Assembly: GCA_949283695.1 (NCBI GenBank)
Contig: CASDTX010000004.1
Location: 20,545 to 84,544, forward strand
Length of the DNA: 64,000 nt
DNA from: an uncultured Eubacteriales bacterium
Lineage (GTDB): Bacteria > Bacillota > Clostridia > Lachnospirales > Lachnospiraceae
Direction of reading: 5' to 3'
Positions 1 through 64,000 of the stretch are shown piece after piece (position 1 is the first letter of the stretch; every line of letters begins with the position of its first letter). Made by a program: the position numbers and the translations under genes. The notes beneath the pieces are model-generated. The model did not search any database, was not told where the DNA came from, and saw only the letters and a list, made by a program, of their open reading frames with translations.

Positions 1-1
1 G

Positions 2-289
2 ACGAATATCGGCTGTATCTTTATCGGCAAGAAAGACGGGGAAGAGAAGAAGCTTTATATCTATAATACCTGTGATCATCAGGAGTGTTATCGCGAAGTC
101 GGTTCCCAGGCAGTGGCCTATACAACCGGTGTACCTGCTATGATCGGGGCCATGATGGTGATGACAGGAACCTGGAGAAAGCCGGGCGTGTACAATATGG
201 AGGAGTTCGATCCGGATCCGTTCATGGATGCGCTGAATCAGTGGGGACTGCCCTGGAAGATCAGCGAAGATCCGGAGCTGGTAGACTGA
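2..289 (+). CDS. Carboxynorspermidine synthase (saccharopine dehydrogenase-like), C-terminal end
   Basis: Open frame running in from the left edge, 95 codons plus stop TGA at 287-289. The visible part reads like the C-terminal dimerisation/substrate domain of LYS1-type saccharopine dehydrogenase-like enzymes: a beta-rich segment (CIFIGKKDGEEKKLYIYNTC) followed by a helix with GVPAMIGAMMV and the end region GLPWKI. Such proteins reductively condense aspartate semialdehyde with a diamine to give carboxy(nor)spermidine. The next gene is the matching decarboxylase, 27 bases downstream of the stop by its preferred start, so the two form a polyamine operon. The N-terminal Rossmann part lies outside the window. 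The family call rests mainly on this neighbour and the tail motif. Confidence 0.82.
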   Translation, partial: TNIGCIFIGKKDGEEKKLYIYNTCDHQECYREVGSQAVAYTTGVPAMIGAMMVMTGTWRKPGVYNMEEFDPDPFMDALNQWGLPWKISEDPELVD

Positions 290-316
290 CAGAGTGTCTG
301 AATGCTGGAGGTTATG

Positions 317-1453
317 GTGAGAAGGGATGAATTAAGGACGCCCTGCTATGTGGTGCAGGAAGGAAAACTGAAGGAGAATCTTGCGGTACTGCGGACGATC
401 CGGGAGGAGACGGGCTGCCATATTCTGCTGGCGCAGAAGGCCTTTTCCATGTACCGGGTATATCCGCTGATCGGAAGCTATCTGGACGGAACGACGGCCA
501 GCGGGCTTTACGAGGCGAGGCTGGGATATGAGGAGATGGGCAGGGAGAATCACATCTTCTCTCCGGCGTACCGGGAGGATGAGATGCCGGAGATTGTGAA
601 GCTTTGCGATCATATTGTATTTAATTCTCCTGCTCAGTATAAGAAGTATAAGGACCTGGCGAAACGGGCCGGGAAGAGCGTGGGGATCCGTATCAATCCG
701 GAATGCTCGACTCAGGAGGGGCATGAGATTTATGATCCCTGCGCGCCGTGCTCAAGACTTGGAACGACGCTGGAACAATTCCGGGCACAGATGACAGAAG
801 AAGAGATCAAGGACCTGGACGGGCTGCATTTTCATACGCTGTGTGAACAGAATTCGGATGATCTGGCGAAGACGCTTGCGGCGGTGGAAGAGAAGTTCGG
901 CGGCTGGCTGAAACAGATGAAATGGATCAATTTCGGCGGCGGGCACCATATCACCCGGCCGGGCTATGACCGGGAACTGCTGAAACAGTGCATCCGGCAC
1001 GTGAAGGATACCTATGAGGCGGAAGTATATCTGGAACCCGGAGAAGCTGTGGCGCTCAATGCGGGAATTCTGCTGACGGAGGTTCTGGAGATCGTGGAGA
1101 ACGGGATGCAGATCGCGGTTCTCGATGCATCGGCTGCGTGCCATATGCCGGACGTGCTGGAGATGCCTTATCGGCCTCCGCTCAAAGGCGCCGGTGAGCC
1201 CGGGGAGAAGCCGTACGTGTACCGGCTGGCAGGACCCACCTGTCTTGCGGGCGATGTGATTGGTGATTATAGTTTTGAAACAGAGCTGAAAGCGGGGGAC
1301 AGGCTGGAATTTCAGGATATGGCCATCTATACCATGGTGAAAACAAATACATTCAATGGGATGAAGCTGCCGGATATTGTGCTGGAACGGGAAGATGGGA
1401 CGTGCGAGCTGGTACGTTCGTTTGGATATGATGATTTCAAGTCCAGACTATAA
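317..1453 (+). CDS. nspC: Carboxynorspermidine/carboxyspermidine decarboxylase
   Basis: PLP enzyme of the alanine-racemase-fold (group IV) decarboxylases; it removes CO2 from carboxynorspermidine or carboxyspermidine in the last step of the alternative spermidine pathway. The protein opens with RRDELRTPCYVV. The PLP lysine is in LLAQKAFSM (Lys41), the phosphate-binding glycines are in NFGGGHH, and YLEPGEAV is the conserved active-site segment. About 378 residues is the normal family length. The frame is open from ATG at 302, and another ATG is at 314, but the GGAGG at 307-311 is correctly spaced only for GTG at 317, which also gives the usual family N-terminus. It is cotranscribed with the preceding synthase gene and is followed by a hairpin terminator. 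Confidence 0.93.
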   Translation: MRRDELRTPCYVVQEGKLKENLAVLRTIREETGCHILLAQKAFSMYRVYPLIGSYLDGTTASGLYEARLGYEEMGRENHIFSPAYREDEMPEIVKLCDHIVFNSPAQYKKYKDLAKRAGKSVGIRINPECSTQEGHEIYDPCAPCSRLGTTLEQFRAQMTEEEIKDLDGLHFHTLCEQNSDDLAKTLAAVEEKFGGWLKQMKWINFGGGHHITRPGYDRELLKQCIRHVKDTYEAEVYLEPGEAVALNAGILLTEVLEIVENGMQIAVLDASAACHMPDVLEMPYRPPLKGAGEPGEKPYVYRLAGPTCLAGDVIGDYSFETELKAGDRLEFQDMAIYTMVKTNTFNGMKLPDIVLEREDGTCELVRSFGYDDFKSRL

Positions 1454-1465
1454 GACAGTATAAGA

Positions 1466-1508
1466 CAGGGCTGCCGCGTGAAGGAATATCCTTTACGCAG
1501 CGGCCCTG
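1466..1508 (+). terminator. Hairpin terminator of the polyamine operon
   Basis: CAGGGC-GC-GCGT pairs with ACGC-GC-GCCCTG around an AAGGAATATCCTT apex. The stem is followed by a pyrimidine-rich stretch with a T5 run near 1540. It lies 12 bases after the nspC stop. Confidence 0.7.
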
Positions 1509-1603
1509 CTGATTTCTTCTTGCTGATTTCTTCTTGCTGGTTTTTGCTCCGTTGTTTTCGCCTCTGATTTCGTCCTGTTGATTTCGGCTCGTTGATCTTC
1601 AGC
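1509..1603. repeat. Degenerate 13-14 bp tandem repeat
   Basis: The unit CTGATTTCTTCTTG occurs twice exactly (1509-1522, 1523-1536). About five decayed versions of the theme (C/G)TTGATTTCGGCT follow, up to about 1603. It fills the gap between the convergent nspC and UDP-glucose dehydrogenase genes. No gene is seen in this gap. Confidence 0.65.
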
Positions 1604-1636
1604 GGGGAGCGGGGCGGAGGGATGTGCGGAGATTTT

Positions 1637-2893
1637 CTAGTCTCTCTGGAACACGTCCCGTGTGTAGACCTTGTCCTTTACGTCGTCCAGGCAGCGGTCG
1701 TATCGGTTCGCGATAATTGCGTCGCTTCGGTTCTTGAAGTCTTCCAGATTGTTCACAACTCTGCTGCCGAAGAACTTCACTCCGTCGTCCAGCGTGGGCT
1801 CGTATATGATCACAGAGGCGCCTTTGGCCTTGATCCGCTTCATAACACCCTGGATGGAGGACTGGCGGAAGTTGTCAGAATTGCTCTTCATTGTCAGGCG
1901 GTATACGCCGATGACAACGTCTTTCTCCCGGGTGACATCCCACTGGTTGTCATTTTCATAGCCGTACCAGCCGGCCATCCGAAGCACCTGGTCTGCGATG
2001 AAGTCTTTGCGGGTGCGGTTGGATTCCACGATTGCTTCGATCAGGTTGTTCGGTACATCTGCATAATTGGCCAGTAGCTGTTTCGTGTCTTTGGGAAGGC
2101 AGTAGCCGCCATATCCGAAAGAAGGGTTATTGTAATGAGTCCCGATGCGCGGATCGAGACATACCCCGTCGATGATCGCGCGGGTGTCCAGCCCTTTCAT
2201 TTCCGCATAAGTATCCAGTTCGTTGAAGTAAGATACGCGGAGAGCCAGGTAAGTGTTGGCGAAGAGCTTCACTGCCTCTGCCTCGGTAAATCCCATGAAA
2301 AGCGTATCGATATTCTCTTTGACCGCGCCTTCCTGCAGGAGACGGGCAAAGGTGCGCGCGGCTTCCGCCATCTGCGGATCTGCCTCGTCTGTGCCTACGA
2401 TGATGCGGGACGGGTAGAGGTTGTCGTACAGAGCCTTGGATTCGCGGAGGAATTCCGGGCTGAACAGAATGCGGTTGGTGCGGTATTTCCTGCGGACAGA
2501 TTCCGTGTACCCCACAGGAATGGTGGATTTAATGACCATAAGCGCATCGGGATTCACGTCCAGCACAAGTTCGATCACAGCTTCTACAGCGGAGGTGTCG
2601 AAGAAGTTCTTCTGGCTGTCGTAGTTGGTTGGAGCGGCGATTACCACGAAATCAGCGTCTTTGTATGCCTGCCTGCCGTCGGTTGTGGCGGTCAGATCCA
2701 GCTCCTTTTCGGACAGATATTTTTCAATGTATTCATCTTGAATCGGTGAGAGCCGACGGTTGATTTTCTCTACTTTCTCGGGAATAATATCAACGGCGGT
2801 TACAGTGTGATGCTGGGATAACAGAACGGCGATCGACAGTCCCACGTATCCGGTCCCGGCTACGGCGATTTTCAGTTCGTTAAATGGTCTCAT
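1637..2893 (-). CDS. ugd: UDP-glucose 6-dehydrogenase (UDP-glucose/GDP-mannose dehydrogenase family)
   Basis: Oxidises UDP-glucose to UDP-glucuronate in two NAD-dependent steps, supplying uronic acid for surface glycans. The N-terminal Rossmann motif is GTGYVGLS (residues 13-20). Other conserved segments are STIPVGYTE and FSPEFLRE, and the catalytic cysteine is in [11 protein letters not shown] (Cys265). At 418 residues it matches the short E. coli-type form. The frame is open back to 2983, but that start has no ribosome binding site and would read into the repeat block, so ATG at 2893 with AAAGGA upstream is preferred. It is a single gene, convergent with nspC, and could feed the polysaccharide genes further right. 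The substrate (glucose versus another UDP-hexose) is inferred from the family. Confidence 0.92.
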
Positions 2894-2962
2894 AGATGTG
2901 TTGGATTCCTTTCCGTAGTTTCGGCGGTCAAGGCCGCCGTGTATAATGGTATGAAATAAGAT

Positions 2963-3189
2963 GTTCACAGCGCGCCGGCCCATTATGCAGGCATAAAGCC
3001 GCCGGCCTTAGGCATCCGCGTGAACTGAGGTTACAGTTCACAGCGCGCCATTCGTAAAACCGCACTGCGTGCTTATCGTGGCTGCCGCCACTGTTTTACT
3101 CATAAGAAGGCGCTCCCTGTGTCTGCCGAAAGACCGCCGGCTCCTTATGCAGGCATAAAGCCGCCGGCCTTAGGCATCCGCGTGAACTG
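2963..3189. repeat. MITE-like intergenic repeat: short unit (65 bp) plus long unit (156 bp)
   Basis: The two units share ends. The short unit (2963-3027) and the long unit (3034-3189) both begin with GTTCACAGCGCGCC (2963-2976 and 3036-3049). Both finish with the same 45 bases (2983-3027 and 3145-3189), ending in GTGAACTG. The outer ends are inverted (CAGTTCAC at 3034-3041, GTGAACTG at 3182-3189). Inside the shared part is a perfect TTATGC-AG-GCATAA hairpin. The long unit has about 95 extra bases with a GTAAAAC/GTTTTAC inverted pair. No open reading frame is visible. The short unit looks like an internal deletion of the long one. The rest of 2894-3346 holds only the leader of the next gene. 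Confidence 0.75.
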
Positions 3190-3346
3190 TAAGTCAAGTA
3201 TATCATTTTTGGGTGTTTTTTGTCATGATAAATCTGTGTGATTCAAATTTATTTATGTTAGCGTTAGTGTGCAAGGGGCGTGCTGTCCCTGATCCGCTGA
3301 CGCGGCTGCAGCAGAAGAGAGAACGAAAGAAAAGAGGGCAAAAGGT

Positions 3347-4129
3347 ATGGAAATTGTTGAGTACGGAGATGTGAATGGCATACCGGTTTTGTGTATTCCG
3401 GGAGTGTTTATGGCGGCGGAGTGTTTTCGCAGGCTGTCTGAGGAGCTGCCGGAATGCAGGATGGTGTGCGTGACATTGGATGGATTTCATCCGGGGTGCG
3501 GGGAATTCGAGAGTCCGGAACAGCAGACGGAGAAACTGGTGAGCCTGCTTAAGGAGCGGGGGACGACGCGGTTTGAACTGGTGATCGGTCTTTCAATGGG
3601 AACGATCTTTGCGGTCAAGCTGGCGAAATGTCCGGAGCTGGAGATTCGGAAGCTGTTTCTGGATGGCGCGGTGAATTTCTACCGCTCCAAAGTGAAACCT
3701 GTGGTTCATGCGGCGATCTACTGGATCTTCCGGTATTTTATGAAATCTGCGAAAAAGGATGGAGAAAAGGCGAAGAAGACGCTGGAGAAAGTGTATGAAG
3801 GAGACTGGCCCGAGATTCAGCAGGTGTGCAGGACGTCTCTTACTGAGTCTTCCCTGAAGGTGATGGCACGGTTCCTGGCAGATTATCAGCTGGAGCCCGG
3901 GGTAAAACAGCCGATGTATCTCGTCTATGGAGGCAAAGAAGATAATATCAAGGTAAACAGCCGGGTGGTGAAAGCACTGTATCCAAATGCGAAAATAATG
4001 ATAAAGGAGGGGTATCAGCATCTGGCCTTTTTGAACCGGCAGCCCCAGGAGTATGGAAAACTTGTAAAAACAGTGTTGAAGAAACAGGCAAGAAACGGCG
4101 AAAAAGCGGAGATGGATGAAAAAATATGA
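3347..4129 (+). CDS. Alpha/beta-hydrolase fold protein
   Basis: A 260-residue soluble alpha/beta hydrolase. The nucleophile elbow is GLSMG (Ser83). A late acid is likely in GGKED, and the histidine in EGYQHLAFL near the C-terminus, giving a plausible Ser-Asp/Glu-His triad. LCIPGVFM near the start is the usual oxyanion-hole region of the fold. A lysine-rich helical cap (about residues 115-160) separates the two halves. Start ATG at 3347 follows GAGGGC. It stands alone between the repeat block and an AT-rich gap, so the context gives no substrate; esterase, lipase or thioesterase activity are all possible. The C-terminus ends in a charged tail. Confidence 0.8.
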   Translation: MEIVEYGDVNGIPVLCIPGVFMAAECFRRLSEELPECRMVCVTLDGFHPGCGEFESPEQQTEKLVSLLKERGTTRFELVIGLSMGTIFAVKLAKCPELEIRKLFLDGAVNFYRSKVKPVVHAAIYWIFRYFMKSAKKDGEKAKKTLEKVYEGDWPEIQQVCRTSLTESSLKVMARFLADYQLEPGVKQPMYLVYGGKEDNIKVNSRVVKALYPNAKIMIKEGYQHLAFLNRQPQEYGKLVKTVLKKQARNGEKAEMDEKI

Positions 4130-4407
4130 AAATACGTGAAAAATGTATTTCAAATGAGAAATAAATGAAAAAATAGAGAATAAATTGAAAATTCAGGAGT
4201 GAGCGTAGTGCCCATCTTGGAAAAAGCAGCGAAAAATGCGGATTTTCGCGGATAAATGGAGATAAAATCAGCGGCGGGAAGAGGAGAGAAAGTAAGAGAG
4301 GAAAGGAACCAACGTGCACGCACAAACAGCAGAAATTCACGAAAATATCGAAAAAACGCCAGATTGAAGAAAAAAATTCAAGTATATTCCAAATATGAAG
4401 AAAAACA

Positions 4408-4462
4408 TTCATTTTTATTCATATTTATTCCATATACTTTCCAGTTTGCCTTATGTTATACT
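4408..4462 (+). promoter_or_regulatory. Promoter region of the first ANL gene, shared with the second
   Basis: TTCATTTTT at 4408-4416 lies exactly 49 bases before a -10 box TATACT (4457-4462). The second ANL gene has the same two elements at the same distance (8131 and 8180), and about half of the intervening positions match. No good -35 box is present in either, which suggests activator dependence. Confidence 0.55.
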
Positions 4463-4524
4463 GACCGAGTTCATTGAGATATTGAGAAAACACAAGATAT
4501 ATAAATAGAAGCTATCAACCATTC

Positions 4525-4560
4525 AATCAATGGAATCAATGGAATCAATGGAATCAATGG
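4525..4560. repeat. Four tandem copies of a 9 bp repeat
   Basis: AATCAATGG is repeated four times without change (4525-4533, 4534-4542, 4543-4551, 4552-4560). It lies in the untranslated leader between the promoter (-10 at 4457) and the first ANL gene. Copy number could vary by slippage. Confidence 0.9.
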
Positions 4561-4616
4561 ACGGTTAACTTAGCACGTAAACGATTGATTTTGTGGAGTT
4601 TTAAGGAGAAAGAAAA

Positions 4617-6377
4617 ATGAGTAATGCAAGTATGACGGGGAAACCGAGTGTAGATCGTCCGTGGCTGCAGTATTATCCGGAACCGCTGAAGAAGATTCAG
4701 GCTCCGGAGTGCACGGTGAAAGAGTACCTGAAGATGAACTGCCCGGGCGAAGATGTTGCGGCGATGGATTTCTACGGGAGCGAGATTCTGTGGAGCACAG
4801 TATTTGAGAAGGCAGAAGCTGCTGCGCGTTCTCTGCGGGCGGTAGGATTTAAAGAAGGGGATCAGATCCCGGTATTTCTTTCTTCTGTGCCGGAATTTAT
4901 TTATATTCTTTTGGCAGCTGAGCAGATCGGCGCGTCTCTGCTGTGCCGCGACAACACCCTGAAGGAGAACGTGGAGGCGGTTCAGAAATCAGGCGCGAAA
5001 GCGATTATTGCTCAGGATTACCTGTCTCAGAAAGAACTGGGAAGATATCTGTCGGATTCAGAAGTTGAGAAAGTGATTCTGATTGATGCGTGCCAGTCCT
5101 GCAGCCGTGAAGATCTGCCGGATTACATCCGCAGAAACCTGGACAGCAAATATCCGGAAGAGAAGGCACATGGCCCGAAGACAATGAACTGGGACGAGTT
5201 TCTTGCTCTTGGCGAGAGCTACACAGGTGTGGTTGATGCTCCGGTGGATGTGAACCGTCCGCTGTTCCGCGCGTATACAAGCGGTTCTACCGGCCCGTCC
5301 AAGCAGGTAATTCATTCTGCTCATACCATGATTTCTGTCATTGCGCAGATGAACTTCTACGCAGGCGGCGATGATTATCGCCCGACATGGATGGTAACAG
5401 CACTTCCGCCGGCACTGGTGGCTGTAGTGGTTGCGATGGAGTTGATGCCGCTGGCGTCCAACAAGCTGCTGATCCTGAATCCGTATGTTGCGGTTGAAGA
5501 CGTGGATCTGGAACTGATGCGCCGCCGTCCGAATTCCTGGCCGCTCATCCCGATGTTTATCGAGACTGTCATGCGCAACGGCCGTATTCCGGATGACTAT
5601 GATCTGTCCCACCTGACCGCGGCAGGTGCCGGATCGGAATCTTACAATAACAACCAGCTGATGCGTGCACAGAAGTTCGTGGAGGCTCATAACTGCCACA
5701 TCCGTTTCACAACAGGTTATGGAAACAGTGAGGCAGGTTCCAATGTAACACTGCCGATGTCTCCGTATCCGATGGGAAATGGAAATGTGGGTGTTCCGAC
5801 GATTCTGAATGTGATCAGTATCTTTGAGCCTGGCACACAGAACGAGCTTACATATAATCAGATGGGTGAGATCTGCGTCAGCGGACCTGGAGTCATGCTT
5901 GGATATGATAATGAAGAAGCGACAGCGAAGACAATCCAGATCCATGAGGATGGCATGAGATGGCTGCATACCGGTGATATCGGATATATGAACGAAGATG
6001 GAGTTCTCTATGTTCAGACCAGAGGCAAAGCTCCGCGCTATGGCGGCGGAGACCTGGCAACCCTTCCGATGGAAAACCTGGTAGCAGACGCGAATATCGC
6101 AGGAATTGACGACGAGTTCTTCGTAGTTGTTCCGGACAGCGAGCACGCGGGATGCTTCCTGCCGTACCTGTATGTAGTACTCAATGACGGATATACGATT
6201 GAAGATATTGAGGACGAGGTTAGAGCATGCCTGGAAGACTATATGCAGCCGGTTGAGATTATTGAACTTCCGGAGCGTCCGTTCTTCCACTTCAAGACGA
6301 ACCGGATCGGTCTGACGAAGATGCTTCTTTCTGAGAAGCTTCAGAAGACAGCTGCGCTGAATAAGGCGAAAGCATAA
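4617..6377 (+). CDS. ANL-superfamily adenylate-forming protein, paralog A (acyl-CoA ligase-like)
   Basis: A 586-residue cytoplasmic protein of the acyl-CoA synthetase/AMP-binding fold. Core motifs are clear: the P-loop TSGSTGPSK (221-229), GYGNSEAG (A5, 367-374), HTGDIGY with the ribose-binding Asp (A7, 451-457) and a variant A8/hinge RGKAPRYGGGDLATLP (469-484). The A10 region reads KTNRIGLTK (560-568), so the usual Gly-Lys, whose Lys catalyses adenylation, appears as Ile-Gly. Start ATG follows AAGGAG. The gene is monocistronic and ends at a strong terminator. The paralog at 8264 is nearly collinear with it. The substrate is unknown; a carboxylic acid is expected from the fold, and activity is uncertain because of A10. 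Confidence 0.85.
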   Translation: MSNASMTGKPSVDRPWLQYYPEPLKKIQAPECTVKEYLKMNCPGEDVAAMDFYGSEILWSTVFEKAEAAARSLRAVGFKEGDQIPVFLSSVPEFIYILLAAEQIGASLLCRDNTLKENVEAVQKSGAKAIIAQDYLSQKELGRYLSDSEVEKVILIDACQSCSREDLPDYIRRNLDSKYPEEKAHGPKTMNWDEFLALGESYTGVVDAPVDVNRPLFRAYTSGSTGPSKQVIHSAHTMISVIAQMNFYAGGDDYRPTWMVTALPPALVAVVVAMELMPLASNKLLILNPYVAVEDVDLELMRRRPNSWPLIPMFIETVMRNGRIPDDYDLSHLTAAGAGSESYNNNQLMRAQKFVEAHNCHIRFTTGYGNSEAGSNVTLPMSPYPMGNGNVGVPTILNVISIFEPGTQNELTYNQMGEICVSGPGVMLGYDNEEATAKTIQIHEDGMRWLHTGDIGYMNEDGVLYVQTRGKAPRYGGGDLATLPMENLVADANIAGIDDEFFVVVPDSEHAGCFLPYLYVVLNDGYTIEDIEDEVRACLEDYMQPVEIIELPERPFFHFKTNRIGLTKMLLSEKLQKTAALNKAKA

Positions 6378-6438
6378 TAAGAAGGAAGAGAAGATCAAGA
6401 GACTGGGTTTGGGAAACTGTCAGTCGAAGATAATAGAG

Positions 6439-6470
6439 AAGGAGATGTGAAAAAATCACATCTCCTTTTT
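6439..6470 (+). terminator. Strong intrinsic terminator after ANL paralog A
   Basis: A perfect 12 bp stem, AAGGAGATGTGA / TCACATCTCCTT, with an A5 loop, runs straight into a T-run. It separates the ANL gene from the regulator gene. Confidence 0.93.
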
Positions 6471-6551
6471 GAATTTTGACAGAAAATTGAATTTTTCTGT
6501 TAAAAAAGTGTAAAGAATGTTAAAATTTGAAAAAATAGGGGGAAAATAGGA

Positions 6552-6580
6552 TTGCCGTGTTGAAGGAAGCGGAGTAAAAT
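6552..6580 (+). promoter_or_regulatory. Promoter of the HTH regulator-like gene
   Basis: TTGCCG (6552-6557), a 17-base spacer and TAAAAT (6575-6580). A second possible -35, a perfect TTGACA at 6476, lacks a good partner. Confidence 0.6.
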
Positions 6581-6627
6581 GAATAGAAATGACAAAAACA
6601 GCTTTTTAGCTATGAGGGGTATGACAA

Positions 6628-8088
6628 ATGAACGAAAAGAATAGATTCAGCAAGCTGCTGAAGCATTTGATGTCGGCTGCTGAAGTGAAGAACTATACAC
6701 TTGCGCAGGAGCTTCAGTATGACGTGTCCTATATCAGCAAATGGACAGGCGGACAGATGATTCCGTCGGAAAAGTATGCGTCAAAAATCCTGAAAGGGAT
6801 CAGCGAGTGTATTGTCATGCGGTGCAGTGACGAGGCCGCGGAAGGACTGATGGAGGAATACCGGGTGGACAGCCGGGAGTATTTGAAGCAGGCGGTTCTG
6901 GATAATCTTGAAGCGGAGTACAGCTATGTCCGGGAGCTTCAGAACAGCTCAGGGACAGATACAACACCGGCAATGCAGTTCCGGGCAGAGCTGAAGCTTG
7001 CACAGTTTGTCTCAAAAATGCGGCATCCGGTTCTGCGCCGGGTGAGCGATCTCGACATTGTAGGTGTGTTTGATATTCTGGCTATGGCACGGGAATATCA
7101 GCTTCAGATCACGGAAGCCAACAACAAGCATGTTCCCACAGGAAAATGGTATCAGGATGTGCATTATTCGATGGTAATCGATGTGAACAAGGACCGCCTG
7201 GATTATGCCCACGATATGATTTTCCTTGTGGATATGCTGGACAGAAACCGGTGTATTGACTTCTCGCTGTACGGGAACACCAAGGCGTCGGGAAAGGCTG
7301 TGTTTGTAGTCGGGACCGACTACATGATCTCGGGGATGCTGATTAGCAAAGATCTGTGTGTATCCGTAGTGACCAGCGAAAATCCGGAGAACTGCAAAAC
7401 AATGTACCGGAATATGAAAGGAATGTGCAGTCAGGAGGACCTGCTTTTCCGCAAGACATCGATGCGGGAAGTACTGTTAAAGCACGAGTATGTTCACGGG
7501 CTGTTTGCCCTCCGGCAGCAGTGGGTTGTAGGTCATTTGACAGAGCATTTCCTGCCGGAAGATCTGTTTGAGGAGATTACTGCCCAGCTGGACAAAGGAG
7601 AAGAAGGGACTCCGCCGCTGGAGGAACTCCGCAGTATCCATAAGATCGCGAGAAATGTAGTTGAAAACTTCAAAATCAATCTGCTGCTCTACCGGACTGC
7701 GTTCTATAACCTGGTGGTTGATAATGAACTGGATTTTTTCAACGTTAAGATCAAGCTCACGCAGAAGCAGATCATCCGATGCCTGGAACACTTTATTGAA
7801 CTGTGCAGGGATCATTCCGGGCTGGAAATCAAGATGGTGCCGGGAAGGCTGATCTCAAATATGGATTATGGAACCAAACACTGCGTCTTTCTGAGCGATA
7901 CAATCTCTCATATTCGTCTGGACGGAGAATACAACAACATGTATGTGGTGAACCGCAGGGATATGAAGGAGGCATTCACAAAGACGTTCTACGAATTCTG
8001 GGAAAACAGATCCGATACTTTGATTACGGATAAACAGACAATTATTGCGAACATTGAGCATGTGCTCAGCGGAATTCGGGGGGAATAA
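6628..8088 (+). CDS. HTH (XRE-like) regulator-type protein between the two ANL paralogs
   Basis: 486 residues. The first about 65 look like a helix-turn-helix domain: LAQELQYDVSYISKWTGG gives turn and recognition helices, followed by PSEKYASKILKGIS. The remaining about 420 residues have no motif I recognise. They are soluble, helix-rich, with few cysteines and no signal peptide, and read like a large sensor domain. The start ATG follows GAGGGG. The gene has its own promoter and is bounded by ANL genes with matching upstream boxes, so control of both ANL genes is the obvious inference. Direct DNA binding, the ligand and the sign of regulation are unknown. It is larger than most XRE repressors. 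Confidence 0.72.
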   Translation: MNEKNRFSKLLKHLMSAAEVKNYTLAQELQYDVSYISKWTGGQMIPSEKYASKILKGISECIVMRCSDEAAEGLMEEYRVDSREYLKQAVLDNLEAEYSYVRELQNSSGTDTTPAMQFRAELKLAQFVSKMRHPVLRRVSDLDIVGVFDILAMAREYQLQITEANNKHVPTGKWYQDVHYSMVIDVNKDRLDYAHDMIFLVDMLDRNRCIDFSLYGNTKASGKAVFVVGTDYMISGMLISKDLCVSVVTSENPENCKTMYRNMKGMCSQEDLLFRKTSMREVLLKHEYVHGLFALRQQWVVGHLTEHFLPEDLFEEITAQLDKGEEGTPPLEELRSIHKIARNVVENFKINLLLYRTAFYNLVVDNELDFFNVKIKLTQKQIIRCLEHFIELCRDHSGLEIKMVPGRLISNMDYGTKHCVFLSDTISHIRLDGEYNNMYVVNRRDMKEAFTKTFYEFWENRSDTLITDKQTIIANIEHVLSGIRGE

Positions 8089-8130
8089 CTGACAGATAAA
8101 TTCAACGAAATCTAAAAAGCGGCAGATTTA

Positions 8131-8185
8131 TTCATTTTTCTGCACGTTTCTTCTCTATATTTTCACTTTTGGAGTGTGCTATACT
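8131..8185 (+). promoter_or_regulatory. Promoter region of the second ANL gene
   Basis: TTCATTTTT (8131-8139) and the -10 box TATACT (8180-8185) are 49 bases apart, exactly as upstream of paralog A. A pyrimidine-rich stretch with CTATATTTTCAC lies between. The transcript leader is about 75 bases. Confidence 0.55.
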
Positions 8186-8263
8186 GGCTGGGTCCATAGT
8201 TTGATCAGGAGCACCGATCTGACATGTACAGACAGAGAGAAAATGTAAGGGAGAACGAGAACT

Positions 8264-10027
8264 ATGAGTGATGGAAAGATGACAGGAAAGCCGAGTATTG
8301 ACCGGCCGTGGATCAAATATTATCCGGAGCCGCTGCGCAAGATCCAGGCGCCGGACTGTACGGTGAAAGAGTATTTGAAGCTGAACTGCCCAGGTGAAGA
8401 TGTTGCGGCCATGGAGTTCTACGGAAATCAGATTTCATGGAAGACTGTATTTGAACAGGCGGAGGCAGTTGCCCGCTCTCTGAGAGCGTCAGGATTTAAG
8501 GAAGGGGATCAGATTCCGGTATTTATTTCTTCTGTACCGGAGTTTATTTACCTGCTTTTGGCGGCTGAACAGATTGGTGCGTCTCTGCTGTGCCGCGACA
8601 ACACACTGAGAGAGAATGTAGAGGCAGTTCAGAAGGCGGGAACGAAAGCAATGTTTGCCCATGACTTCCTGTCACAGGACGAGCTTGGAAGCTACCTGGC
8701 GAACACCGCGGTTGAGAAGGTTATTCTTCTCGATGCGTGCCAGTCCTGCAGACGCGAAGATATGCCGGATTATATTCAGAAAAGCCTGGACAGCAGATAT
8801 CCGGATGAGAAAGCACACGGATCGAAGACCCTTACCTGGGATGAGTTCCTTGCTCTGGGTGAGAGTTATACCGGAGTGGTGGATGCTCCAAGAGATATAA
8901 ACCGCCCGCTTTTCCGCGCTTATACCAGCGGATCTACCGGTCCGTCCAAACAGGTGATTCACTCTGCCCGGACCATGCTGGCTGTTATTGCGCAGATGAA
9001 TTTCTATGGCGGATCAGACGAGTATCGTCCGACATGGCTTGTAGCCGTGCTTCCGCCGTGTCTGGTGGCAGTTGTGGTATCCATGCTTCTGATGCCGCTG
9101 GCTTCCAATAAGCTGCTGATCCTTTCGCCTTATTGTGCAATCGAAGACCTGGATCTGGAGATGATGCGCTACCGTCCCAATTCGTGGGCGCTGATTCCGC
9201 TCTTTATCGAGACGATTATGCGCAGCAAACGAATTCCTGCCGACTATGATATGTCTCATCTGGCAGCTGCAGGTGCAGGGTCTGAGTCATACAACAACAA
9301 TCAGAGAAAACGTACAGAGAAGTTCCTGGCGTCCCATAACTGCAAGATCCGTTTCACATCAGGCTACGGAAGCAGTGAGAGCGGATCTACGGTTGCGCTG
9401 CCGATGACACCGCATCCGCTGGGAAACGGAAACGTAGGCGTTCCGACGATTCTCAATGTGGTCAGTATCTTCGAGCCGGGCACACAGAACGAGCTTACAT
9501 ATAATCAGCTTGGTGAGATCTGCATCAGCGGCCCTGGCGTCATGCTCGGATATGACGATCCGGAGGCGACGGCCAAAGCACTTCAGGTACATGAAGACGG
9601 CATGACATGGCTCCACAGCGGAGACATCGGATATATGAATGAAGACGGTGTGATCTACGTGCTGACCAGGGGCAAGGCTCCGCGCTATGGCGGCGGTGAC
9701 CTGGCGACTCTTCCGATGGAGAACCGGCTGGCGGACGCAGAGATCGAAGGCATCGATGATGAATTTTTCGTAGTCGTACCGGACAAAGATCATCCGGGAT
9801 GTTTCCTGCCGTACCTGTATGTAGTGCTCCATGAAGGATACAGCATTGCAGATATCGAGGAGCCGGTGAGAAATGCCCTGGAAGAATACATGCAGCCGGT
9901 TGAGATTTTCGAACTTCCGGAGCGTCCGTTCTTCCATTATAAGACGAACCGGATCGGTCTGACGAAGGAACTGCTTGCAGGTGCAGCGGAGAAACCGCAG
10001 GCTGTGCTGAAAGAAGCGAAAGCATAA
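8264..10027 (+). CDS. ANL-superfamily adenylate-forming protein, paralog B
   Basis: 587 residues, aligning with paralog A from end to end without obvious gaps and identical at most positions by eye. It shares TSGSTGPSK (A3), HSGDIGYMNEDG (A7), RGKAPRYGGGDLATLP (A8) and the altered A10 KTNRIGLTK. Differences are concentrated in the substrate-pocket half (for example AVLPPCLVAVVVSMLL against TALPPALVAVVVAMEL, and GYGSSESGS against GYGNSEAGS). The pair may therefore handle related but different acids. The start ATG follows AGGGAG, and the gene ends at its own terminator. It is not a pseudogene: the frame and all motifs are intact. Local duplication, possibly around the regulator gene, explains the layout. 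Confidence 0.85.
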   Translation: MSDGKMTGKPSIDRPWIKYYPEPLRKIQAPDCTVKEYLKLNCPGEDVAAMEFYGNQISWKTVFEQAEAVARSLRASGFKEGDQIPVFISSVPEFIYLLLAAEQIGASLLCRDNTLRENVEAVQKAGTKAMFAHDFLSQDELGSYLANTAVEKVILLDACQSCRREDMPDYIQKSLDSRYPDEKAHGSKTLTWDEFLALGESYTGVVDAPRDINRPLFRAYTSGSTGPSKQVIHSARTMLAVIAQMNFYGGSDEYRPTWLVAVLPPCLVAVVVSMLLMPLASNKLLILSPYCAIEDLDLEMMRYRPNSWALIPLFIETIMRSKRIPADYDMSHLAAAGAGSESYNNNQRKRTEKFLASHNCKIRFTSGYGSSESGSTVALPMTPHPLGNGNVGVPTILNVVSIFEPGTQNELTYNQLGEICISGPGVMLGYDDPEATAKALQVHEDGMTWLHSGDIGYMNEDGVIYVLTRGKAPRYGGGDLATLPMENRLADAEIEGIDDEFFVVVPDKDHPGCFLPYLYVVLHEGYSIADIEEPVRNALEEYMQPVEIFELPERPFFHYKTNRIGLTKELLAGAAEKPQAVLKEAKA

Positions 10028-10074
10028 AAAAGAGATTGCTCTGCAGAAATGTAGGATAATCAGGGGGATTAATG

Positions 10075-10110
10075 AAACGGAGGCGTGAAGATGGTGCGTC
10101 TCCGTTTTAT
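10075..10110 (+). terminator. Intrinsic terminator after ANL paralog B
   Basis: AAACGGAG-GCG pairs with CG-CTCCGTTT (one mismatch), followed by TTTTAT. Confidence 0.85.
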
Positions 10111-10111
10111 A

Positions 10112-10140
10112 TTGCACCTGCGGGCATCCTGTTTTATAAT
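10112..10140 (+). promoter_or_regulatory. Promoter of polysaccharide gene set 1
   Basis: TTGCAC (10112-10117), a 17-base spacer and a perfect TATAAT (10135-10140), directly behind the preceding terminator. It would drive the overlapping genes from 10225 to 19309. Confidence 0.75.
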
Positions 10141-10224
10141 ATTTAGCGTCGATATTCAGGAATCCTGTCCCGGGGAACGGGAGAGGGTGCTGGGAATATA
10201 GAAAGAGCGGAGAGGTTGTTAAGA

Positions 10225-11358
10225 TTGAAGATAGCGATGATCGGTCAGAAAGATGTCCCTTCAAGACTTGGCGGAGTTGAAGTTGCAGTTGAGGCACTGG
10301 CAGTGCGGATGGCTGCGGATGGACATCAGGTGACGCTGTATAACTGTCACCGGTGCAGACTGGGAAAGAGAGAGAAGGGACCGCGCAGGCGGATGTACCG
10401 GGGGGTGCAGATTCGTGAGGTCGCCGTCCCGGATATAAAAGGAGTCGCCGCGGCGGCAGCATCCGTGCTTGGCTCGGTGCGGGCGTTGCTCGGGAAATAC
10501 GACTGCATTCATTATCATGCGGAAGGGCCGGCCTTGATGTCATTCCTGCCCCATTTGTTCGGTATCCGCACCGTGGTTACCATCCATGGGCTTGACTGGC
10601 AGCGCAGCAAATGGGGGCGGTTCGCCTCCTGGTATCTGAAGCTGGGGGAGAAGACGGCAGTGCGCTGCGCGGATGAGATCATCGTCCTGAGCCGTTCGAT
10701 GCAGAGGTATTTCAGGGAGGCATATCAGCGGAAAACGGTGGTGATCCCCAATGGAATCGAACGGCCGCTCAGGCGGGAGGCACGGACCATCCGGGAGCGG
10801 TGGGGGCTGGAACGGGACGGATATGTTCTGTATCTGGGCCGGATCGTGCCGGAGAAAGGCCTGAAGCAGCTGGTTGCGGCTTTCCAGGGTGTGGACACCG
10901 ATAAGAAACTGGTGATTGCGGGGGGCTCTTCTGATACGAAAGAGTTCTGCCGGGAGCTGGAAGAGGCGGCGAAACCGGACCCGCGGATCCTATTTACCGG
11001 TTTCGTTCAGGAAGAGGCGCTGGAAGAGCTGTATTCCAACAGTTATTTGTACTGTCTTCCCTCAGAACTGGAAGGGCTTCCCATCAGTCTTCTGGAAGCC
11101 ATGAGTTATGGAAACTGCTGTCTGTGTTCGGACATTCCGGAGTGCGCGGAAGTGATCGGAGATAAGGGGTATCTGTTTCAAAAAGGAGATACCGCAGATC
11201 TGCGGCGCAGACTGCAGATGCTCTGCCGTCATCCGGAACTGGTGGATGAATGCCGGTCAGGAGTGGATGAACTCCTCTATGAAACCTATGATTGGGATGA
11301 GATCACGAAGAAGACGCTGAATGTCTACCGTATGAAGAACCGGGGGAAGCATCATTGA
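10225..11358 (+). CDS. GT4-family glycosyltransferase (rhamnosyltransferase-like N-terminus)
   Basis: A GT-B fold transferase of about 377 residues. The N-terminus KIAMIGQKDVPSRLGGVEV is typical of DUF1972-type GT4 enzymes such as beta-rhamnosyltransferases of capsule loci. The C-terminal half carries VLYLGRIVPEKGL and the nucleotide-sugar site PSELEGLPISLLEAMSYG (E-x7-E type). The frame is open from TTG at 10216, but AGAGG at 10211-10215 is well spaced for TTG at 10225, which gives a clean start. It acts at the inner face of the membrane on lipid-linked sugar, by family knowledge. First gene of set 1; the next gene overlaps its stop. Donor and acceptor are not determinable here. Confidence 0.85.
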   Translation: MKIAMIGQKDVPSRLGGVEVAVEALAVRMAADGHQVTLYNCHRCRLGKREKGPRRRMYRGVQIREVAVPDIKGVAAAAASVLGSVRALLGKYDCIHYHAEGPALMSFLPHLFGIRTVVTIHGLDWQRSKWGRFASWYLKLGEKTAVRCADEIIVLSRSMQRYFREAYQRKTVVIPNGIERPLRREARTIRERWGLERDGYVLYLGRIVPEKGLKQLVAAFQGVDTDKKLVIAGGSSDTKEFCRELEEAAKPDPRILFTGFVQEEALEELYSNSYLYCLPSELEGLPISLLEAMSYGNCCLCSDIPECAEVIGDKGYLFQKGDTADLRRRLQMLCRHPELVDECRSGVDELLYETYDWDEITKKTLNVYRMKNRGKHH

Positions 11359-12563
11359 AGATTCTGATGGTGAATAAGTTTCTGTATCCTGCGGGAGGTG
11401 CGGAAACCTACTTATTTAAAATAGGAAAATACTGGAAAGAAAGAGGAGCCGAGGTTGAGTATTTTGGGATGCGGCATCCGGGCAATGTGGCAGGAAACCG
11501 GTGGGATCTCTATACAGAGCCTCTTGACTTCCATCAAAAAGGCCTGGCAGGATATCTGATGAATCCGCTGAAGCTCATCTATTCTGCGGATGCCGGGAAG
11601 AAGATGAGCGAACTGCTGGACAGGTTTGCTCCGGATGTGGTTCATATCAATAATTTCAATTATCAGCTTACCCCGTCGATTCTGGAGGCCGCTGCCGCGT
11701 ACCGGGAACAGAAGAACCGGAACATGCGGATCATTTATACGGCGCACGACTCACAGCTGGTGTGTCCGAATCACTATCTGTACCGGCCAGGCACGGGGGA
11801 GGCCTGCGAGAGATGCCTGGGCGGCAGTTATGTCAACTGTATCCGCGGCCGCTGCATCCACGGTTCCGCGGCCAGGAGCTGTCTGGGCGCGATGGAAGCG
11901 GTATACTGGAAGAAACGGAAGATCTACAGCTGCCTGGATGTTATTCTATGTCCCTCGGCCTTTATGAAAGAGAAGCTGGATACGGATCCTCTGCTGCGGA
12001 CAAAGACCGTAGTGCTGCGCAACTTCGTGCGGCCTGTGCCGGCGGAAGAACGAGGCAGGGGCGGATATGTGCTGTATTTTGGAAGATATTCGGAGGAGAA
12101 AGGGATTCGAATGCTGCTGGATGTGAGCAGAGAACTGAAGGAGATCCCCTTTGTATTCGCAGGCGGCGGCCCGCTGGAAGAGCTGGTGGACGGCAGCAAT
12201 GTAAGGAACAGGGGCTTCCTCAAAGACAGGGAACTGGATGAGGTGATCCGCGGGGCGAGATTCACGGTCTGTCCGTCCGTGTGCAATGAGAACTGTCCCT
12301 TCTCTGTGATCGAGAGTATGATGAACGCAGTCCCGGTACTGGGCGCGCGAAGAGGCGGGATCCCGGAGCTGATCGAGGAAGGGCGTACAGGCTGGCTGTT
12401 CACGGCAGGTGATCCGGCGGATCTGAAGCAGACGATCCGGAGGATCTGGGACAGTACGGAGCCGGAAGAATACGCGGACTTCTGCCGGGACGTACGGTTT
12501 GATACCATCGCGGAATACGGAGAGAAACTGGAGAAATTGTACAAGGCAGGAGGCAGGCTATGA
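11355..12563 (+). CDS. GT4-family glycosyltransferase
   Basis: 402 residues, GT-B fold. N-terminus KILMVNKFLYPAGGAETYLF is the classic GT4 opening. Rossmann-like C-terminal motifs VLYFGRYSEEKGI and CPSVCNENCPFSVIESMMNA carry the donor-binding E-x7-E. The middle has a cysteine-rich stretch (HDSQLVCPNHYLY to CERCLGG and CIRGRC), seen in a subset of these enzymes, possibly metal-binding. It starts at TTG 11355, overlapping the previous stop in TTGA, so the two are translationally coupled. Sugar specificity is unknown. Confidence 0.87.
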   Translation: MKILMVNKFLYPAGGAETYLFKIGKYWKERGAEVEYFGMRHPGNVAGNRWDLYTEPLDFHQKGLAGYLMNPLKLIYSADAGKKMSELLDRFAPDVVHINNFNYQLTPSILEAAAAYREQKNRNMRIIYTAHDSQLVCPNHYLYRPGTGEACERCLGGSYVNCIRGRCIHGSAARSCLGAMEAVYWKKRKIYSCLDVILCPSAFMKEKLDTDPLLRTKTVVLRNFVRPVPAEERGRGGYVLYFGRYSEEKGIRMLLDVSRELKEIPFVFAGGGPLEELVDGSNVRNRGFLKDRELDEVIRGARFTVCPSVCNENCPFSVIESMMNAVPVLGARRGGIPELIEEGRTGWLFTAGDPADLKQTIRRIWDSTEPEEYADFCRDVRFDTIAEYGEKLEKLYKAGGRL

Positions 12564-13648
12564 AAGGAAAAGCCGGTTCAGGCAGGGGGACAGATGCGGG
12601 GAAGGGGATTGACTTCGTTATCCTGTGGGTTGACGGAAACGACCCTGCGTGGCAGCAGAAATGGGCGCGCTACGCCAATGACGAACAGAACAACGGGACC
12701 GCTGAGAACCGGTTCCGGGACTGGGGGCTGATGCGGTACTGGTTCCGCGGCGTGGAGCGATTCGCTCCCTGGGTCAGGAAGATCTTCTTCGTCACAGACG
12801 GACAGGTGCCGCAGTGGCTGGACCTGGGGCATCCCAGACTGCGCCTGGTGCGGCATGAGGACTACATACCCGGGCAGTATCTGCCTACATTTAATTCGAA
12901 TGTGATTGAACTCTGGCTTCACCGGATCCCGGATCTGGGAGAGCGATTTGTCCTCTTCAATGATGACATGTTCCTGACAGCACCTGTGGGGCCCGAGGAT
13001 TTCTTTGAGGCAGGGCTGCCCCGGGAATCAGCCCTGCTTGACATGGCGACAGCCCCCGGACCGGAGGACTGTCTGCCGCATATGCTGATGAATAATTTCG
13101 CCCTGATCAACCGCCATTTTCAGAAACGCGAAGTGATGAGGCGAAATGCGCGGAAGTTCTTCTCCCCGCGCTATGGGAGGGATCTGATGAGAAATCTGCT
13201 GCTGGCGCCGTTTCAGTATTTTTCTTGTTTCCGGGACTCACACCTTCCAAGTTCGTATTTAAAGCGTACGTTTGAAGATGTTTGGGAATGTGAGGGAGAT
13301 CTGCTCGAAGCATGCGGGAATAACCGGTTCCGCTCGAAGTCCGATCTGACTCACTGGCTGATGAAGTGCTGGCAGATCTGCGAGGGGAATTTTGCTGTGC
13401 GCGGCACTGGCTGGGGACGCCATTTCGAACTGTGGGAGGATAGTCTGGAAGAGGTCTGCCGCTGTATTGAGAGGCAGAGCTGCCGGGTGGTGTGCCTGAA
13501 TGACAGCAGGATGGACATTGAGTTTGAACGGATGAAGCGGAGGATTGCGGAGAGCTTTGAACGGATTCTGCCGCAGTGTTCGGCATACGAGATCCGTGGG
13601 GCGGAGCAGGAGAGAACAGAGGATAGAACAGAGGAGAGACAGGAGTGA
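12560..13648 (+). CDS. Stealth-family capsular polysaccharide phosphotransferase
   Basis: A 362-residue Stealth protein, related to GlcNAc-1-phosphotransferases that build hexose-1-phosphate linkages in capsules. The conserved regions come in order: CR1 IDFVILWVDGNDPAW (residues 17-31), CR2 from RDWGLMRYWFRGVERFAPW through TFNSNVIE to RFVLFNDDMF, CR3 around DSHLPSSYLKRTFEDVW, and CR4 VVCLND. The C-terminus is a charged repeat (ERTEDRTEERQE). It overlaps the previous gene by four bases (ATGA). Its presence predicts phosphodiester bonds in the polymer made by set 1. Confidence 0.92.
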   Translation: MKGKAGSGRGTDAGKGIDFVILWVDGNDPAWQQKWARYANDEQNNGTAENRFRDWGLMRYWFRGVERFAPWVRKIFFVTDGQVPQWLDLGHPRLRLVRHEDYIPGQYLPTFNSNVIELWLHRIPDLGERFVLFNDDMFLTAPVGPEDFFEAGLPRESALLDMATAPGPEDCLPHMLMNNFALINRHFQKREVMRRNARKFFSPRYGRDLMRNLLLAPFQYFSCFRDSHLPSSYLKRTFEDVWECEGDLLEACGNNRFRSKSDLTHWLMKCWQICEGNFAVRGTGWGRHFELWEDSLEEVCRCIERQSCRVVCLNDSRMDIEFERMKRRIAESFERILPQCSAYEIRGAEQERTEDRTEERQE

Positions 13649-14937
13649 GGATGATGAGGACAGTAACCGGACGGAAGCTTTGGCTGATCTATTTCTGGAT
13701 CATTCTATTCTTGCTGCAGAATCGGCTGCAGCAGTGGTTTGAGCCGTTTCAGTACGTGGACGAGCTGTTCGCGCTGCTGGCAGTTCCGCTGGCCTTTGTC
13801 AGGCTCTTTCAGAAGAAGCTGCATCTTGTCTGGACCAGAGAGAAGAAGCTGTTTCTGGTCCTGATGCTGATCTTCTGGGTAAGCGGCTGGTGCGGGTTTT
13901 TCCGCTGGCATTATCAGCCGTTTATGAATGCGGCGAAGGATGCCTATGTAAATATGAAATTTTTCCTGGCGGCAGGGGCTTCTTATCTGATGTTTGCGTA
14001 CGAGGACATTGATTTTGAACAGATCCGAAGGAAACTCTGGCCTCTGGTAAATGGGGCCGCGATCTTTCTTTGCGTACTCTGCGCGGCAGATCTTTGTTTC
14101 GGAATCTTTGACGCGGATATGCGGGGCGGCCTGCGGTCGGTGAAATTATTCTATTCGGCGTATACGATTCTTGCCGGCTGCTGTGTATTTCTCTGCGCGA
14201 TCTCTCTGTGGATGTATGAGGAGAAAGGCAAGAAGATCATCCCCCAGCTGCTCATGCTCGTGTTTGTGATGCTGAGCACGAGGCGGGTGAAAGCGATGGG
14301 AGCCACGGCCTGTATCCTGCTGATTTATCTTCTCGTGTTCCGCAAACGCCAGAAGATGAATCAGAAACTGAAAGTGTTTGCAGGCGCCGTGCTGGGGGTG
14401 GCTGCCGTGGCAGGAGCGTACCAGGTGATCAGTTACTATATCCTGATGGGCGTGGAGTCGGCCCGTGCGGTGCTGACCATCGCAGCGCCTTTTATCGCCA
14501 TGGATCATTTCCCCTTCGGAACCGGATGGGGGACTTACGGATCCGCGTTTTCGGCGGAGCCCTACTCTCCGGTGTACGGGATGTACCGGATGGCCGGAGT
14601 GTGGGGGCTGTCCCCGGATTATCCGGATTTTGTCTCGGATACATTCTGGCCGATGATCCTGGGCCAGTGCGGATTCTTCGGATTGCTGGCTCTGATCGGG
14701 GTGCTGATTCTGCTGACGAAGAAGATTCTCTCCCTGAAGGCGGAGAAGAGCGCGTTTGCCTCTGCGCTGCTCCTGATGGTGTATCTGCTCATATCCAGCA
14801 CCAGCGAGTCTGCGTTTGCCAATCCGATGGCAGTGCCGCTGGCGTTCTGGCTGGGCATTCTGTTCGCGCAGAAGAAAACTGTGGATAAGGACGGTAGAGT
14901 GTGTGGTGAAATTAAATCTGCGGAAAAAATATCGTGA
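13645..14937 (+). CDS. Wzy-like polysaccharide polymerase, polytopic membrane protein
   Basis: 430 residues with about ten hydrophobic segments (WLIYFWIILFLL, LLAVPLAFVRLF, LVLMLIFWVSGWCGFF and others). A long loop around FPFGTGWGTYGSAFSAEPYSP (about residues 290-330) resembles the periplasmic/external loop of O-antigen ligase/polymerase proteins. Sequence conservation in this class is low, so the call rests on topology and position between glycosyltransferase and flippase genes. GTG at 13645 overlaps the previous stop; ATG at 13651 or 13654 are alternatives. It would join repeat units on undecaprenyl phosphate outside the membrane. Confidence 0.72.
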   Translation: MRMMRTVTGRKLWLIYFWIILFLLQNRLQQWFEPFQYVDELFALLAVPLAFVRLFQKKLHLVWTREKKLFLVLMLIFWVSGWCGFFRWHYQPFMNAAKDAYVNMKFFLAAGASYLMFAYEDIDFEQIRRKLWPLVNGAAIFLCVLCAADLCFGIFDADMRGGLRSVKLFYSAYTILAGCCVFLCAISLWMYEEKGKKIIPQLLMLVFVMLSTRRVKAMGATACILLIYLLVFRKRQKMNQKLKVFAGAVLGVAAVAGAYQVISYYILMGVESARAVLTIAAPFIAMDHFPFGTGWGTYGSAFSAEPYSPVYGMYRMAGVWGLSPDYPDFVSDTFWPMILGQCGFFGLLALIGVLILLTKKILSLKAEKSAFASALLLMVYLLISSTSESAFANPMAVPLAFWLGILFAQKKTVDKDGRVCGEIKSAEKIS

Positions 14938-16363
14938 AATGTCAGCGGCTGTGAAAACCTCCGTCTGGTTTACATTCTGCCAGTTCCTGCAGCGGGGGAT
15001 TTCATTTATTACGGTTCCTGTATTTACCAGGCTTCTGACAACAGAAGAGTATGGAATCTGCAATATTTATTTTACCTGGTTCGAGGTATTCCTTCTGTTT
15101 ACCTCGCTGAAGATCCCTTATGAAGGACTCAATAACGGGCTGATTCGTTATGAGGAAGACAAGGACGGCTATACATCCTCAGTCATGGGGCTGATTATGG
15201 TGATGACTGCCGGAGCCATGGGGGTCTACTTGCTGTTCCGCAGGTGGATTGATCCGTTTACAGGACTGAATGGGTTCCTCATGGTGCTGATGTTTATTCA
15301 GCTAATGTTTAACCCGCCGCTGATGCTGTGGACGAACCGGGAACGATTTGATTTCCGATATCAGAAGCCGGTGGCAGTGACGGCCGTGAGTACGGTGCTG
15401 AATCTTCTGGTGACCGTGCTGGCCGTTGTGAGTACCAGCTATAAGGCAGAGGCCAGGATCATCGGCTCTGCGGCTGTGCAGACATTTTTCGGAGTGGTCT
15501 TTGCAGCGGTGCTTCTGGCAAAGGGACGGACGCTCTTTCGGAAGGAATACTGGAGCTTTGCCCTGCGGTTTAACCTTCCGCTGATTTTTTATTATATTTC
15601 TCAGATGATTCTGAATCAGTCAGACCGCATCCTGATTAATTATTTTCAGGGCAGCGGGAAGGCGGCAGTGTACAGCGTGGCTTATTCCGCGGCGACGCTG
15701 ATGCTTCTCGTGCTGTCTGCTGTCAATGGATCTTTTAATCCTTGGATGTACAAGAAACTGAAGGCAGGGGACAGCCGGTCCGTGGGGCGCAGCGCATCGG
15801 TTCTGTGTCTTATGGTGGGGGCAGCCACGTTTCTGGTGAGTGCCCTGGCTCCGGATCTGGTGCGGATCCTGGCCACGGAGGCGTATCTGGAAGCGATCTG
15901 GATTATTGCTCCTGTGTCAGCCAGTGTCTTTTTTATTTTTCTCTATATGGTGTTTGCCAATGTGGAGATGTATTACGGAGAGAACAGCGGGATCTCGGTG
16001 ATCTCGATTGTTTGTTCCGTGCTGAATATTGTTCTGAATATTGTGTTCATTCCCAGGTATGGATATTTTGCCGCGGGGTGGACAACGCTGGTCAGTTATA
16101 TCCTGCTGACGATCCTTCATTATATTCTCATGAGGCGGGCCTGCAGGCGGAACCGGATGACAGAGCGGATCTTCCGGGAGAAAGAACTGCTGGCGATCTC
16201 TGTGGGAGTGGTCCTCTCGTCCTTCGGGGCGATGGGGCTGTATCGCGCAGGCTGGCTTCGGTATGGGGCGCTGGCAGTACTGGCTGTGCTGCTGTTTGGA
16301 TTCCGGAAGCAGGTGTTTCAGGTGCTGAAACAGATGGGGAAAGGAGAAGAACATGCAAAGTGA
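14906..16363 (+). CDS. Wzx-like polysaccharide flippase (MOP superfamily)
   Basis: About 485 residues and 12-14 membrane spans. The N-terminal signature FLQRGISFITVPVFTRLLTTEEYGI is typical of PST/MOP exporters that flip lipid-linked repeat units. Further segments include LIFYYISQMILNQSDRILINYF, usual at the middle of these proteins. The frame is open back to 14816 inside the polymerase gene. The product KLNLRKKYREMS from GTG 14906 gives the common family start and has AAGGACGG upstream; ATG 14939 is an alternative. The overlap with the upstream gene is about 32 bases. It pairs with the Wzy-like protein before it. Confidence 0.87.
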   Translation: MKLNLRKKYREMSAAVKTSVWFTFCQFLQRGISFITVPVFTRLLTTEEYGICNIYFTWFEVFLLFTSLKIPYEGLNNGLIRYEEDKDGYTSSVMGLIMVMTAGAMGVYLLFRRWIDPFTGLNGFLMVLMFIQLMFNPPLMLWTNRERFDFRYQKPVAVTAVSTVLNLLVTVLAVVSTSYKAEARIIGSAAVQTFFGVVFAAVLLAKGRTLFRKEYWSFALRFNLPLIFYYISQMILNQSDRILINYFQGSGKAAVYSVAYSAATLMLLVLSAVNGSFNPWMYKKLKAGDSRSVGRSASVLCLMVGAATFLVSALAPDLVRILATEAYLEAIWIIAPVSASVFFIFLYMVFANVEMYYGENSGISVISIVCSVLNIVLNIVFIPRYGYFAAGWTTLVSYILLTILHYILMRRACRRNRMTERIFREKELLAISVGVVLSSFGAMGLYRAGWLRYGALAVLAVLLFGFRKQVFQVLKQMGKGEEHAK

Positions 16364-17489
16364 GCAGAAGAGGGGGATGAGCCTCGGATATTTTAATCTG
16401 GCCCGCGGCGTGGGCATGATTCTGATCGTACTGGGTCATTCCATCAACCTGTATCTGACTCCGTCTGTGAATCTGAGCCCGGATTCGGCACCCGCCCTGT
16501 TCTCCGGTGCGGGCGGCGTGCTGGGCGGAGGGATGATGGCGGCGTTCTTCATGATCAGCGGCATCGGATTCTTCCGGCGCAGCTTTCGGAAATGCGTCTC
16601 CATCCAGCGGCGGCTTCTGCTGAAGCCTTACTGTCTGGCAGCGGCAGCGGTCCTTCTGACGAAGCTCCTTCTCGCGCTGGTGAAGAGACGTTCTTTCTTC
16701 GCGCATGGCGGCGAACTGGTACTTACCTATCTGCTGGGGCTGAACGCAGAAGGAGGCGGAGAGTTCCTGGGGATTCCCGTGGAGTCTGTGAGTATCTTTT
16801 GGTTTGTTCTGGCCCTGTTCGGCGGATGGATCATTTATAACACGATTTCCTTTCTTGATTCAGAGGTGCTGCGGTATGGATGTGCGGCCGTGTGCGCGGT
16901 ACTCGGATATCAGATGACATTGATCTCCAGGGTCTGGCCTTACTGTATCCACATTGCCTTTCTTGCGGCGGGATACCTTGCGGCGGGGGAGTTCATTAAG
17001 AAGCGGGGACTGCTGGACCGGCGGATCCGTGCCGGATGGTGGATCCTGATCTGGGCGGTGCTTGCAGTGTGTGCGGCTTTCGGGCAGGTGAATATCGTGG
17101 CCGGGGTCTGGAGGCTGGGACTTCTGGATGTGCTGGGGTCTTTCTGTGCAGGATTCGTGATTCTGAAGGGATATGCCCTGTTTATGCGCAGGGAACATGA
17201 CGGGAAGGCAGCGGGGATTCTGGAAGAGATCGGGTTTCATTCGATCTGGATCATCTGCCTGCATGCCTATGAGAAAGTGATTTTCCCGTGGTACCGGGTG
17301 GCGGCAGCGCTTCCCGACAGTCCGTGGCTGGGGGTGGCTTTGTGTTTCGGAGGAAGATGCGCAGTGATGTATCTCCTCTATAAGATTGTGACCGGTGCGG
17401 CGGGGATGGTTCGGGACAGAAGGTTCGGAAGGTCCGGGCTGAGCGGCCGGATCAGCGAAGAAGAGAAGAAACAATCGGATGGGGAATAA
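16353..17489 (+). CDS. Acyltransferase-3 family membrane protein
   Basis: 378 residues with about ten hydrophobic segments. The N-terminal ARGVGMILIVLGHSINLY carries the conserved histidine of the acyltransferase-3 (OafA/NodX-like) family, which moves acyl groups across or onto surface sugars. The start ATG has AAAGGAG and overlaps the flippase gene by 11 bases. It is followed immediately by an acyl-activating enzyme and a carrier protein, so it is likely to accept or pass on the acyl group they supply. The C-terminus is charged and cytoplasmic. Acyl group and target sugar are unknown. Confidence 0.85.
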   Translation: MQSEQKRGMSLGYFNLARGVGMILIVLGHSINLYLTPSVNLSPDSAPALFSGAGGVLGGGMMAAFFMISGIGFFRRSFRKCVSIQRRLLLKPYCLAAAAVLLTKLLLALVKRRSFFAHGGELVLTYLLGLNAEGGGEFLGIPVESVSIFWFVLALFGGWIIYNTISFLDSEVLRYGCAAVCAVLGYQMTLISRVWPYCIHIAFLAAGYLAAGEFIKKRGLLDRRIRAGWWILIWAVLAVCAAFGQVNIVAGVWRLGLLDVLGSFCAGFVILKGYALFMRREHDGKAAGILEEIGFHSIWIICLHAYEKVIFPWYRVAAALPDSPWLGVALCFGGRCAVMYLLYKIVTGAAGMVRDRRFGRSGLSGRISEEEKKQSDGE

Positions 17490-17504
17490 GAGGAGGAAGA
17501 AGGA

Positions 17505-19046
17505 ATGAGTGAAGAGAAACGGATTCCGGATACTATGCGGCAGGTGCTGGAGGAACTTGAGGACAGGATGCAGGGAAGACGGGTATTCCGCTATATGGCT
17601 GAGCAGGAAAGCGAAAGCCCGGAGGACGGCTGGAACAGCATGCAGATAAAGGAGATATCCGGGGAACAGTTCTTCCGGGATATCAAGGGAACCGCAGATC
17701 TTATAAGAAGAAACGGACTTGCCGGAACACATATCGGGATCATGGGGGCCAACAGTTACGGCTGGATCATGGCTCTCTGCGCGATCTTCTGGAGCGGGTC
17801 TGTGGCGGTGCTTCTGGATCACGAGACAGATCCGGCTGACCTCAGAGACCGGGCGCAGCAGGTCAGCCTTGCAGGAATGATCTGTGACAGTGAGGCTTCG
17901 GAGACTGTGCGGGCTGCGGGACTCTCTGGTCAGATCCGCAGCCTGGAGATTCGGGAACTTCTGATAGAATCCAGAGAAATGCGGGACAGTGAAACAGACT
18001 GTGCGGCTGCTGCGGAAAAGCGGGCGGAGGATCTGGCGTGCATCTTCTTTACATCGGGAACGACCGGCGGCAGCAAGGCGGTCATGATGTCAGAGCATGG
18101 ACTGGCAGCGGGAATCTGTCACCGCATTCAGAACCGGAAGTTTCGCGCCATTCTGGCGGTCCTCCCGTTTCATCACATCTCCGGCTTCTCATCTGCCCTG
18201 AATGCCCTGTACCTGGGAGCGGAAGTCTGTCTGGCGGAACAGCAGAAATACTTCTATAAATATCTGGAAACCATGAAGCCGGATTATGTATTTGTGGTTC
18301 CATCCATGCTGCGAATGCTGGCGCGGAAACTGAAGAACGGAGGACCAAACGGCAGACTGCTGGGATGGGACCTGCATATGATCAACTGCGGGGGCGCTGC
18401 CTTCTGTCCGGAATTTCTGCAGATGCTTCTGGACCGGAACATTACAGTCATGCAGGGATATGGAGCTTCAGAGGCCGGAGCGATCGGGCTCCTCTGGGAG
18501 ATGACCACAGATCACCCGGATACGATCGGCAAGCCGCCGGCCGGTCTGGAGATCAAGATCGTGGATGATGAACTGTGGATGAAGAGCGAAGCGGTTATGA
18601 TGGGCTATTATGGCGATGAAGAGGGGACGAGGAAGGTTCTGAGGGACGGCTGGTATATCACAGGGGATCTGTGCCGGATGGACGCGGACGGATACCTGTA
18701 TCTGACAGGGCGGAAGAAGAATCTGATCATTCTCTCCAACGGGGAGAATATCAGCCCGGAGGAGATCGAGGGAAGGCTGTATCAGTATGAGGAGATCCGT
18801 GAGGCTGTAGTGCAGGCGGAGGGCGATCTGCTGACAGCTTCCATCTATCCTGCGTATCCCCGGGACTGCCCGGCGGAAGAACAGGAACGGATCCGGGAGA
18901 AGATCCGGCGAGAGGCCGAGGAGTATAATCATTCTGTGCCGGTGTACAGACAGATTCGGAAAGTACACTTTCTGGAAGAACCTGTGGGGAAGACGGCCAG
19001 CGGCAAACTGATCCGCCGCAGCGTGCCGGGAGGAGAAAGACAATGA
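17505..19046 (+). CDS. Acyl-CoA/acyl-carrier-protein ligase (ANL superfamily)
   Basis: 513 residues with a full, canonical motif set, unlike the two ANL paralogs upstream in the window: FTSGTTGGSKA (A3, about 182-192), GYGASEAG (A5), YITGDLCRMDADGYL (A7), GRKKNLIILSNGENISPEEIE (A8) and KTASGKLIRR (A10, with the catalytic Lys). It should adenylate a carboxylic acid and transfer it to a phosphopantetheine thiol. The carrier protein gene overlaps its stop codon, so that protein is the probable acceptor. AGGAGGAAG precedes the ATG. It probably forms an acylation module with the membrane acyltransferase before it. Confidence 0.9.
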   Translation: MSEEKRIPDTMRQVLEELEDRMQGRRVFRYMAEQESESPEDGWNSMQIKEISGEQFFRDIKGTADLIRRNGLAGTHIGIMGANSYGWIMALCAIFWSGSVAVLLDHETDPADLRDRAQQVSLAGMICDSEASETVRAAGLSGQIRSLEIRELLIESREMRDSETDCAAAAEKRAEDLACIFFTSGTTGGSKAVMMSEHGLAAGICHRIQNRKFRAILAVLPFHHISGFSSALNALYLGAEVCLAEQQKYFYKYLETMKPDYVFVVPSMLRMLARKLKNGGPNGRLLGWDLHMINCGGAAFCPEFLQMLLDRNITVMQGYGASEAGAIGLLWEMTTDHPDTIGKPPAGLEIKIVDDELWMKSEAVMMGYYGDEEGTRKVLRDGWYITGDLCRMDADGYLYLTGRKKNLIILSNGENISPEEIEGRLYQYEEIREAVVQAEGDLLTASIYPAYPRDCPAEEQERIREKIRREAEEYNHSVPVYRQIRKVHFLEEPVGKTASGKLIRRSVPGGERQ

Positions 19047-19309
19047 AAATAACAGTGAGTGAATTGAAGGCAAAAATTATAGAAGAAATCGCGGTATCCA
19101 CGGAAACGGATCTTGAGATCACAGAGGAAACGGCTCTCTATGAAGATATGGGACTGGCGTCCATGGAAGCCTATGTTCTGCTTTGTGATCTGGAAGAGAC
19201 CTTTCGGGTAAGGATTCAGGCTTCCTCCCTGCGGCATGTACGCACCGTGGGAGACCTCTGCGAACTGGTGGTCGATGCGGTGAGACAGCAGGGGAGGAAA
19301 GGCAGATAA
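19043..19309 (+). CDS. Acyl carrier protein-like phosphopantetheine protein
   Basis: 88 residues, acidic. The phosphopantetheine attachment serine is in DMGLASMEAY (Ser40), matching the D-x-G-x-x-S motif. The helical pattern of the ACP fold follows, with LCDLEETFRVRI as helix II and the loop after it. ATG overlaps the ligase stop (ATGA), giving coupled translation and suggesting a 1:1 working pair. It is not the housekeeping ACP, whose sequence around the serine is usually DSLD. Comparable trios occur in D-alanylation and polysaccharide acylation systems. Confidence 0.87.
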   Translation: MKITVSELKAKIIEEIAVSTETDLEITEETALYEDMGLASMEAYVLLCDLEETFRVRIQASSLRHVRTVGDLCELVVDAVRQQGRKGR

Positions 19310-19324
19310 CAGGGAGTCGGCTGT

Positions 19325-19366
19325 CTCTGAAATTAAACAAGATTTCTCTGAAATTAAACAAGATTT
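19325..19366. repeat. Two tandem copies of a 21 bp repeat
   Basis: CTCTGAAATTAAACAAGATTT is repeated exactly (19325-19345 and 19346-19366). It lies just upstream of the promoter for the large transglutaminase gene. Confidence 0.88.
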
Positions 19367-19370
19367 CTTC

Positions 19371-19399
19371 TTGAAATTCAAAGTGTTTGATGGTATTCT
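19371..19399 (+). promoter_or_regulatory. Promoter of the large secreted transglutaminase gene
   Basis: TTGAAA (19371-19376), a 17-base spacer and TATTCT (19394-19399). It implies a leader of about 175 bases. Near the leader's end there is a hairpin (GCGG-a-CGGC / GCCG-tg-CCGC, 19526-19547), whose role is not recognised. Confidence 0.65.
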
Positions 19400-19581
19400 T
19401 ACGATAGTACGCCTCTTAGCAGATATACGCAGGAGTAGCATCATTTCAGTCAGCACGTATAGGATAAGCAGGTATACGCCGTCCTTCTGTCTGAAGTTAT
19501 GAGAGAATTAGAGATAGAGGGGGCTGCGGACGGCAGTGCCGTGCCGCACAGTAGATTTCTTTATGGAAAGGGGTTAAGAAA

Positions 19582-22500
19582 ATGAAGAGAAACACAAAGC
19601 GTTTTCTGAGTCTGTTTCTTTCCGTTCCGATGGTGTTAAGCCTGACCGCTATGCCGGTTTACGCAACACCGACAGACAGTGAAGTTGTCGAAGAGCAGGA
19701 AGATACAGACGCAGCAGTTCCGGAGACGCAGGAAGCTGAAGACGAGGCAGCACCGGAACAGGCTCAGGAAGACACTGCGGATGCAGCGTCCGGAGCGGAT
19801 ACTGTGATCACAGTGGAAGATGCATTCTCCACATTCACGGTTGATACGTCCAAGATCGAGGCGCCGGAGATCAACGTCAATGAAGCGCAGCTGAGCGAGC
19901 AGGATCTGGCAGCCATTGATGAAAATGATCCTGAGATCGCAACCGTGAAGGACGAGCTGGAGAATATCAAGGTCCTGAATGAAGACGGCGAATCTGTCGT
20001 ACTGACAGAGGAGCAGATCCAGACCGTTCTGGGAATGTACACCCAGTACCAGCAGAACTGGATCGCCAACGCGGATGTCCTTGGAGTGCAGGCACCGTTT
20101 TATCTGCAGTTCAATGACAACGGGGAAGACGGACTTGGAGTTCTCGGAGAGATGCTTACGCTGGCAGGTGTTTCCGTGGATGACGTAAGAAACGGGAACT
20201 ATACATATGATAACCTGACCGGCATGATCATGAACTTCCTGTACGGCGATATGTACGGCGTGGAGTTCTACGGCGATGCAGTGAAGGCAAAAAGGGATGA
20301 GGCTCTTCAGACTGTGGAGAATTCCGGAGCGCAGACGGACGTTCAGAAGCTGCTTGTGCTCAACAGCTGGCTGGCACAGAACAACATCTTCGATATGTCT
20401 TATATTATGAACCAGATGGGCGACGAGCCGATCATGACAGCGGAGAATCCGCAGCAGCATGAGCATTATCAGGAGATCTATGACAGACTGGCAGAAGTAT
20501 ATCGTCCGCAGATCGAGGCACAGTTCCATGATCAGTTCTATGCGATCGTAGAGGAACAGGCTCGTCAGTCCGCTTATGAGGAAGCGATTGCAGGAATTGT
20601 AGCGCAGGGCTATATGGAGTCGAATCCGGATGCGACCCAGGAGGACGCAGAGGCTTACGGCCAGCAGTTTGTAGAGGCGAATCAGGAAGCAATCGCAGAA
20701 GATCCGAAGGGATTTGTTAAGGAGAATTTCGGAGCTGCAATAGCGGATCAGGTTGAAGCAGGCATCGAGGAAGGGCTTGCAGATCCGGAGACTGTTGAGC
20801 AGCTGGAAGCAGCGACTCAGCAGGTGATGGACATGCCGATGGACGAATTCGGCGGGATGTCAGCGAACCAGATGATCCCGGTATACGTTGACCAGGCAGC
20901 AGCAGGTCTGACAGAGGGTATCCTGGGATACTGGGAAGGAAACCACATCGGAGCTCTTGCAGAAGGCAAGTCAGTATGTATGGGTTATGCCAAGGCTTTC
21001 GCATATCTGGTACAGTGCATGTATCCAGAGTACTACGGTGTGAACGGTGCAGGCACAGATATGACAGTTGCTTCCAACTGGAAGACAGCGAAGGATCTTT
21101 ACTATGACGCAGACGGCAATCTGGATATCAATGCAGATTACAATGTAGACCTTGTAAGGATCACATTCCAGGCGAATGTAACAATGTACGGCGAACCGCA
21201 GCCGGATTTCAACTCTGACCATTTCTGGAATGCAGTGAAGATTGACGGAAAATGGTATTATGTTGATCCCTGCTACACAGACGTATTCTCAGAGGTTATG
21301 AACCGTGACCGTGTGGAGACTGACGGATACATGAATCACACTTACTTCATGATCAGCCACACATCCATCGCGGAGATGTTCGACGGAAACTACAAAGAGA
21401 TCAAGACTCTGTATGCAGATGCTGCGACAAATACAGACTATGAGGGAAGCTGGGTTTCCCGTGTTGTCAGCAACGTTTATTCAGACGGAACATATATCTA
21501 CTATATGTACGATTCCACAGATATGCTTGACCTGATGAGACAGTTCAACAGCAGCGACGGAAATTACCAGAACATGGATATCGAGGATGCTGTGTATAAG
21601 ATCGTGCGCCATAAGATGTCTGACAGCGATCTTGGAGACGGCGATACGAATTACGAAACCCTGATTGATTTTAACTCCGGTGATTCTGTGACCGTTCTGA
21701 ATCCGTCCACAGGTGAGATGGAAGAGAACGAGATGCTGACAGAGCTGTTTGCACAGTTTGAGGAAGAACAGACTGTTTATCCGGCGATCCACACGACACC
21801 GGTACTCTACAACGGAAAGTTATATTTCAACGTTTCCAACAGCATTTTAAGCTATGATCTTTCCTCCGGCGAAGTAGCTGAAGTGAAAGAATACAACACC
21901 GTGAACGCGGTAAGAGATGACAGCGAAGTGTTCGGTGCAATGGCATTCGATGTGACATCCAGTGCAGACGGCGCTGACTTCACATTTGAGAATCATCCGA
22001 TCGCCGGCATGACGCTGAAGAACGACGGCAAGCTTTATGTTGATATCGCGACGAACCTTTCTTACATTGCAGGAAGAGACCCGCACGACTATACGGATGC
22101 ATCAAGCTATGGCTATGAGTTCGAAGAGAGCAATTACAACCCGAATTACAATGAATATGCATCCCAGATGATGGATGACGAGGGAATCTCGGACGACATG
22201 CTTGAGCAGCTGGGATATAAGCGTGAGATTAATGACAACTCTGAGTTCATGTGGGTTGCAAACGCAGTTGATACAGTAGATATGGCACACCTTGGAGGAA
22301 CATCCCATGATTACAGTGCAGTGACGGTAGCTCCGTACTGTGACCGTGACGGCTTCACAGAGAACCGCTGTACAACCTGCGGCGCGATCGAAGCAGACAG
22401 CCGTACCGTAGATGAAGGTTCTGCATGCGACGGACATCACTATGTACTGTTCCATGAAGAGTACTATACAAAGGATGCGAACGAGCAGTGGAACGAAGGC

Positions 22501-23925
22501 GATACCTATGTGTGTACAAGATGTGGATTCTCAATCAGCGAGCCCACAGAGCCGAAGGAAAATTCCTTTGTTACAGGCGATGACTATGAAGAGCAGGTAG
22601 CTGAGTACGAGAAGAACAAGGCGATCTACGATGAGGCAGTTGCAACTGCAGGACATACATACACAGCGTCAGACGCGCAGTGGAGCGAAGACTACACAAC
22701 CGTGACATTCCAGAACCTGACCTGTTCAGCCGGATGCGCAGAGAAACAGCACGCTCTGGACTGCCTGCTGAATGACACAACCATTTCTGCAGCTCTCGAG
22801 TCACCGGTTACAGCAAATACAAAGATAACCAATGCAGAGGGAACCTGTGCAGAGGGTGTGACAACAACATACGAAGCTTCTGCAGAAGTTGACGGACAGA
22901 AGTACACTGTAAGCACAACGAAGACATGGGAAGCCGGAGATCACAATTACGTGAACGGCAAGTGTACGAAGTGCGGTGAGGCTGATCCGGACGCGCTGGT
23001 AGCACCAGAGATCGAGTCCGTATACAGCAAGCTTCAGACAACAGCTAAAGTTACATGGACACCGGTTGAAAATGCTGTGGGATATCAGCTGTACCGTGCA
23101 GAGAGCGCAGATGCTGCGGATGCGGACTGGACACTGACAAAGACGATCACAGGCGAGAATATTGACCAGTATACCAAGGATGACACGATCCAGTATACAA
23201 ATGTTGACCTTACGGTAGGAACAACATATTACTATAAGGTTCGTGCATTTGCATTGGTAAGCGGTGCAGCGGATGCATCGGATGAGGCTTCAAGGATCTA
23301 TTCTCCTTTCTCAGATGTGAAGTACATGCCGGCGGCAGTGGTATTTGGAGATGTATACAGTGCGGCGACGGATAAGGTACGTCTGAACTGGAATGAAGTG
23401 AAAGGTGCTCACGGCTATCAGATCTGGTGTAAAGCTGAGGATGAAGACGAGTTCAGTATTGTTAAGACACTTGGCGACAGAGGCAATGAACTGACCAATA
23501 ATCAGGGCGCGACGACTGCATACAGCAAGTATGAGCTGGAAGCAGGAAAAACTTATACCTTCAAAATGCGTGCGTTCATGATTCCTGGAGATGGAACAAA
23601 GGTATTCGGTGCTTATTCTGATGAGGTAACTGTAGCTGTAATGCCAGAGAATACCAAGATTACAGTAAGCAGTACAAAAGCCGGAAAAGCTGATGTTACA
23701 TGGAACACTGTTGCCGGTGCAGACGGATATCAGATTTGGATGCAGGAAGGCAGCGGTGAGTATAAGATTGTGAAGACTGTTGAAAACGGAAGCACAAAAT
23801 CTTATACAAAGTCCAGCCTGACAAGTGGAGCAACCTATAAGTTTAAAGTACGTGCATATACAGAAGCAGGCGGCAAGAAAACGTTTGGAGCGTATTCTAA
23901 TGAAGCTAGCGTTAAGGTAAAATAG
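19582..23925 (+). CDS. Large secreted transglutaminase-like protein with C-terminal fibronectin-III repeats
   Basis: 1447 residues. A Sec signal peptide (KRNTKRF, hydrophobic core, cleavage near VYA-TPTDS) is followed by an acidic region. A transglutaminase-like papain-fold core has Cys466 (GKSVCMGYAKAF), His547 (SDHFWNAVKI) and Asp562 (WYYVDPCYTD). Three cysteine-pair segments follow (NRCTTCG, YVCTRCG, GKCTKCG) at about 930-1135. Three FN3-like repeats from about 1140 to the end share TAKVTW/YQ-W/YYKVRAF patterns. There is no LPXTG anchor, so it is free or held by its repeats. AAAGGGG precedes ATG. Role unknown: peptidase or cross-linker at the surface. It is a paralog of the gene at 29834. 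Confidence 0.85.
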   Translation: MKRNTKRFLSLFLSVPMVLSLTAMPVYATPTDSEVVEEQEDTDAAVPETQEAEDEAAPEQAQEDTADAASGADTVITVEDAFSTFTVDTSKIEAPEINVNEAQLSEQDLAAIDENDPEIATVKDELENIKVLNEDGESVVLTEEQIQTVLGMYTQYQQNWIANADVLGVQAPFYLQFNDNGEDGLGVLGEMLTLAGVSVDDVRNGNYTYDNLTGMIMNFLYGDMYGVEFYGDAVKAKRDEALQTVENSGAQTDVQKLLVLNSWLAQNNIFDMSYIMNQMGDEPIMTAENPQQHEHYQEIYDRLAEVYRPQIEAQFHDQFYAIVEEQARQSAYEEAIAGIVAQGYMESNPDATQEDAEAYGQQFVEANQEAIAEDPKGFVKENFGAAIADQVEAGIEEGLADPETVEQLEAATQQVMDMPMDEFGGMSANQMIPVYVDQAAAGLTEGILGYWEGNHIGALAEGKSVCMGYAKAFAYLVQCMYPEYYGVNGAGTDMTVASNWKTAKDLYYDADGNLDINADYNVDLVRITFQANVTMYGEPQPDFNSDHFWNAVKIDGKWYYVDPCYTDVFSEVMNRDRVETDGYMNHTYFMISHTSIAEMFDGNYKEIKTLYADAATNTDYEGSWVSRVVSNVYSDGTYIYYMYDSTDMLDLMRQFNSSDGNYQNMDIEDAVYKIVRHKMSDSDLGDGDTNYETLIDFNSGDSVTVLNPSTGEMEENEMLTELFAQFEEEQTVYPAIHTTPVLYNGKLYFNVSNSILSYDLSSGEVAEVKEYNTVNAVRDDSEVFGAMAFDVTSSADGADFTFENHPIAGMTLKNDGKLYVDIATNLSYIAGRDPHDYTDASSYGYEFEESNYNPNYNEYASQMMDDEGISDDMLEQLGYKREINDNSEFMWVANAVDTVDMAHLGGTSHDYSAVTVAPYCDRDGFTENRCTTCGAIEADSRTVDEGSACDGHHYVLFHEEYYTKDANEQWNEGDTYVCTRCGFSISEPTEPKENSFVTGDDYEEQVAEYEKNKAIYDEAVATAGHTYTASDAQWSEDYTTVTFQNLTCSAGCAEKQHALDCLLNDTTISAALESPVTANTKITNAEGTCAEGVTTTYEASAEVDGQKYTVSTTKTWEAGDHNYVNGKCTKCGEADPDALVAPEIESVYSKLQTTAKVTWTPVENAVGYQLYRAESADAADADWTLTKTITGENIDQYTKDDTIQYTNVDLTVGTTYYYKVRAFALVSGAADASDEASRIYSPFSDVKYMPAAVVFGDVYSAATDKVRLNWNEVKGAHGYQIWCKAEDEDEFSIVKTLGDRGNELTNNQGATTAYSKYELEAGKTYTFKMRAFMIPGDGTKVFGAYSDEVTVAVMPENTKITVSSTKAGKADVTWNTVAGADGYQIWMQEGSGEYKIVKTVENGSTKSYTKSSLTSGATYKFKVRAYTEAGGKKTFGAYSNEASVKVK

Positions 23926-23968
23926 CGGATCAAAATTTAATAAAAAGTGTCGTTGATACTTGAAGATT

Positions 23969-23996
23969 GCTGCCCCTCATGTTCATGAGGGGCAGC
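23969..23996. terminator. Perfect hairpin between transglutaminase and glycosyltransferase genes
   Basis: A perfect 13 bp stem, GCTGCCCCTCATG / CATGAGGGGCAGC, with a TT apex. No T-run follows on either strand, so termination is not certain; it could be a processing or stability element. Confidence 0.55.
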
Positions 23997-24020
23997 ATAT
24001 GTAAAAGGGATAATTTCGTT

Positions 24021-24941
24021 ATGACAGATCATAAAAATCAACCTCTTATCAGTATAATCGTACCAACCTATGAAAGAAGCAGCCTTCTGACACGGGCTCT
24101 GGACTCTATCTATGCGCAGACGTGGAAGAACATTGAGGTCGTGGTGGCTGATGATAATATACCCGGGAGCCGCTGGGAAGAAGAAACCCGCAGGATGCTG
24201 GAACCTTATATGCAGAGAGCGGATTTTCTCTATGTGAAGACCGCGGGCAGAACCGGCGGCGGAGCCGCAAGGAATCTGGCGATCCGCCAGTGCCATGGAG
24301 ATTATGTGGCATTTCTTGACGATGATGACCGCTATCTGCCGGATAAGCTGGAGCGTCAGGTGCGCTTTATGCAGGAGTATGAGCTGGACGGAAGCTATCA
24401 TGATGTCCGCTGGTTTGATGAGAATGAGAGACAGGTGGAATACCGGTCAATGGATTATACGAAGGACTACAGTCCGGAAGGGCTGCTGAAGGCACATATC
24501 CTGCATTCCATCGCTCCTACTGCGATCTATATGTTTCGAAGAGATCAACTTCTGGAGACAGAAGGATTCGGCGAGGTGCCGTCCGGCCAGGACTTCATCC
24601 TTATGCTTCGCTGTATTGAGAAGCGGATGAAGATGCGGTATCTGGAGGGCGCGTATGTGATTCAGTACCTGCACGGCGGAAAACGGATTTCATTGGGTGA
24701 CAACAAAGTAAAAGGGGAAAACATGCTCTATGAGCTGAAGCATCAGTATTTTCCTCTGCTGACCAAGGATGAGCGCACGTATGTAAAGTTCCGGCATTAT
24801 GCCGTGCTCGCTTTCTCGTCCATGCGCAGCGGGAAGCTGCTGCGGGCAGGAAAGTATGCGCTGATGACAGTGGGAAGTTCACCTCTGTACTGCGCGAAAG
24901 AGGCTGTCCGGTATTTCAGGTCTAAGTTCAGGAGAAAGTAA
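24021..24941 (+). CDS. GT2-family glycosyltransferase
   Basis: 306 residues. The GT-A fold opens with PLISIIVPTYERSSLLTRALDSI. The nucleotide-binding VVVADDN follows, then AARNLAIRQCHGDYVAFLDDDDRY with the DxD metal site, and GQDFILMLRC in the acceptor half. The frame is open back to 23967, but that would start inside the hairpin; ATG 24021 has AAGGGA at a good distance and gives the family N-terminus. First gene of polysaccharide set 2, and probably cotranscribed with the genes to 29795. Sugar unknown. Confidence 0.88.
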   Translation: MTDHKNQPLISIIVPTYERSSLLTRALDSIYAQTWKNIEVVVADDNIPGSRWEEETRRMLEPYMQRADFLYVKTAGRTGGGAARNLAIRQCHGDYVAFLDDDDRYLPDKLERQVRFMQEYELDGSYHDVRWFDENERQVEYRSMDYTKDYSPEGLLKAHILHSIAPTAIYMFRRDQLLETEGFGEVPSGQDFILMLRCIEKRMKMRYLEGAYVIQYLHGGKRISLGDNKVKGENMLYELKHQYFPLLTKDERTYVKFRHYAVLAFSSMRSGKLLRAGKYALMTVGSSPLYCAKEAVRYFRSKFRRK

Positions 24942-26015
24942 ATGAAGAAAAAAGGCATTGCGGTTGTGGGCCGTGTTGCGGAAGGAACAGAACTTCTGGA
25001 CGGCCAGACAGTGAAGACGAAGATCTTATATGAGGAACTGCGGAAGACCTTTCCTGACAGGAAGATCATCTGCATTGATACGTATCAGTACCGAAAGTAT
25101 ATCGTTTCTATTTTATATCGTACCGTAAAAGCGTTCGCGGAATGTGAACACTTCTTTGTGCTTCTTTCCAGAAATGGACGGAAGTTCTTTTTCCCGATTT
25201 TGAACGGGATGAACTCCTTATTTCACAGAAAACTTTATCATGATGTGGTGGGCGGAGCACTGCCCGGGGAAGCGGCAGCGCGGCCGGCGCTTGTGAAGCA
25301 GCTGAAGCGATTTATCGTGAACTGGGTAGAACTGCCGGATATGAAAGCAGAACTGGAGAAACTCGGCGTGAGGAATGTGGAGGTCCTGCCGAATTTCAAA
25401 CGGCTCAGTATCCTGGGGGAAGATCAGCTCCCGGCCGGACATAGGGGGGAACCTTATGTATTCACGATGTTCAGCCGCGTCGTGAAGGAGAAGGGGATGG
25501 AGACGGCTGCCCGCTCGGCTGCAGAACTGAACCGGCGGGCGGGAAGGATACGGGCTGTTGTGCATATCTATGGGCCGGTAGATCCGGTCTATGAGGAGGA
25601 GTTCAGGAAACTTCTGGAAGACTATAAGGACTGTGTTGTCTATCAGGGCTGTATCCCGTATAATGAGAGCGTGAAAGCACTCAGCGGAAGCTATATGCTT
25701 CTTTTCCCATCCGTTTATCCGGGGGAGGGAATGCCCGGAACAATCATCGACGCCTTTTCGGCAGGCCTTCCGGTCATTGCCTCAGACTGGCGGTATAACC
25801 GGGATATGGTGCAGGACGGAGTCACCGGCTGCTGCTATGAGTGGCAGAAACCGGAACAGCTTACCGAGCGTATGGCCTATGCGGTCGATCATCCGGCGGA
25901 AATTGATGCTATGCGTCCGGCATGCCTGAGGGAAGCTCAGAAGTATACCCCGGAATCAGCCATGAGACAGATTGTGAAGAAAATGCGGGAAACGGCAGAT
26001 GGAGGATGTGTATGA
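24942..26015 (+). CDS. GT4-like glycosyltransferase
   Basis: 357 residues. The C-terminal GT-B half is clear: FTMFSRVVKEKGM, HIYGPVDP and the donor site FPSVYPGEGMPGTIIDAFSAGLPV. The N-terminal half (GIAVVGRVAEGTELLDGQTVKTK) belongs to a GT4 subgroup with weak similarity to textbook members. It abuts the preceding gene (zero-base gap, ribosome site AGGAGA within its end). The last four bases overlap the next gene's ATG. Acceptor and donor unknown. Confidence 0.82.
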   Translation: MKKKGIAVVGRVAEGTELLDGQTVKTKILYEELRKTFPDRKIICIDTYQYRKYIVSILYRTVKAFAECEHFFVLLSRNGRKFFFPILNGMNSLFHRKLYHDVVGGALPGEAAARPALVKQLKRFIVNWVELPDMKAELEKLGVRNVEVLPNFKRLSILGEDQLPAGHRGEPYVFTMFSRVVKEKGMETAARSAAELNRRAGRIRAVVHIYGPVDPVYEEEFRKLLEDYKDCVVYQGCIPYNESVKALSGSYMLLFPSVYPGEGMPGTIIDAFSAGLPVIASDWRYNRDMVQDGVTGCCYEWQKPEQLTERMAYAVDHPAEIDAMRPACLREAQKYTPESAMRQIVKKMRETADGGCV

Positions 26016-27034
26016 ACGCCACAAAGAATACAGAACAACCACTGGTCAGTGTGATTATAACAACTTATCATAATGAGGCATATCTGCCGCGGGCCGTGGA
26101 ATGCGTGCTTCATCAGACATATCCGGCTGTGGAACTGATCGTTGTGGATGATAATCCGCCCGAGAGTGATGCCCGCCGGGCCACAGAAGCAGTGATGAAG
26201 CGGTATCCCCAGGCTGTTTATCTGAAGCATCCGGAGAACCGCAACGGAGCGGCAGCCAGAAATACCGGAATCCGGGCTGCGAAGGGAACATACATTGCCT
26301 TTCTCGACAATGACGACGTGTATTTCCGTACGCATCTTTCCGACTGCGTCCGTGCATTGGAAACGCATCCGGAATGCGGCGCTGTCCTATGCGGTGTTGT
26401 GAAGATCCGCGGCGGGAACTGCTGGGATGTGGTCCGGCCGCCGGAGGGAGATCTGATCCGCGCGCTGTTTCTGTCGGAGACGGCGCTGGGAACGGGGAGC
26501 AACCTGTTCGTGAGGGCCGGACTGGTACGGGAAACCGGCGGGTTTGACGAGAGTTTCAGACGGCATCAGGACGTAGAGTTCGGCGTCCGTTTGTTCTCCC
26601 TGTGCGACGCCTGCAGGATCCCGGAAGTTCAGATCGTGAAAGAGATGGACGGATTCTCCAACCGCCCGGATTTCGAACGTTTTCGCGCAACGAAGGAGCA
26701 TTTTATCCAGAAGTTTGAACGAGAGCTGGCTTCCCTGAGTAAAGAAGAACAGGCCCGGTTTTATGCCGGGCAGTGGAGCTCGCTTCTGTACGCTGCCTGC
26801 AGCGAGGGGAACCGGGAGAGGATCCGAGCAGCGGCGGACGAGATCAGAAAGTACCGGAGCGTCAGCAGCAAAGAGAGATTTCTTATTTTTTTAAGTGAAT
26901 TTCATATTTTTTTCGTTTATGAAGGAATCAAAAGGTTTCTCAAACGGAGAAAGTCTGGTAGAATATATAATCAGGTAACTAAGAATCTGACAGAATACGA
27001 CCGAAAGATATTTTTGGACATGTTGAGAGGATAA
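26012..27034 (+). CDS. GT2-family glycosyltransferase
   Basis: 340 residues, GT-A fold: PLVSVIITTYHNEAYLPRAV, LIVVDDN, NGAAARNTGIRAAKGTYIAFLDNDD (metal site in DNDD) and FRRHQDVEFGVRL. ATG at 26012 has GGAGG seven bases upstream and overlaps the previous stop. The frame open to 25922 is only the extension into the upstream gene. The C-terminal 60 residues are basic (KRFLKRRKSGR), possibly membrane-associating. Distantly similar to the GT2 at 24021, and may add a successive sugar. Confidence 0.88.
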   Translation: MNATKNTEQPLVSVIITTYHNEAYLPRAVECVLHQTYPAVELIVVDDNPPESDARRATEAVMKRYPQAVYLKHPENRNGAAARNTGIRAAKGTYIAFLDNDDVYFRTHLSDCVRALETHPECGAVLCGVVKIRGGNCWDVVRPPEGDLIRALFLSETALGTGSNLFVRAGLVRETGGFDESFRRHQDVEFGVRLFSLCDACRIPEVQIVKEMDGFSNRPDFERFRATKEHFIQKFERELASLSKEEQARFYAGQWSSLLYAACSEGNRERIRAAADEIRKYRSVSSKERFLIFLSEFHIFFVYEGIKRFLKRRKSGRIYNQVTKNLTEYDRKIFLDMLRG

Positions 27035-27036
27035 CA

Positions 27037-28347
27037 ATGGACAAGCTGCGAAAGATGACAAACGTGACAAAGATCTATTCTGATATTGTGAACAGCCAGG
27101 TTCCGGGACGTGTTTTCTGGGTGAGCTATCTGCTGCTTCTGGTGATCCACTGTGTGGAAAATACTTCTGTGATCTATTCCGACGCGGTATGGGTTGATGG
27201 AATGTATCTGTTTCGCAATCTGCTCTATCTTGTTTTGCTTGCAAGGCTCGGTTTTCTTTCCGTATTCCAGCGGAAGGAGCTGATCTGTGCAGGCATCTTT
27301 TTCGTGGCTGGAGCGGCCAGTTTTCTTGGAAGCGGGGACTTCGCACTTATGGAATTCTTCCTGATTATGTTTTCGGCGAAAGACGAATCCCCCCGCAGGA
27401 TTGTGGCTGCATTTGCCGTCATTAAGGGAGCTGCGCTTCTGATTACTCTGCTGCTGTGGCGGATCGGCGTGCTGGCCGCGGTTTACTATCAGGATGATCA
27501 CGTGGGCTATTATAATACATACGGATTCTGCCACCGCAATGTCCTGGCGGCGAATATCACAGTGCTGTGCCTGGCCTGGTTCTATCTGAGGTGGCGCAGT
27601 CTGAAGGTGTGGGATGTGGCGGTCTGGAGCGGGATCGCTCTTCTGACGTGGCCCATTGCGCAGAGCCGGACCGGACTGATCGTTCTGTTCCTGATTATTT
27701 TCGGCATGTTCTTCGGCAGCCGGAAACGGCAGTGGATCCTGAGAGTTCCGAATCTCCGAACGGTGATTCTCTTGTGTTTTGCGGCGATTCTGCTGATCAG
27801 TGTGATCGGCACGATTTTCTATTCGGATGATTCTGCTGTATGGAAGCTGGTTGACAGTATCTTCACCAAGAGATTCAAGTTTGCAAACCAATGCCTGGAG
27901 CCGTATGGCCTGTCAGTGTTCGGTCAGCAGCTGCCGTTTGTGAGCACGATCGAGGCACAGAATTCGGACGCGGCAAGACTGATTCTGGATAATTCATACA
28001 TGCGGGCGATCCTTTACTATGGGATCCTGCCGGGGATTCTGTTCCTGGGAACCTATTTCCGATCACTGGACCTGTCGCTGAAGCGAAGAGATGTCAGGCT
28101 GATGATCTGTCTGACCGTATTTGCTGTTTATGGGCTTTCCGAGAGCTATCTGCTGGATGTGAATTATCAGTTCCCGGTGCTGGTCGCCTGGAGTCGGTAT
28201 TTCTTCAAGAGCGGTCACGGCAGACACCCGCAGTCAGGTGCATCTGCACAGAAGCAGGCAGAAGATCCGGACAGCGGTCCGGAGAGGAAGACAGCACTTC
28301 AGTATGCCGGCGATGTGATCCGGTATTGTAAAGGAAAGATAAGATGA
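27037..28347 (+). CDS. Wzy-like polysaccharide polymerase (second copy type)
   Basis: 436 residues with about ten membrane spans (VFWVSYLLLLVIHCV, ALLITLLLWRIGVLAAVYY, VILLCFAAILLISVIGTIFY and others). A hydrophilic segment, EPYGLSVFGQQLPFVSTIEAQ to DNSYMRAILYYGILPGILF, is of the kind found in O-antigen/capsule polymerases. It shows no obvious sequence similarity to the polymerase-like protein at 13645, so the two act on different polymers or arose separately. GAGAGG precedes ATG 27037, and the next gene overlaps the stop. The call is by topology and position. Confidence 0.72.
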   Translation: MDKLRKMTNVTKIYSDIVNSQVPGRVFWVSYLLLLVIHCVENTSVIYSDAVWVDGMYLFRNLLYLVLLARLGFLSVFQRKELICAGIFFVAGAASFLGSGDFALMEFFLIMFSAKDESPRRIVAAFAVIKGAALLITLLLWRIGVLAAVYYQDDHVGYYNTYGFCHRNVLAANITVLCLAWFYLRWRSLKVWDVAVWSGIALLTWPIAQSRTGLIVLFLIIFGMFFGSRKRQWILRVPNLRTVILLCFAAILLISVIGTIFYSDDSAVWKLVDSIFTKRFKFANQCLEPYGLSVFGQQLPFVSTIEAQNSDAARLILDNSYMRAILYYGILPGILFLGTYFRSLDLSLKRRDVRLMICLTVFAVYGLSESYLLDVNYQFPVLVAWSRYFFKSGHGRHPQSGASAQKQAEDPDSGPERKTALQYAGDVIRYCKGKIR

Positions 28348-29795
28348 ATTCCATAACAAAGAACTTTATGTATAACGTGGTCTACCAGATCCTGCTGATC
28401 CTTCTGCCGCTGATTACGACCCCGTATATCTCCCGTGTGCTGGGGTCCGGGGGGCTGGGGACCTATACGTATACTTATACAATTGCCAATTACTTCGTAC
28501 TGGCCGCAATGCTTGGGGTGAAGAACTACGGCAACAGAAGCACAGCGGCTGTGCGGGACGACCGGAAGCTTCTCAGCAGAACATTCTGGGAGATCTACGG
28601 GCTTCAGTTCCTGTGTTCGGCAGCTGTGCTTGCGGTTTATCTGATCTATGTGCTGGCCTTTGTGAAAGAGTACCAGCTGATTGCCCTGCTGCAGACCATC
28701 TACGTACTGTCAGGGCTGATGGACATCAGCTGGCTTTTCTTCGGGGTGGAACAGTTCAAGATCACCGTAACCCGCAATATCGCGATCCGGCTGGTGAACC
28801 TTGCCTGTATCTTTCTCTTTGTAAAAGACCAGGGAGATCTGTGGATTTATACATTGATCATGACATTGGGAACCGCACTTTCTCAGGGCTATCTGTGGCT
28901 CTATGTAAAGCGGCTTGTAGACTGGCACAGGCCGAGGCTGAAGGATTTGTGGAATCATATGATTCCGGAACTGGTTCTCTTCATCCCTATTATCGCGGTG
29001 AGCCTTTATACGATGATGGACAAGGTGATGCTTGGCGCGATGAGCACCATGAGCCAGGTGGGGTTCTATGAAGGAGCGTCAAAGATCCTCAATATCCCTC
29101 TGGGAGTGATCACTGCCCTCGGGACGGTGATGCTGCCGCGGATGTCCAATCTGGCAGCCAAAGGGAAAGTCCGGGAGAGCGGGAAGTATATTCAGAACTC
29201 GATGATTTTTGCAATGTTTCTGGCGTCCGGCATGATGTTCGGCATCGCTGGCATCGCGGAAGACTTTGTACCTTTGTTCCTGGGAGAAGAATACAGCTCC
29301 TGTATGCTCCTGATCCGGGTGATGGCGCCGACTGTGCCCTTTATTGCCTGGGCAAATGTGATCCGTACGCAGTATCTGATCCCGAACCATGAGGATAAGA
29401 GTTATATCATCTCGGTGGTCCTGGGAGCAGCGGTGAATCTGGCGGTCAACGCCCTTCTGATTCCCAGGCTGCAGGCACTGGGAGCGGTGATCGGAACGGT
29501 ATGCGCCGAGGGCAGCGTCTGTATCAGTCAGACAGTGATGGTGAGGAAGAAGCTTGCGATCGGGCGCTATCTGAAGGATACATGGATGTACTTCCTATTC
29601 GGAGCAGTAATGTTTCTGCTGATCCAGGCAGTCCACGGTCGGATCAGAGGTACGGCGGCTGCACTGGCAGCAGAGATTCTGGCCGGAGGCGGTGCATATG
29701 TGCTTCTGTCCGGCGGATATTTCCTGCTGACCCGCAGGAAGACGGGCGCCGGGCCGGAGATAAGCAGGAAAATGGGAAAGAAAAATAAAGATTGA
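28344..29795 (+). CDS. Wzx-like polysaccharide flippase (second copy type)
   Basis: 483 residues, 12-14 spans, MOP/PST exporter. N-terminus KNFMYNVVYQILLILLPLITTPYISRVLGSGGLGTY is the textbook start of RfbX-type flippases. IPIIAVSLYTMMDKVMLG marks the middle. It is clearly a different subgroup from the flippase at 14906. ATG overlaps the polymerase stop by four bases. It completes the export pair of set 2. Confidence 0.92.
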   Translation: MNSITKNFMYNVVYQILLILLPLITTPYISRVLGSGGLGTYTYTYTIANYFVLAAMLGVKNYGNRSTAAVRDDRKLLSRTFWEIYGLQFLCSAAVLAVYLIYVLAFVKEYQLIALLQTIYVLSGLMDISWLFFGVEQFKITVTRNIAIRLVNLACIFLFVKDQGDLWIYTLIMTLGTALSQGYLWLYVKRLVDWHRPRLKDLWNHMIPELVLFIPIIAVSLYTMMDKVMLGAMSTMSQVGFYEGASKILNIPLGVITALGTVMLPRMSNLAAKGKVRESGKYIQNSMIFAMFLASGMMFGIAGIAEDFVPLFLGEEYSSCMLLIRVMAPTVPFIAWANVIRTQYLIPNHEDKSYIISVVLGAAVNLAVNALLIPRLQALGAVIGTVCAEGSVCISQTVMVRKKLAIGRYLKDTWMYFLFGAVMFLLIQAVHGRIRGTAAALAAEILAGGGAYVLLSGGYFLLTRRKTGAGPEISRKMGKKNKD

Positions 29796-29833
29796 CAAAG
29801 AAAAATAGAGATATGGAAGGGAGAATGAAAACG

Positions 29834-31789
29834 ATGAGAAATGGAATGAGAGCGGCGGCAGCCGGGCTGGCGGCCCTGACAGTCTTCGCGCAGGGCGCAG
29901 AAGTATGGGCAGCCGGAGAGGGACAGCCGGGCGGAGGTGCCCTGGCTGCGGCTGAGGCTGTGCAGGAGGATGCGGGTCAGGGGAATCTGGTAGAGGACGT
30001 GTATGTCAATCCTCTGTATGAGGACGAGGTCGGCCCTTCTGACCTGAAGGATGAGGCAGAAGAGAGAAACGGCGGAATCAGCCTGTACAGTGAGCCGGTA
30101 TATGCGGACACGATCGAAGAGGCCGGGGAACAGATCCGGGAGGGAATGAAGAACCGGGATGAGACGATCGTGGTCTACTATCAGGCGCCGGAATACGTAG
30201 ACGGCGTGATGCGGGAGATCGCGGCAGAGGGACTGGAACATACCGGGGTGCCGGACGAAGGCGATTATCTGAAATGGCAGTATGCCGGATGGTCGGCAAC
30301 GGGAAGTCTTTCGAATTCTGCTGACGGAAGCACCTGCTACATGACCTTCACGTATACCTATACGTACTACACGACTTATGAACAGGAACTGGCAGTAGAC
30401 GAGCGGGCGAAAGAGGTGCTGGACAGCCTGGATGTATACGACAGCAGCGACTACGAGAAACTGCTGGCGGTCTATGATTTCATCTGTGAGAATACGGAGT
30501 ATGATTATGATAATCTGAACGACAGCGACTATAAGCTGAAGTATACAGCGTATGCGGCGCTGATTGATCAGAAGGCGGTGTGTCAGGGATATGCGGCGCT
30601 GTTCTACCGGATGGCGCTGGAACTCGGCGTAGACAGCCGTCTGATCTCGGGAACCGGGAACGGAGGAGCTCACGGATGGAATATCGCAGAACTGGACGGC
30701 CTTTATTATAATGTGGATGCGACCTGGGACGCAGGAAATACGGAATATCAGTATTTCCTGAGGGGAACGGATAATTTTGGTGACCATGCGGCGGATGCAG
30801 AGTTTACAACAGTCGCATTCACAGCCGCATACCCAATGTCGGCCAAAGACTATGAGCCGAGTGAACCTCTTCCGCCGGACCAACCCGTTCTGCCGGAGGA
30901 GCCTCAGGCAGAAACACCTGTGATCACATCGGTCTACAGCCAGGCGAAGACTTCTGCGAAAGTGACCTGGACGCAGTCAGAGGGGGCCGACGGGTACGAA
31001 CTGTACCGCGCGGAAGATCCGGACGCTTCGGATGCGGAATGGAATCTGACGAAGACCATTCAGTCAGGGGATATTGTTCAGTATACCAATACAGGTCTGA
31101 CCGTAGGGAAAACCTATTACTATAAGGTCCGCGCCTTCGCGCTGGACAAAGATCAGCAGCGGGTGTATTCTGATTTCTCGAATGTCAGCTACATGCCGGC
31201 CGCGGCTGTATTCAACGGACCTTACAGCAATTCGTCTGAGCGCATCCGCCTTCTGTGGAATCCGGTCCAGGGCGCTCACGGCTACCAGCTCTGGAGGAAG
31301 GGCGCAGACGGGGTCTACAATGTGGTGAAGACCCTTGGCGACCGGGGAAACACTCTGACAGACAATCAGGGGGCCGCATCGGCATACAGCAATACCGGGC
31401 TGGAAGCCGGGAAGACGTATACATACCGGATGCGTGCATTTGCCTTCGTAAACGGGAAGAAAGTCTTCGGCGTCTACTCGGATGAGGTCTCTGTGACGGT
31501 CATGCTTGACCAGACGGAGCTGGCTGTGACCAGCCCGAAAGCCGGAAGGGCGCTGATTGCCTGGAATCAGGTGAACGGAGCTGATGGCTATCAGATCTGG
31601 CGCGCGGAGAGCGGAACCGGGAAATATGCGATCGCGAAGACCATTCAGGCGGGAGATGTGACCTCCTATACGAATACGGGCCTGAAAAGCGGGGCTGCTT
31701 ATGATTATAAAGTGCGGGCTTATAAGAATGTTGACGGAAAGATAATATTCGGAGAATATTCGGCAGTGAAGCGTATCTTGATTCAATAG
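29834..31789 (+). CDS. Secreted transglutaminase-like protein with three FN3 repeats
   Basis: About 651 residues. Signal peptide MRNGMRAAAAGLAALTVFAQGAEVWA. The transglutaminase core has Cys250 (KAVCQGYAALFY), His280 (GGAHGWNIAEL) and Asp295 (YYNVDATWD). Three FN3-like repeats follow (from about residue 356), very close in sequence to those of the 1447-residue protein at 19582, including the shared VYSDF/YSDEV endings and ERIRLLWNPVQGAHGYQLW. The frame is open from TTG 29792, overlapping the flippase stop. AGGGAG at 29818-29823 suits ATG 29834; ATG 29813 and 29825 are alternatives. No anchor motif. Role at the surface unknown. Confidence 0.83.
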   Translation: MRNGMRAAAAGLAALTVFAQGAEVWAAGEGQPGGGALAAAEAVQEDAGQGNLVEDVYVNPLYEDEVGPSDLKDEAEERNGGISLYSEPVYADTIEEAGEQIREGMKNRDETIVVYYQAPEYVDGVMREIAAEGLEHTGVPDEGDYLKWQYAGWSATGSLSNSADGSTCYMTFTYTYTYYTTYEQELAVDERAKEVLDSLDVYDSSDYEKLLAVYDFICENTEYDYDNLNDSDYKLKYTAYAALIDQKAVCQGYAALFYRMALELGVDSRLISGTGNGGAHGWNIAELDGLYYNVDATWDAGNTEYQYFLRGTDNFGDHAADAEFTTVAFTAAYPMSAKDYEPSEPLPPDQPVLPEEPQAETPVITSVYSQAKTSAKVTWTQSEGADGYELYRAEDPDASDAEWNLTKTIQSGDIVQYTNTGLTVGKTYYYKVRAFALDKDQQRVYSDFSNVSYMPAAAVFNGPYSNSSERIRLLWNPVQGAHGYQLWRKGADGVYNVVKTLGDRGNTLTDNQGAASAYSNTGLEAGKTYTYRMRAFAFVNGKKVFGVYSDEVSVTVMLDQTELAVTSPKAGRALIAWNQVNGADGYQIWRAESGTGKYAIAKTIQAGDVTSYTNTGLKSGAAYDYKVRAYKNVDGKIIFGEYSAVKRILIQ

Positions 31790-31843
31790 ACAGATCGTTC
31801 AGCTGGAAGATATAGAAAGAGGCATGCGTTAGGAGAACAGAGA

Positions 31844-31864
31844 GGCAGCCTCTTTCTGGCTGCC
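31844..31864 (+). other. Hairpin next to the ribosome binding site of the sugar transferase gene
   Basis: GGCAGCC (31844-31850), loop TCTTTCT, GGCTGCC (31858-31864), directly before the Shine-Dalgarno AAGGGGGTGG. There is no T-run, so it is more likely to affect translation or RNA stability than to terminate. Confidence 0.45.
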
Positions 31865-31881
31865 GAAGGGGGTGGACAGAA

Positions 31882-33324
31882 TTGTATAATAAAATTTCAG
31901 GCAGCTGGCTGAAGCATTGGGATTTCATGCTGCTGGACATGATCTTTCTCCAGATCGCCTATATCTTCTCCTATATGGTGAGAAATGGATTCAATAATCT
32001 ATATGAGAACAGGGTATATCTGAACATTGGAATCTTTATCTGCCTGCTTGACCTGTGTGCGGCGTTTTTTCTGGAAGATTACAGAGGGATCATGCGCCGG
32101 GACAGCTTTATGGAACTGAAGGCAGTGATCAAGCATGTGTTTATGGTCTGCATTTTTGTGCTTGCATACTTGTTCTTGTCCAAGAGCAGTGAAGAGTTCT
32201 CTCGTGTTTCCTTTGTGGTGTTTTCCGTCAGTTCGGTAGGGATCCTCTATGTAGAGCGATGTCTGTGGAAACTGTATCTGCTGAAATATAAGAAGATCCA
32301 CTATATGAAAAAGGCGCTTCTGATTCTGACCACAAGTGATATTGCAGAGGAAGTGGTGCGCACCGCAGAGAAAAATACTTACAATGAACTGCTGCTGATC
32401 GGTATTGTGCTGGCTGACCGGGACGATCTGGTAGGAAACGATCTGTGCGGCGAGAAGGTCGTATGCAGGATGGAGGATCTACATGATTATATCCAGACCA
32501 AATGGGTGGACGGCATCCTGGTGAATGTCAGCGATCAGTATCATGTGCCCAGTCAGCTGGTGACGCAGTGCACCCAGATGGGCGTAACTGTACATATTAA
32601 GATCTCAGAGATCGGCGAGGACGCCGGGAATCAGGAATTGGAGAAAATCGCGGGATACGTAGTTGTGTCCACCGGCATCGGCGCGTCCAGCCCGGGGGAA
32701 CTGTTTGCCAAGCGGGTGATCGATATCGCGGGAGCGCTGGTCGGGCTGGTATGTACCGGGATCCTTTCGATCTTCGTCATCCCGGCGGTCAAGCTCAGTT
32801 CCCCGGGACCGGTTATTTTCAAGCAGACGCGCATCGGCAGGAACGGCAGGAAGTTCGAGATGTACAAATTCCGCAGTATGTATCTGGACGCGGAAGAGCG
32901 GAAGAAGGCCCTGATGGAGCGGAACCAGATGCATGGAAATATGTTCAAGATGTATGACGATCCAAGGATTATCGGCAGCGGGCCGGACGGCAGAAGACAT
33001 GGCCTGGGATGGTTCCTGCGGAAGACCTCGATTGACGAGTTCCCCCAGTTCTGGAACGTCCTCAAAGGCGACATGAGTCTGGTGGGGACCAGACCGCCCA
33101 CAGTGGACGAGTGGGAGAAATACGAGCATCACCACCGGGGACGGCTTGCCATGAAGCCGGGGCTTACCGGTATGTGGCAGATCAGCGGCCGCAGCGAGAT
33201 CACAGACTTCGAAGAGATCGTGAAGCTGGATATGGAGTATATCAAGAACTGGAATATCGGACTGGACCTCCAGATTCTCTGGAAAACGGTCGGCGTTGTG
33301 CTGCGGGGGAAAGGTTCCGGCTGA
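31882..33324 (+). CDS. Initiating polyprenyl-phosphate sugar-phosphate transferase
   Basis: 480 residues, long-form bacterial sugar transferase. Four N-terminal membrane spans and a CoA-binding-like middle (KKALLILTTSDIAEEVV) precede the catalytic domain from about residue 272: KRVIDIAGALVG, KLSSPGPVIFKQTRIG, MYKFRSM, WFLRKTSIDEFPQFWNVLKGDMSLVGTRPP and KPGLTGMWQISGRS. It places the first sugar-1-phosphate on undecaprenyl phosphate. It starts at TTG 31882 after AAGGGGGTGG. It is the only such enzyme in the window and may prime both polymer systems. Sugar (galactose, glucose or other) not determinable. Confidence 0.92.
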   Translation: MYNKISGSWLKHWDFMLLDMIFLQIAYIFSYMVRNGFNNLYENRVYLNIGIFICLLDLCAAFFLEDYRGIMRRDSFMELKAVIKHVFMVCIFVLAYLFLSKSSEEFSRVSFVVFSVSSVGILYVERCLWKLYLLKYKKIHYMKKALLILTTSDIAEEVVRTAEKNTYNELLLIGIVLADRDDLVGNDLCGEKVVCRMEDLHDYIQTKWVDGILVNVSDQYHVPSQLVTQCTQMGVTVHIKISEIGEDAGNQELEKIAGYVVVSTGIGASSPGELFAKRVIDIAGALVGLVCTGILSIFVIPAVKLSSPGPVIFKQTRIGRNGRKFEMYKFRSMYLDAEERKKALMERNQMHGNMFKMYDDPRIIGSGPDGRRHGLGWFLRKTSIDEFPQFWNVLKGDMSLVGTRPPTVDEWEKYEHHHRGRLAMKPGLTGMWQISGRSEITDFEEIVKLDMEYIKNWNIGLDLQILWKTVGVVLRGKGSG

Positions 33325-33338
33325 TTTCATCATTTTTC

Positions 33339-33367
33339 TTGCTATTCTGCACAGTATGTACTAAAAT
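33339..33367 (+). promoter_or_regulatory. Promoter of the LCP gene
   Basis: TTGCTA (33339-33344), a 17-base spacer and TAAAAT (33362-33367). Confidence 0.6.
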
Positions 33368-33498
33368 GGCACTGAGCTTAAGAATCGCAGGCGGACTCAG
33401 ATCTCGCATCAGGGGGGAGTCCACTGGGATGAGAAACTCAGAAGGCAGCAGATTGACAGAGGGGCAGTATCATATACGAAAATAAGGGAGTGATCTTC

Positions 33499-35145
33499 AT
33501 GAAGAGAAGAAGACGGAAGAGATTTCCGATTTACAGAAAAGTCGGCTATTCATTTGTTGCGGTCTATGCAGTGACAGCGATTGTGCTCGTGACGTTTTTG
33601 ATCGGGCTTGATATGATCCCGGTATCTTATCTGGGTGTGCTGGGCGGCGTGCTGGCAGTGCTCTGCCTGCTGTTCGCAGTCATGCAGCGGGGGAAGGTAT
33701 CCTCTGTGATCGCAGATATTCTGTGTCTGGTGATCGTGGCGGGAAGTATCGCCGGCTGTGTGTATATCGATAAGATGAGCAACACCATCCGCAATGTGGC
33801 CGCAGCGCCGGAAGAGCAGATGGAGACGGTAGAGATCGGCGTGTACGTGCTGGAGGAAGATCCGGCTCAGACGCTGCAGGATGCCGCGGATTATAAGTTC
33901 GGCATTGTCTCTGCGGACGCGGAGGCGGAACCGGAGCAGACAGAAGGCACAGAAACCGGTGAGGAATCAGGGCAGACAGACGGTACGGGAACCGGACAGG
34001 AGCCAGAGCAGGCAGACGCTGCAGGTACCGGGGCAGAAGCGGCGGACGCAGAAGCCTCCGGAGAAATAGATCTGGCAGCGCTTGTGAACGGAACAGACTC
34101 CTCCGAAGGGGAGAAAGAGACCGTGCAGGCAGTGGCGGATATCGAAGAGGAGCTTGGGAAGACACTGGACACCGGTGCTTATGGGAATGTATCCTCTCTG
34201 CTGGACGGACTGAAAGAAGGAACTGTCGGTGCCATTGTGGCGAACAGCGCCAACATCGGTATTGTGGGAGACGACAGCAATTATTCCTGGGTCAATGACG
34301 GGCTTCGCCAGATCGCATCGTTTACTTATGAGACTGGAAGAACGATCACCCAGGTGGCTGCGGATATCCCGGAGGAAGGATCCAGCTCCTTCATCATGTA
34401 CCTGAGCGGAATCGATACTTACGGGGGAACTTCCACGGTATCGAGAAGTGATGTGAATATTCTGGCAGTGGTGAACACGGAGACGAAGAACATTCTGCTG
34501 CTCTCCACACCAAGAGATTATTATATCGGCTATTCGGCCACCGGTGGGGCGAAGGATAAGCTGACCCATGCCGGCATCTATGGCATCGACGCTTCGATTG
34601 ACGCTCTGGAGCAGCTGTACGGCATCGATGTGAACTATTACCTGCGGGTGAATTTCACAGGATTTACGCAGATCATTGACGCCCTGGGCGGTGTAGATGT
34701 TCACTCAGATTACGAGTTTACCGCAAGAGGCACTCAGATCTATCAGGGATCGAACCATCTGACCGGTGAGGAAGCGCTGAATTTCGCAAGAGAGCGTTAC
34801 AGCTTCGAGGATGGGGACTTCCAGAGAGGAAGGAACCAGATGGAAGTGGTGCGGGCTGTGATTCAGAAAGCGGCTTCATCTTCCCTGCTTGCGAACTATA
34901 TGAGCGTGATGAATGCGGTGGCAGGAAGCTTTGAGACCAACATGCCGCAGGAAGAGATCGCCAAGCTGGTGAAGATGCAGCTCTCGGATATGGCGTCATG
35001 GAATATTACCTCTTATACGGCGTCAGGCCAGGTGTCCAGCGCGGAGACCTACTCCATGCCGGGAGTGATGCTCTCAGTCGTACTTCCGGACGAGAGCAGC
35101 GTGGCTGAGGCGAAGAGCATGATCAGCGATGTTACCGGAGAATGA
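33499..35145 (+). CDS. LytR-CpsA-Psr (LCP) family cell-wall glycopolymer ligase
   Basis: 548 residues. A basic cytoplasmic start (KRRRRKRF) leads into three hydrophobic spans, then a long extracellular part. The catalytic LCP domain (about residues 300-450) shows FIMYLSGIDTYGG, RSDVNILAVVN, LLSTPRDYYIGY, KLTHAGIYG, DYEFTARGTQIYQGSNHLTGEEALNFARER and the arginine-rich RGRNQMEVV. It would attach undecaprenyl-linked polymer to peptidoglycan or another wall acceptor. Between spans and domain lies an odd Glu/Gly/Thr/Gln-rich stretch (about 138-190, TEGTETGEESGQTDGTGTG and on). ATG 33499 has AAGGGAG; GTG 33490 is less likely. It has its own promoter. Confidence 0.92.
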   Translation: MKRRRRKRFPIYRKVGYSFVAVYAVTAIVLVTFLIGLDMIPVSYLGVLGGVLAVLCLLFAVMQRGKVSSVIADILCLVIVAGSIAGCVYIDKMSNTIRNVAAAPEEQMETVEIGVYVLEEDPAQTLQDAADYKFGIVSADAEAEPEQTEGTETGEESGQTDGTGTGQEPEQADAAGTGAEAADAEASGEIDLAALVNGTDSSEGEKETVQAVADIEEELGKTLDTGAYGNVSSLLDGLKEGTVGAIVANSANIGIVGDDSNYSWVNDGLRQIASFTYETGRTITQVAADIPEEGSSSFIMYLSGIDTYGGTSTVSRSDVNILAVVNTETKNILLLSTPRDYYIGYSATGGAKDKLTHAGIYGIDASIDALEQLYGIDVNYYLRVNFTGFTQIIDALGGVDVHSDYEFTARGTQIYQGSNHLTGEEALNFARERYSFEDGDFQRGRNQMEVVRAVIQKAASSSLLANYMSVMNAVAGSFETNMPQEEIAKLVKMQLSDMASWNITSYTASGQVSSAETYSMPGVMLSVVLPDESSVAEAKSMISDVTGE

Positions 35146-35158
35146 CGGGCAGACCGAA

Positions 35159-35218
35159 AGTCGAAGAAAGAAAATCGATGAAAGAAACATAGAAGAAACA
35201 GAATCAATCGAAGAAAGA
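35159..35218. repeat. Degenerate 15 bp tandem repeat, about four units
   Basis: AGTCGAAGAAAGAAA, ATCGATGAAAGAAAC, ATAGAAGAAACAGAA and a fourth unit run 35159-35218, directly behind the LCP stop. Confidence 0.55.
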
Positions 35219-35229
35219 GAACAAAAAGT

Positions 35230-35262
35230 GAGGACGGAACCAATGCGTGTTCCGTCCTCTTT
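35230..35262. terminator. Bidirectional terminator between LCP and malQ
   Basis: A perfect 11 bp stem, GAGGACGGAAC / GTTCCGTCCTC, with an 8-base loop. TTT follows on the plus strand, and an A5 run before it gives T5 on the minus strand. It serves the convergent LCP and malQ transcripts. Confidence 0.85.
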
Positions 35263-35329
35263 GTGCGCTGCGTGTCAAATCCCGCTCAAATTCCGTTCAA
35301 ATCTAATTCATATCCGATCTGGATTCTGT

Positions 35330-36832
35330 TTAAATCCAGTTCCAGCGGCCATACCGTTTGGTTACATCTCCGATCAGACGGAAGAGTTTCCGGCTGAGTT
35401 GCTTCTTGGTGATTCTCCATTTCCAGTTCGTGCCGACCGTGGAAGGAACATTCATGCGGCAGGTATTATCCAGCCCCAGATAATCCTGGATCGGGATGAT
35501 ACAGATGCGGGCGCTGCTGCGCATAACCAGACTGATGAATGCCAGAGGAAGTTCGTCCTTCGGTGTGTAGAAGTCGCACAGATATTCTTTCGCCATTTTC
35601 CGGTCTGCTGCGGAAATACTGTCGAGCCATCCCCGGATCGTCTCGTTGTCATGGGTTCCTGTGTAGACTACGCTGTTCTCCGGATAGTTGTGGGGCAGAT
35701 AATCGCTGGCAGAGCCGGAATCCCGGGAATCAAAGGCGAACTCCAGGACTTTCATGCCGGGGAATCCGCTCTCCCGCACGAGCTGGCGTACCGAGTCGGT
35801 TACATAGCCCAGATCCTCCGCAATGATCGCCTTCTCTCCCAGCGCATTCTTCACGGCACGGAACAGATCAATGCCGGGGCCCTTCTCCCAGTGGCCGCCC
35901 ACGGCGGTTTTGGCTCCTGTAGGGATCGAGAAATATTCGTCAAATCCCCGGAAATGGTCGATCCGCACTACATCATAGAGCTGATAGCAGTAAGCGAGAC
36001 GCTGGATCCACCACTGGTATCCGGTCTGACGGTGATAATCCCAGCGGTACAGCGGATTGCCCCATACCTGTCCGATGGCGGAGAAACCGTCGGGCGGACA
36101 GCCGGCTACTGCAACAGGAAGATTCTCTTCGTCCAGCTGGAACAGTTCCGGATGCGCCCATGTGTCTGCGCTGTCCATGGCCACATAGATGGGAATATCT
36201 CCGACAATACGGATTCCCTGGCTGTTGGCGTAGTCTTTCAGCTTCTTCCACTGCTGGATAAACTTATACTGAAGGTATTCATGGAATTCGATGTCATAGT
36301 AGTATTCGGTCTGGTAGTACTCCATGGCATTCTGCCAGCGCAGGCGGATGTCTTCCGCCCATTTCGTCCACTCGCTACCGCCGAAGACGTCTTTCACTGC
36401 CATGAAGATGGCGTAGTCTCTGAGCCACCAGCTGTTTTCCTGCTTGAACTGGATGAATCCCGGATCTTCCGCGATATGGCTGCGCTCATAAGCCTTGCGC
36501 AGAAGCGGATACCTGGAATCATAGATCTTCTTGTAATCAATATCTGCAGGATCATCCCCGAAGTCTGCGGCATTGCATTCTCTCCTGGTGAGTACGCCCT
36601 CTTCGATCAAGTCTTCCAGGCTGATGAAATAGGGATTCCCGGCATAAGTAGAGAAGGACTGGTAGGGGGAGTCCCCGTAGCTTGTGGGGCCCAGAGGCAG
36701 GATCTGCCAGTAGGTCTGGCCGCACTCTTTGAGGCGGTCTACGAAGTCGTAGGCTTCTTTAGAAAAGCAGCCGATGCCGTATTTAGACGGCAGGCTGGTC
36801 ACGGATAATAAAATTCCACTTTCTCGTCTCAT
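35330..36832 (-). CDS. malQ: 4-alpha-glucanotransferase (amylomaltase)
   Basis: 500-residue GH77 enzyme that transfers maltosyl/maltodextrin units between alpha-1,4-glucans in maltodextrin use. N-terminus ESGILLSVTSLPSKYGIGCF and the PYQSFSTYAGNPYFISL loop are characteristic. The catalytic nucleophile Asp is in VVRIDHFRGF, the acid/base Glu in IIAEDLGYVT and the stabilising Asp in YTGTHDNETIRGW. GAGGGA precedes its ATG. Divergent from a LacI-family regulator gene; its promoter carries an operator over the start site, so maltose/maltodextrin-type control is expected. It is alone on its strand, without glycogen phosphorylase next to it. Confidence 0.95.
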   Translation of the reverse strand: MRRESGILLSVTSLPSKYGIGCFSKEAYDFVDRLKECGQTYWQILPLGPTSYGDSPYQSFSTYAGNPYFISLEDLIEEGVLTRRECNAADFGDDPADIDYKKIYDSRYPLLRKAYERSHIAEDPGFIQFKQENSWWLRDYAIFMAVKDVFGGSEWTKWAEDIRLRWQNAMEYYQTEYYYDIEFHEYLQYKFIQQWKKLKDYANSQGIRIVGDIPIYVAMDSADTWAHPELFQLDEENLPVAVAGCPPDGFSAIGQVWGNPLYRWDYHRQTGYQWWIQRLAYCYQLYDVVRIDHFRGFDEYFSIPTGAKTAVGGHWEKGPGIDLFRAVKNALGEKAIIAEDLGYVTDSVRQLVRESGFPGMKVLEFAFDSRDSGSASDYLPHNYPENSVVYTGTHDNETIRGWLDSISAADRKMAKEYLCDFYTPKDELPLAFISLVMRSSARICIIPIQDYLGLDNTCRMNVPSTVGTNWKWRITKKQLSRKLFRLIGDVTKRYGRWNWI

Positions 36833-36880
36833 AATTTCCCTCGATTCTGATCATGATTTGCTGTTTTTTGCGCAAATGTG

Positions 36881-36894
36881 TGCAAACGCTTGCA
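36881..36894. promoter_or_regulatory. LacI-family operator over the malQ start site
   Basis: TGCAAACGCTTGCA, a 14 bp palindrome with a central CG, as in LacI/GalR/MalR sites. It lies 4-17 bases downstream of the malQ -10 box, so a bound repressor would cover the transcription start. Best partner: the regulator encoded at 37114. Confidence 0.85.
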
Positions 36895-36897
36895 TCA

Positions 36898-36926
36898 ACT
36901 ATAAAATAAGTAAAACGACTTTTCAA
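36898..36926 (-). promoter_or_regulatory. malQ promoter
   Basis: On the minus strand: TTGAAA (36926-36921), a 17-base spacer and TATAGT (36903-36898). Confidence 0.85.
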
Positions 36927-37048
36927 TGAATATTTTGAGAATGAGGATGGATTCTCTGTTTTGCATAAACAGGGACGCCGGAATTTATGCAATATTTCTA
37001 TACAGCGCTCCTTCGGAGCCTTGCAGAGGGCCAATCCGGAAGAAGCGG

Positions 37049-37077
37049 TTGACATGGTATGCGCTCAAATATAAAAT
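37049..37077 (+). promoter_or_regulatory. Promoter of the LacI-family regulator operon
   Basis: A perfect TTGACA (37049-37054), a 17-base spacer and TAAAAT (37072-37077). No copy of the operator palindrome was seen at this promoter. Confidence 0.85.
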
Positions 37078-37113
37078 TGAGGGAAAGCGTAGGAGAAGCA
37101 AAGGAGAAGCAGG

Positions 37114-38181
37114 ATGTCAGTTACGATCAAAGATGTTGCAGCACTGGCGGGAGTATCGCCGTCCACGGTCTCGCGGACCTGCCGGGATCTTCCCAGCATC
37201 AGCAGACAGACGAAGGAAAAGGTGCGCAGAGCTATGGCAGAGCTGGGGTATGAGCCGAATTTTCAGGCGAGCGGGCTGGCGCGGAAGAATTCCCGCATCA
37301 TCGGCATGGTTCTGCCGTTTTCAGAGGGGGACGCCTATCAGAATTCATTTTATCTGGAGACCATGCGCGGGATCAGCCAGTTCTGTAATCAGAGACAGTA
37401 TATCAGCACCGTGATTACCGGCCGGGATGAAGAGGAGATTCTTAAGAGTATCCGTTCTATGTCCCGAAGCGGTCAGGCAGAAGGATTCATCCTGCTGTAT
37501 TCCAGACTGAATGATCCGGTGCAGGAGTATCTGTATGAAGAAGGCCTGCCTCATGTATTGATTGGAAAGGCTTACCGCAATGTGAACGAAACGATCTACG
37601 TGGACAATGACAATATACTGGCAGGGAAGGAGGCGGCTTCGTATCTGATCAGCCTGGGACACCGGAGGATCGGATATCTGTCGGCGGATAATTCCCTCCT
37701 GTTCGCTGCGGACCGTAAGAGCGGATATCTGGCCGCACTGTCCGAACACGGGCTGACGGCTGAGGCAGAGTACTGTATTGAGATGTGCAGCGGCACGGAT
37801 GAGGAGTGCCCGGCGCTCCGGAAGCTGCTGGAATCAGACCGGCGGCCCACTGCATTCCTTGTCAGCGATGATATTCTGGCCATGGTTCTGGAGAGAGCCT
37901 GTTTCCGGCTTGGAATCTCTATCCCTGAGGAACTGTCCGTTCTCTCCTTTAACAACTCTCTGTTCGCGCAGCTGAGCAGTCCGCGGCTGACATCTGTGGA
38001 TGTGAATTCCAGACAGCTGGGTGCAGAAGCGGCGGCACAGCTGATCGGTCATCTTGAAAATCCCGGGCAGCCTGCCACGAAGACGATTGTCCCGCATTTT
38101 CTGGCGGAAAGAGAGAGCTGCGCAAGGGTGCGCGGGGAGGAATGTGTTAAGAAGGGAAGCAGGAAGGAGACGGAAGAATGA
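37114..38181 (+). CDS. LacI/GalR-family transcriptional regulator (MalR-like)
   Basis: 355 residues. The N-terminal DNA-binding domain SVTIKDVAALAGVSPSTVSRTCRD with the hinge region ending near NFQASGLARKNSR is classic. The periplasmic-binding-protein-like sensor follows (IIGMVLPF, EGFILLYSRLND, PHVLIGK, YVDNDNILAGKEAASYLISLGHRRIGYL, PTAFLVSDDILA, SVLSFNNS). AAAGGAG precedes ATG. Divergent from malQ with an operator between them, so it probably represses malQ until a malto-oligosaccharide binds. The MATE gene overlaps its stop by four bases, an unexpected operon partner. Confidence 0.92.
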   Translation: MSVTIKDVAALAGVSPSTVSRTCRDLPSISRQTKEKVRRAMAELGYEPNFQASGLARKNSRIIGMVLPFSEGDAYQNSFYLETMRGISQFCNQRQYISTVITGRDEEEILKSIRSMSRSGQAEGFILLYSRLNDPVQEYLYEEGLPHVLIGKAYRNVNETIYVDNDNILAGKEAASYLISLGHRRIGYLSADNSLLFAADRKSGYLAALSEHGLTAEAEYCIEMCSGTDEECPALRKLLESDRRPTAFLVSDDILAMVLERACFRLGISIPEELSVLSFNNSLFAQLSSPRLTSVDVNSRQLGAEAAAQLIGHLENPGQPATKTIVPHFLAERESCARVRGEECVKKGSRKETEE

Positions 38182-39590
38182 CGGCGGCACCAGCGCAGAA
38201 ACGAGATCTGACGAAGGGCAGTGTGACGGCGGTGATGTTTCTTTTTGCCGTACCGATGATCCTGGGGAATGTTCTCCAGCAGTGCTACAATCTGGCGGAC
38301 ACCTGGATTGTGGGCCACTTCGTGGGCCCGGAAGCCCTGGCGGCAGTGGGAAGCGCCTATACGTTGATGACGTTTCTGAATTCCCTGATCATTGGCATGT
38401 GTATGGGCAGCGGAGCTCTGTTCTCGATCAGTTATGGGAGAAGAGATCTCCGCAGAATGAGGGAGTGCATGCTTTCCGCCTTTCTTCTCATCTTGGGAAT
38501 GACGGCGGTGCTGACTGCGGCGTCCTTTCTCTTCCTCCATCCGATCCTGCGTCTGATGCAGATTCCGGCGGATGTGTATGACATGATGTACGAGTATGTG
38601 AAGATCATCTTATATGGACTGGTGCCGGTATTTCTGTATAACTACTTCTCATTCCTGCTCCGTTCCACGGGAAATTCGGCTGTCCCCCTTCTGTTTCTGG
38701 GGATCAGTACTGTGCTGAATATCGTGCTGGATTACCTGTTCGTGGCCGTGCTGGGCAGAGGCGCAGGCGGCGCCGCGGAGGCGACCGTGATCGCCCAGGC
38801 TGTATCGGGAGTGGGGATCGGCATCTATGCACTCCTGAAGGAACCGGTACTGCGGGGGACAGGAGAGCGGGAGCCGGAGCAGTGCGAATCTGCGGGCCCG
38901 GCGGGGGGAAGGGAAAAGGTCCGTCTTCGGGCGTCTGTCATGTGGGAGATCTTCTCTTATTCTGCGGCCACCGGGGTACAGCAGTCAGTGATGAACTTCG
39001 GCATCCTGATGGTGCAGGGGCTTGTGAACAGCTTCGGGACGGTGGTGATGGCTGCTTTTGCTGCAGGCGTGAAGATCGACACCCTGGCTTATATGCCGGT
39101 CCAGGAATTCGGCAATGCATACTCGATCTTCATTTCCCAGAACTATGGAGCAGATCAGAAGCAGCGGATCCGGTCCGGCACGAGAAGTGCTGTTATCGCT
39201 GTGCTCGCTTTCTGCGTGATGATTTCCGCGGCGGTATTCCTGCTGGCGCCCCGGCTGATGGGGATCTTTATCGCGCCGGAGGAAACCGAGATTCTCGCTG
39301 TGGGCGCAGAGTATCTGCGGATCGAGGGAGCCTGCTACTGCGGGATCGGACTGCTCTTCCTTCTCTACGGATATTTCCGGGCGGTCGAACGCCCGAAGAT
39401 CTCGCTTCTGCTCACGGTGATCTCGCTCGGGACCCGTGTTGCAGTCGCGTATGCATGCGCCCCGGTCTTCGGCGTGCAGGTGATCTGGTGGGCGATTCCT
39501 ATCGGATGGTTCCTGGCAGATGTGACGGGGGTACTGCTTATGAAACGCCTGTCAGCAGCTGAGCGGATGCAGGGTCATACGAATCTGTGA
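38178..39590 (+). CDS. MATE-family multidrug/Na+ antiporter
   Basis: 470 residues, 12 membrane spans in two similar halves. Conserved MATE segments are FAVPMILGNVLQQCYNLADTWIVGHFVGPEALAAVG near the start and the second-half start GVQQSVMNFGILMVQGLVNSFGTVVMAAFAAGVKID. FISQNYGADQ is also typical. ATG overlaps the LacI-family regulator stop (ATGA). It exports cationic compounds in exchange for Na+ or H+ by family knowledge; the substrate is unknown. Coupling to a sugar regulator may be only positional. Confidence 0.92.
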   Translation: MTAAPAQKRDLTKGSVTAVMFLFAVPMILGNVLQQCYNLADTWIVGHFVGPEALAAVGSAYTLMTFLNSLIIGMCMGSGALFSISYGRRDLRRMRECMLSAFLLILGMTAVLTAASFLFLHPILRLMQIPADVYDMMYEYVKIILYGLVPVFLYNYFSFLLRSTGNSAVPLLFLGISTVLNIVLDYLFVAVLGRGAGGAAEATVIAQAVSGVGIGIYALLKEPVLRGTGEREPEQCESAGPAGGREKVRLRASVMWEIFSYSAATGVQQSVMNFGILMVQGLVNSFGTVVMAAFAAGVKIDTLAYMPVQEFGNAYSIFISQNYGADQKQRIRSGTRSAVIAVLAFCVMISAAVFLLAPRLMGIFIAPEETEILAVGAEYLRIEGACYCGIGLLFLLYGYFRAVERPKISLLLTVISLGTRVAVAYACAPVFGVQVIWWAIPIGWFLADVTGVLLMKRLSAAERMQGHTNL

Positions 39591-39599
39591 TTTACTGCA

Positions 39600-39628
39600 T
39601 TTACAGGCAGCGACAGGTATGCTAATAT
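39600..39628 (+). promoter_or_regulatory. Promoter of the AI-2E family gene
   Basis: TTTACA (39600-39605), a 17-base spacer and TAATAT (39623-39628), preceded by TGC as an extended -10 element. Confidence 0.7.
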
Positions 39629-39726
39629 AAGAACCATTAAAAATGGGAACACTCAGGAACAGCATCTGTGGAAGGATTCGCAGCCGGCGATTCAAAGACG
39701 ATGAAAATCAGACTGTAGGAGGACTT

Positions 39727-40950
39727 ATGAAACTGGATAAAGAGACCATGCGGAAACTGAAAGAACTGATCGTATTTACGATCGTGATTCTGATCGCGCT
39801 GTGGAATTACAGGATTCTTTTCTCGTGGATCCGCTTTGCTTTTGGCATTATTTTCCCGTTTATTCTTGGCGGGGGGATCGCGTTTATACTGAATATTCCG
39901 ATGAGCTTCTTCGAGGAGAAGATCTTCGGCAGCCGGTACCTGAAAGACCGCAGGTTCACGAAGAAGGCGGCCCGGCCGCTGAGTCTGATTCTGACGCTGG
40001 CGGTTGTGATCGGTGTGATCGTGCTGGTCATGTTTGTTGTGATCCCGGAGCTGACGCGTACCTTCTTATCCCTGGGGAAAACGATTCAGACCTTTATTCC
40101 GGACGCCCAGCGGTTCCTGGAAGACCTGTTTACGGACAACAGCGAAGTCCGGGCCTGGCTTGACAATCTGAACCTGGATGTGAGCAAACTGGCGGATCAG
40201 GTGATCGCCTTTTTACAGACCGGAGCAGGGAATTTCCTGAATTCTACCATGCTGGCCATCGGTTCCATTGTCAGCGGCGTGACGACGTTTGTGATCGCGT
40301 TTGTCTTTGCCTGTTATGTGCTTCTGCAGAAGGAGAAGCTGCGGATACAGGTCAGAAAGGTAATCTATGCGTTTGTATCTGAGAAGCGGGCAGAGTGGTT
40401 CTTTGAGGTGTGCAGCCTGGCCTCGCGGGCATTTTCCAGCTTCTTCACCGGACAGTGTGTGGAGGCACTGATCCTGGGCTGTATGTTCTTCGTGGTAATG
40501 ACACTGATGAATATGCCTTATGCCCTGCTGGTCGGAGTGCTGATTGCATTCACGGCGCTGATCCCGATTTTCGGCGCGTTTATCGGATGCTTTGTGGGCG
40601 CCTTCCTGATCCTGATGGTAGACCCGCTGCAGGCGCTGATCTTCGTGATTGTCTTCCTTGTGCTTCAGCAGATCGAAGGCAATCTGATCTACCCCAAAGT
40701 GGTGGGGAGCTCCGTGGGACTTCCCTCGATCTGGGTGCTGGCCGCGGTGACCGTGGGCGGCAGTCTGATGGGAGTTGTGGGCATGCTGATCTTCATCCCC
40801 ATTGTATCGGTGGTGTATACACTGTTCCGCGCAAGCGTGTATAAGCACCTGAAGGGAAAGAACAGGAGCCTTGAAAATGGCCGGAAGATAAAACGGGCAG
40901 AAGGAGAAGCAATTCATCATGAAGAACACGAACCAACAGGAACCCCGTGA
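39727..40950 (+). CDS. AI-2E family transporter (PerM/YdiK type membrane protein)
   Basis: 407 residues with about eight membrane spans. Paired N-terminal helices (IVFTIVILIALWNYRILFSW, FPFILGGGIAFILNIP) are followed by a helical soluble stretch. The conserved C-terminal core has GVLIAFTALIPIFGAFIG, FLVLQQIEGNLIYPKVVGSSVGLPSIWVLAAVTVGG and GVVGMLIFIPIVSVVYTLFR. ATG 39727 is set by AGGAGG; the longer frame from 39643 has none. Despite the family name, most members are not shown to move AI-2. It overlaps the GtrA gene by 32 bases. Confidence 0.92.
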   Translation: MKLDKETMRKLKELIVFTIVILIALWNYRILFSWIRFAFGIIFPFILGGGIAFILNIPMSFFEEKIFGSRYLKDRRFTKKAARPLSLILTLAVVIGVIVLVMFVVIPELTRTFLSLGKTIQTFIPDAQRFLEDLFTDNSEVRAWLDNLNLDVSKLADQVIAFLQTGAGNFLNSTMLAIGSIVSGVTTFVIAFVFACYVLLQKEKLRIQVRKVIYAFVSEKRAEWFFEVCSLASRAFSSFFTGQCVEALILGCMFFVVMTLMNMPYALLVGVLIAFTALIPIFGAFIGCFVGAFLILMVDPLQALIFVIVFLVLQQIEGNLIYPKVVGSSVGLPSIWVLAAVTVGGSLMGVVGMLIFIPIVSVVYTLFRASVYKHLKGKNRSLENGRKIKRAEGEAIHHEEHEPTGTP

Positions 40951-41395
40951 AGATATCTTTGACCGTCTGATGCATCTGCCGGTTCTGCGGATATTTGAAG
41001 GCTTTTACCGGGCACATAAAGAGGTGCTGCTGTACCTCTTTTTCGGCGGAGTGACCTTTTTTCTCAACATTTTTCTGTTCGCGGTGATTAATTATGTATT
41101 TGGCATCAGCGAACTGATCAATAATATGATTGGCTGGGTGGCCTGCGTTCTGTTTCAGTTCTTTACGAACCGTACGTGGGTGTTTGAAAGCCGCACGTCC
41201 GGGACATCCGGCTTCCTGAAGCAGATGGCAGACTTCTTCGGAGGCAGGCTGCTGACTCTAGCGGTGGAAGAAGTGATCCTGGCTGTGTTTATCACCTGGC
41301 TTCAGCTGAATGCCATGGGAGTGAAAGTGGCGGCGCAGGTTATCGTCATTCTGCTGAACTATCTGCTGAGTAAATTCTGGGTGTTCAAAAAGTAA
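40919..41395 (+). CDS. GtrA-family membrane protein
   Basis: 158 residues, four membrane spans. The core YLFFGGVTFFLNIFLFAVINYVF, FFTNRTWVFESR and VILLNYLLSKFWVFKK is typical of GtrA, which helps flip or present polyprenyl-linked sugars to glucosylating enzymes. AAGGAG lies 12 bases before ATG 40919, inside the end of the AI-2E family gene. A role in wall glycan modification is inferred from the family only. Confidence 0.9.
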   Translation: MKNTNQQEPREDIFDRLMHLPVLRIFEGFYRAHKEVLLYLFFGGVTFFLNIFLFAVINYVFGISELINNMIGWVACVLFQFFTNRTWVFESRTSGTSGFLKQMADFFGGRLLTLAVEEVILAVFITWLQLNAMGVKVAAQVIVILLNYLLSKFWVFKK

Positions 41396-41438
41396 TTTAC
41401 GGGAACAACTATTACAACTGTTGCTAAAAATCATCCGA

Positions 41439-41506
41439 AAGGCCTTGACGAACTTCCATTCACCATGGTACAATACTACGGCGAATGGAAGTTAGGCCTT
41501 TTTTTT
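41439..41506 (+). terminator. Intrinsic terminator that encloses the rpmG promoter
   Basis: AAGGCC (41439-41444) and AACTTCCATTC (41451-41461) pair with GAATGGAAGTT (41483-41493) and GGCCTT (41495-41500), followed by T8. It ends the GtrA transcript. The promoter for the next operon lies within the left arm and loop. Confidence 0.85.
41445..41474 (+). promoter_or_regulatory. Promoter of rpmG-secE-nusG, inside the upstream terminator
   Basis: TTGACG (41445-41450), an 18-base spacer and TACAAT (41469-41474). RNA starting near 41481 would carry only the right arm of the hairpin, so it would not terminate itself. Confidence 0.8.
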
Positions 41507-41577
41507 ATGCCTAAAATTGATGGCTTCGCAACCATCAGCAACACGAAGGTGAATATGCAAAAAGCGAGGTGGAAGTT

Positions 41578-41727
41578 GTGCGCACAAGAATTACTCTGGA
41601 GTGTACGGAGTGCAAGCACCGTAACTACAACATGACAAAGGACAAGAAAGCTCATCCGGAGCGTATGGAGACCAAGAAGTACTGCAGATTCTGCAAGTCA
41701 CACACCATGCACAAAGAAACGAAGTAG
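41578..41727 (+). CDS. rpmG: 50S ribosomal protein L33
   Basis: 49 residues starting at GTG 41578 behind GAGGTGG. The sequence [23 protein letters not shown] with [12 protein letters not shown] is unmistakable. Four cysteines (9, 12, 36, 39) form the zinc ribbon, so this is the zinc-containing (C+) form. First gene of the secE-nusG operon, the usual place in Firmicutes. Confidence 0.96.
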
Positions 41728-41748
41728 TCGTCGGAAGGAAGTGTACTC

Positions 41749-41946
41749 ATGAGTGAAAAACAGAAAACTCAGAAGAAAAGCTGGTTCAAAGGACTTCAGG
41801 CTGAGTTCAAGAAGATCATTTGGCCAGACAAAAAAACACTTGCAAGACAGACTACTGCAGTTGTTGCTGTTTCCGTTGTTCTCGGGGCGGCGATTGCAGT
41901 GATCGATGTGATCCTGAAATACGGAATTGACTTACTGATCAGATAG
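41749..41946 (+). CDS. secE: Preprotein translocase subunit SecE
   Basis: 65 residues, the short Gram-positive form: an amphipathic start (SWFKGLQAEFKKIIWPDKKTLARQT) and one membrane span (AVVAVSVVLGAAIAVIDVILKYGI). Part of the SecYEG channel. It follows rpmG by 21 bases and precedes nusG by 25. Confidence 0.96.
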   Translation: MSEKQKTQKKSWFKGLQAEFKKIIWPDKKTLARQTTAVVAVSVVLGAAIAVIDVILKYGIDLLIR

Positions 41947-41971
41947 TTGACCGCAGCAGAAAGGTGATTTT

Positions 41972-42490
41972 ATGTCAGAGGCAAAATGGTATGTAGTTCA
42001 TACTTATTCCGGGTATGAAAACAAGGTGAAGGCGAACATTGACAAGACGATTGAGAACCGTCATCTGGAAGACCAGATCCTCGAGGTGCGGGTTCCGCTG
42101 GAAGAGGTAACAGAACTCAGGAACGGAGTTCAGAAGGCTGTACAGCGGAAGATGTTCCCTGGCTATGTAATGATTCATATGATTATGAATGACGATACAT
42201 GGTATGTGGTGAGAAACACCCGCGGGGTCACAGGGTTTGTAGGACCCGGTTCCAAGCCGGTGCCGCTGGAGGAGAGCGAGATGGAGAATCTCGGGATCAA
42301 GCGTGACAGTGTTGTCGTCAATTATGGCGTGGGCGACACGGTCGTGGTATTAAGCGGCGCCTGGGAAGGCACGGTGGGCGTTGTGCAGAGCATGAACGAA
42401 CAGAAGAAGAGCCTGTCGATCAATGTTGAGCTGTTTGGCCGCGAGACTCCGGTTGAACTTGGTTTTTCAGAAGTGAAGAAAATGGATTAA
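41972..42490 (+). CDS. nusG: Transcription termination/antitermination factor NusG
   Basis: 172 residues. The NGN domain has AKWYVVHTYSGYENKVKANI, KMFPGYVMIHMIMNDDTWYVVRNTRGVTGFVG; the C-terminal KOW domain has VGDTVVVLSGAWEGTVGVVQ. It binds RNA polymerase and modulates pausing and termination. Third gene of the operon, followed directly by the L1-binding leader of rplK. Confidence 0.97.
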   Translation: MSEAKWYVVHTYSGYENKVKANIDKTIENRHLEDQILEVRVPLEEVTELRNGVQKAVQRKMFPGYVMIHMIMNDDTWYVVRNTRGVTGFVGPGSKPVPLEESEMENLGIKRDSVVVNYGVGDTVVVLSGAWEGTVGVVQSMNEQKKSLSINVELFGRETPVELGFSEVKKMD

Positions 42491-42497
42491 AAGATGA

Positions 42498-42527
42498 GTG
42501 GGAGGGGCGTGGCCCCGCCAATACCAC
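42498..42527 (+). promoter_or_regulatory. L1-binding leader site upstream of rplK
   Basis: GTGG-GA-GGGGC-gtg-GCCCC-GCCAATA-CCAC: two stems with an asymmetric internal loop, mimicking the 23S rRNA site of protein L1. It ends just before the AAGGAGG of rplK. Near-identical copy at 43041. Confidence 0.85.
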
Positions 42528-42542
42528 AAGGAGGTAATTGAA

Positions 42543-42968
42543 ATGGCAAAAAAAGTAGAAGGTTATATCAAATTGCAGATTCCGGCTGGAAAGGCAACTC
42601 CGGCACCGCCGGTTGGTCCTGCGCTTGGACAGCACGGTGTAAACATTGTTGAATTTACAAAGCAGTTCAATGCCAGAACAGCTGACCAGGGCGACCTGAT
42701 CATCCCGGTTGTTATCACAGTCTACAATGACAGAAGCTTCAGCTTCATCACAAAGACACCGCCGGCAGCAGTTCTGATTAAGAAGGCATGTAAGATCCAG
42801 TCCGGATCAGGCGTACCGAACAAGAATAAAGTTGCAACAATTACAAAAGCTCAGCTGCAGGAGATTGCGGAACTGAAGATGCCGGACCTGAACGCGGCAT
42901 CCGTTGAGGCTGCAATGAGCATGGTGGCAGGAACCTGCCGTTCCATGGGAGTTGTTGTAGAAGAGTAG
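42543..42968 (+). CDS. rplK: 50S ribosomal protein L11
   Basis: 141 residues, normal length. [34 protein letters not shown] is the conserved N-terminus, with the RNA-binding C-terminal domain ending in [15 protein letters not shown] 42543 follows AAGGAGG. Forms the GTPase-associated centre with 23S rRNA. Translation is probably held back by free L1 through the leader site. Confidence 0.97.
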
Positions 42969-43040
42969 GTACCTGCGTCTCTTATCCGGTGTCCTCGGGA
43001 AGAGAGTACTGACAGGACTATGCGAAGTAGATTCACATCA

Positions 43041-43069
43041 GTGGGAGGGACAAATCCCGCCAATACCAC
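43041..43069 (+). promoter_or_regulatory. L1-binding leader site upstream of rplA
   Basis: GTGG-GA-GGGA-caaa-TCCC-GCCAATA-CCAC has the same fold as the site before rplK. The apical stem sequence differs but stays paired, and the GCCAATACCAC side is identical. Directly before the AAGGAGG of rplA. Confidence 0.85.
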
Positions 43070-43086
43070 AAGGAGGTTATTGTAAA

Positions 43087-43779
43087 ATGAAACGAGGAAA
43101 GAAATATATTGAAGCCGCGAAAATGATCGAGAGAGGCAATCTCTACGAGAAGGACGAGGCAATTGCATTAGTAAAGAAAGTAGCAACAGCAAAGTTTGAT
43201 GAGACAATCGAGGCACACATCAGAACAGGATGTGACGGACGTCACGCAGATCAGCAGATCCGTGGTGCCGTTGTGCTTCCGCACGGAACAGGTAAGAAGG
43301 TGCGTATCCTTGTATTCGCAAAGGACGCAAAGGCAGAAGAGGCAAAGGCAGCAGGCGCTGATTTCGTAGGCGGAGATGAGCTGATCCCGAAGATCCAGAA
43401 CGAGGGATGGCTGGACTTTGATGTTGTTGTTGCTACACCGGATATGATGGGTATTGTTGGACGTCTCGGACGTGTTCTCGGACCGAAAGGCCTTATGCCG
43501 AACCCGAAGGCCGGAACAGTTACCATGGACGTGACAAAGGCAATCAACGATATCAAAGCCGGTAAGATCGAGTACAGACTCGACAAGACAAATATCATCC
43601 ATGTGCCGATCGGTAAGGCTTCCTTTACTGAGGAGCAGTTAGCGGACAACTTCCAGACGCTTATCGATGCAATCAACAAGGCGAGACCGGCAGCAGTTAA
43701 GGGCCAGTTCCTTAAGAGTGTAACACTCACATCTACAATGGGCCCGGGCGTGAAGATCAACCCGATGAAGCTTGCATAA
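43087..43779 (+). CDS. rplA: 50S ribosomal protein L1
   Basis: 230 residues. [25 protein letters not shown] at the start, [40 protein letters not shown] and the end [14 protein letters not shown] are all conserved. Binds the L1 stalk of 23S rRNA and represses its own messenger. The gene ends at a terminator, so rplJ-rplL is transcribed separately. Confidence 0.97.
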
Positions 43780-43804
43780 TTGATACGATAAATGATATCA
43801 GACA

Positions 43805-43840
43805 AAAACATCCCCGGACATCTGTTCGGGGATGTTTTCT
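43805..43840 (+). terminator. Terminator after rplA
   Basis: AAAACATCCCCG pairs with CGGGGATGTTTT around a 10-base loop, continuing into TCT. Confidence 0.9.
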
Positions 43841-43851
43841 TCAAAAAGTGC

Positions 43852-43880
43852 TTGACAGTTCGTAAGGACTGTGCTATTTT
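43852..43880 (+). promoter_or_regulatory. Promoter of rplJ-rplL
   Basis: A perfect TTGACA (43852-43857), a 17-base spacer and TATTTT (43875-43880). Confidence 0.85.
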
Positions 43881-43884
43881 ATAT

Positions 43885-44052
43885 TAGCAACTGCCGAAGA
43901 CAGCAGGCGCTGGAAAGCGTAAGGATGAATCCGCCTGCCGAGGAAAGTGAGATTTATTACGTTAAGTATGAATTTACGAACCTTTGTGTCTTTGCGGCGC
44001 AGAGGTTTTTTGTTTTTAAAACTTTGGCAGTACACGCGAATAAAATAAGGAG
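43885..44052 (+). promoter_or_regulatory. L10 leader with attenuator
   Basis: The untranslated leader begins with CTGCCGAAGACAGCAGG and GCTGGAAAGCGTAAGGATG, the usual L10(L12)4-binding kink-turn region of Firmicute rplJ leaders. It ends with a terminator hairpin at 43979-44017 (AACCTTTGTG pairs with CGCAGAGGTT, then T6-G-T5). Excess L10-L12 complex is expected to favour termination. Confidence 0.85.
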
Positions 44053-44064
44053 GTGTACCAGAAA

Positions 44065-44613
44065 GTGGCAAAGGTTGAATTAAAACAGCCGATCGTTCAG
44101 AAGATCGCAGAAGAGATCAAAGATGCTCAGTCAGTTGTTCTCGTAAACTACCGCGGACTTACAGTCGCTCAGGATACAGAGCTTCGTAAACAGCTCAGAG
44201 AAGCTGGTGTGATCTACAAGGTTTACAAGAACACAATGATGAAGAGAGCCTTCGAGGGAACAGAGTGTGAAGTACTGGACAACTGTCTGGAAGGACCGAG
44301 CGCGATCGCGATCTCCAAAGACGACGCGACAGCACCGGCAAGAATCCTGTGCAAGTTTGCAAAGGATGCTCCGGCTCTCGAGATGAAAGGCGGCGTGATC
44401 GAAGGGACAGCTTATGATGTCGCAGGGCTCACAGAGCTTGCGCAGATTCCGTCCAGAGAAGTACTGCTCTCCAGACTTCTTGGAAGCATGCAGTCACCGA
44501 TCACAAACTTCGCTCGTGTTATCAAGCAGATTGCAGAGAAAGACGGCGAGGAAGCTCCGGCAGAGGAAACAGCAGAAGCAGCAGAGGCTCCGGCGGAAAC
44601 ACCGGCAGAGTAA
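44065..44613 (+). CDS. rplJ: 50S ribosomal protein L10
   Basis: 182 residues from GTG 44065, giving AKVELKQPIVQKIAEEIKDAQSVVLVNYRGLTV. AGGAGGTG lies about nine bases upstream; the in-frame GTG at 44053 sits inside that site and is rejected. Conserved KVYKNTMMKRAF and a helical C-terminus that binds L12 dimers, ending in an Ala/Glu/Pro-rich tail longer than in some relatives. Controls its own operon through the leader. Confidence 0.96.
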   Translation: MAKVELKQPIVQKIAEEIKDAQSVVLVNYRGLTVAQDTELRKQLREAGVIYKVYKNTMMKRAFEGTECEVLDNCLEGPSAIAISKDDATAPARILCKFAKDAPALEMKGGVIEGTAYDVAGLTELAQIPSREVLLSRLLGSMQSPITNFARVIKQIAEKDGEEAPAEETAEAAEAPAETPAE

Positions 44614-44791
44614 TGTGGATCTGAATCCGGAATGGTACCGTATCAGCGCAGGCTGAACGGGATCCCGCGGGTGGGCCGCGGGGCAGAAGATCTTCGCGCG
44701 GATCAGCGCACAGATCTGAACGCGGGGGATATGCCCGCAGACAGAAATGAATGAATGTTAAGAAAATAAGAAAAAGTGGAGGATAAGAAAA
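44614..44791 (+). other. Structured rplJ-rplL intercistronic region
   Basis: 178 bases, long for this gene pair, GC-rich and hairpin-dense. CCCGCGG/CCGCGGG (44664-44682), the palindromes GAAGATCTTC and CAGATCTG, and GCGGG/CCCGC near 44725 are all visible. There is no T-run. RNA processing or stability control of the more abundant rplL message is plausible. Confidence 0.5.
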
Positions 44792-45166
44792 ATGGCTAAA
44801 TTGACAACAGCTGAAATGATCGAAGCGATCAAAGAGTTATCAGTATTAGAGTTAAACGAGCTGGTTAAAGCTTGTGAAGAAGAGTTCGGCGTATCTGCAG
44901 CAGCAGGCGTTGTAGTTGCAGCAGCAGCTGACGCTGGCGCAGCAGCAGAGGAGAAGGATGAGTTCGATGTAGAACTTGTATCTGCAGGCGCTTCCAAGGT
45001 TAAAGTTATCAAAGCTGTACGTGAGATCACAGGTCTTGGCCTGAAAGAGGCGAAAGAGCTTGTTGACAACGCTCCGAAGGTAGTGAAAGAGGCTGTATCC
45101 AAGGCTGAGGCTGAGGAGCTGAAAGCGAAACTGGAAGAGCAGGGTGCAGAGGTTAACCTGAAATAA
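44792..45166 (+). CDS. rplL: 50S ribosomal protein L7/L12
   Basis: 124 residues. N-terminal dimerisation domain ([30 protein letters not shown]), Ala-rich hinge, then the factor-binding domain [44 protein letters not shown]. The multi-copy stalk protein that recruits translation GTPases. GTGGAGG precedes ATG. Followed by a terminator. Confidence 0.97.
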
Positions 45167-45185
45167 TCACCGCAATGGTGACGGG

Positions 45186-45217
45186 CCGCAGAAGATAAAA
45201 GCTTCTGCGGTCTTTTG
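45186..45217 (+). terminator. Terminator after rplL
   Basis: CCGCAGAAG / CTTCTGCGG with a 7-base loop, then TCTTTT. It separates rplJL from rpoBC. Confidence 0.88.
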
Positions 45218-45310
45218 CGTGACGAGCTGGGCGGGAAGAGACCTGTCGAATGAAGGCGCAATAATATCATATATGGATGAAAATGTCAAGAAAAAACTGG
45301 GAAAAAGTTG

Positions 45311-45340
45311 TTGACAATAAAAAGAGCTTTGTGATATAGT
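45311..45340 (+). promoter_or_regulatory. Promoter of rpoB-rpoC
   Basis: A perfect TTGACA (45311-45316), an 18-base spacer and TATAGT (45335-45340). The leader contains AGCC-GCGA / TCGC-AT-GGCT followed by CTTTTC, a possible weak attenuator. Confidence 0.88.
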
Positions 45341-45444
45341 AAAAAATGCACTATTATGGAAAGGTATGCCATATTAGCCGCGAATATGCTATCGCATGGC
45401 TCTTTTCATTATAATAGAGATTCAAATAGAGGAGTGAAACGTCA

Positions 45445-49311
<3,867 letters not shown>

Positions 49312-49329
49312 TGGGGAGGAGCCATATCT

Positions 49330-52300
49330 ATGCCAAATAACAATGAACAACAATATCAACCGTTAACATTTGACGCGATTAAGATCGGGCTGGCTTCACC
49401 GGAAAAAATCATGGAGTGGTCCAGAGGCGAAGTTACGAAGCCGGAAACCATCAACTACAGGACATTAAAGCCTGAGAAAGACGGCCTTTTCTGCGAGAGG
49501 ATCTTCGGACCCAGCAAGGACTGGGAGTGCCATTGCGGGAAGTATAAGAAGATCCGCTATAAAGGCGTGGTATGCGACCGGTGTGGTGTTGAAGTTACGA
49601 AGTCGAGCGTGCGCCGTGAGCGTATGGGGCATATCGCGCTGGCGGCACCGGTATCTCATATCTGGTACTTTAAGGGGATACCGAGCCGTATGGGACTGAT
49701 TCTTGATATCTCTCCGAGAACACTTGAGAGAGTCCTGTATTTCGCGTCCTATATCGTGCTTGACAAGGGCGAGACGGATCTGCAGAATAAGCAGATCCTC
49801 TCCGAGGCTGAGTATCAGGAGCAGAAGGAGAAATGGGGCAGAGGCGCGTTCCGTGTGGGAATGGGCGCTGAAGCCATCAAGGAACTTCTTGAGGCCATTG
49901 ACCTTGAGAAGGAATATGCGGAACTCCAGGCAGCACTCGAGAACGCAACCGGACAGAAACGTGCAAGGATTGTGAAGCGTCTGGAGGTTGTAGAGGCATT
50001 CCGGGAGTCCGGCAACCGTCCGGAGTGGATGATCCTGACTGCGATCCCGGTGATCCCGCCGGATCTGCGCCCGATGGTACAGCTGGACGGCGGACGTTTC
50101 GCGACTTCAGACTTAAACGATCTGTACAGAAGAATTATCAACAGAAACAACCGTCTGAAAAGACTTCTTGAACTGGGCGCGCCGGATATCATCGTGCGCA
50201 ACGAGAAACGAATGCTTCAGGAGGCGGTTGACGCGCTGATCGACAACGGCCGCCGCGGACGGCCGGTTACAGGACCGGGAAACCGTGCGCTGAAGTCTCT
50301 GTCCGACATGCTGAAAGGAAAATCCGGCCGATTCCGTCAGAACCTGCTCGGAAAGCGTGTGGATTATTCCGGACGTTCCGTTATCGTCGTAGGGCCGGAG
50401 CTTAAGATCTATCAGTGCGGTCTTCCGAAGGAGATGGCGATCGAGCTGTTCAAGCCGTTTGTTATGAAAGAACTGGTGGCCAACGGTACGGCTCATAATA
50501 TAAAGAATGCGAAGAAGATGGTTGAGCGTCTTCAGCCGGAAGTGTGGGATGTGCTCGAAGAAGTGATCAAGGAGCATCCGGTTATGCTGAACCGTGCCCC
50601 CACGCTCCACAGACTGGGTATCCAGGCATTCGAGCCGATCCTTGTAGAAGGTAAGGCAATCAAGCTGCATCCGCTGGTATGTACAGCGTACAATGCGGAC
50701 TTCGACGGTGACCAGATGGCGGTTCATGTGCCGCTGTCACAGGAAGCACAGGCAGAGTGCCGGTTCCTCCTGCTCTCACCCAACAACCTGCTGAAACCGT
50801 CAGACGGCGGTCCGGTGGCCGTTCCTTCCCAGGATATGGTCCTTGGTATCTATTATCTGACGCAGGTTCGGCCGGGAGCGAAGGGCGAAGGCATGTTCTT
50901 CAAGAGCATGAGCGAGGCCATTCTCGCTTACGAGAACGGTTATATCACGCTTCATTCGCAGATCAAGGTGCGTGTGTCTAAGACTATGCCGGACGGCACG
51001 GTGAAGACCGGTGTCATTGACGCGACCCTGGGACGGCTTCTGTTTAATGAGATTATCCCGCAGGATCTGGGCTTCGTAGACCGTGAAGTAGAAGGCAATG
51101 AGCTCCGCCTGGAGATCGATTTCCACGTAGGCAAGAAGCAGCTGAAACAGATCCTTGAGAAGGTTATCAACACTCATGGAGCGACACAGACAGCAGAGGT
51201 GCTGGATGATGTGAAGTCCATCGGTTATAAATATTCTACGAGAGCGGCCATGACAGTATCTATTTCCGATATGACAGTGCCGCCGCAGAAACCGCAGATG
51301 ATCGAGGAAGCGCAGAACACGGTTGACCGGATCACGAAGAACTATAAACGTGGTCTGATCACAGAGGAAGAGCGTTATAAAGAAGTTGTGGAGACATGGA
51401 AAGCAACCGACGACAAGCTGACGGATGCGCTGCTCTCCGGTCTGGATAAATATAACAACATCTATATGATGGCGGATTCCGGAGCCCGTGGATCTGACAA
51501 GCAGATCAAACAGCTTGCAGGTATGCGTGGACTGATGGCAGATACGACAGGACGTACCATCGAGCTGCCCATCAAGTCCAACTTCCGTGAAGGTCTGGAC
51601 GTACTGGAATACTTCATGTCCGCTCACGGCGCCCGGAAGGGTCTGTCAGATACGGCGCTGCGTACAGCCGATTCCGGATACCTGACAAGACGTCTTGTGG
51701 ACGTTTCTCAGGAACTGATCATCCATGATTCCGACTGTGTGGAGCCGGGTCAGGAGATTCCGGGAATGTATGTACACGCATTCGTGGACGGCAACGAAGA
51801 GATTGAGAGTCTTCAGGAGCGTATTACAGGACGTTTCTCCTGCAATGATATCAAAGATAAAGATGGAAATATCCTCGTAAAGGCAAACCATATGATCACA
51901 CCGCGCCGCGCAGAGCGCGTGATGAAGAAGGGTGTGGATGAGAACGGCAATCCGCTTGAAAAAGTGAAGATCCGTACGATTCTGACCTGTAAGTGTAAGA
52001 ATGGTGTATGCGCGAAATGCTATGGCGCCAACATGGCGACAGGCGAAGCTGTTCAGGTAGGTGAGGCAGTCGGAATTATTGCCGCACAGTCCATCGGTGA
52101 GCCCGGTACACAGCTGACCATGCGTACGTTCCATACCGGCGGTGTTGCCGGTGATGACATCACACAGGGTCTTCCCCGTGTGGAGGAGCTCTTCGAGGCG
52201 AGAAAGCCGAAGGGACTTGCGATTATCACTGAGTTTGCAGGAAAAGCGACGCTTTCTGACACGAAGAAGAAGAGAGAGGTCATCGTCACGAACGAGGAGA

Positions 52301-53082
52301 CCGGCGAGTCGAAGGCTTACCTGATCCCGTATGGTTCCCGTATAAAAGTACAGGACGGCGCGATACTGGAAGCAGGAGACGAGCTGACAGAAGGTAGCGT
52401 CAACCCGCATGACATCCTGAAGATCAAAGGTCTGCGTGCGGTACAGGATTACATGCTTCAGGAAGTACAGCGTGTATACCGTCTGCAGGGTGTGGATATC
52501 AATGACAAACATATCGAGGTCATTGTGCGCCAGATGCTGAAAAAGGTACGGATCGAAGAAAGAGGAGACACAGAGTTCCTTCCGGGAACGATGGTAGATG
52601 TACTTGAGTTCAACAGCGTGAACGAGCAGCTGGAAGCAGAAGGCAAGACTCCGGCGACAGGCGAGCAGATCATGCTTGGTATCACGAAGGCGTCTCTTGC
52701 AACAGATTCCTTCCTGTCAGCAGCATCCTTCCAGGAGACAACGAAGGTTCTGACCGAGGCCGCGATCAAGGGCAAGGTAGACCACCTGGCAGGTCTGAAG
52801 GAGAACGTGATCATCGGTAAACATATTCCGGCAGGTACAGGCATGAAGAAATACCGGGATGTATCACTGAATACGGACATTCATATGAATGATGACGTGG
52901 AGCTGGATCTGGAGGATGAGGACTTCCCGGAAGACGATGTCATAGATGAAGCAATCGAGGATGAGGATTTCATGGAAGAATCCGGGGATATGACGGATGC
53001 AGCGGCAGAAGATGCCGCGGCACAGGAGGATGACCTGGAAGGCGATCCGGAAGATGAGTTCTCTGTGGATACCGAAGAATAA
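49330..53082 (+). CDS. rpoC: DNA-directed RNA polymerase subunit beta'
   Basis: 1250 residues. The active-site magnesium motif NADFDGDQ is at 455-462. The N-terminal zinc site is [20 protein letters not shown], and the second cysteine site is [13 protein letters not shown]. The bridge/trigger region includes [28 protein letters not shown]. The last about 70 residues are a very acidic tail ([23 protein letters not shown]), longer than in many relatives. GGAGGAG precedes ATG. Forms the core enzyme with RpoB; the operon ends at the hairpin at 53147. Confidence 0.98.
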
Positions 53083-53146
53083 GAAATACAGTCATAAACT
53101 GCTGTCACTGCAGCCCTGATAGAGGACACAGTAACAGCAGCAGAGA

Positions 53147-53187
53147 GGGAGCTGACGCACGGCTTGGCCGTGCGGGGCTCCCTTTTC
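53147..53187 (+). terminator. Terminator after rpoC
   Basis: GGGAGC and GCACGGC pair with GCCGTGC and GCTCCC around a TTG apex, followed by TTTT. Confidence 0.9.
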
Positions 53188-53193
53188 TGTATG

Positions 53194-53228
53194 CAAAAAG
53201 CGTCGGTGTCGGTCTGATCATCGACGCT
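53194..53228 (-). terminator. Terminator after lon
   Basis: Read on the minus strand: AGCGTCG / CGACGCT with a 15-base loop, then T5. It sits next to the rpoC terminator in the convergent gap. Confidence 0.7.
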
Positions 53229-53272
53229 AGATCTGCTCACACAGTTTCATGATGGCAGTCTCCTGTCTGCGG

Positions 53273-55540
53273 TTACAGCAGTTTTTTCAGTACGTCGGTC
53301 ACTTTCTTAACTGGTACGATATCCAGTTTCTCCTTGACTTCTTCAGCCACATCTTCCAGATCTTCTACGTTATCGCTGGGGATGAAGACTTGCTTGATTC
53401 CGGCTCGCTGTGCAGCCATCAGCTTCTCTGGCAGGCCGCCTATGGGCATCACCCCTCCCCGCAGAGAGACCTCTCCGGTCATCGCGCAGTCTGGATCTAC
53501 GCTCCGGCCTGTGACAAGCGAGGCCAGGGCTGTGGTCAGTGTGATGCCGGCGGAAGGACCGTCTTTCGGAACAGCGCCTGCAGGGACATGGATGTGCAGG
53601 TCGTGATCCTTGAAGATCCGGCTTTCCTTCGGATAGAGCGATTTCACAAGGCTCAGGGCGATCTGGACCGACTCTTTCATCACGTCGCCAAGCTGGCCGG
53701 TGATGAGCAGATTCCCCTTGCCTTCGGTAAGCTTTGTCTCGATGAAGAGAATGGCCCCGCCGGCCCGTGTCCAGGCAAGTCCGGTGACGACCCCGGGTGC
53801 GGCGGAAGTCAGTTTCCGTTCCGCGCGGATCTGCCGTCTGCCCAGATAATCGGACAGATTGGTTTTCGTTACGGAGACGCAGCTGTCTGCGGAAGCGTTC
53901 TTTACCAGGTCCACGGCTGCGGTACGGCACAGCGTTTCGATGGATTTCTTCAGATCGCGGACACCGGACTCCATGGTGTATTCCTCGATGATCTGCCGCA
54001 GGGCACTGTCGGAGATCTTAAGCTGGCCCTTCTGAATTCCCATGGTGTTCATAGCCTTGGGGATCAGGTGCTTTTTGGCAATCTGATATTTCTCCACCGC
54101 GGTATAGCCGGGGAAGGAAATCACTTCCATACGGTTTAGGAGGGGCTCCGGAATGGTGTCTGTCGTGTTGGCCGTGCAGACGAACAGCACGTTGGAAAGA
54201 TCGTAAGGAACATTCATATAATGGTCTGTAAACGTACTGTTCTGTTCCGGGTCGAGCACTTCCAGAAGTGCGCTGGCCGGATCTCCGCCGTAATCTTTCG
54301 CCAGCTTGTCCACTTCGTCAAGAACCATGACCGGATTCGAGGCTCCGCTGCGCTTCATCCCTTCCATGATCCTTCCGGGCATGGCGCCGATGTAGGTTCG
54401 CCGGTGCCCGCGGATCTCTGCCTCGTCCCGGATACCGCCCAGACTGATGCGGACATATTCTCTTCCCAGGGCGCGGGCGATGCTCTGGCCGATGCTGGTC
54501 TTGCCGGTTCCCGGCGCGCCGACAAAGAGAAGGATGGAGCCGTACTGTTTCCGGTTCAGCGCCATAACAGCGAGCTGCTGAATGATACGTTCTTTCACCT
54601 TCTTCAGGCCATAGTGATCTTCCTCCAGGATCTCTTCGGCACGGTTCAAATCAATAGGAGTGAATTCCGGTGCCTTCCAGGACAGACTGGTCACGAAGTC
54701 CAGATAGTCGTAGAGCAGTCCGTACTCGTGACTCTCTTTGCCCTCCTGACGCATCCGGTTCAGAACCTTCTCAGCTTCTTTGCGGGCTTCTTTATTCATG
54801 CCGGATTCGGCGATCTTCTTCTCGAATTTTCTTACATCTGAGATGTTTTCCGGATGCATGTCATCCAGCTCTTTCTGCAGATAATCGATCTGCTTCTTCA
54901 GAGCGGCCTCCCGGTAGAGCTGTTCCTGATCATCCTTCTGTGCTTCCTGTGCTTCTGCGGAAACCCGGGCAATCTGCATGAATTCGCTGAATGCTTTGGC
55001 GATCAGCGCGTATCTTGCCTTCACGGAGTCCGCGGCCAGGATCTGATATTTCTCTTCTGCACTTAAGTTCAGGTATTCTGACAGCGAAGATGCCAGATCG
55101 CACATCCCCTTCCGCTGCAGGATGAATCCTCTTGCCCAGAGCCCCCACTGGTAACCCTGTACGAATTTGAGGAGTGAAGAGCGCAGGGAAACAAAGGCCT
55201 GCTGCTGTTCAGCGGCAGACATATCTTCAATGGACGGCCGGACAGCAAAGGAAGCCCGGACTTCCCCGTCCTCTATCGCAGGGTTTAAGATTTCTACCCG
55301 GTCGATGGTATGGATCTGAACCACGTCTTCGTCCGAGATGTTCTCAATCTTTGCAGACAGACCGATGGGATAGAATTCGTCTGCCTGGAAGCTGTCGCCG
55401 CTGTTCTCGTCCTTCAATATCATGAAGAGGATATCTTCACCGGTATGAAGGTCAGCCGCTTTTTCTGCAAAAAAATCTTTCTTAAAGTAATAAGTGACAT
55501 CGGGCAATAGCAATATATTGTAAATAGGCTGTATAAACAT
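53273..55540 (-). CDS. lon: ATP-dependent protease Lon
   Basis: About 755 residues. N-terminal substrate-binding domain (IQPIYNILLLPDVTYYF), coiled coil (EQLYREAALKKQIDYLQKELDDM), AAA+ module with Walker A GAPGTGKT, Walker B MVLDEVDK and the arginine-bearing LLNRMEVISF, then the protease domain with the Ser in PKDGPSAG and the Lys in LPEKLMAAQRAG. AAGGAGG is three bases from ATG 55546 and nine from ATG 55540, so the latter is preferred. The N-terminal domain is shorter and more divergent than in E. coli Lon. A perfect CIRCE element lies over its transcription start, so HrcA heat-shock control is expected. Confidence 0.95.
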   Translation of the reverse strand: MFIQPIYNILLLPDVTYYFKKDFFAEKAADLHTGEDILFMILKDENSGDSFQADEFYPIGLSAKIENISDEDVVQIHTIDRVEILNPAIEDGEVRASFAVRPSIEDMSAAEQQQAFVSLRSSLLKFVQGYQWGLWARGFILQRKGMCDLASSLSEYLNLSAEEKYQILAADSVKARYALIAKAFSEFMQIARVSAEAQEAQKDDQEQLYREAALKKQIDYLQKELDDMHPENISDVRKFEKKIAESGMNKEARKEAEKVLNRMRQEGKESHEYGLLYDYLDFVTSLSWKAPEFTPIDLNRAEEILEEDHYGLKKVKERIIQQLAVMALNRKQYGSILLFVGAPGTGKTSIGQSIARALGREYVRISLGGIRDEAEIRGHRRTYIGAMPGRIMEGMKRSGASNPVMVLDEVDKLAKDYGGDPASALLEVLDPEQNSTFTDHYMNVPYDLSNVLFVCTANTTDTIPEPLLNRMEVISFPGYTAVEKYQIAKKHLIPKAMNTMGIQKGQLKISDSALRQIIEEYTMESGVRDLKKSIETLCRTAAVDLVKNASADSCVSVTKTNLSDYLGRRQIRAERKLTSAAPGVVTGLAWTRAGGAILFIETKLTEGKGNLLITGQLGDVMKESVQIALSLVKSLYPKESRIFKDHDLHIHVPAGAVPKDGPSAGITLTTALASLVTGRSVDPDCAMTGEVSLRGGVMPIGGLPEKLMAAQRAGIKQVFIPSDNVEDLEDVAEEVKEKLDIVPVKKVTDVLKKLL

Positions 55541-55576
55541 AAACATGATCCTCCTTATCGCTGTCTCACACGTTTA

Positions 55577-55603
55577 TTAGCACTCCTGAAAGATGAGTGC
55601 TAA
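55577..55603. promoter_or_regulatory. CIRCE element (HrcA operator) upstream of lon
   Basis: TTAGCACTC (55577-55585), nine bases, GAGTGCTAA (55595-55603): an exact match to the CIRCE consensus. A minus-strand -10 box TATAAT lies at 55615-55610, so the operator begins seven bases downstream of it. No clear -35 at 17 bases; TTGACA at 55647 with TACCTT is an alternative promoter. Confidence 0.95.
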
Positions 55604-55762
55604 TCTCGTATTATAGAAAAGGTAGCACAAAAAATCCGGGATGTCAATAGGCGGAATCCGGAAGCGTCTGAAAAGGTATCAGTTCATGAGCAAAGAAGCG
55701 GCGCAGAAGAAGCCCGGGACTTAAGATGCATTAGAAAACATGGATTAGAAACAAGGAGGAAA

Positions 55763-56899
55763 ATGATGGGAAAATTGAATGTGGCGATTGTGGGACTGGC
55801 TTTTGGAGGCTTCTTTGCCGAAATTTATCAGAATCATCCAGATGTGGGACGGCTGATCTTATTTGATACGGATAAACAAAGGGAAGAGAATCTCTGCCGC
55901 AAAATGGGGATTGCGGATCGGAAAAAGACATTTGAAGACATTCTGAAGGATCCGGATATTGACGCGGTTCATCTGGTCACACCGTTTACTCTGCATGAGG
56001 AGCAGAGCATCGCAGTGCTGGACGCGGGCAAACACTGTGCCTGCACGGTTCCCATGGGACTGACCCTTGAGGGGATCCGGAAGATTGTGGAGGCCAAGCG
56101 GAGATCGGGAAAGAATTATATGATGATGGAGACCACGCTCTATACCTATCAGTTCTTTTATGCGAAGCAGATGCTGGAGACGGGAGAACTGGGACGGATT
56201 CAGTTCCTGAGGGGATGCCACTATCAGGATATGGAGAAATGGCCGGATTACTGGCTGGGCCTTCCGCCCATGTATTATGGAACGCATGCCATCTCACCGG
56301 TTACCGTGCTCGCAGGCTCACGGATCAAGCGTGTGCATTGTGTGGGAAGCGGCAGCATGAATCCGGAGTATACCAAGTATTACGGGAACAGTTTTCCCGT
56401 TGAGAGCGCATTATTCGAATATGAAAACGGCCTGAAGGCAGAGGTGACAAGGTCGCTGTTCGAGACCGCGAGAGAATATGTGGAGGGATTCTATGTCTAT
56501 GGAAGCAGGCGGGCGTTTGAGTGGGGCTTCCGGGATAACGATGATCCCTATGTAACCACCCTGATTCCGCCGTCAGAGGACGCAAGAGGCGGGACTTATG
56601 AGACCGAGAATGTGGAACTGCCGTTTTATGCAGAGTCACTTCCGGAAGGGATCCGGCAGTTCGCGGTGGGAGGATGTAATTTCAACCCGTTAAGTCCGGA
56701 TAAACCATGGTTCGAAGAAATGGGATCGGCTCATCACGGATCTCATCCGCATTTGGTCCATGAATTTCTGCGGAGCATTCTGGAAGAGCGGAAACCATTC
56801 GTAGACGAGATTCTGGGGGCAAATATTTCTGCCGCGGGAATCTGCGCCCACCTGTCTGCGTTAAAGGGCGGGGCGTGTGTAGAGATTCCCGAGTTTTAG
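55763..56899 (+). CDS. Gfo/Idh/MocA-family oxidoreductase with altered EKP motif
   Basis: 378 residues. The N-terminal Rossmann part has VAIVGLAFGGFFAEIY and LILFDTD. The C-terminal half has the alpha/beta dimer domain (LRGCHYQDMEKWPDYWLGLPPMYYGTHA). The usual EKP motif, whose Lys helps bind NAD(P) and the substrate, reads CACTVPMGLT (TVP at 95-97). It is therefore a non-canonical subgroup. AAGGAGG precedes ATG 55763; ATG 55766 is also possible. It lies 22 bases before an MFS transporter gene, so it probably acts on the sugar or sugar acid that transporter imports. Confidence 0.87.
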   Translation: MMGKLNVAIVGLAFGGFFAEIYQNHPDVGRLILFDTDKQREENLCRKMGIADRKKTFEDILKDPDIDAVHLVTPFTLHEEQSIAVLDAGKHCACTVPMGLTLEGIRKIVEAKRRSGKNYMMMETTLYTYQFFYAKQMLETGELGRIQFLRGCHYQDMEKWPDYWLGLPPMYYGTHAISPVTVLAGSRIKRVHCVGSGSMNPEYTKYYGNSFPVESALFEYENGLKAEVTRSLFETAREYVEGFYVYGSRRAFEWGFRDNDDPYVTTLIPPSEDARGGTYETENVELPFYAESLPEGIRQFAVGGCNFNPLSPDKPWFEEMGSAHHGSHPHLVHEFLRSILEERKPFVDEILGANISAAGICAHLSALKGGACVEIPEF

Positions 56900-56915
56900 A
56901 AGAGAGAAGGAGGAG

Positions 56916-56987
56916 AGTGCATTGAGTACAGATAGAGCATTGAACACAGAGAGCACATTGGGCACAGCGAGAACAATGGGTACAGAC
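56916..56987 (+). repeat. Degenerate 18 bp tandem repeat over the start of the MFS gene
   Basis: Four units (56916, 56934, 56952, 56970) of the theme AGAGCATTGAACACAGAG. Each carries an in-frame TTG or, in the last, ATG, so the start codon region is reiterated every six codons. Confidence 0.75.
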
Positions 56988-58163
56988 CGGGGAATTAATT
57001 TTAAATACAGTTTTCTGCAGGCGTCTTACTGGCTGCTTCTGCAGGCCACATTTCCGTTTCTGATTATGATTTATCAGTCTTATGGATTCAGCAACATGAC
57101 CATCGGCATGATCGCCACAGGGATCGCCGCAGGCTGTGCGATCGGGCAGCCTCTTTATGGGATCGTATGCGATAAGTTTCAGTCTGTGAAGAAAGTCGTG
57201 ATACCGATGATCATCCTGGGGTGCGCGGTGCTGATGTTTCTTCCTTTCGGCGAAGGGAAAGCGCTGCTTACCGGGATCATCGTAGTAACGGTCAACATTT
57301 GTTTCAGCGACCTGATTCCGGTATTTGACGGCTGGGGCGCCCGCCTGAAAGCCGACGGACATAAGCTGAACTATGGATTCTGCCGCAGCTTCGGGTCTCT
57401 GTTTTACGCGATCGGCGGACTGTGCGGCATCGTATATGACGCGGCAGGTCTGTGGCTGATCTATCCGGTCATGATCGTTTTGTCCCTGTTTATGATCGTC
57501 TCGGTGGGGACACTGCCGGATCCGGTCACTGCGTCAGAGAAGAAGCCGAAGCTTCTGAGCATGTTTAAGGTTCTGGTGAAGAGCAGACGTTATGTCTCCC
57601 TGCTTGTCGTGACATTCTTATGTTACATCGCGAATAACTGCTTCTTTGTATACTATCCGCTGTTCCTGCAGGAGATGGGCGGAGGCAGCGGCCCTTACGG
57701 AGTCGCGCTCTTCGTGATGAATGTATGTGAGGTGCCGGTGATGCTGCTGTCTAAGAAGTATTTGAAGAAGATCAAAGCGCATCATCTGCTTATGATATCG
57801 TTCGCATTCCAGGGAATCCGTTATCTGCTCGTTTCCGTGGCTCCGAATGTGGGATTCGGGATCGGGGCCAATGTCATTCATGGACTTTGTTTCGGACTGA
57901 TGTATGTGGCATGGGTAGAATATCTGCCGAAATTCCTTGATAAAGAGATCCTCATCTCTGCACAGACGATTATGACTGCGGTCGGAATCGGCGGAGGAAC
58001 CGTCGGCGCGACTGTGGCGGGGATTATGACGTCAACCATCGGGATCCGGAACATGTACCATATCATCGGAATCTTCCCGGCTGCGGCACTGGTCATCTTT
58101 GTGATTACCTATAACGCCTTTAAGAAAGATCCGATCTTAAAAATGAGTTCTGAAGAAAAGTAA
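56922..58163 (+). CDS. MFS transporter (LacY/nucleoside-symporter-like)
   Basis: 413 residues, 12 spans. The body begins INFKYSFLQASYWLLLQATFPFLIMIYQSYGFSN, followed by GQPLYGIVCDKFQSVKK (the loop 2-3 motif) and LIPVFDGWGARL. This is the MFS_1-like group of sugar and nucleoside H+ symporters. The first about 20 residues are encoded by an 18 bp repeat. TTG 56922 has AAGGAGG ten bases upstream; ATG 56976 at the last repeat is an alternative with a poor ribosome site. It is in an operon with the oxidoreductase gene. Substrate unknown. Confidence 0.87.
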   Translation: MSTDRALNTESTLGTARTMGTDRGINFKYSFLQASYWLLLQATFPFLIMIYQSYGFSNMTIGMIATGIAAGCAIGQPLYGIVCDKFQSVKKVVIPMIILGCAVLMFLPFGEGKALLTGIIVVTVNICFSDLIPVFDGWGARLKADGHKLNYGFCRSFGSLFYAIGGLCGIVYDAAGLWLIYPVMIVLSLFMIVSVGTLPDPVTASEKKPKLLSMFKVLVKSRRYVSLLVVTFLCYIANNCFFVYYPLFLQEMGGGSGPYGVALFVMNVCEVPVMLLSKKYLKKIKAHHLLMISFAFQGIRYLLVSVAPNVGFGIGANVIHGLCFGLMYVAWVEYLPKFLDKEILISAQTIMTAVGIGGGTVGATVAGIMTSTIGIRNMYHIIGIFPAAALVIFVITYNAFKKDPILKMSSEEK

Positions 58164-58229
58164 CCGGGATAGAAGATAAGCCGGAACAGAAGATGAACCG
58201 GAACAGAAGATGAACCGGAACAGAGAAAT
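58162..58229. repeat. Four tandem copies of a 17 bp repeat
   Basis: Theme AACCGGAACAGAAGATG: 58162-58178, 58179-58195, 58196-58212, 58213-58229. The first unit overlaps the MFS stop codon, and the last forms part of the following hairpin. Confidence 0.85.
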
Positions 58230-58266
58230 CCGGCAGAGCGTTTATGCTCTGCCAGGTTTCTCTGTT
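58219..58266. terminator. Long hairpin after the MFS gene
   Basis: AACAGAGAAA/TTTCTCTGTT (10 bp) and GGCAGAGC/GCTCTGCC (8 bp) with a 3x3 internal loop and GTTTAT apex. There is no good T-run, so it may be a terminator needing factors or a 3-prime end stabiliser. Confidence 0.6.
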
Positions 58267-58298
58267 GTGCGTATCTGTACGCGGATGCCAGCTGATGC

Positions 58299-58328
58299 TT
58301 GTACACTGGTGCGGGAATCTGGTATACT
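58299..58328 (+). promoter_or_regulatory. Promoter of the two-component system genes
   Basis: TTGTAC (58299-58304), an 18-base spacer and TATACT (58323-58328). Confidence 0.7.
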
Positions 58329-58406
58329 CCGGCTAAGAACTGGTATGTCACGATTGGATACTTGTAAGGAATTACGATTTTGGAAAGGATGGCCAGGAGG
58401 ACCCTT

Positions 58407-60179
58407 ATGAAGAAGTTTGCCGGTATGGGAATATGGAAGAAGACAGTGTTCATTTTGCTTGGGATTTTTCTCGCGTCTATTCTGTTATGCGGGGTAGTAT
58501 TTGCGTTTATTTATGAGCACATGCAGAGTACGCAGAGGAAAGAAGCGGTAGAAAAGGCGGATGAAGCAGCCAGAGAACGAATCCGTCTGTACATGGCTGA
58601 AATCGACGAAGTATCTTATAATGTGGCGTACAGCAGCTGGCTGCAGAAGATCTTTGATATGGGAATTACGGGAAATGAGAGGTACAAGAGAATCAATGAA
58701 GCCGTAAATTTTATGAATACGCTTGCTTTTCTGAATTCAGACGTCCAATTCTCAATCTTCCTTCTGGATGGAACACGCTTTAACAGTAATGACTGGTTCC
58801 GTCAGGATCCACGCTTTCACGTAGAGGAGCAGGTGTGGTTTGAGCAGCTGGTCGAAAACGAGAAGTACGTGTGGAGCGGGAAGAACCAGCCGGTTTTCTA
58901 TAAGAATAAGGAATGGTGCGTCATGCCGTTCTATGTTGTTAATAACTATAATACGCTGGACCGGGAAGCATACCTGAGCGTGCACATCTCTTTGGAAACG
59001 TTCCGGGAAAATGTGTTCGGAGAGCAGGTCTCTGACAACTGCTATCAGTCGCTTCTGGATACGCAGAACCGGCCTGTCTTCACAGAGATGCCGGAACAAA
59101 TGCAGAAAAGCGTGGATGACATCCTGGAATCCGCCGGAGCGGAACCGGAAGAGACCGGGCGCTATACAGTCAAGAAGTCAGAAGTGCTCATTGGAGACGA
59201 TACCTATTATCTGCTGAGCGTACTGGAGAATTCTCACGCAGCTGCCGTGAACGGTCAGATCTGGTTCAGTTTCGCCGGAGTGATCGGACTGATGGCTGTC
59301 ATTCTGTTCGTTGCCGCGCTGAGCATATCCAAATATATTACAAAGCCCCTGATCAAATGCAGAAATGCAATGAAACAGATTGCCAATAATAATCTGGGCC
59401 TGCAGATCGAGAATCCATACAGCGACGAGTTCGGCGAGATGCTGGAATCCTTCAATGAGATGTCGTCTTCGATCAGCGGGCTGATCGAGATCAACAGAAA
59501 TATCAGTGTCATGCAGAAGCGGGCAGAATATCAGCTGCTGGAACGGCAGATCAATCCTCATTTCCTGTTCAACACCCTGGAATTGATCAATGCCCTGATC
59601 ATGGAGGGGCGGCCGGAAGAGGCCCGAAAAGTCTGCGAGACCCTGGGCAGGCTGTATCATTACAATCTGAGAAAGGACAAATACATTACCCTGCGGGAAG
59701 AGATGGAATATACCCGGCAGTATCTCTACCTTATGACCTATAAAGTGCGGAATCTGAGTTTCTACTGCGAGATGGATCCCGAATTGGAGGAGCTGAAACT
59801 GATCAAGGTTGTGCTCCAGCCCCTGGCGGAGAATGCAGTCAGACATGGGTTTCAGAAAGAAAACAGAGAATACTGTGTCTCCCTGACAGCAGAAAAGGTG
59901 GGGACAGATGTCAGGCTGACCGTGATGGACAATGGGGAGGGAATGGATGAAGGCACGCTGCAGTCATTGCAGAGGCAGGTTGAGAGAATCTGTGAGAATC
60001 CGGAGAGACCGGATGAAGAGGCGGGACATATCGGGGTTAAGAATGTCGTCCAGAGGATGGCGTTAGAATATGGCAGAGGGTTTCAGGTTTCTGTGTTATC
60101 GAAAGAAGGAAGCGGTACAAGAGTGGAACTGATGATCAGAGGAGGCAGCGAAGATGTACAGAATATGCATTGCAGATGA
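58407..60179 (+). CDS. Sensor histidine kinase, YesM type
   Basis: 590 residues. One span at about 13-37, an extracellular sensor of about 245 residues, a second span at about 285-310 (VIGLMAVILFVAALSISKYI), HAMP linker (KPLIKCRNAMKQIANNNLGLQIE), then the His_kinase domain with ERQINPHFLFNTLELINAL (His385) and the ATPase with AENAVRHGF, DNGEGMDE and HIGVKNVVQRM. AGGAGG sets ATG 58407; TTG 58380 is rejected. It overlaps the response regulator gene by 26 bases. Such pairs usually sense extracellular sugars and control nearby ABC importers, in line with the genes that follow. Confidence 0.93.
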   Translation: MKKFAGMGIWKKTVFILLGIFLASILLCGVVFAFIYEHMQSTQRKEAVEKADEAARERIRLYMAEIDEVSYNVAYSSWLQKIFDMGITGNERYKRINEAVNFMNTLAFLNSDVQFSIFLLDGTRFNSNDWFRQDPRFHVEEQVWFEQLVENEKYVWSGKNQPVFYKNKEWCVMPFYVVNNYNTLDREAYLSVHISLETFRENVFGEQVSDNCYQSLLDTQNRPVFTEMPEQMQKSVDDILESAGAEPEETGRYTVKKSEVLIGDDTYYLLSVLENSHAAAVNGQIWFSFAGVIGLMAVILFVAALSISKYITKPLIKCRNAMKQIANNNLGLQIENPYSDEFGEMLESFNEMSSSISGLIEINRNISVMQKRAEYQLLERQINPHFLFNTLELINALIMEGRPEEARKVCETLGRLYHYNLRKDKYITLREEMEYTRQYLYLMTYKVRNLSFYCEMDPELEELKLIKVVLQPLAENAVRHGFQKENREYCVSLTAEKVGTDVRLTVMDNGEGMDEGTLQSLQRQVERICENPERPDEEAGHIGVKNVVQRMALEYGRGFQVSVLSKEGSGTRVELMIRGGSEDVQNMHCR

Positions 60180-61599
60180 TGAGCTTTATGTCAGACAGAG
60201 TATTGTGCGAAGGATCGAGAGTATGAGACTGGATGCAATGATCGTGGGGGCGGCAGAAGACGGGGAAGCGGCGGAAAGACTTTATCACAGTGAGAAGCCG
60301 GATCTTTTCTTCGTGGATATCCGGATGCCGGGGAAGGACGGGCTGTCGTTTATTCAGGCAGTCCGCCAGAAAGATCCGGATACCGGGACCCGGTTCGTGA
60401 TCGTCAGCGGGTATGATGATTTTGAATCCATGCAGAAAGCGATCAAGGCAGGCGTGTCCGATTATATCCGGAAACCATTTCAGCAGGAGGAGTTTGAGGA
60501 AACAGTGCGGGCAGTCTGCGGCAGGATCGATCAGGAGAAGCAGAGGGCAAGGGAAAAGAGAAACGAGGAGAAGAAGAATTACTGGGAAAGCTTCTTCAGT
60601 CTGCATGGCCGGGAGCTTATGGCAGGCAGTTTCCTGCTCATTTATAAAAAGGGAATTCGGAAATACGAGGAAGCGGTGCAGCTGGAGCGGATCTGTGATC
60701 CCAGGGAATGGCGCTGGCTGTGGTTTCATGGAATTGAGAATGCGCTGGTACTCTATCACCGGGAGACCGGAAAGACCCAAATCTCGGAGAAGATCAGTCA
60801 GACCATAAGAGCGTTTGTTGTTTCCTGCGAAGGGCGCCGTCTGGATCTCCGAGACATGCTCACAGAAATGGAAGGGAAGATAGAGGGGCGTTTCTTCACA
60901 AAAATCCCGTACACAGCGCAGAGCGAAGGCCTGACGCCTTACCGGAAGATCAAGTCAGAAAGACTGGAAACCGCGCTGGAAAATACCAGTGAGAATCAAT
61001 ATACCCGATGCGTCCGGCAGATCCTTCAGGAAGCATTTTCCAAGAGAGAAGGAACCGGAAGCATCAGCGCTGCATTCCAGGCTGTGATTACCGCATTTGC
61101 AGATGTGTATATCAAGAATGGCTGCTCCCTGCCTTTGGACCTGCGGCAGGAATTCCTTCCCTTGGCACTGGCGCGTTATGACAGCAGAGACGAGCTGGAG
61201 CGGACGATGGAACTCTATGCGGAAGAACTGAATGAACTGCTGAGGAACATGGAAAAGAAAAAGGACGTCGTGGAGCGGATCATAGAATACATGGATCGCA
61301 GCTACATGGAGGAGATCAGTCTGACCAGCCTGGCGGGAGAGTTCTTTCTGGCGCCTACTTATCTGGCGAAGAAGTTCAAAGAACGGACAGGCTGTACTGT
61401 GATTCAGTATCTGGAAGAACGGAGAATTGCCAGGGCGAAGGAACTTCTGGCGCTGTCGGGAAACAGCATCTCAGAGATCGCGGCCATGACCGGGTACAGT
61501 GACTCGAATTATTTCGCAAGATCCTTTAAGCGGGTGTGCGGAATCACCCCGCGGGAGTACCGCAGCAGATGTCAGGATTCTCCTAATGAGTCCATATGA
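60154..61599 (+). CDS. Response regulator with AraC-type DNA-binding domain, YesN type
   Basis: 481 residues. Receiver domain with ICIADDE, phospho-acceptor Asp55 in FFVDIRMPG, SGYDD and the Lys of DYIRKPF. A helical middle region follows, then two AraC helix-turn-helix motifs at the C-terminus (EISLTSLAGEFFLAPTYLAKKFKERTG and SISEIAAMTGYSDSNYFARSFKR, ending GITPREYR). Translated with the kinase gene through a 26-base overlap. Likely activator of the solute-binding protein gene 191 bases downstream. Confidence 0.94.
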   Translation: MYRICIADDELYVRQSIVRRIESMRLDAMIVGAAEDGEAAERLYHSEKPDLFFVDIRMPGKDGLSFIQAVRQKDPDTGTRFVIVSGYDDFESMQKAIKAGVSDYIRKPFQQEEFEETVRAVCGRIDQEKQRAREKRNEEKKNYWESFFSLHGRELMAGSFLLIYKKGIRKYEEAVQLERICDPREWRWLWFHGIENALVLYHRETGKTQISEKISQTIRAFVVSCEGRRLDLRDMLTEMEGKIEGRFFTKIPYTAQSEGLTPYRKIKSERLETALENTSENQYTRCVRQILQEAFSKREGTGSISAAFQAVITAFADVYIKNGCSLPLDLRQEFLPLALARYDSRDELERTMELYAEELNELLRNMEKKKDVVERIIEYMDRSYMEEISLTSLAGEFFLAPTYLAKKFKERTGCTVIQYLEERRIARAKELLALSGNSISEIAAMTGYSDSNYFARSFKRVCGITPREYRSRCQDSPNESI

Positions 61600-61680
61600 T
61601 CGTGCTAGAAACAACCCATGGGTCCTGCTAGAATCGGAAGAAAGAACAGGAGAGACCAGCGGAAATCTGAGGAAAGATCA

Positions 61681-61772
61681 GTGAGGGAACTGGTACAGAA
61701 TCAGTGAGGGAACTGGTACAGAATCAGTGAGGGAACTGGTACAGAATCAGTACGAAAACCGGCACAGGATCA
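61681..61772. repeat. Four tandem copies of a 23 bp repeat
   Basis: Three exact units, GTGAGGGAACTGGTACAGAATCA by content (61681-61703, 61704-61726, 61727-61749), and a decayed fourth (61750-61772). They fill the gap directly upstream of the solute-binding protein gene; the unit could hold a regulator site. Confidence 0.9.
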
Positions 61773-61790
61773 GCATGGAAGGAGGAGCAT

Positions 61791-63167
61791 ATGAAAGGAC
61801 GGAAGATGACAGCACTCCTGGCGGCATTTGCGGTATTCTTTACGGCTGCATGCAGCACTGGGGGAGAAGAAGAAACAGAAAATGAGAATCAGGAAAAGCA
61901 GGTTGTGAACTTCTATACATGGGTGGGCGACGCGGAGCAGGATTATGTGAAGGACATGATTGCCCAGTATGAAGAAGAGAATCCAGAGGTAGATATCGTG
62001 GATCATTATGTGCCTTATGGGGAGTATCTCAGCAAACTGAGCACGCTGGAAGCATCCGGAAATATGCCGGAGGTATTCCAGCTGATCGAGGGAAAGGTCT
62101 TTGAATGGGGGAGCAAAGGCGCGCTCCTGGATCTGAAGCCGCTGTTTGACGAGGCCGGGGTGAGCCTGGAGGAAGAACGGATCCCGGACTCCGTTTTCTC
62201 GGCAGACGGGAAGGTCTATGGAGTCGGCTGGGATCTGATCACCATGTGTCTGTTTTACAATAAGGAAATGTTCCGGGAGAATCAGATCGAATTCCCGCCG
62301 GAATCAGCAGATGAACCCTGGACGTGGGAGGAATTTGTGGATGCCGCGAAGAAGCTGACGAAAGACGGGAACGGTAAGACGCCCTGCGACGATGGATTTG
62401 ACAAAGACAACATCGCAGTCTACGGAACAGTCATGCCCGCAAACTGGACAAAACTTCTGGCACTGCTGAGAACCAATAACGCTTCCTTCGCAAGTTCGGA
62501 CGGGACGAAGTTCGGATTGACAGAACCAGAAGCCATCGAAGTGATACAGGGGATCAAAGATCTCTCGGAAAAGGAGTTCTGTGCTCCGGATTATTCGATC
62601 GGAGTCAATCTGGAAGCAAACATACCGGCGATGATTATGAGCGGTCAGGTTGGAATGATGATCGAGGGCTCCTGGAATCTGCCGAACTACACAAATGAGG
62701 GATATGATATCGGCGTTGCCCAGATCCCGATGTTTGCCGTCCCGGCTAACGTGACCTGGTCCACCAGTATCTGCATGTCGCCTGAGGCGGCGGAGAATGA
62801 GGCCGCATTTGATTTCCTGAGATATGCTACGGATTATCATAATGAAATAGCCGCCACCGTAAAAACAGGGATTTCTCCGGGGGCAATTCCTCAGACGAAA
62901 TCTATCTATGCGGACGACGAGGGAATGCAGAAATGGATTTCCGCTTATACCAAGGTTGACGCAGAAGAGATCTGCTATGCGCTGAAGGAGATCGTGGAGC
63001 AGGAGAATACGACTTTGGGAGAGAACATCCGGCTGAAGAATTTCAATGTAATTATCGAGAATAAAATCGTGCCGGCGCTCGAATCTGTCTGGCTGGATGA
63101 GAAGAGTCCGGAGGAGGCCTTTGGAGCGGTCGATCTTTCGGAAGAACTGGAAGGAGTCTGGAAGTGA
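61791..63167 (+). CDS. ABC transporter extracellular solute-binding lipoprotein (sugar type)
   Basis: 458 residues. Lipoprotein signal KGRKMTALLAAFAVFFTAAC with the lipid-modified Cys21, then an acidic linker. The family-1 binding-protein fold follows (VVNFYTWVGDAEQDYVKDMIAQYEEENPEVDI, EVFQLIEGKVFEWGSKGALLDLKPLFDEAG, GKVYGVGWDLITMCLFYNKEMF, WTWEEFVDAAKKLTKDGNGKTP, MIMSGQVGMMIEGSWNL). AGGAGG precedes ATG. It delivers a sugar or oligosaccharide to the permease encoded next. Probably controlled by the upstream YesMN-like pair. Confidence 0.93.
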   Translation: MKGRKMTALLAAFAVFFTAACSTGGEEETENENQEKQVVNFYTWVGDAEQDYVKDMIAQYEEENPEVDIVDHYVPYGEYLSKLSTLEASGNMPEVFQLIEGKVFEWGSKGALLDLKPLFDEAGVSLEEERIPDSVFSADGKVYGVGWDLITMCLFYNKEMFRENQIEFPPESADEPWTWEEFVDAAKKLTKDGNGKTPCDDGFDKDNIAVYGTVMPANWTKLLALLRTNNASFASSDGTKFGLTEPEAIEVIQGIKDLSEKEFCAPDYSIGVNLEANIPAMIMSGQVGMMIEGSWNLPNYTNEGYDIGVAQIPMFAVPANVTWSTSICMSPEAAENEAAFDFLRYATDYHNEIAATVKTGISPGAIPQTKSIYADDEGMQKWISAYTKVDAEEICYALKEIVEQENTTLGENIRLKNFNVIIENKIVPALESVWLDEKSPEEAFGAVDLSEELEGVWK

Positions 63168-63171
63168 TGGG

Positions 63172-63906
63172 ATGTTAAGTCAGAGAAAGCAGAACAGATG
63201 GGGGTATCTTTTTATCGCTCCGGCGATCATCGGATTGGTCTGTTTCAGCCTGGGGCCAATGCTGTTCAGTCTGGGAATCAGCTTTTTTCAGTGGGATATT
63301 ATCACGCCGCCGGTGTTCGCGGGACTGGAGAACTACCGGGAGGTATTCTCAGATCCGTTGGTGCAGAAGTCCCTGTCCGTTACGCTGATCTATACGTTGA
63401 TTACCGTGCCTCTGATTACTGCGGTCCCTCTGCTGGAGGCACTGCTGCTCAATGTGAAGGTAAGAGGAATTGCCGTGTTCCGCACCTGCTTCTACATCCC
63501 GTCGATTGTGCCTATGGCTGCAAACTCGGCCATATGGATGTACTTATACAATCCCATGTTCGGCCCGCTCAATCAGATCCTGAAGACCCTGAATCTGCCC
63601 CAGGGGAAGTTCCTCTATAGTATGGACAGTGTCCTGCCCTGCCTGGCGGTAATGGCAGTCTGGTTCTCGGGAAATACGATGATCATCTATCTTGCCAGGC
63701 TGAAGGAACTTCCCGGGGAGATCTACGAGGCCGCGGCTCTGGACGGAGCCGGAAGCTGGACGAAATTTCGGAATCTGACTGTGCCGCTGATGACGCCGGT
63801 GATCTTCTACAACCTGGTTATGGCGGTGATCGGTACTATGCAGACCTTCACTCAGGTGTATACTGTGAAAGAAAGTAGAGGACAGCCAATAAATGGCGCA
63901 CTTTAA
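63172..63906 (+). pseudogene. ABC sugar permease (MalF/UgpA type), apparently truncated
   Basis: 244 residues are readable: RWGYLFIAPAIIGLVCFSLGPMLFSLGISFF, FYIPSIVPMAANSAIWMYLYNP and the EAA loop GEIYEAAALDGAGSWTKFRNLTVP are all intact. After MQTFTQVYTVK the product turns into an unrelated ESRGQPINGAL and stops, about 45 residues short of the family length. The usual last span and the GGGP-type turn are missing. At the same point the base composition turns AT-rich. The gene is therefore interrupted by an insertion, or the assembly has a junction here. ATG 63172 gives the usual N-terminus. Confidence 0.75.
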
Positions 63907-64000
63907 CAAGCTGTCTTATGGCAGCCTTTGGAAAAATGTATTGTTATAAAGTGTTAAGAAGCTAATTGCGATTCGGAAATTATTCCTTCGCTGATAAGTA
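63870..64000. other. AT-rich sequence replacing the permease 3-prime end; possible edge of an inserted element
   Basis: From about 63870 the sequence no longer codes for permease. It is clearly more AT-rich than the preceding 60 kb of coding DNA and has no open frame of note. The start AGTAGAGGACAGCC could be the end of an insertion element, but neither inverted repeats nor a transposase can be seen before the window ends. Confidence 0.4.

Follow-up and report, generated by a model that had tools for sequence, protein, structure and literature searches.

The 64,000-nt stretch of contig CASDTX010000004.1 analysed here (the window), from an uncultured Eubacteriales bacterium of the Lachnospiraceae, contains two genes for ANL-superfamily enzymes that flank the gene of an HTH protein, and the question arises what this protein controls and which other genes belong with it. 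A preliminary description of the DNA had postulated a compact unit of these three genes, in which the HTH protein senses a substrate or product of the ANL pair and controls both. An open-literature search found no paper on a system of HTH, ANL and secreted proteins, and passages of the description of M. catenae, from the chicken caecum (PMC8086573), contain none of the terms "transglutaminase", "AMP-dependent" and "acyl-CoA".

Results

Layout of the locus

The three open reading frames are in place, all on the + strand, with the ANL genes on either side of the gene for the 486-aa HTH protein as first described. The features of the locus are as follows:

4407..4474, +: ANL1 promoter block; TTC units at 4408, 4418, 4428 and 4439; extended -10 TGTTATACT with its hexamer at 4457-4462; no -35 consensus listed
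4617..6377, +: ANL1, adenylate-forming enzyme (acyl/aryl-acid ligase superfamily), 586 aa, from ORF, Pfam and alignment
6439..6467, no strand assigned: possible transcription terminator, a 12-pair hairpin 3' of ANL1 that the scan lists on the - strand only
6628..8088, +: HTH-PLD regulator, 486 aa; N-terminal HTH (about 6-65), helical linker and two predicted alpha/beta PLD-like lobes without HKD
8130..8197, +: ANL2 promoter block; TTC units at 8131, 8151 and 8162, the 8141 place reading TGC; extended -10 TGCTATACT with its hexamer at 8180-8185
8264..10027, +: ANL2, paralog of ANL1, 587 aa, from ORF, Pfam and pairwise alignment
17505..19046, +: third ANL, 513 aa, in a polysaccharide locus; distant (21% identical to ANL1) and outside the array-bearing family
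19043..19309, +: 88-aa protein similar to acyl carriers; its gene overlaps that of the third ANL at the latter's end; best NCBIfam E 1e-8, below cut-off
19582..23925, +: giant secreted transglutaminase-like protein, 1447 aa; signal sequence apparent by eye, transglutaminase-like core, beta-rich part and fn3 domain

Directly downstream of the ANL1-HTH-ANL2 genes lies a polysaccharide locus with genes for a GT (10216), a GT-like protein (11355), a Stealth protein (12560) and a flippase (14816), followed by those for an acyltransferase-3 protein (16353), the third ANL (17505), the carrier-like protein (19043) and the secreted protein (19582). The earlier statement that no pathway genes adjoin the unit has to be given up, as pathway-like genes lie nearby from 10216 onward; both this surface-polysaccharide locus and the secreted partner (19582-23925) had been overlooked. 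A "self-contained" unit likewise appears doubtful, since the HTH gene heads the polysaccharide locus in six of the seven genomes of the genus that carry it. None of the four proteins scanned matched a PADLOC family at E up to 0.01, and a reading as an anti-phage defence system was therefore rejected.

The HTH protein and its PLD-like part

At E up to 1, Pfam matches the HTH protein with HTH_3 alone, below cut-off (E 0.036, residues 25-56); NCBIfam yields one model far below its cut-off (E 0.063) and the PDB no sequence match up to E 10. Structure prediction, which the preliminary description had proposed for this protein, gave a two-lobed phospholipase-D-like (PLD-like) fold for the C-terminal part (AlphaFold2, pLDDT 88). 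Foldseek matched the model to the PLD superfamily from E 1.9e-6, with vaccinia F13 and human PLD1/2 as top matches over 364-488 alignment columns, but with low TM-scores (0.24 or less by query length); its HTH matches reach probabilities of up to 1.00 but E values of 0.05 or more. The HKD motif occurs, in contrast to the PLD superfamily, in 0 of 21 homologs, and PLD-type catalysis is consequently not expected. The PLD-like part is the presumed sensor: the predicted fold, without a catalytic motif, would fit the sensory role proposed at the outset, and we infer from it that a ligand is sensed.

TrmB-type regulators combine an HTH with an inactive PLD-like sugar-binding domain, and the present protein resembles them in joining a DNA-binding HTH to a PLD-like domain that lacks the HKD motif. 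However, TrmB has a winged HTH, while the regulator described here appears XRE-like and has two PLD-like lobes in 486 aa, and the TrmB structure 2f5t matches it weakly (E 0.14, probability 0.93). As no Pfam TrmB family is among its matches up to E 1, we do not file it under TrmB.

The ANL enzymes

ANL1 and ANL2 are 78% identical (459/587 positions, one gap), and Pfam finds AMP-binding in each (E 1.2e-37, 130.1 bits, and E 2.4e-39, 135.7 bits; cut-off 29.9 bits), the AMP-binding_C match being below cut-off. The hallmarks of the ANL superfamily are the P-loop, GYGxxE and TGD motifs. In an alignment of 16 rows T221, S222, G223, T225, G226 and K229, G367, Y368, G369 and E372, and G453 and D454 are invariant, and by domain and motifs we assign both proteins to this superfamily. 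K560, a candidate for the catalytic C-terminal (A10) lysine, is invariant as well, although in the MAFFT alignment it falls opposite a different Lys in both outgroup enzymes.

For either ANL, NCBIfam yields 93 families within E 1, and the best 25 of the 93 are all far below cut-off (best scores 133.5 and 139.3 bits against 705), so that among them no equivalog or subfamily of acyl-CoA ligases proper is reached; the top models are nevertheless long-chain acyl-CoA ligases. The closest PDB relatives are 4-coumarate-CoA ligases. The AMP-binding domain is shared with these and with acyl-CoA synthetases, and the regions of the P-loop, GYGxSE and TGD can be aligned with 4CL2; in contrast, the 4CL2 stretch LPLFH aligns to LPPALVAV, and the family has a C-terminal motif of its own, ERPFFHFKTNRxGL. 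Its members are 44-87% identical to ANL1. In the tree ANL1 groups with the ANL of M. catenae and the position of ANL2 is left open, which speaks against a recent tandem duplication and suggests that the two genes diverged as paralogs long ago.

A phased repeat array ahead of ANL genes

The preliminary description had noted matching promoters for the two ANL genes. This is borne out, as the blocks 4407-4474 and 8130-8197 (68 nt each) are identical at 48/68 positions without gaps, compared with 136 of 230 four-fold degenerate sites (59%) between ANL1 and ANL2. Neither promoter is listed by the sigma-70 scan, and neither has a -35 hexamer. A 27-nt pattern drawn from both sites and their relatives has 0-mismatch matches at these two places alone in the 2.9-Mb assembly.

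The array consists of TTC units every 10-11 bp. It ends close to where a -35 box would be expected; the promoter is of the extended -10 type and has none. TTC[ACT] pairs at 10 bp number 20 in 14 class A regions compared with 0.84 in shuffles, and at 10/20/30 bp there are 28 pairs versus 1.5 in the linked set (9 regions) and 16 versus 2.1 in the unlinked set (8 regions). The 127 background regions show a mild tendency at most (28 versus 21), and for [AGT]TCA a mild excess (29 versus 17; reached by 1 of 100 shuffles). Word-free self-match is highest at lag 10 (z 7.8), ATTC is the leading word (20 observed, 0.34 expected) and further words are TTCA (11 versus 0.64), TCAC (10 versus 0.07) and TTCC (6 versus 0.13), while four regions outside the word choice gave 5 versus 1.08, a value reached by 8 of 1000 shuffles. 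In 11 of 18 regions units stand 17-18, 27-29 and 37-39 nt ahead of the -10; five (L060, L062, L052a, L052b and L113) do not show this geometry, in L114 a single unit is correctly placed, and in L024 the distances fit (17, 28, 48) but the TG is missing.

ANL copies on contigs other than that of the regulator also carry the array, as do two further unlinked copies in genome G350. It was not found upstream of second-class ANL genes, namely in G308 (a truncated ANL beside the HTH gene), L056, L061 and L064, two of the last three sitting in HTH-bearing genomes (G243 and G202). Nor was it found in the upstream regions of HTH genes (6), secreted-protein genes (7) and first GT genes (3), which gives no hint of autoregulation or of the third component being under the same control.

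The composite promoter pattern from the window has no match at ANL promoters of other members of the genus, and with one mismatch the composite patterns match many places in 12 genomes with and 12 without the regulator alike, so that a regulon search at this stringency proved useless and was dropped. Exact matches to the first pattern occur at 7 places in the 24 genomes, two being the ANL promoters of the window and five lying elsewhere (G299, G309, G310, G351 and G014). Those to the second occur at three places, all ahead of ANL genes (G243 C2, G025 C9 and C55), and measure rarity rather than discovery, as the pattern was written from these sites.

Secreted partner and conservation of the set

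The core of the secreted protein has Cys, His and Asp residues invariant in 15/15 alignment rows, their identity as a triad being read from motif context. Pfam Transglut_core does not match above cut-off; within E 1 it picks up 5 of the 15 members, the best at 0.016. The best profile and fold match is the transglutaminase-like TglA of S. pyogenes (9crn), which shares the Cys/His/Asp region, but the matches are weak (E 0.0036 and 0.0058; TM-scores 0.12/0.25) and the window protein, with its 1447 aa, has long helical and beta-rich parts. The C-terminal parts differ, with fn3 in the window and ChW in L053.

In the genus sample (58 genomes) HTH protein, ANL and secreted core occur in exactly the same 7 genomes. 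In the family sample (299 genomes, or 298 without the genome of the window), ANL (E 1e-100) is found in 6 of the 298, the close HTH protein (E 2e-75) in 6 and both in 5, and a strong secreted core, present in 9, is found in all 6 ANL genomes; hypergeometric probabilities are 1.9e-9 and 9e-11, with cut-offs set after seeing the lists and phylogeny uncorrected. Genome G104 has a 30%-identical HTH protein and no ANL at E 1e-100, and G127 a second-class ANL and no HTH protein. Looking beyond the family, none of 390 other genomes of a class sample, which includes some family members, matched at E 1e-80.

As a conserved unit the twin ANL genes around a regulator did not hold up: of 15 full-length HTH loci, 10 have the HTH gene next to at least one ANL gene, but the exact triple occurs in 1 of the 15 and was rejected as the unit. 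ANL copy number and location vary between genomes, and the conserved set is the regulator, one or more ANL genes and the giant secreted protein. Unlinked ANL copies have no common neighbour among 10 neighbours scanned and in the gene maps; GNAT, ABC transporter, MFS, C39 peptidase, GMP synthase and flavodoxin genes lie beside them, all different, and a shared operon partner was therefore rejected. M20 peptidase and MarR genes lie beside linked copies.

Discussion

Our best explanation, to which we give about even chances, casts the HTH protein as a one-component regulator, probably of the activating type, which binds along the array and switches on the ANL ligases. The array ahead of most ANL genes looks like the landing strip of the regulator, a candidate operator. 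The N-terminal HTH would bind head-to-tail to TTC units that follow each other by one helical turn, and the two catalytically dead PLD-like lobes would sense a small ligand. Since these extended -10 promoters have no -35 box and the array runs up to the place where one would lie, a role as activator appears most likely. Direct repeats at 10-11-bp spacing that overlap the -35 region are known from activators such as PhoP, the likeness lying in repeats one helical turn apart at the -35 of weak promoters; the array described here, however, often has three to five units, and the protein family is different. The control of both ANL genes that was postulated at the outset gains from the phased arrays, the co-occurrence of the families and the arrays on off-contig ANL copies, although these do not prove it.

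The regulator would thereby turn on one or more stand-alone ANL enzymes, which would use ATP to activate a carboxylic acid, first as the adenylate and then probably as a CoA thioester. From the same genomes carrying the giant secreted transglutaminase-like protein, we would further suggest that the activated acid, or the sensing of this acid, probably serves a cell-surface function.

It is also conceivable, if somewhat unlikely, that the ANLs are no more than inducible acyl- or aryl-CoA ligases of the usual kind, acting on a dietary acid and controlled by the HTH protein, and that the secreted protein is unrelated. Their relationship to 4-coumarate-CoA ligases, the top NCBIfam models, far below cut-off as they are, and the unlinked copies without a common neighbour among those examined would suit this view. 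However, each of the 6 further genomes in the family sample that have an ANL has the secreted core too, and second-class ANL genes adjoin secreted-protein genes in three genera, overlapping them in L056 and lying within about 300 bp in L061 and L064.

Alternatively, the HTH protein could repress from the same operator, coating the array over the -35 region and leaving it when a ligand binds to the PLD-like lobes, which we consider rather improbable. Many XRE-type HTH proteins are repressors, and a protein bound to an array that reaches the -35 region would also block RNA polymerase; against this, the two promoters of the window have an extended -10 but no -35 hexamer and are absent from the sigma-70 scan, as would suit promoters in need of help. 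Hitch-hiking, in which functionally unconnected genes simply lie together in a polysaccharide locus that varies and moves horizontally, is quite unlikely. The position of the HTH gene within the genus and the patchiness of the module agree with it, but in other genera HTH-ANL or HTH/secreted-protein pairs occur outside that locus (L053, L054, L057 and L062), and the second-class ANL genes beside secreted-protein genes also speak against it. Finally, T-tracts phased with the helix curve DNA and TTTT is enriched too at 10/20/30 bp (16 versus 4.2), but that the repeats are such tracts, which bend the DNA and strengthen the promoter instead of serving as a protein operator, with the HTH gene a mere neighbour, has a slight chance, as ATTC, TTCA, TCAC and TTCC exceed them in enrichment ratio, the arrays of L057, L052a and L060 keep TTCC/TTCA despite poor T-tracts, and the HTH and ANL families co-occur.

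To return to the activator model, one could speculate, with small prospects of being right, that it forms part of a hitherto undescribed surface-assembly system of Lachnospiraceae, in which a sensor HTH protein with dead PLD lobes, phased arrays and ANLs would provide an activated acid, and the secreted protein and the polysaccharide would be modified by this acid or make use of it.

Overall, orphan ANL enzymes, one or more per genome, accompany a regulator that has received little study and a secreted protein of very large size in a small number of gut bacteria, all of the same family, and three protein groups of gut Lachnospiraceae to which no function had been given are joined by their co-occurrence. 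The HTH-PLD regulator group, whose relatives, distant ones included, are found in 13 of 299 family genomes, is now assigned a concrete DNA element as a candidate. The large secreted core, which Pfam does not recognise above cut-offs, would represent a new family of surface proteins. The ligand of the regulator and the acid of the ligase, if found, would probably turn out to be the same or linked molecules, and as such one biochemical experiment could name both.

Gene content and gene order

The preliminary description named three genes, two adenylate-forming (ANL) enzymes around a helix-turn-helix protein, and these were found in place, all on the plus strand, with a further gene of interest downstream:

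4617-6377, +, ANL1, adenylate-forming enzyme
6628-8088, +, HTH protein, candidate regulator
8264-10027, +, ANL2, adenylate-forming enzyme
19582-23925, secreted transglutaminase-like protein, 1447 aa, with an apparent signal sequence (by eye)

The assembly (2.9 Mb, 66 contigs, estimated to be ~79% complete) carries the window as part of contig 4. ANL1 and ANL2 are identical at 459 of 587 residues and their genes at 136 of 230 four-fold degenerate sites (59%); the 68-nt blocks upstream share 48 of 68 positions (71%) without a gap, which bears out the matching promoters described earlier. The genome holds seven AMP-binding matches, three of these inside the window, the third (17505-19046) being only distant kin of ANL1 and ANL2.

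Full-length close HTH loci were counted in 15 genomes, one in each (window, L024, L025, L026, L027, L028, L029, L066, L067, L059, L053, L054, L057, L062 and L065), a count that includes the near-copies L024/L025 and L026/L027 and excludes the distant relatives L015-L023. An ANL gene adjoins HTH in 10 of the 15, namely the window (two ANLs), L024, L025, L026, L027, L066, L054, L057, L062 and L067, the last with a truncated ANL of a second class. In the draft genomes G340, G350, G202 and G032 HTH and the ANLs are found on separate contigs, in G104 no ANL was found at E 1e-100, and HTH fragments in G323 and G350 each stand beside an ANL. In this set the flanking-twin order ANL-HTH-ANL occurs in the window alone (1/15), and the earlier reading of that order as the unit does not hold.

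In the tree, ANL1 groups with a gene of M. catenae, which PMC8086573 describes from chicken caecum, and ANL2 falls unplaced within the same clade. The loci L024-L027 and L029 belong to named close relatives that are apparently chicken-gut species. The L067 ANL (10134-11645, G308) has no C-terminal domain and has probably decayed, while the HTH gene next to it is intact. A decayed second ANL copy (L123 10169-10759, G340) follows shortly after an intact one, so that ANL copies appear to multiply and decay. At the window's start, nspC (302-1453, carboxynorspermidine decarboxylase, above the NCBIfam cut-off) and its adjoining upstream gene (L130 5614-6834) would make up a spermidine-type route beside the module.

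Distribution

In a spread sample of 299 family genomes, own genome included, HTH relatives occur in 13 at E <=0.001 and close ones (E <=2e-75) in seven (G000, G025, G032, G104, G202, G237, G243), ANL (E <=1e-100) in seven (G000, G025, G032, G127, G202, G237, G243), and the secreted core in 15 at E <=1e-5 and 10 at E <=1e-50, the latter being the seven ANL genomes plus G058, G183 and G258. Among the 298 other genomes, ANL and HTH are found in six each and share five (hypergeometric 1.9e-9), and ANL and the secreted core in six and nine, sharing six (9e-11), both values resting on cut-offs fixed after the lists were seen and being uncorrected for kinship. In the genus sample of 58 genomes, the sets holding each of the three components coincide fully, at seven genomes (cut-offs E 0.001 for HTH, 1e-60 for ANL, 1e-20 for the secreted core). 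In a class-wide sample, which takes in some family members as well, none of 390 other genomes holds the ANL at E 1e-80.

A putative secreted partner

Homologs of the secreted protein lie beside HTH or ANL in L053, L062, L067, L056, L061 and L064, with one gene between in L067 and one small ORF in L061, and in L094 a 625-aa ANL-like gene (25% identical) adjoins the homolog. The gene is unlinked in G025, and near it in G183 (L095) and G258 (L093) no HTH or ANL relatives were found. Cys, His and Asp are invariant in all 15 rows of the core alignment; five of the 15 members match Pfam Transglut_core, all of them weakly (best E 0.016). TglA of S. pyogenes is matched weakly by profile (E 0.0036) and by fold (E 0.0058, probability 1.00, with a low TM-score; model pLDDT 82). 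The C-terminal parts differ, with fn3 in the window and ChW in L053.

In the window, G340 and G351 the gene sits in the same polysaccharide locus, preceded in order by acyltransferase-3, ANL and a carrier-like protein. Window positions 16353-19309 of that locus hold the three in a row, the acyl-carrier-like gene overlapping the ANL; together they may be a Dlt-like set that acylates a surface polymer. In L063 (6761-9043, G237), the 760-aa open frame of a second-class ANL runs on into fn3-like sequence, and a deletion may have fused the enzyme to the tail of a secreted transglutaminase-like protein.

The ANL enzymes

The ANL-fold motifs can be matched to those of 4-coumarate-CoA ligase 2, and none of them varies across the 16 rows of the family alignment. 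Two features are odd: LPLFH of that ligase is replaced by LPPALVAV, and a private C-terminal motif contains an invariant Lys560, a possible counterpart of the A10 lysine.

A repeat array as putative operator

Upstream of the class A ANL genes, the family of ANL1 and ANL2, TTC[ACT] shows a periodicity of 10 bp: 14 regions hold 20 pairs separated by 10 bp, 13 by 20 bp and 7 by 30 bp (shuffled means 0.84 at 10 bp and 0.91 at 20 bp). As this word was picked after looking, further checks were added. Word-free trinucleotide self-matches in 13 regions peak at a lag of 10 (z 7.8), compared with z 5.6 at lag 9, 2.8 at lag 20 and 3.2 at lag 30; ATTC is the leading tetramer. Four regions outside the word choice, of which L110 and L113 are close relatives, gave 5 for TTC[ACT] against 1.08 (8 of 1000 shuffles reach 5) and 10 against 0.92 for TCA (0 of 1000), a word picked after seeing the regions. 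Counts in 127 background upstream regions (TTC[ACT] 28 against 21, 9 of 100 shuffles reaching 28; [AGT]TCA 29 against 17, 1 of 100 reaching 29) point to a mild general tendency. The array is also present at eight regions of ANL copies away from the regulator (16 against 2.1) and, by inspection, at two more copies in G350.

Measured from a -10-like hexamer with TG, at least two units lie 17-18, 27-29, 37-39 or 47-49 nt upstream in 11 of the 18 regions, the fits of L055 and L110 being loose as up to two mismatches were allowed. In L024 units at 17, 28 and 48 nt fit and TG is absent, L114 has one unit in place, and L060, L062, L052a, L052b and L113 (5/18) show no fit; a sigma-70 scan of window promoters listed neither that of ANL1 nor that of ANL2. 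The layout would fit an activator that sits across the -35 region. The earlier proposal that the HTH protein controls the ANL genes is probably right.

Against the operator reading, none of the four second-class ANLs (L056, L061, L064, L067) carries the array. Since an HTH gene is nevertheless present in three genomes with such an ANL (G243, G202 and G308, in the last as neighbours), the HTH protein, if it controls these genes, would act otherwise. A different conserved promoter-like stretch, found genus-wide, starts with TTTCCACTTTAA and ends with a TATACT hexamer (G299:C66:122395, G309:C2:174456), with one-mismatch relatives in G311, G322, G323, G340, G350 and G351.

The regulator fold

The AlphaFold2 model of the HTH protein, made from a 21-row alignment (pLDDT 88.4, pTM 0.83), predicts an HTH at about residues 6-65, a helical linker and two alpha/beta lobes. 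The top Foldseek matches are proteins of the PLD superfamily, F13 at E 1.9e-6 and human PLD1/2 at about 1e-3 or weaker, and the sugar-binding domain of TrmB gives a weak match (E 0.14); because TM-scores are low, we assign a fold class and not a family. The HxKxxxxD/E motif was found in none of the 21 homologs. On the likeliest reading, the C-terminal part would serve as a PLD-like sensor that is catalytically dead, much like that of TrmB.

Overall, the present analysis adds to the preliminary description the fold of the regulator, a repeat array as putative operator and a putative secreted partner. What emerges is a module of known folds that is undescribed yet testable.
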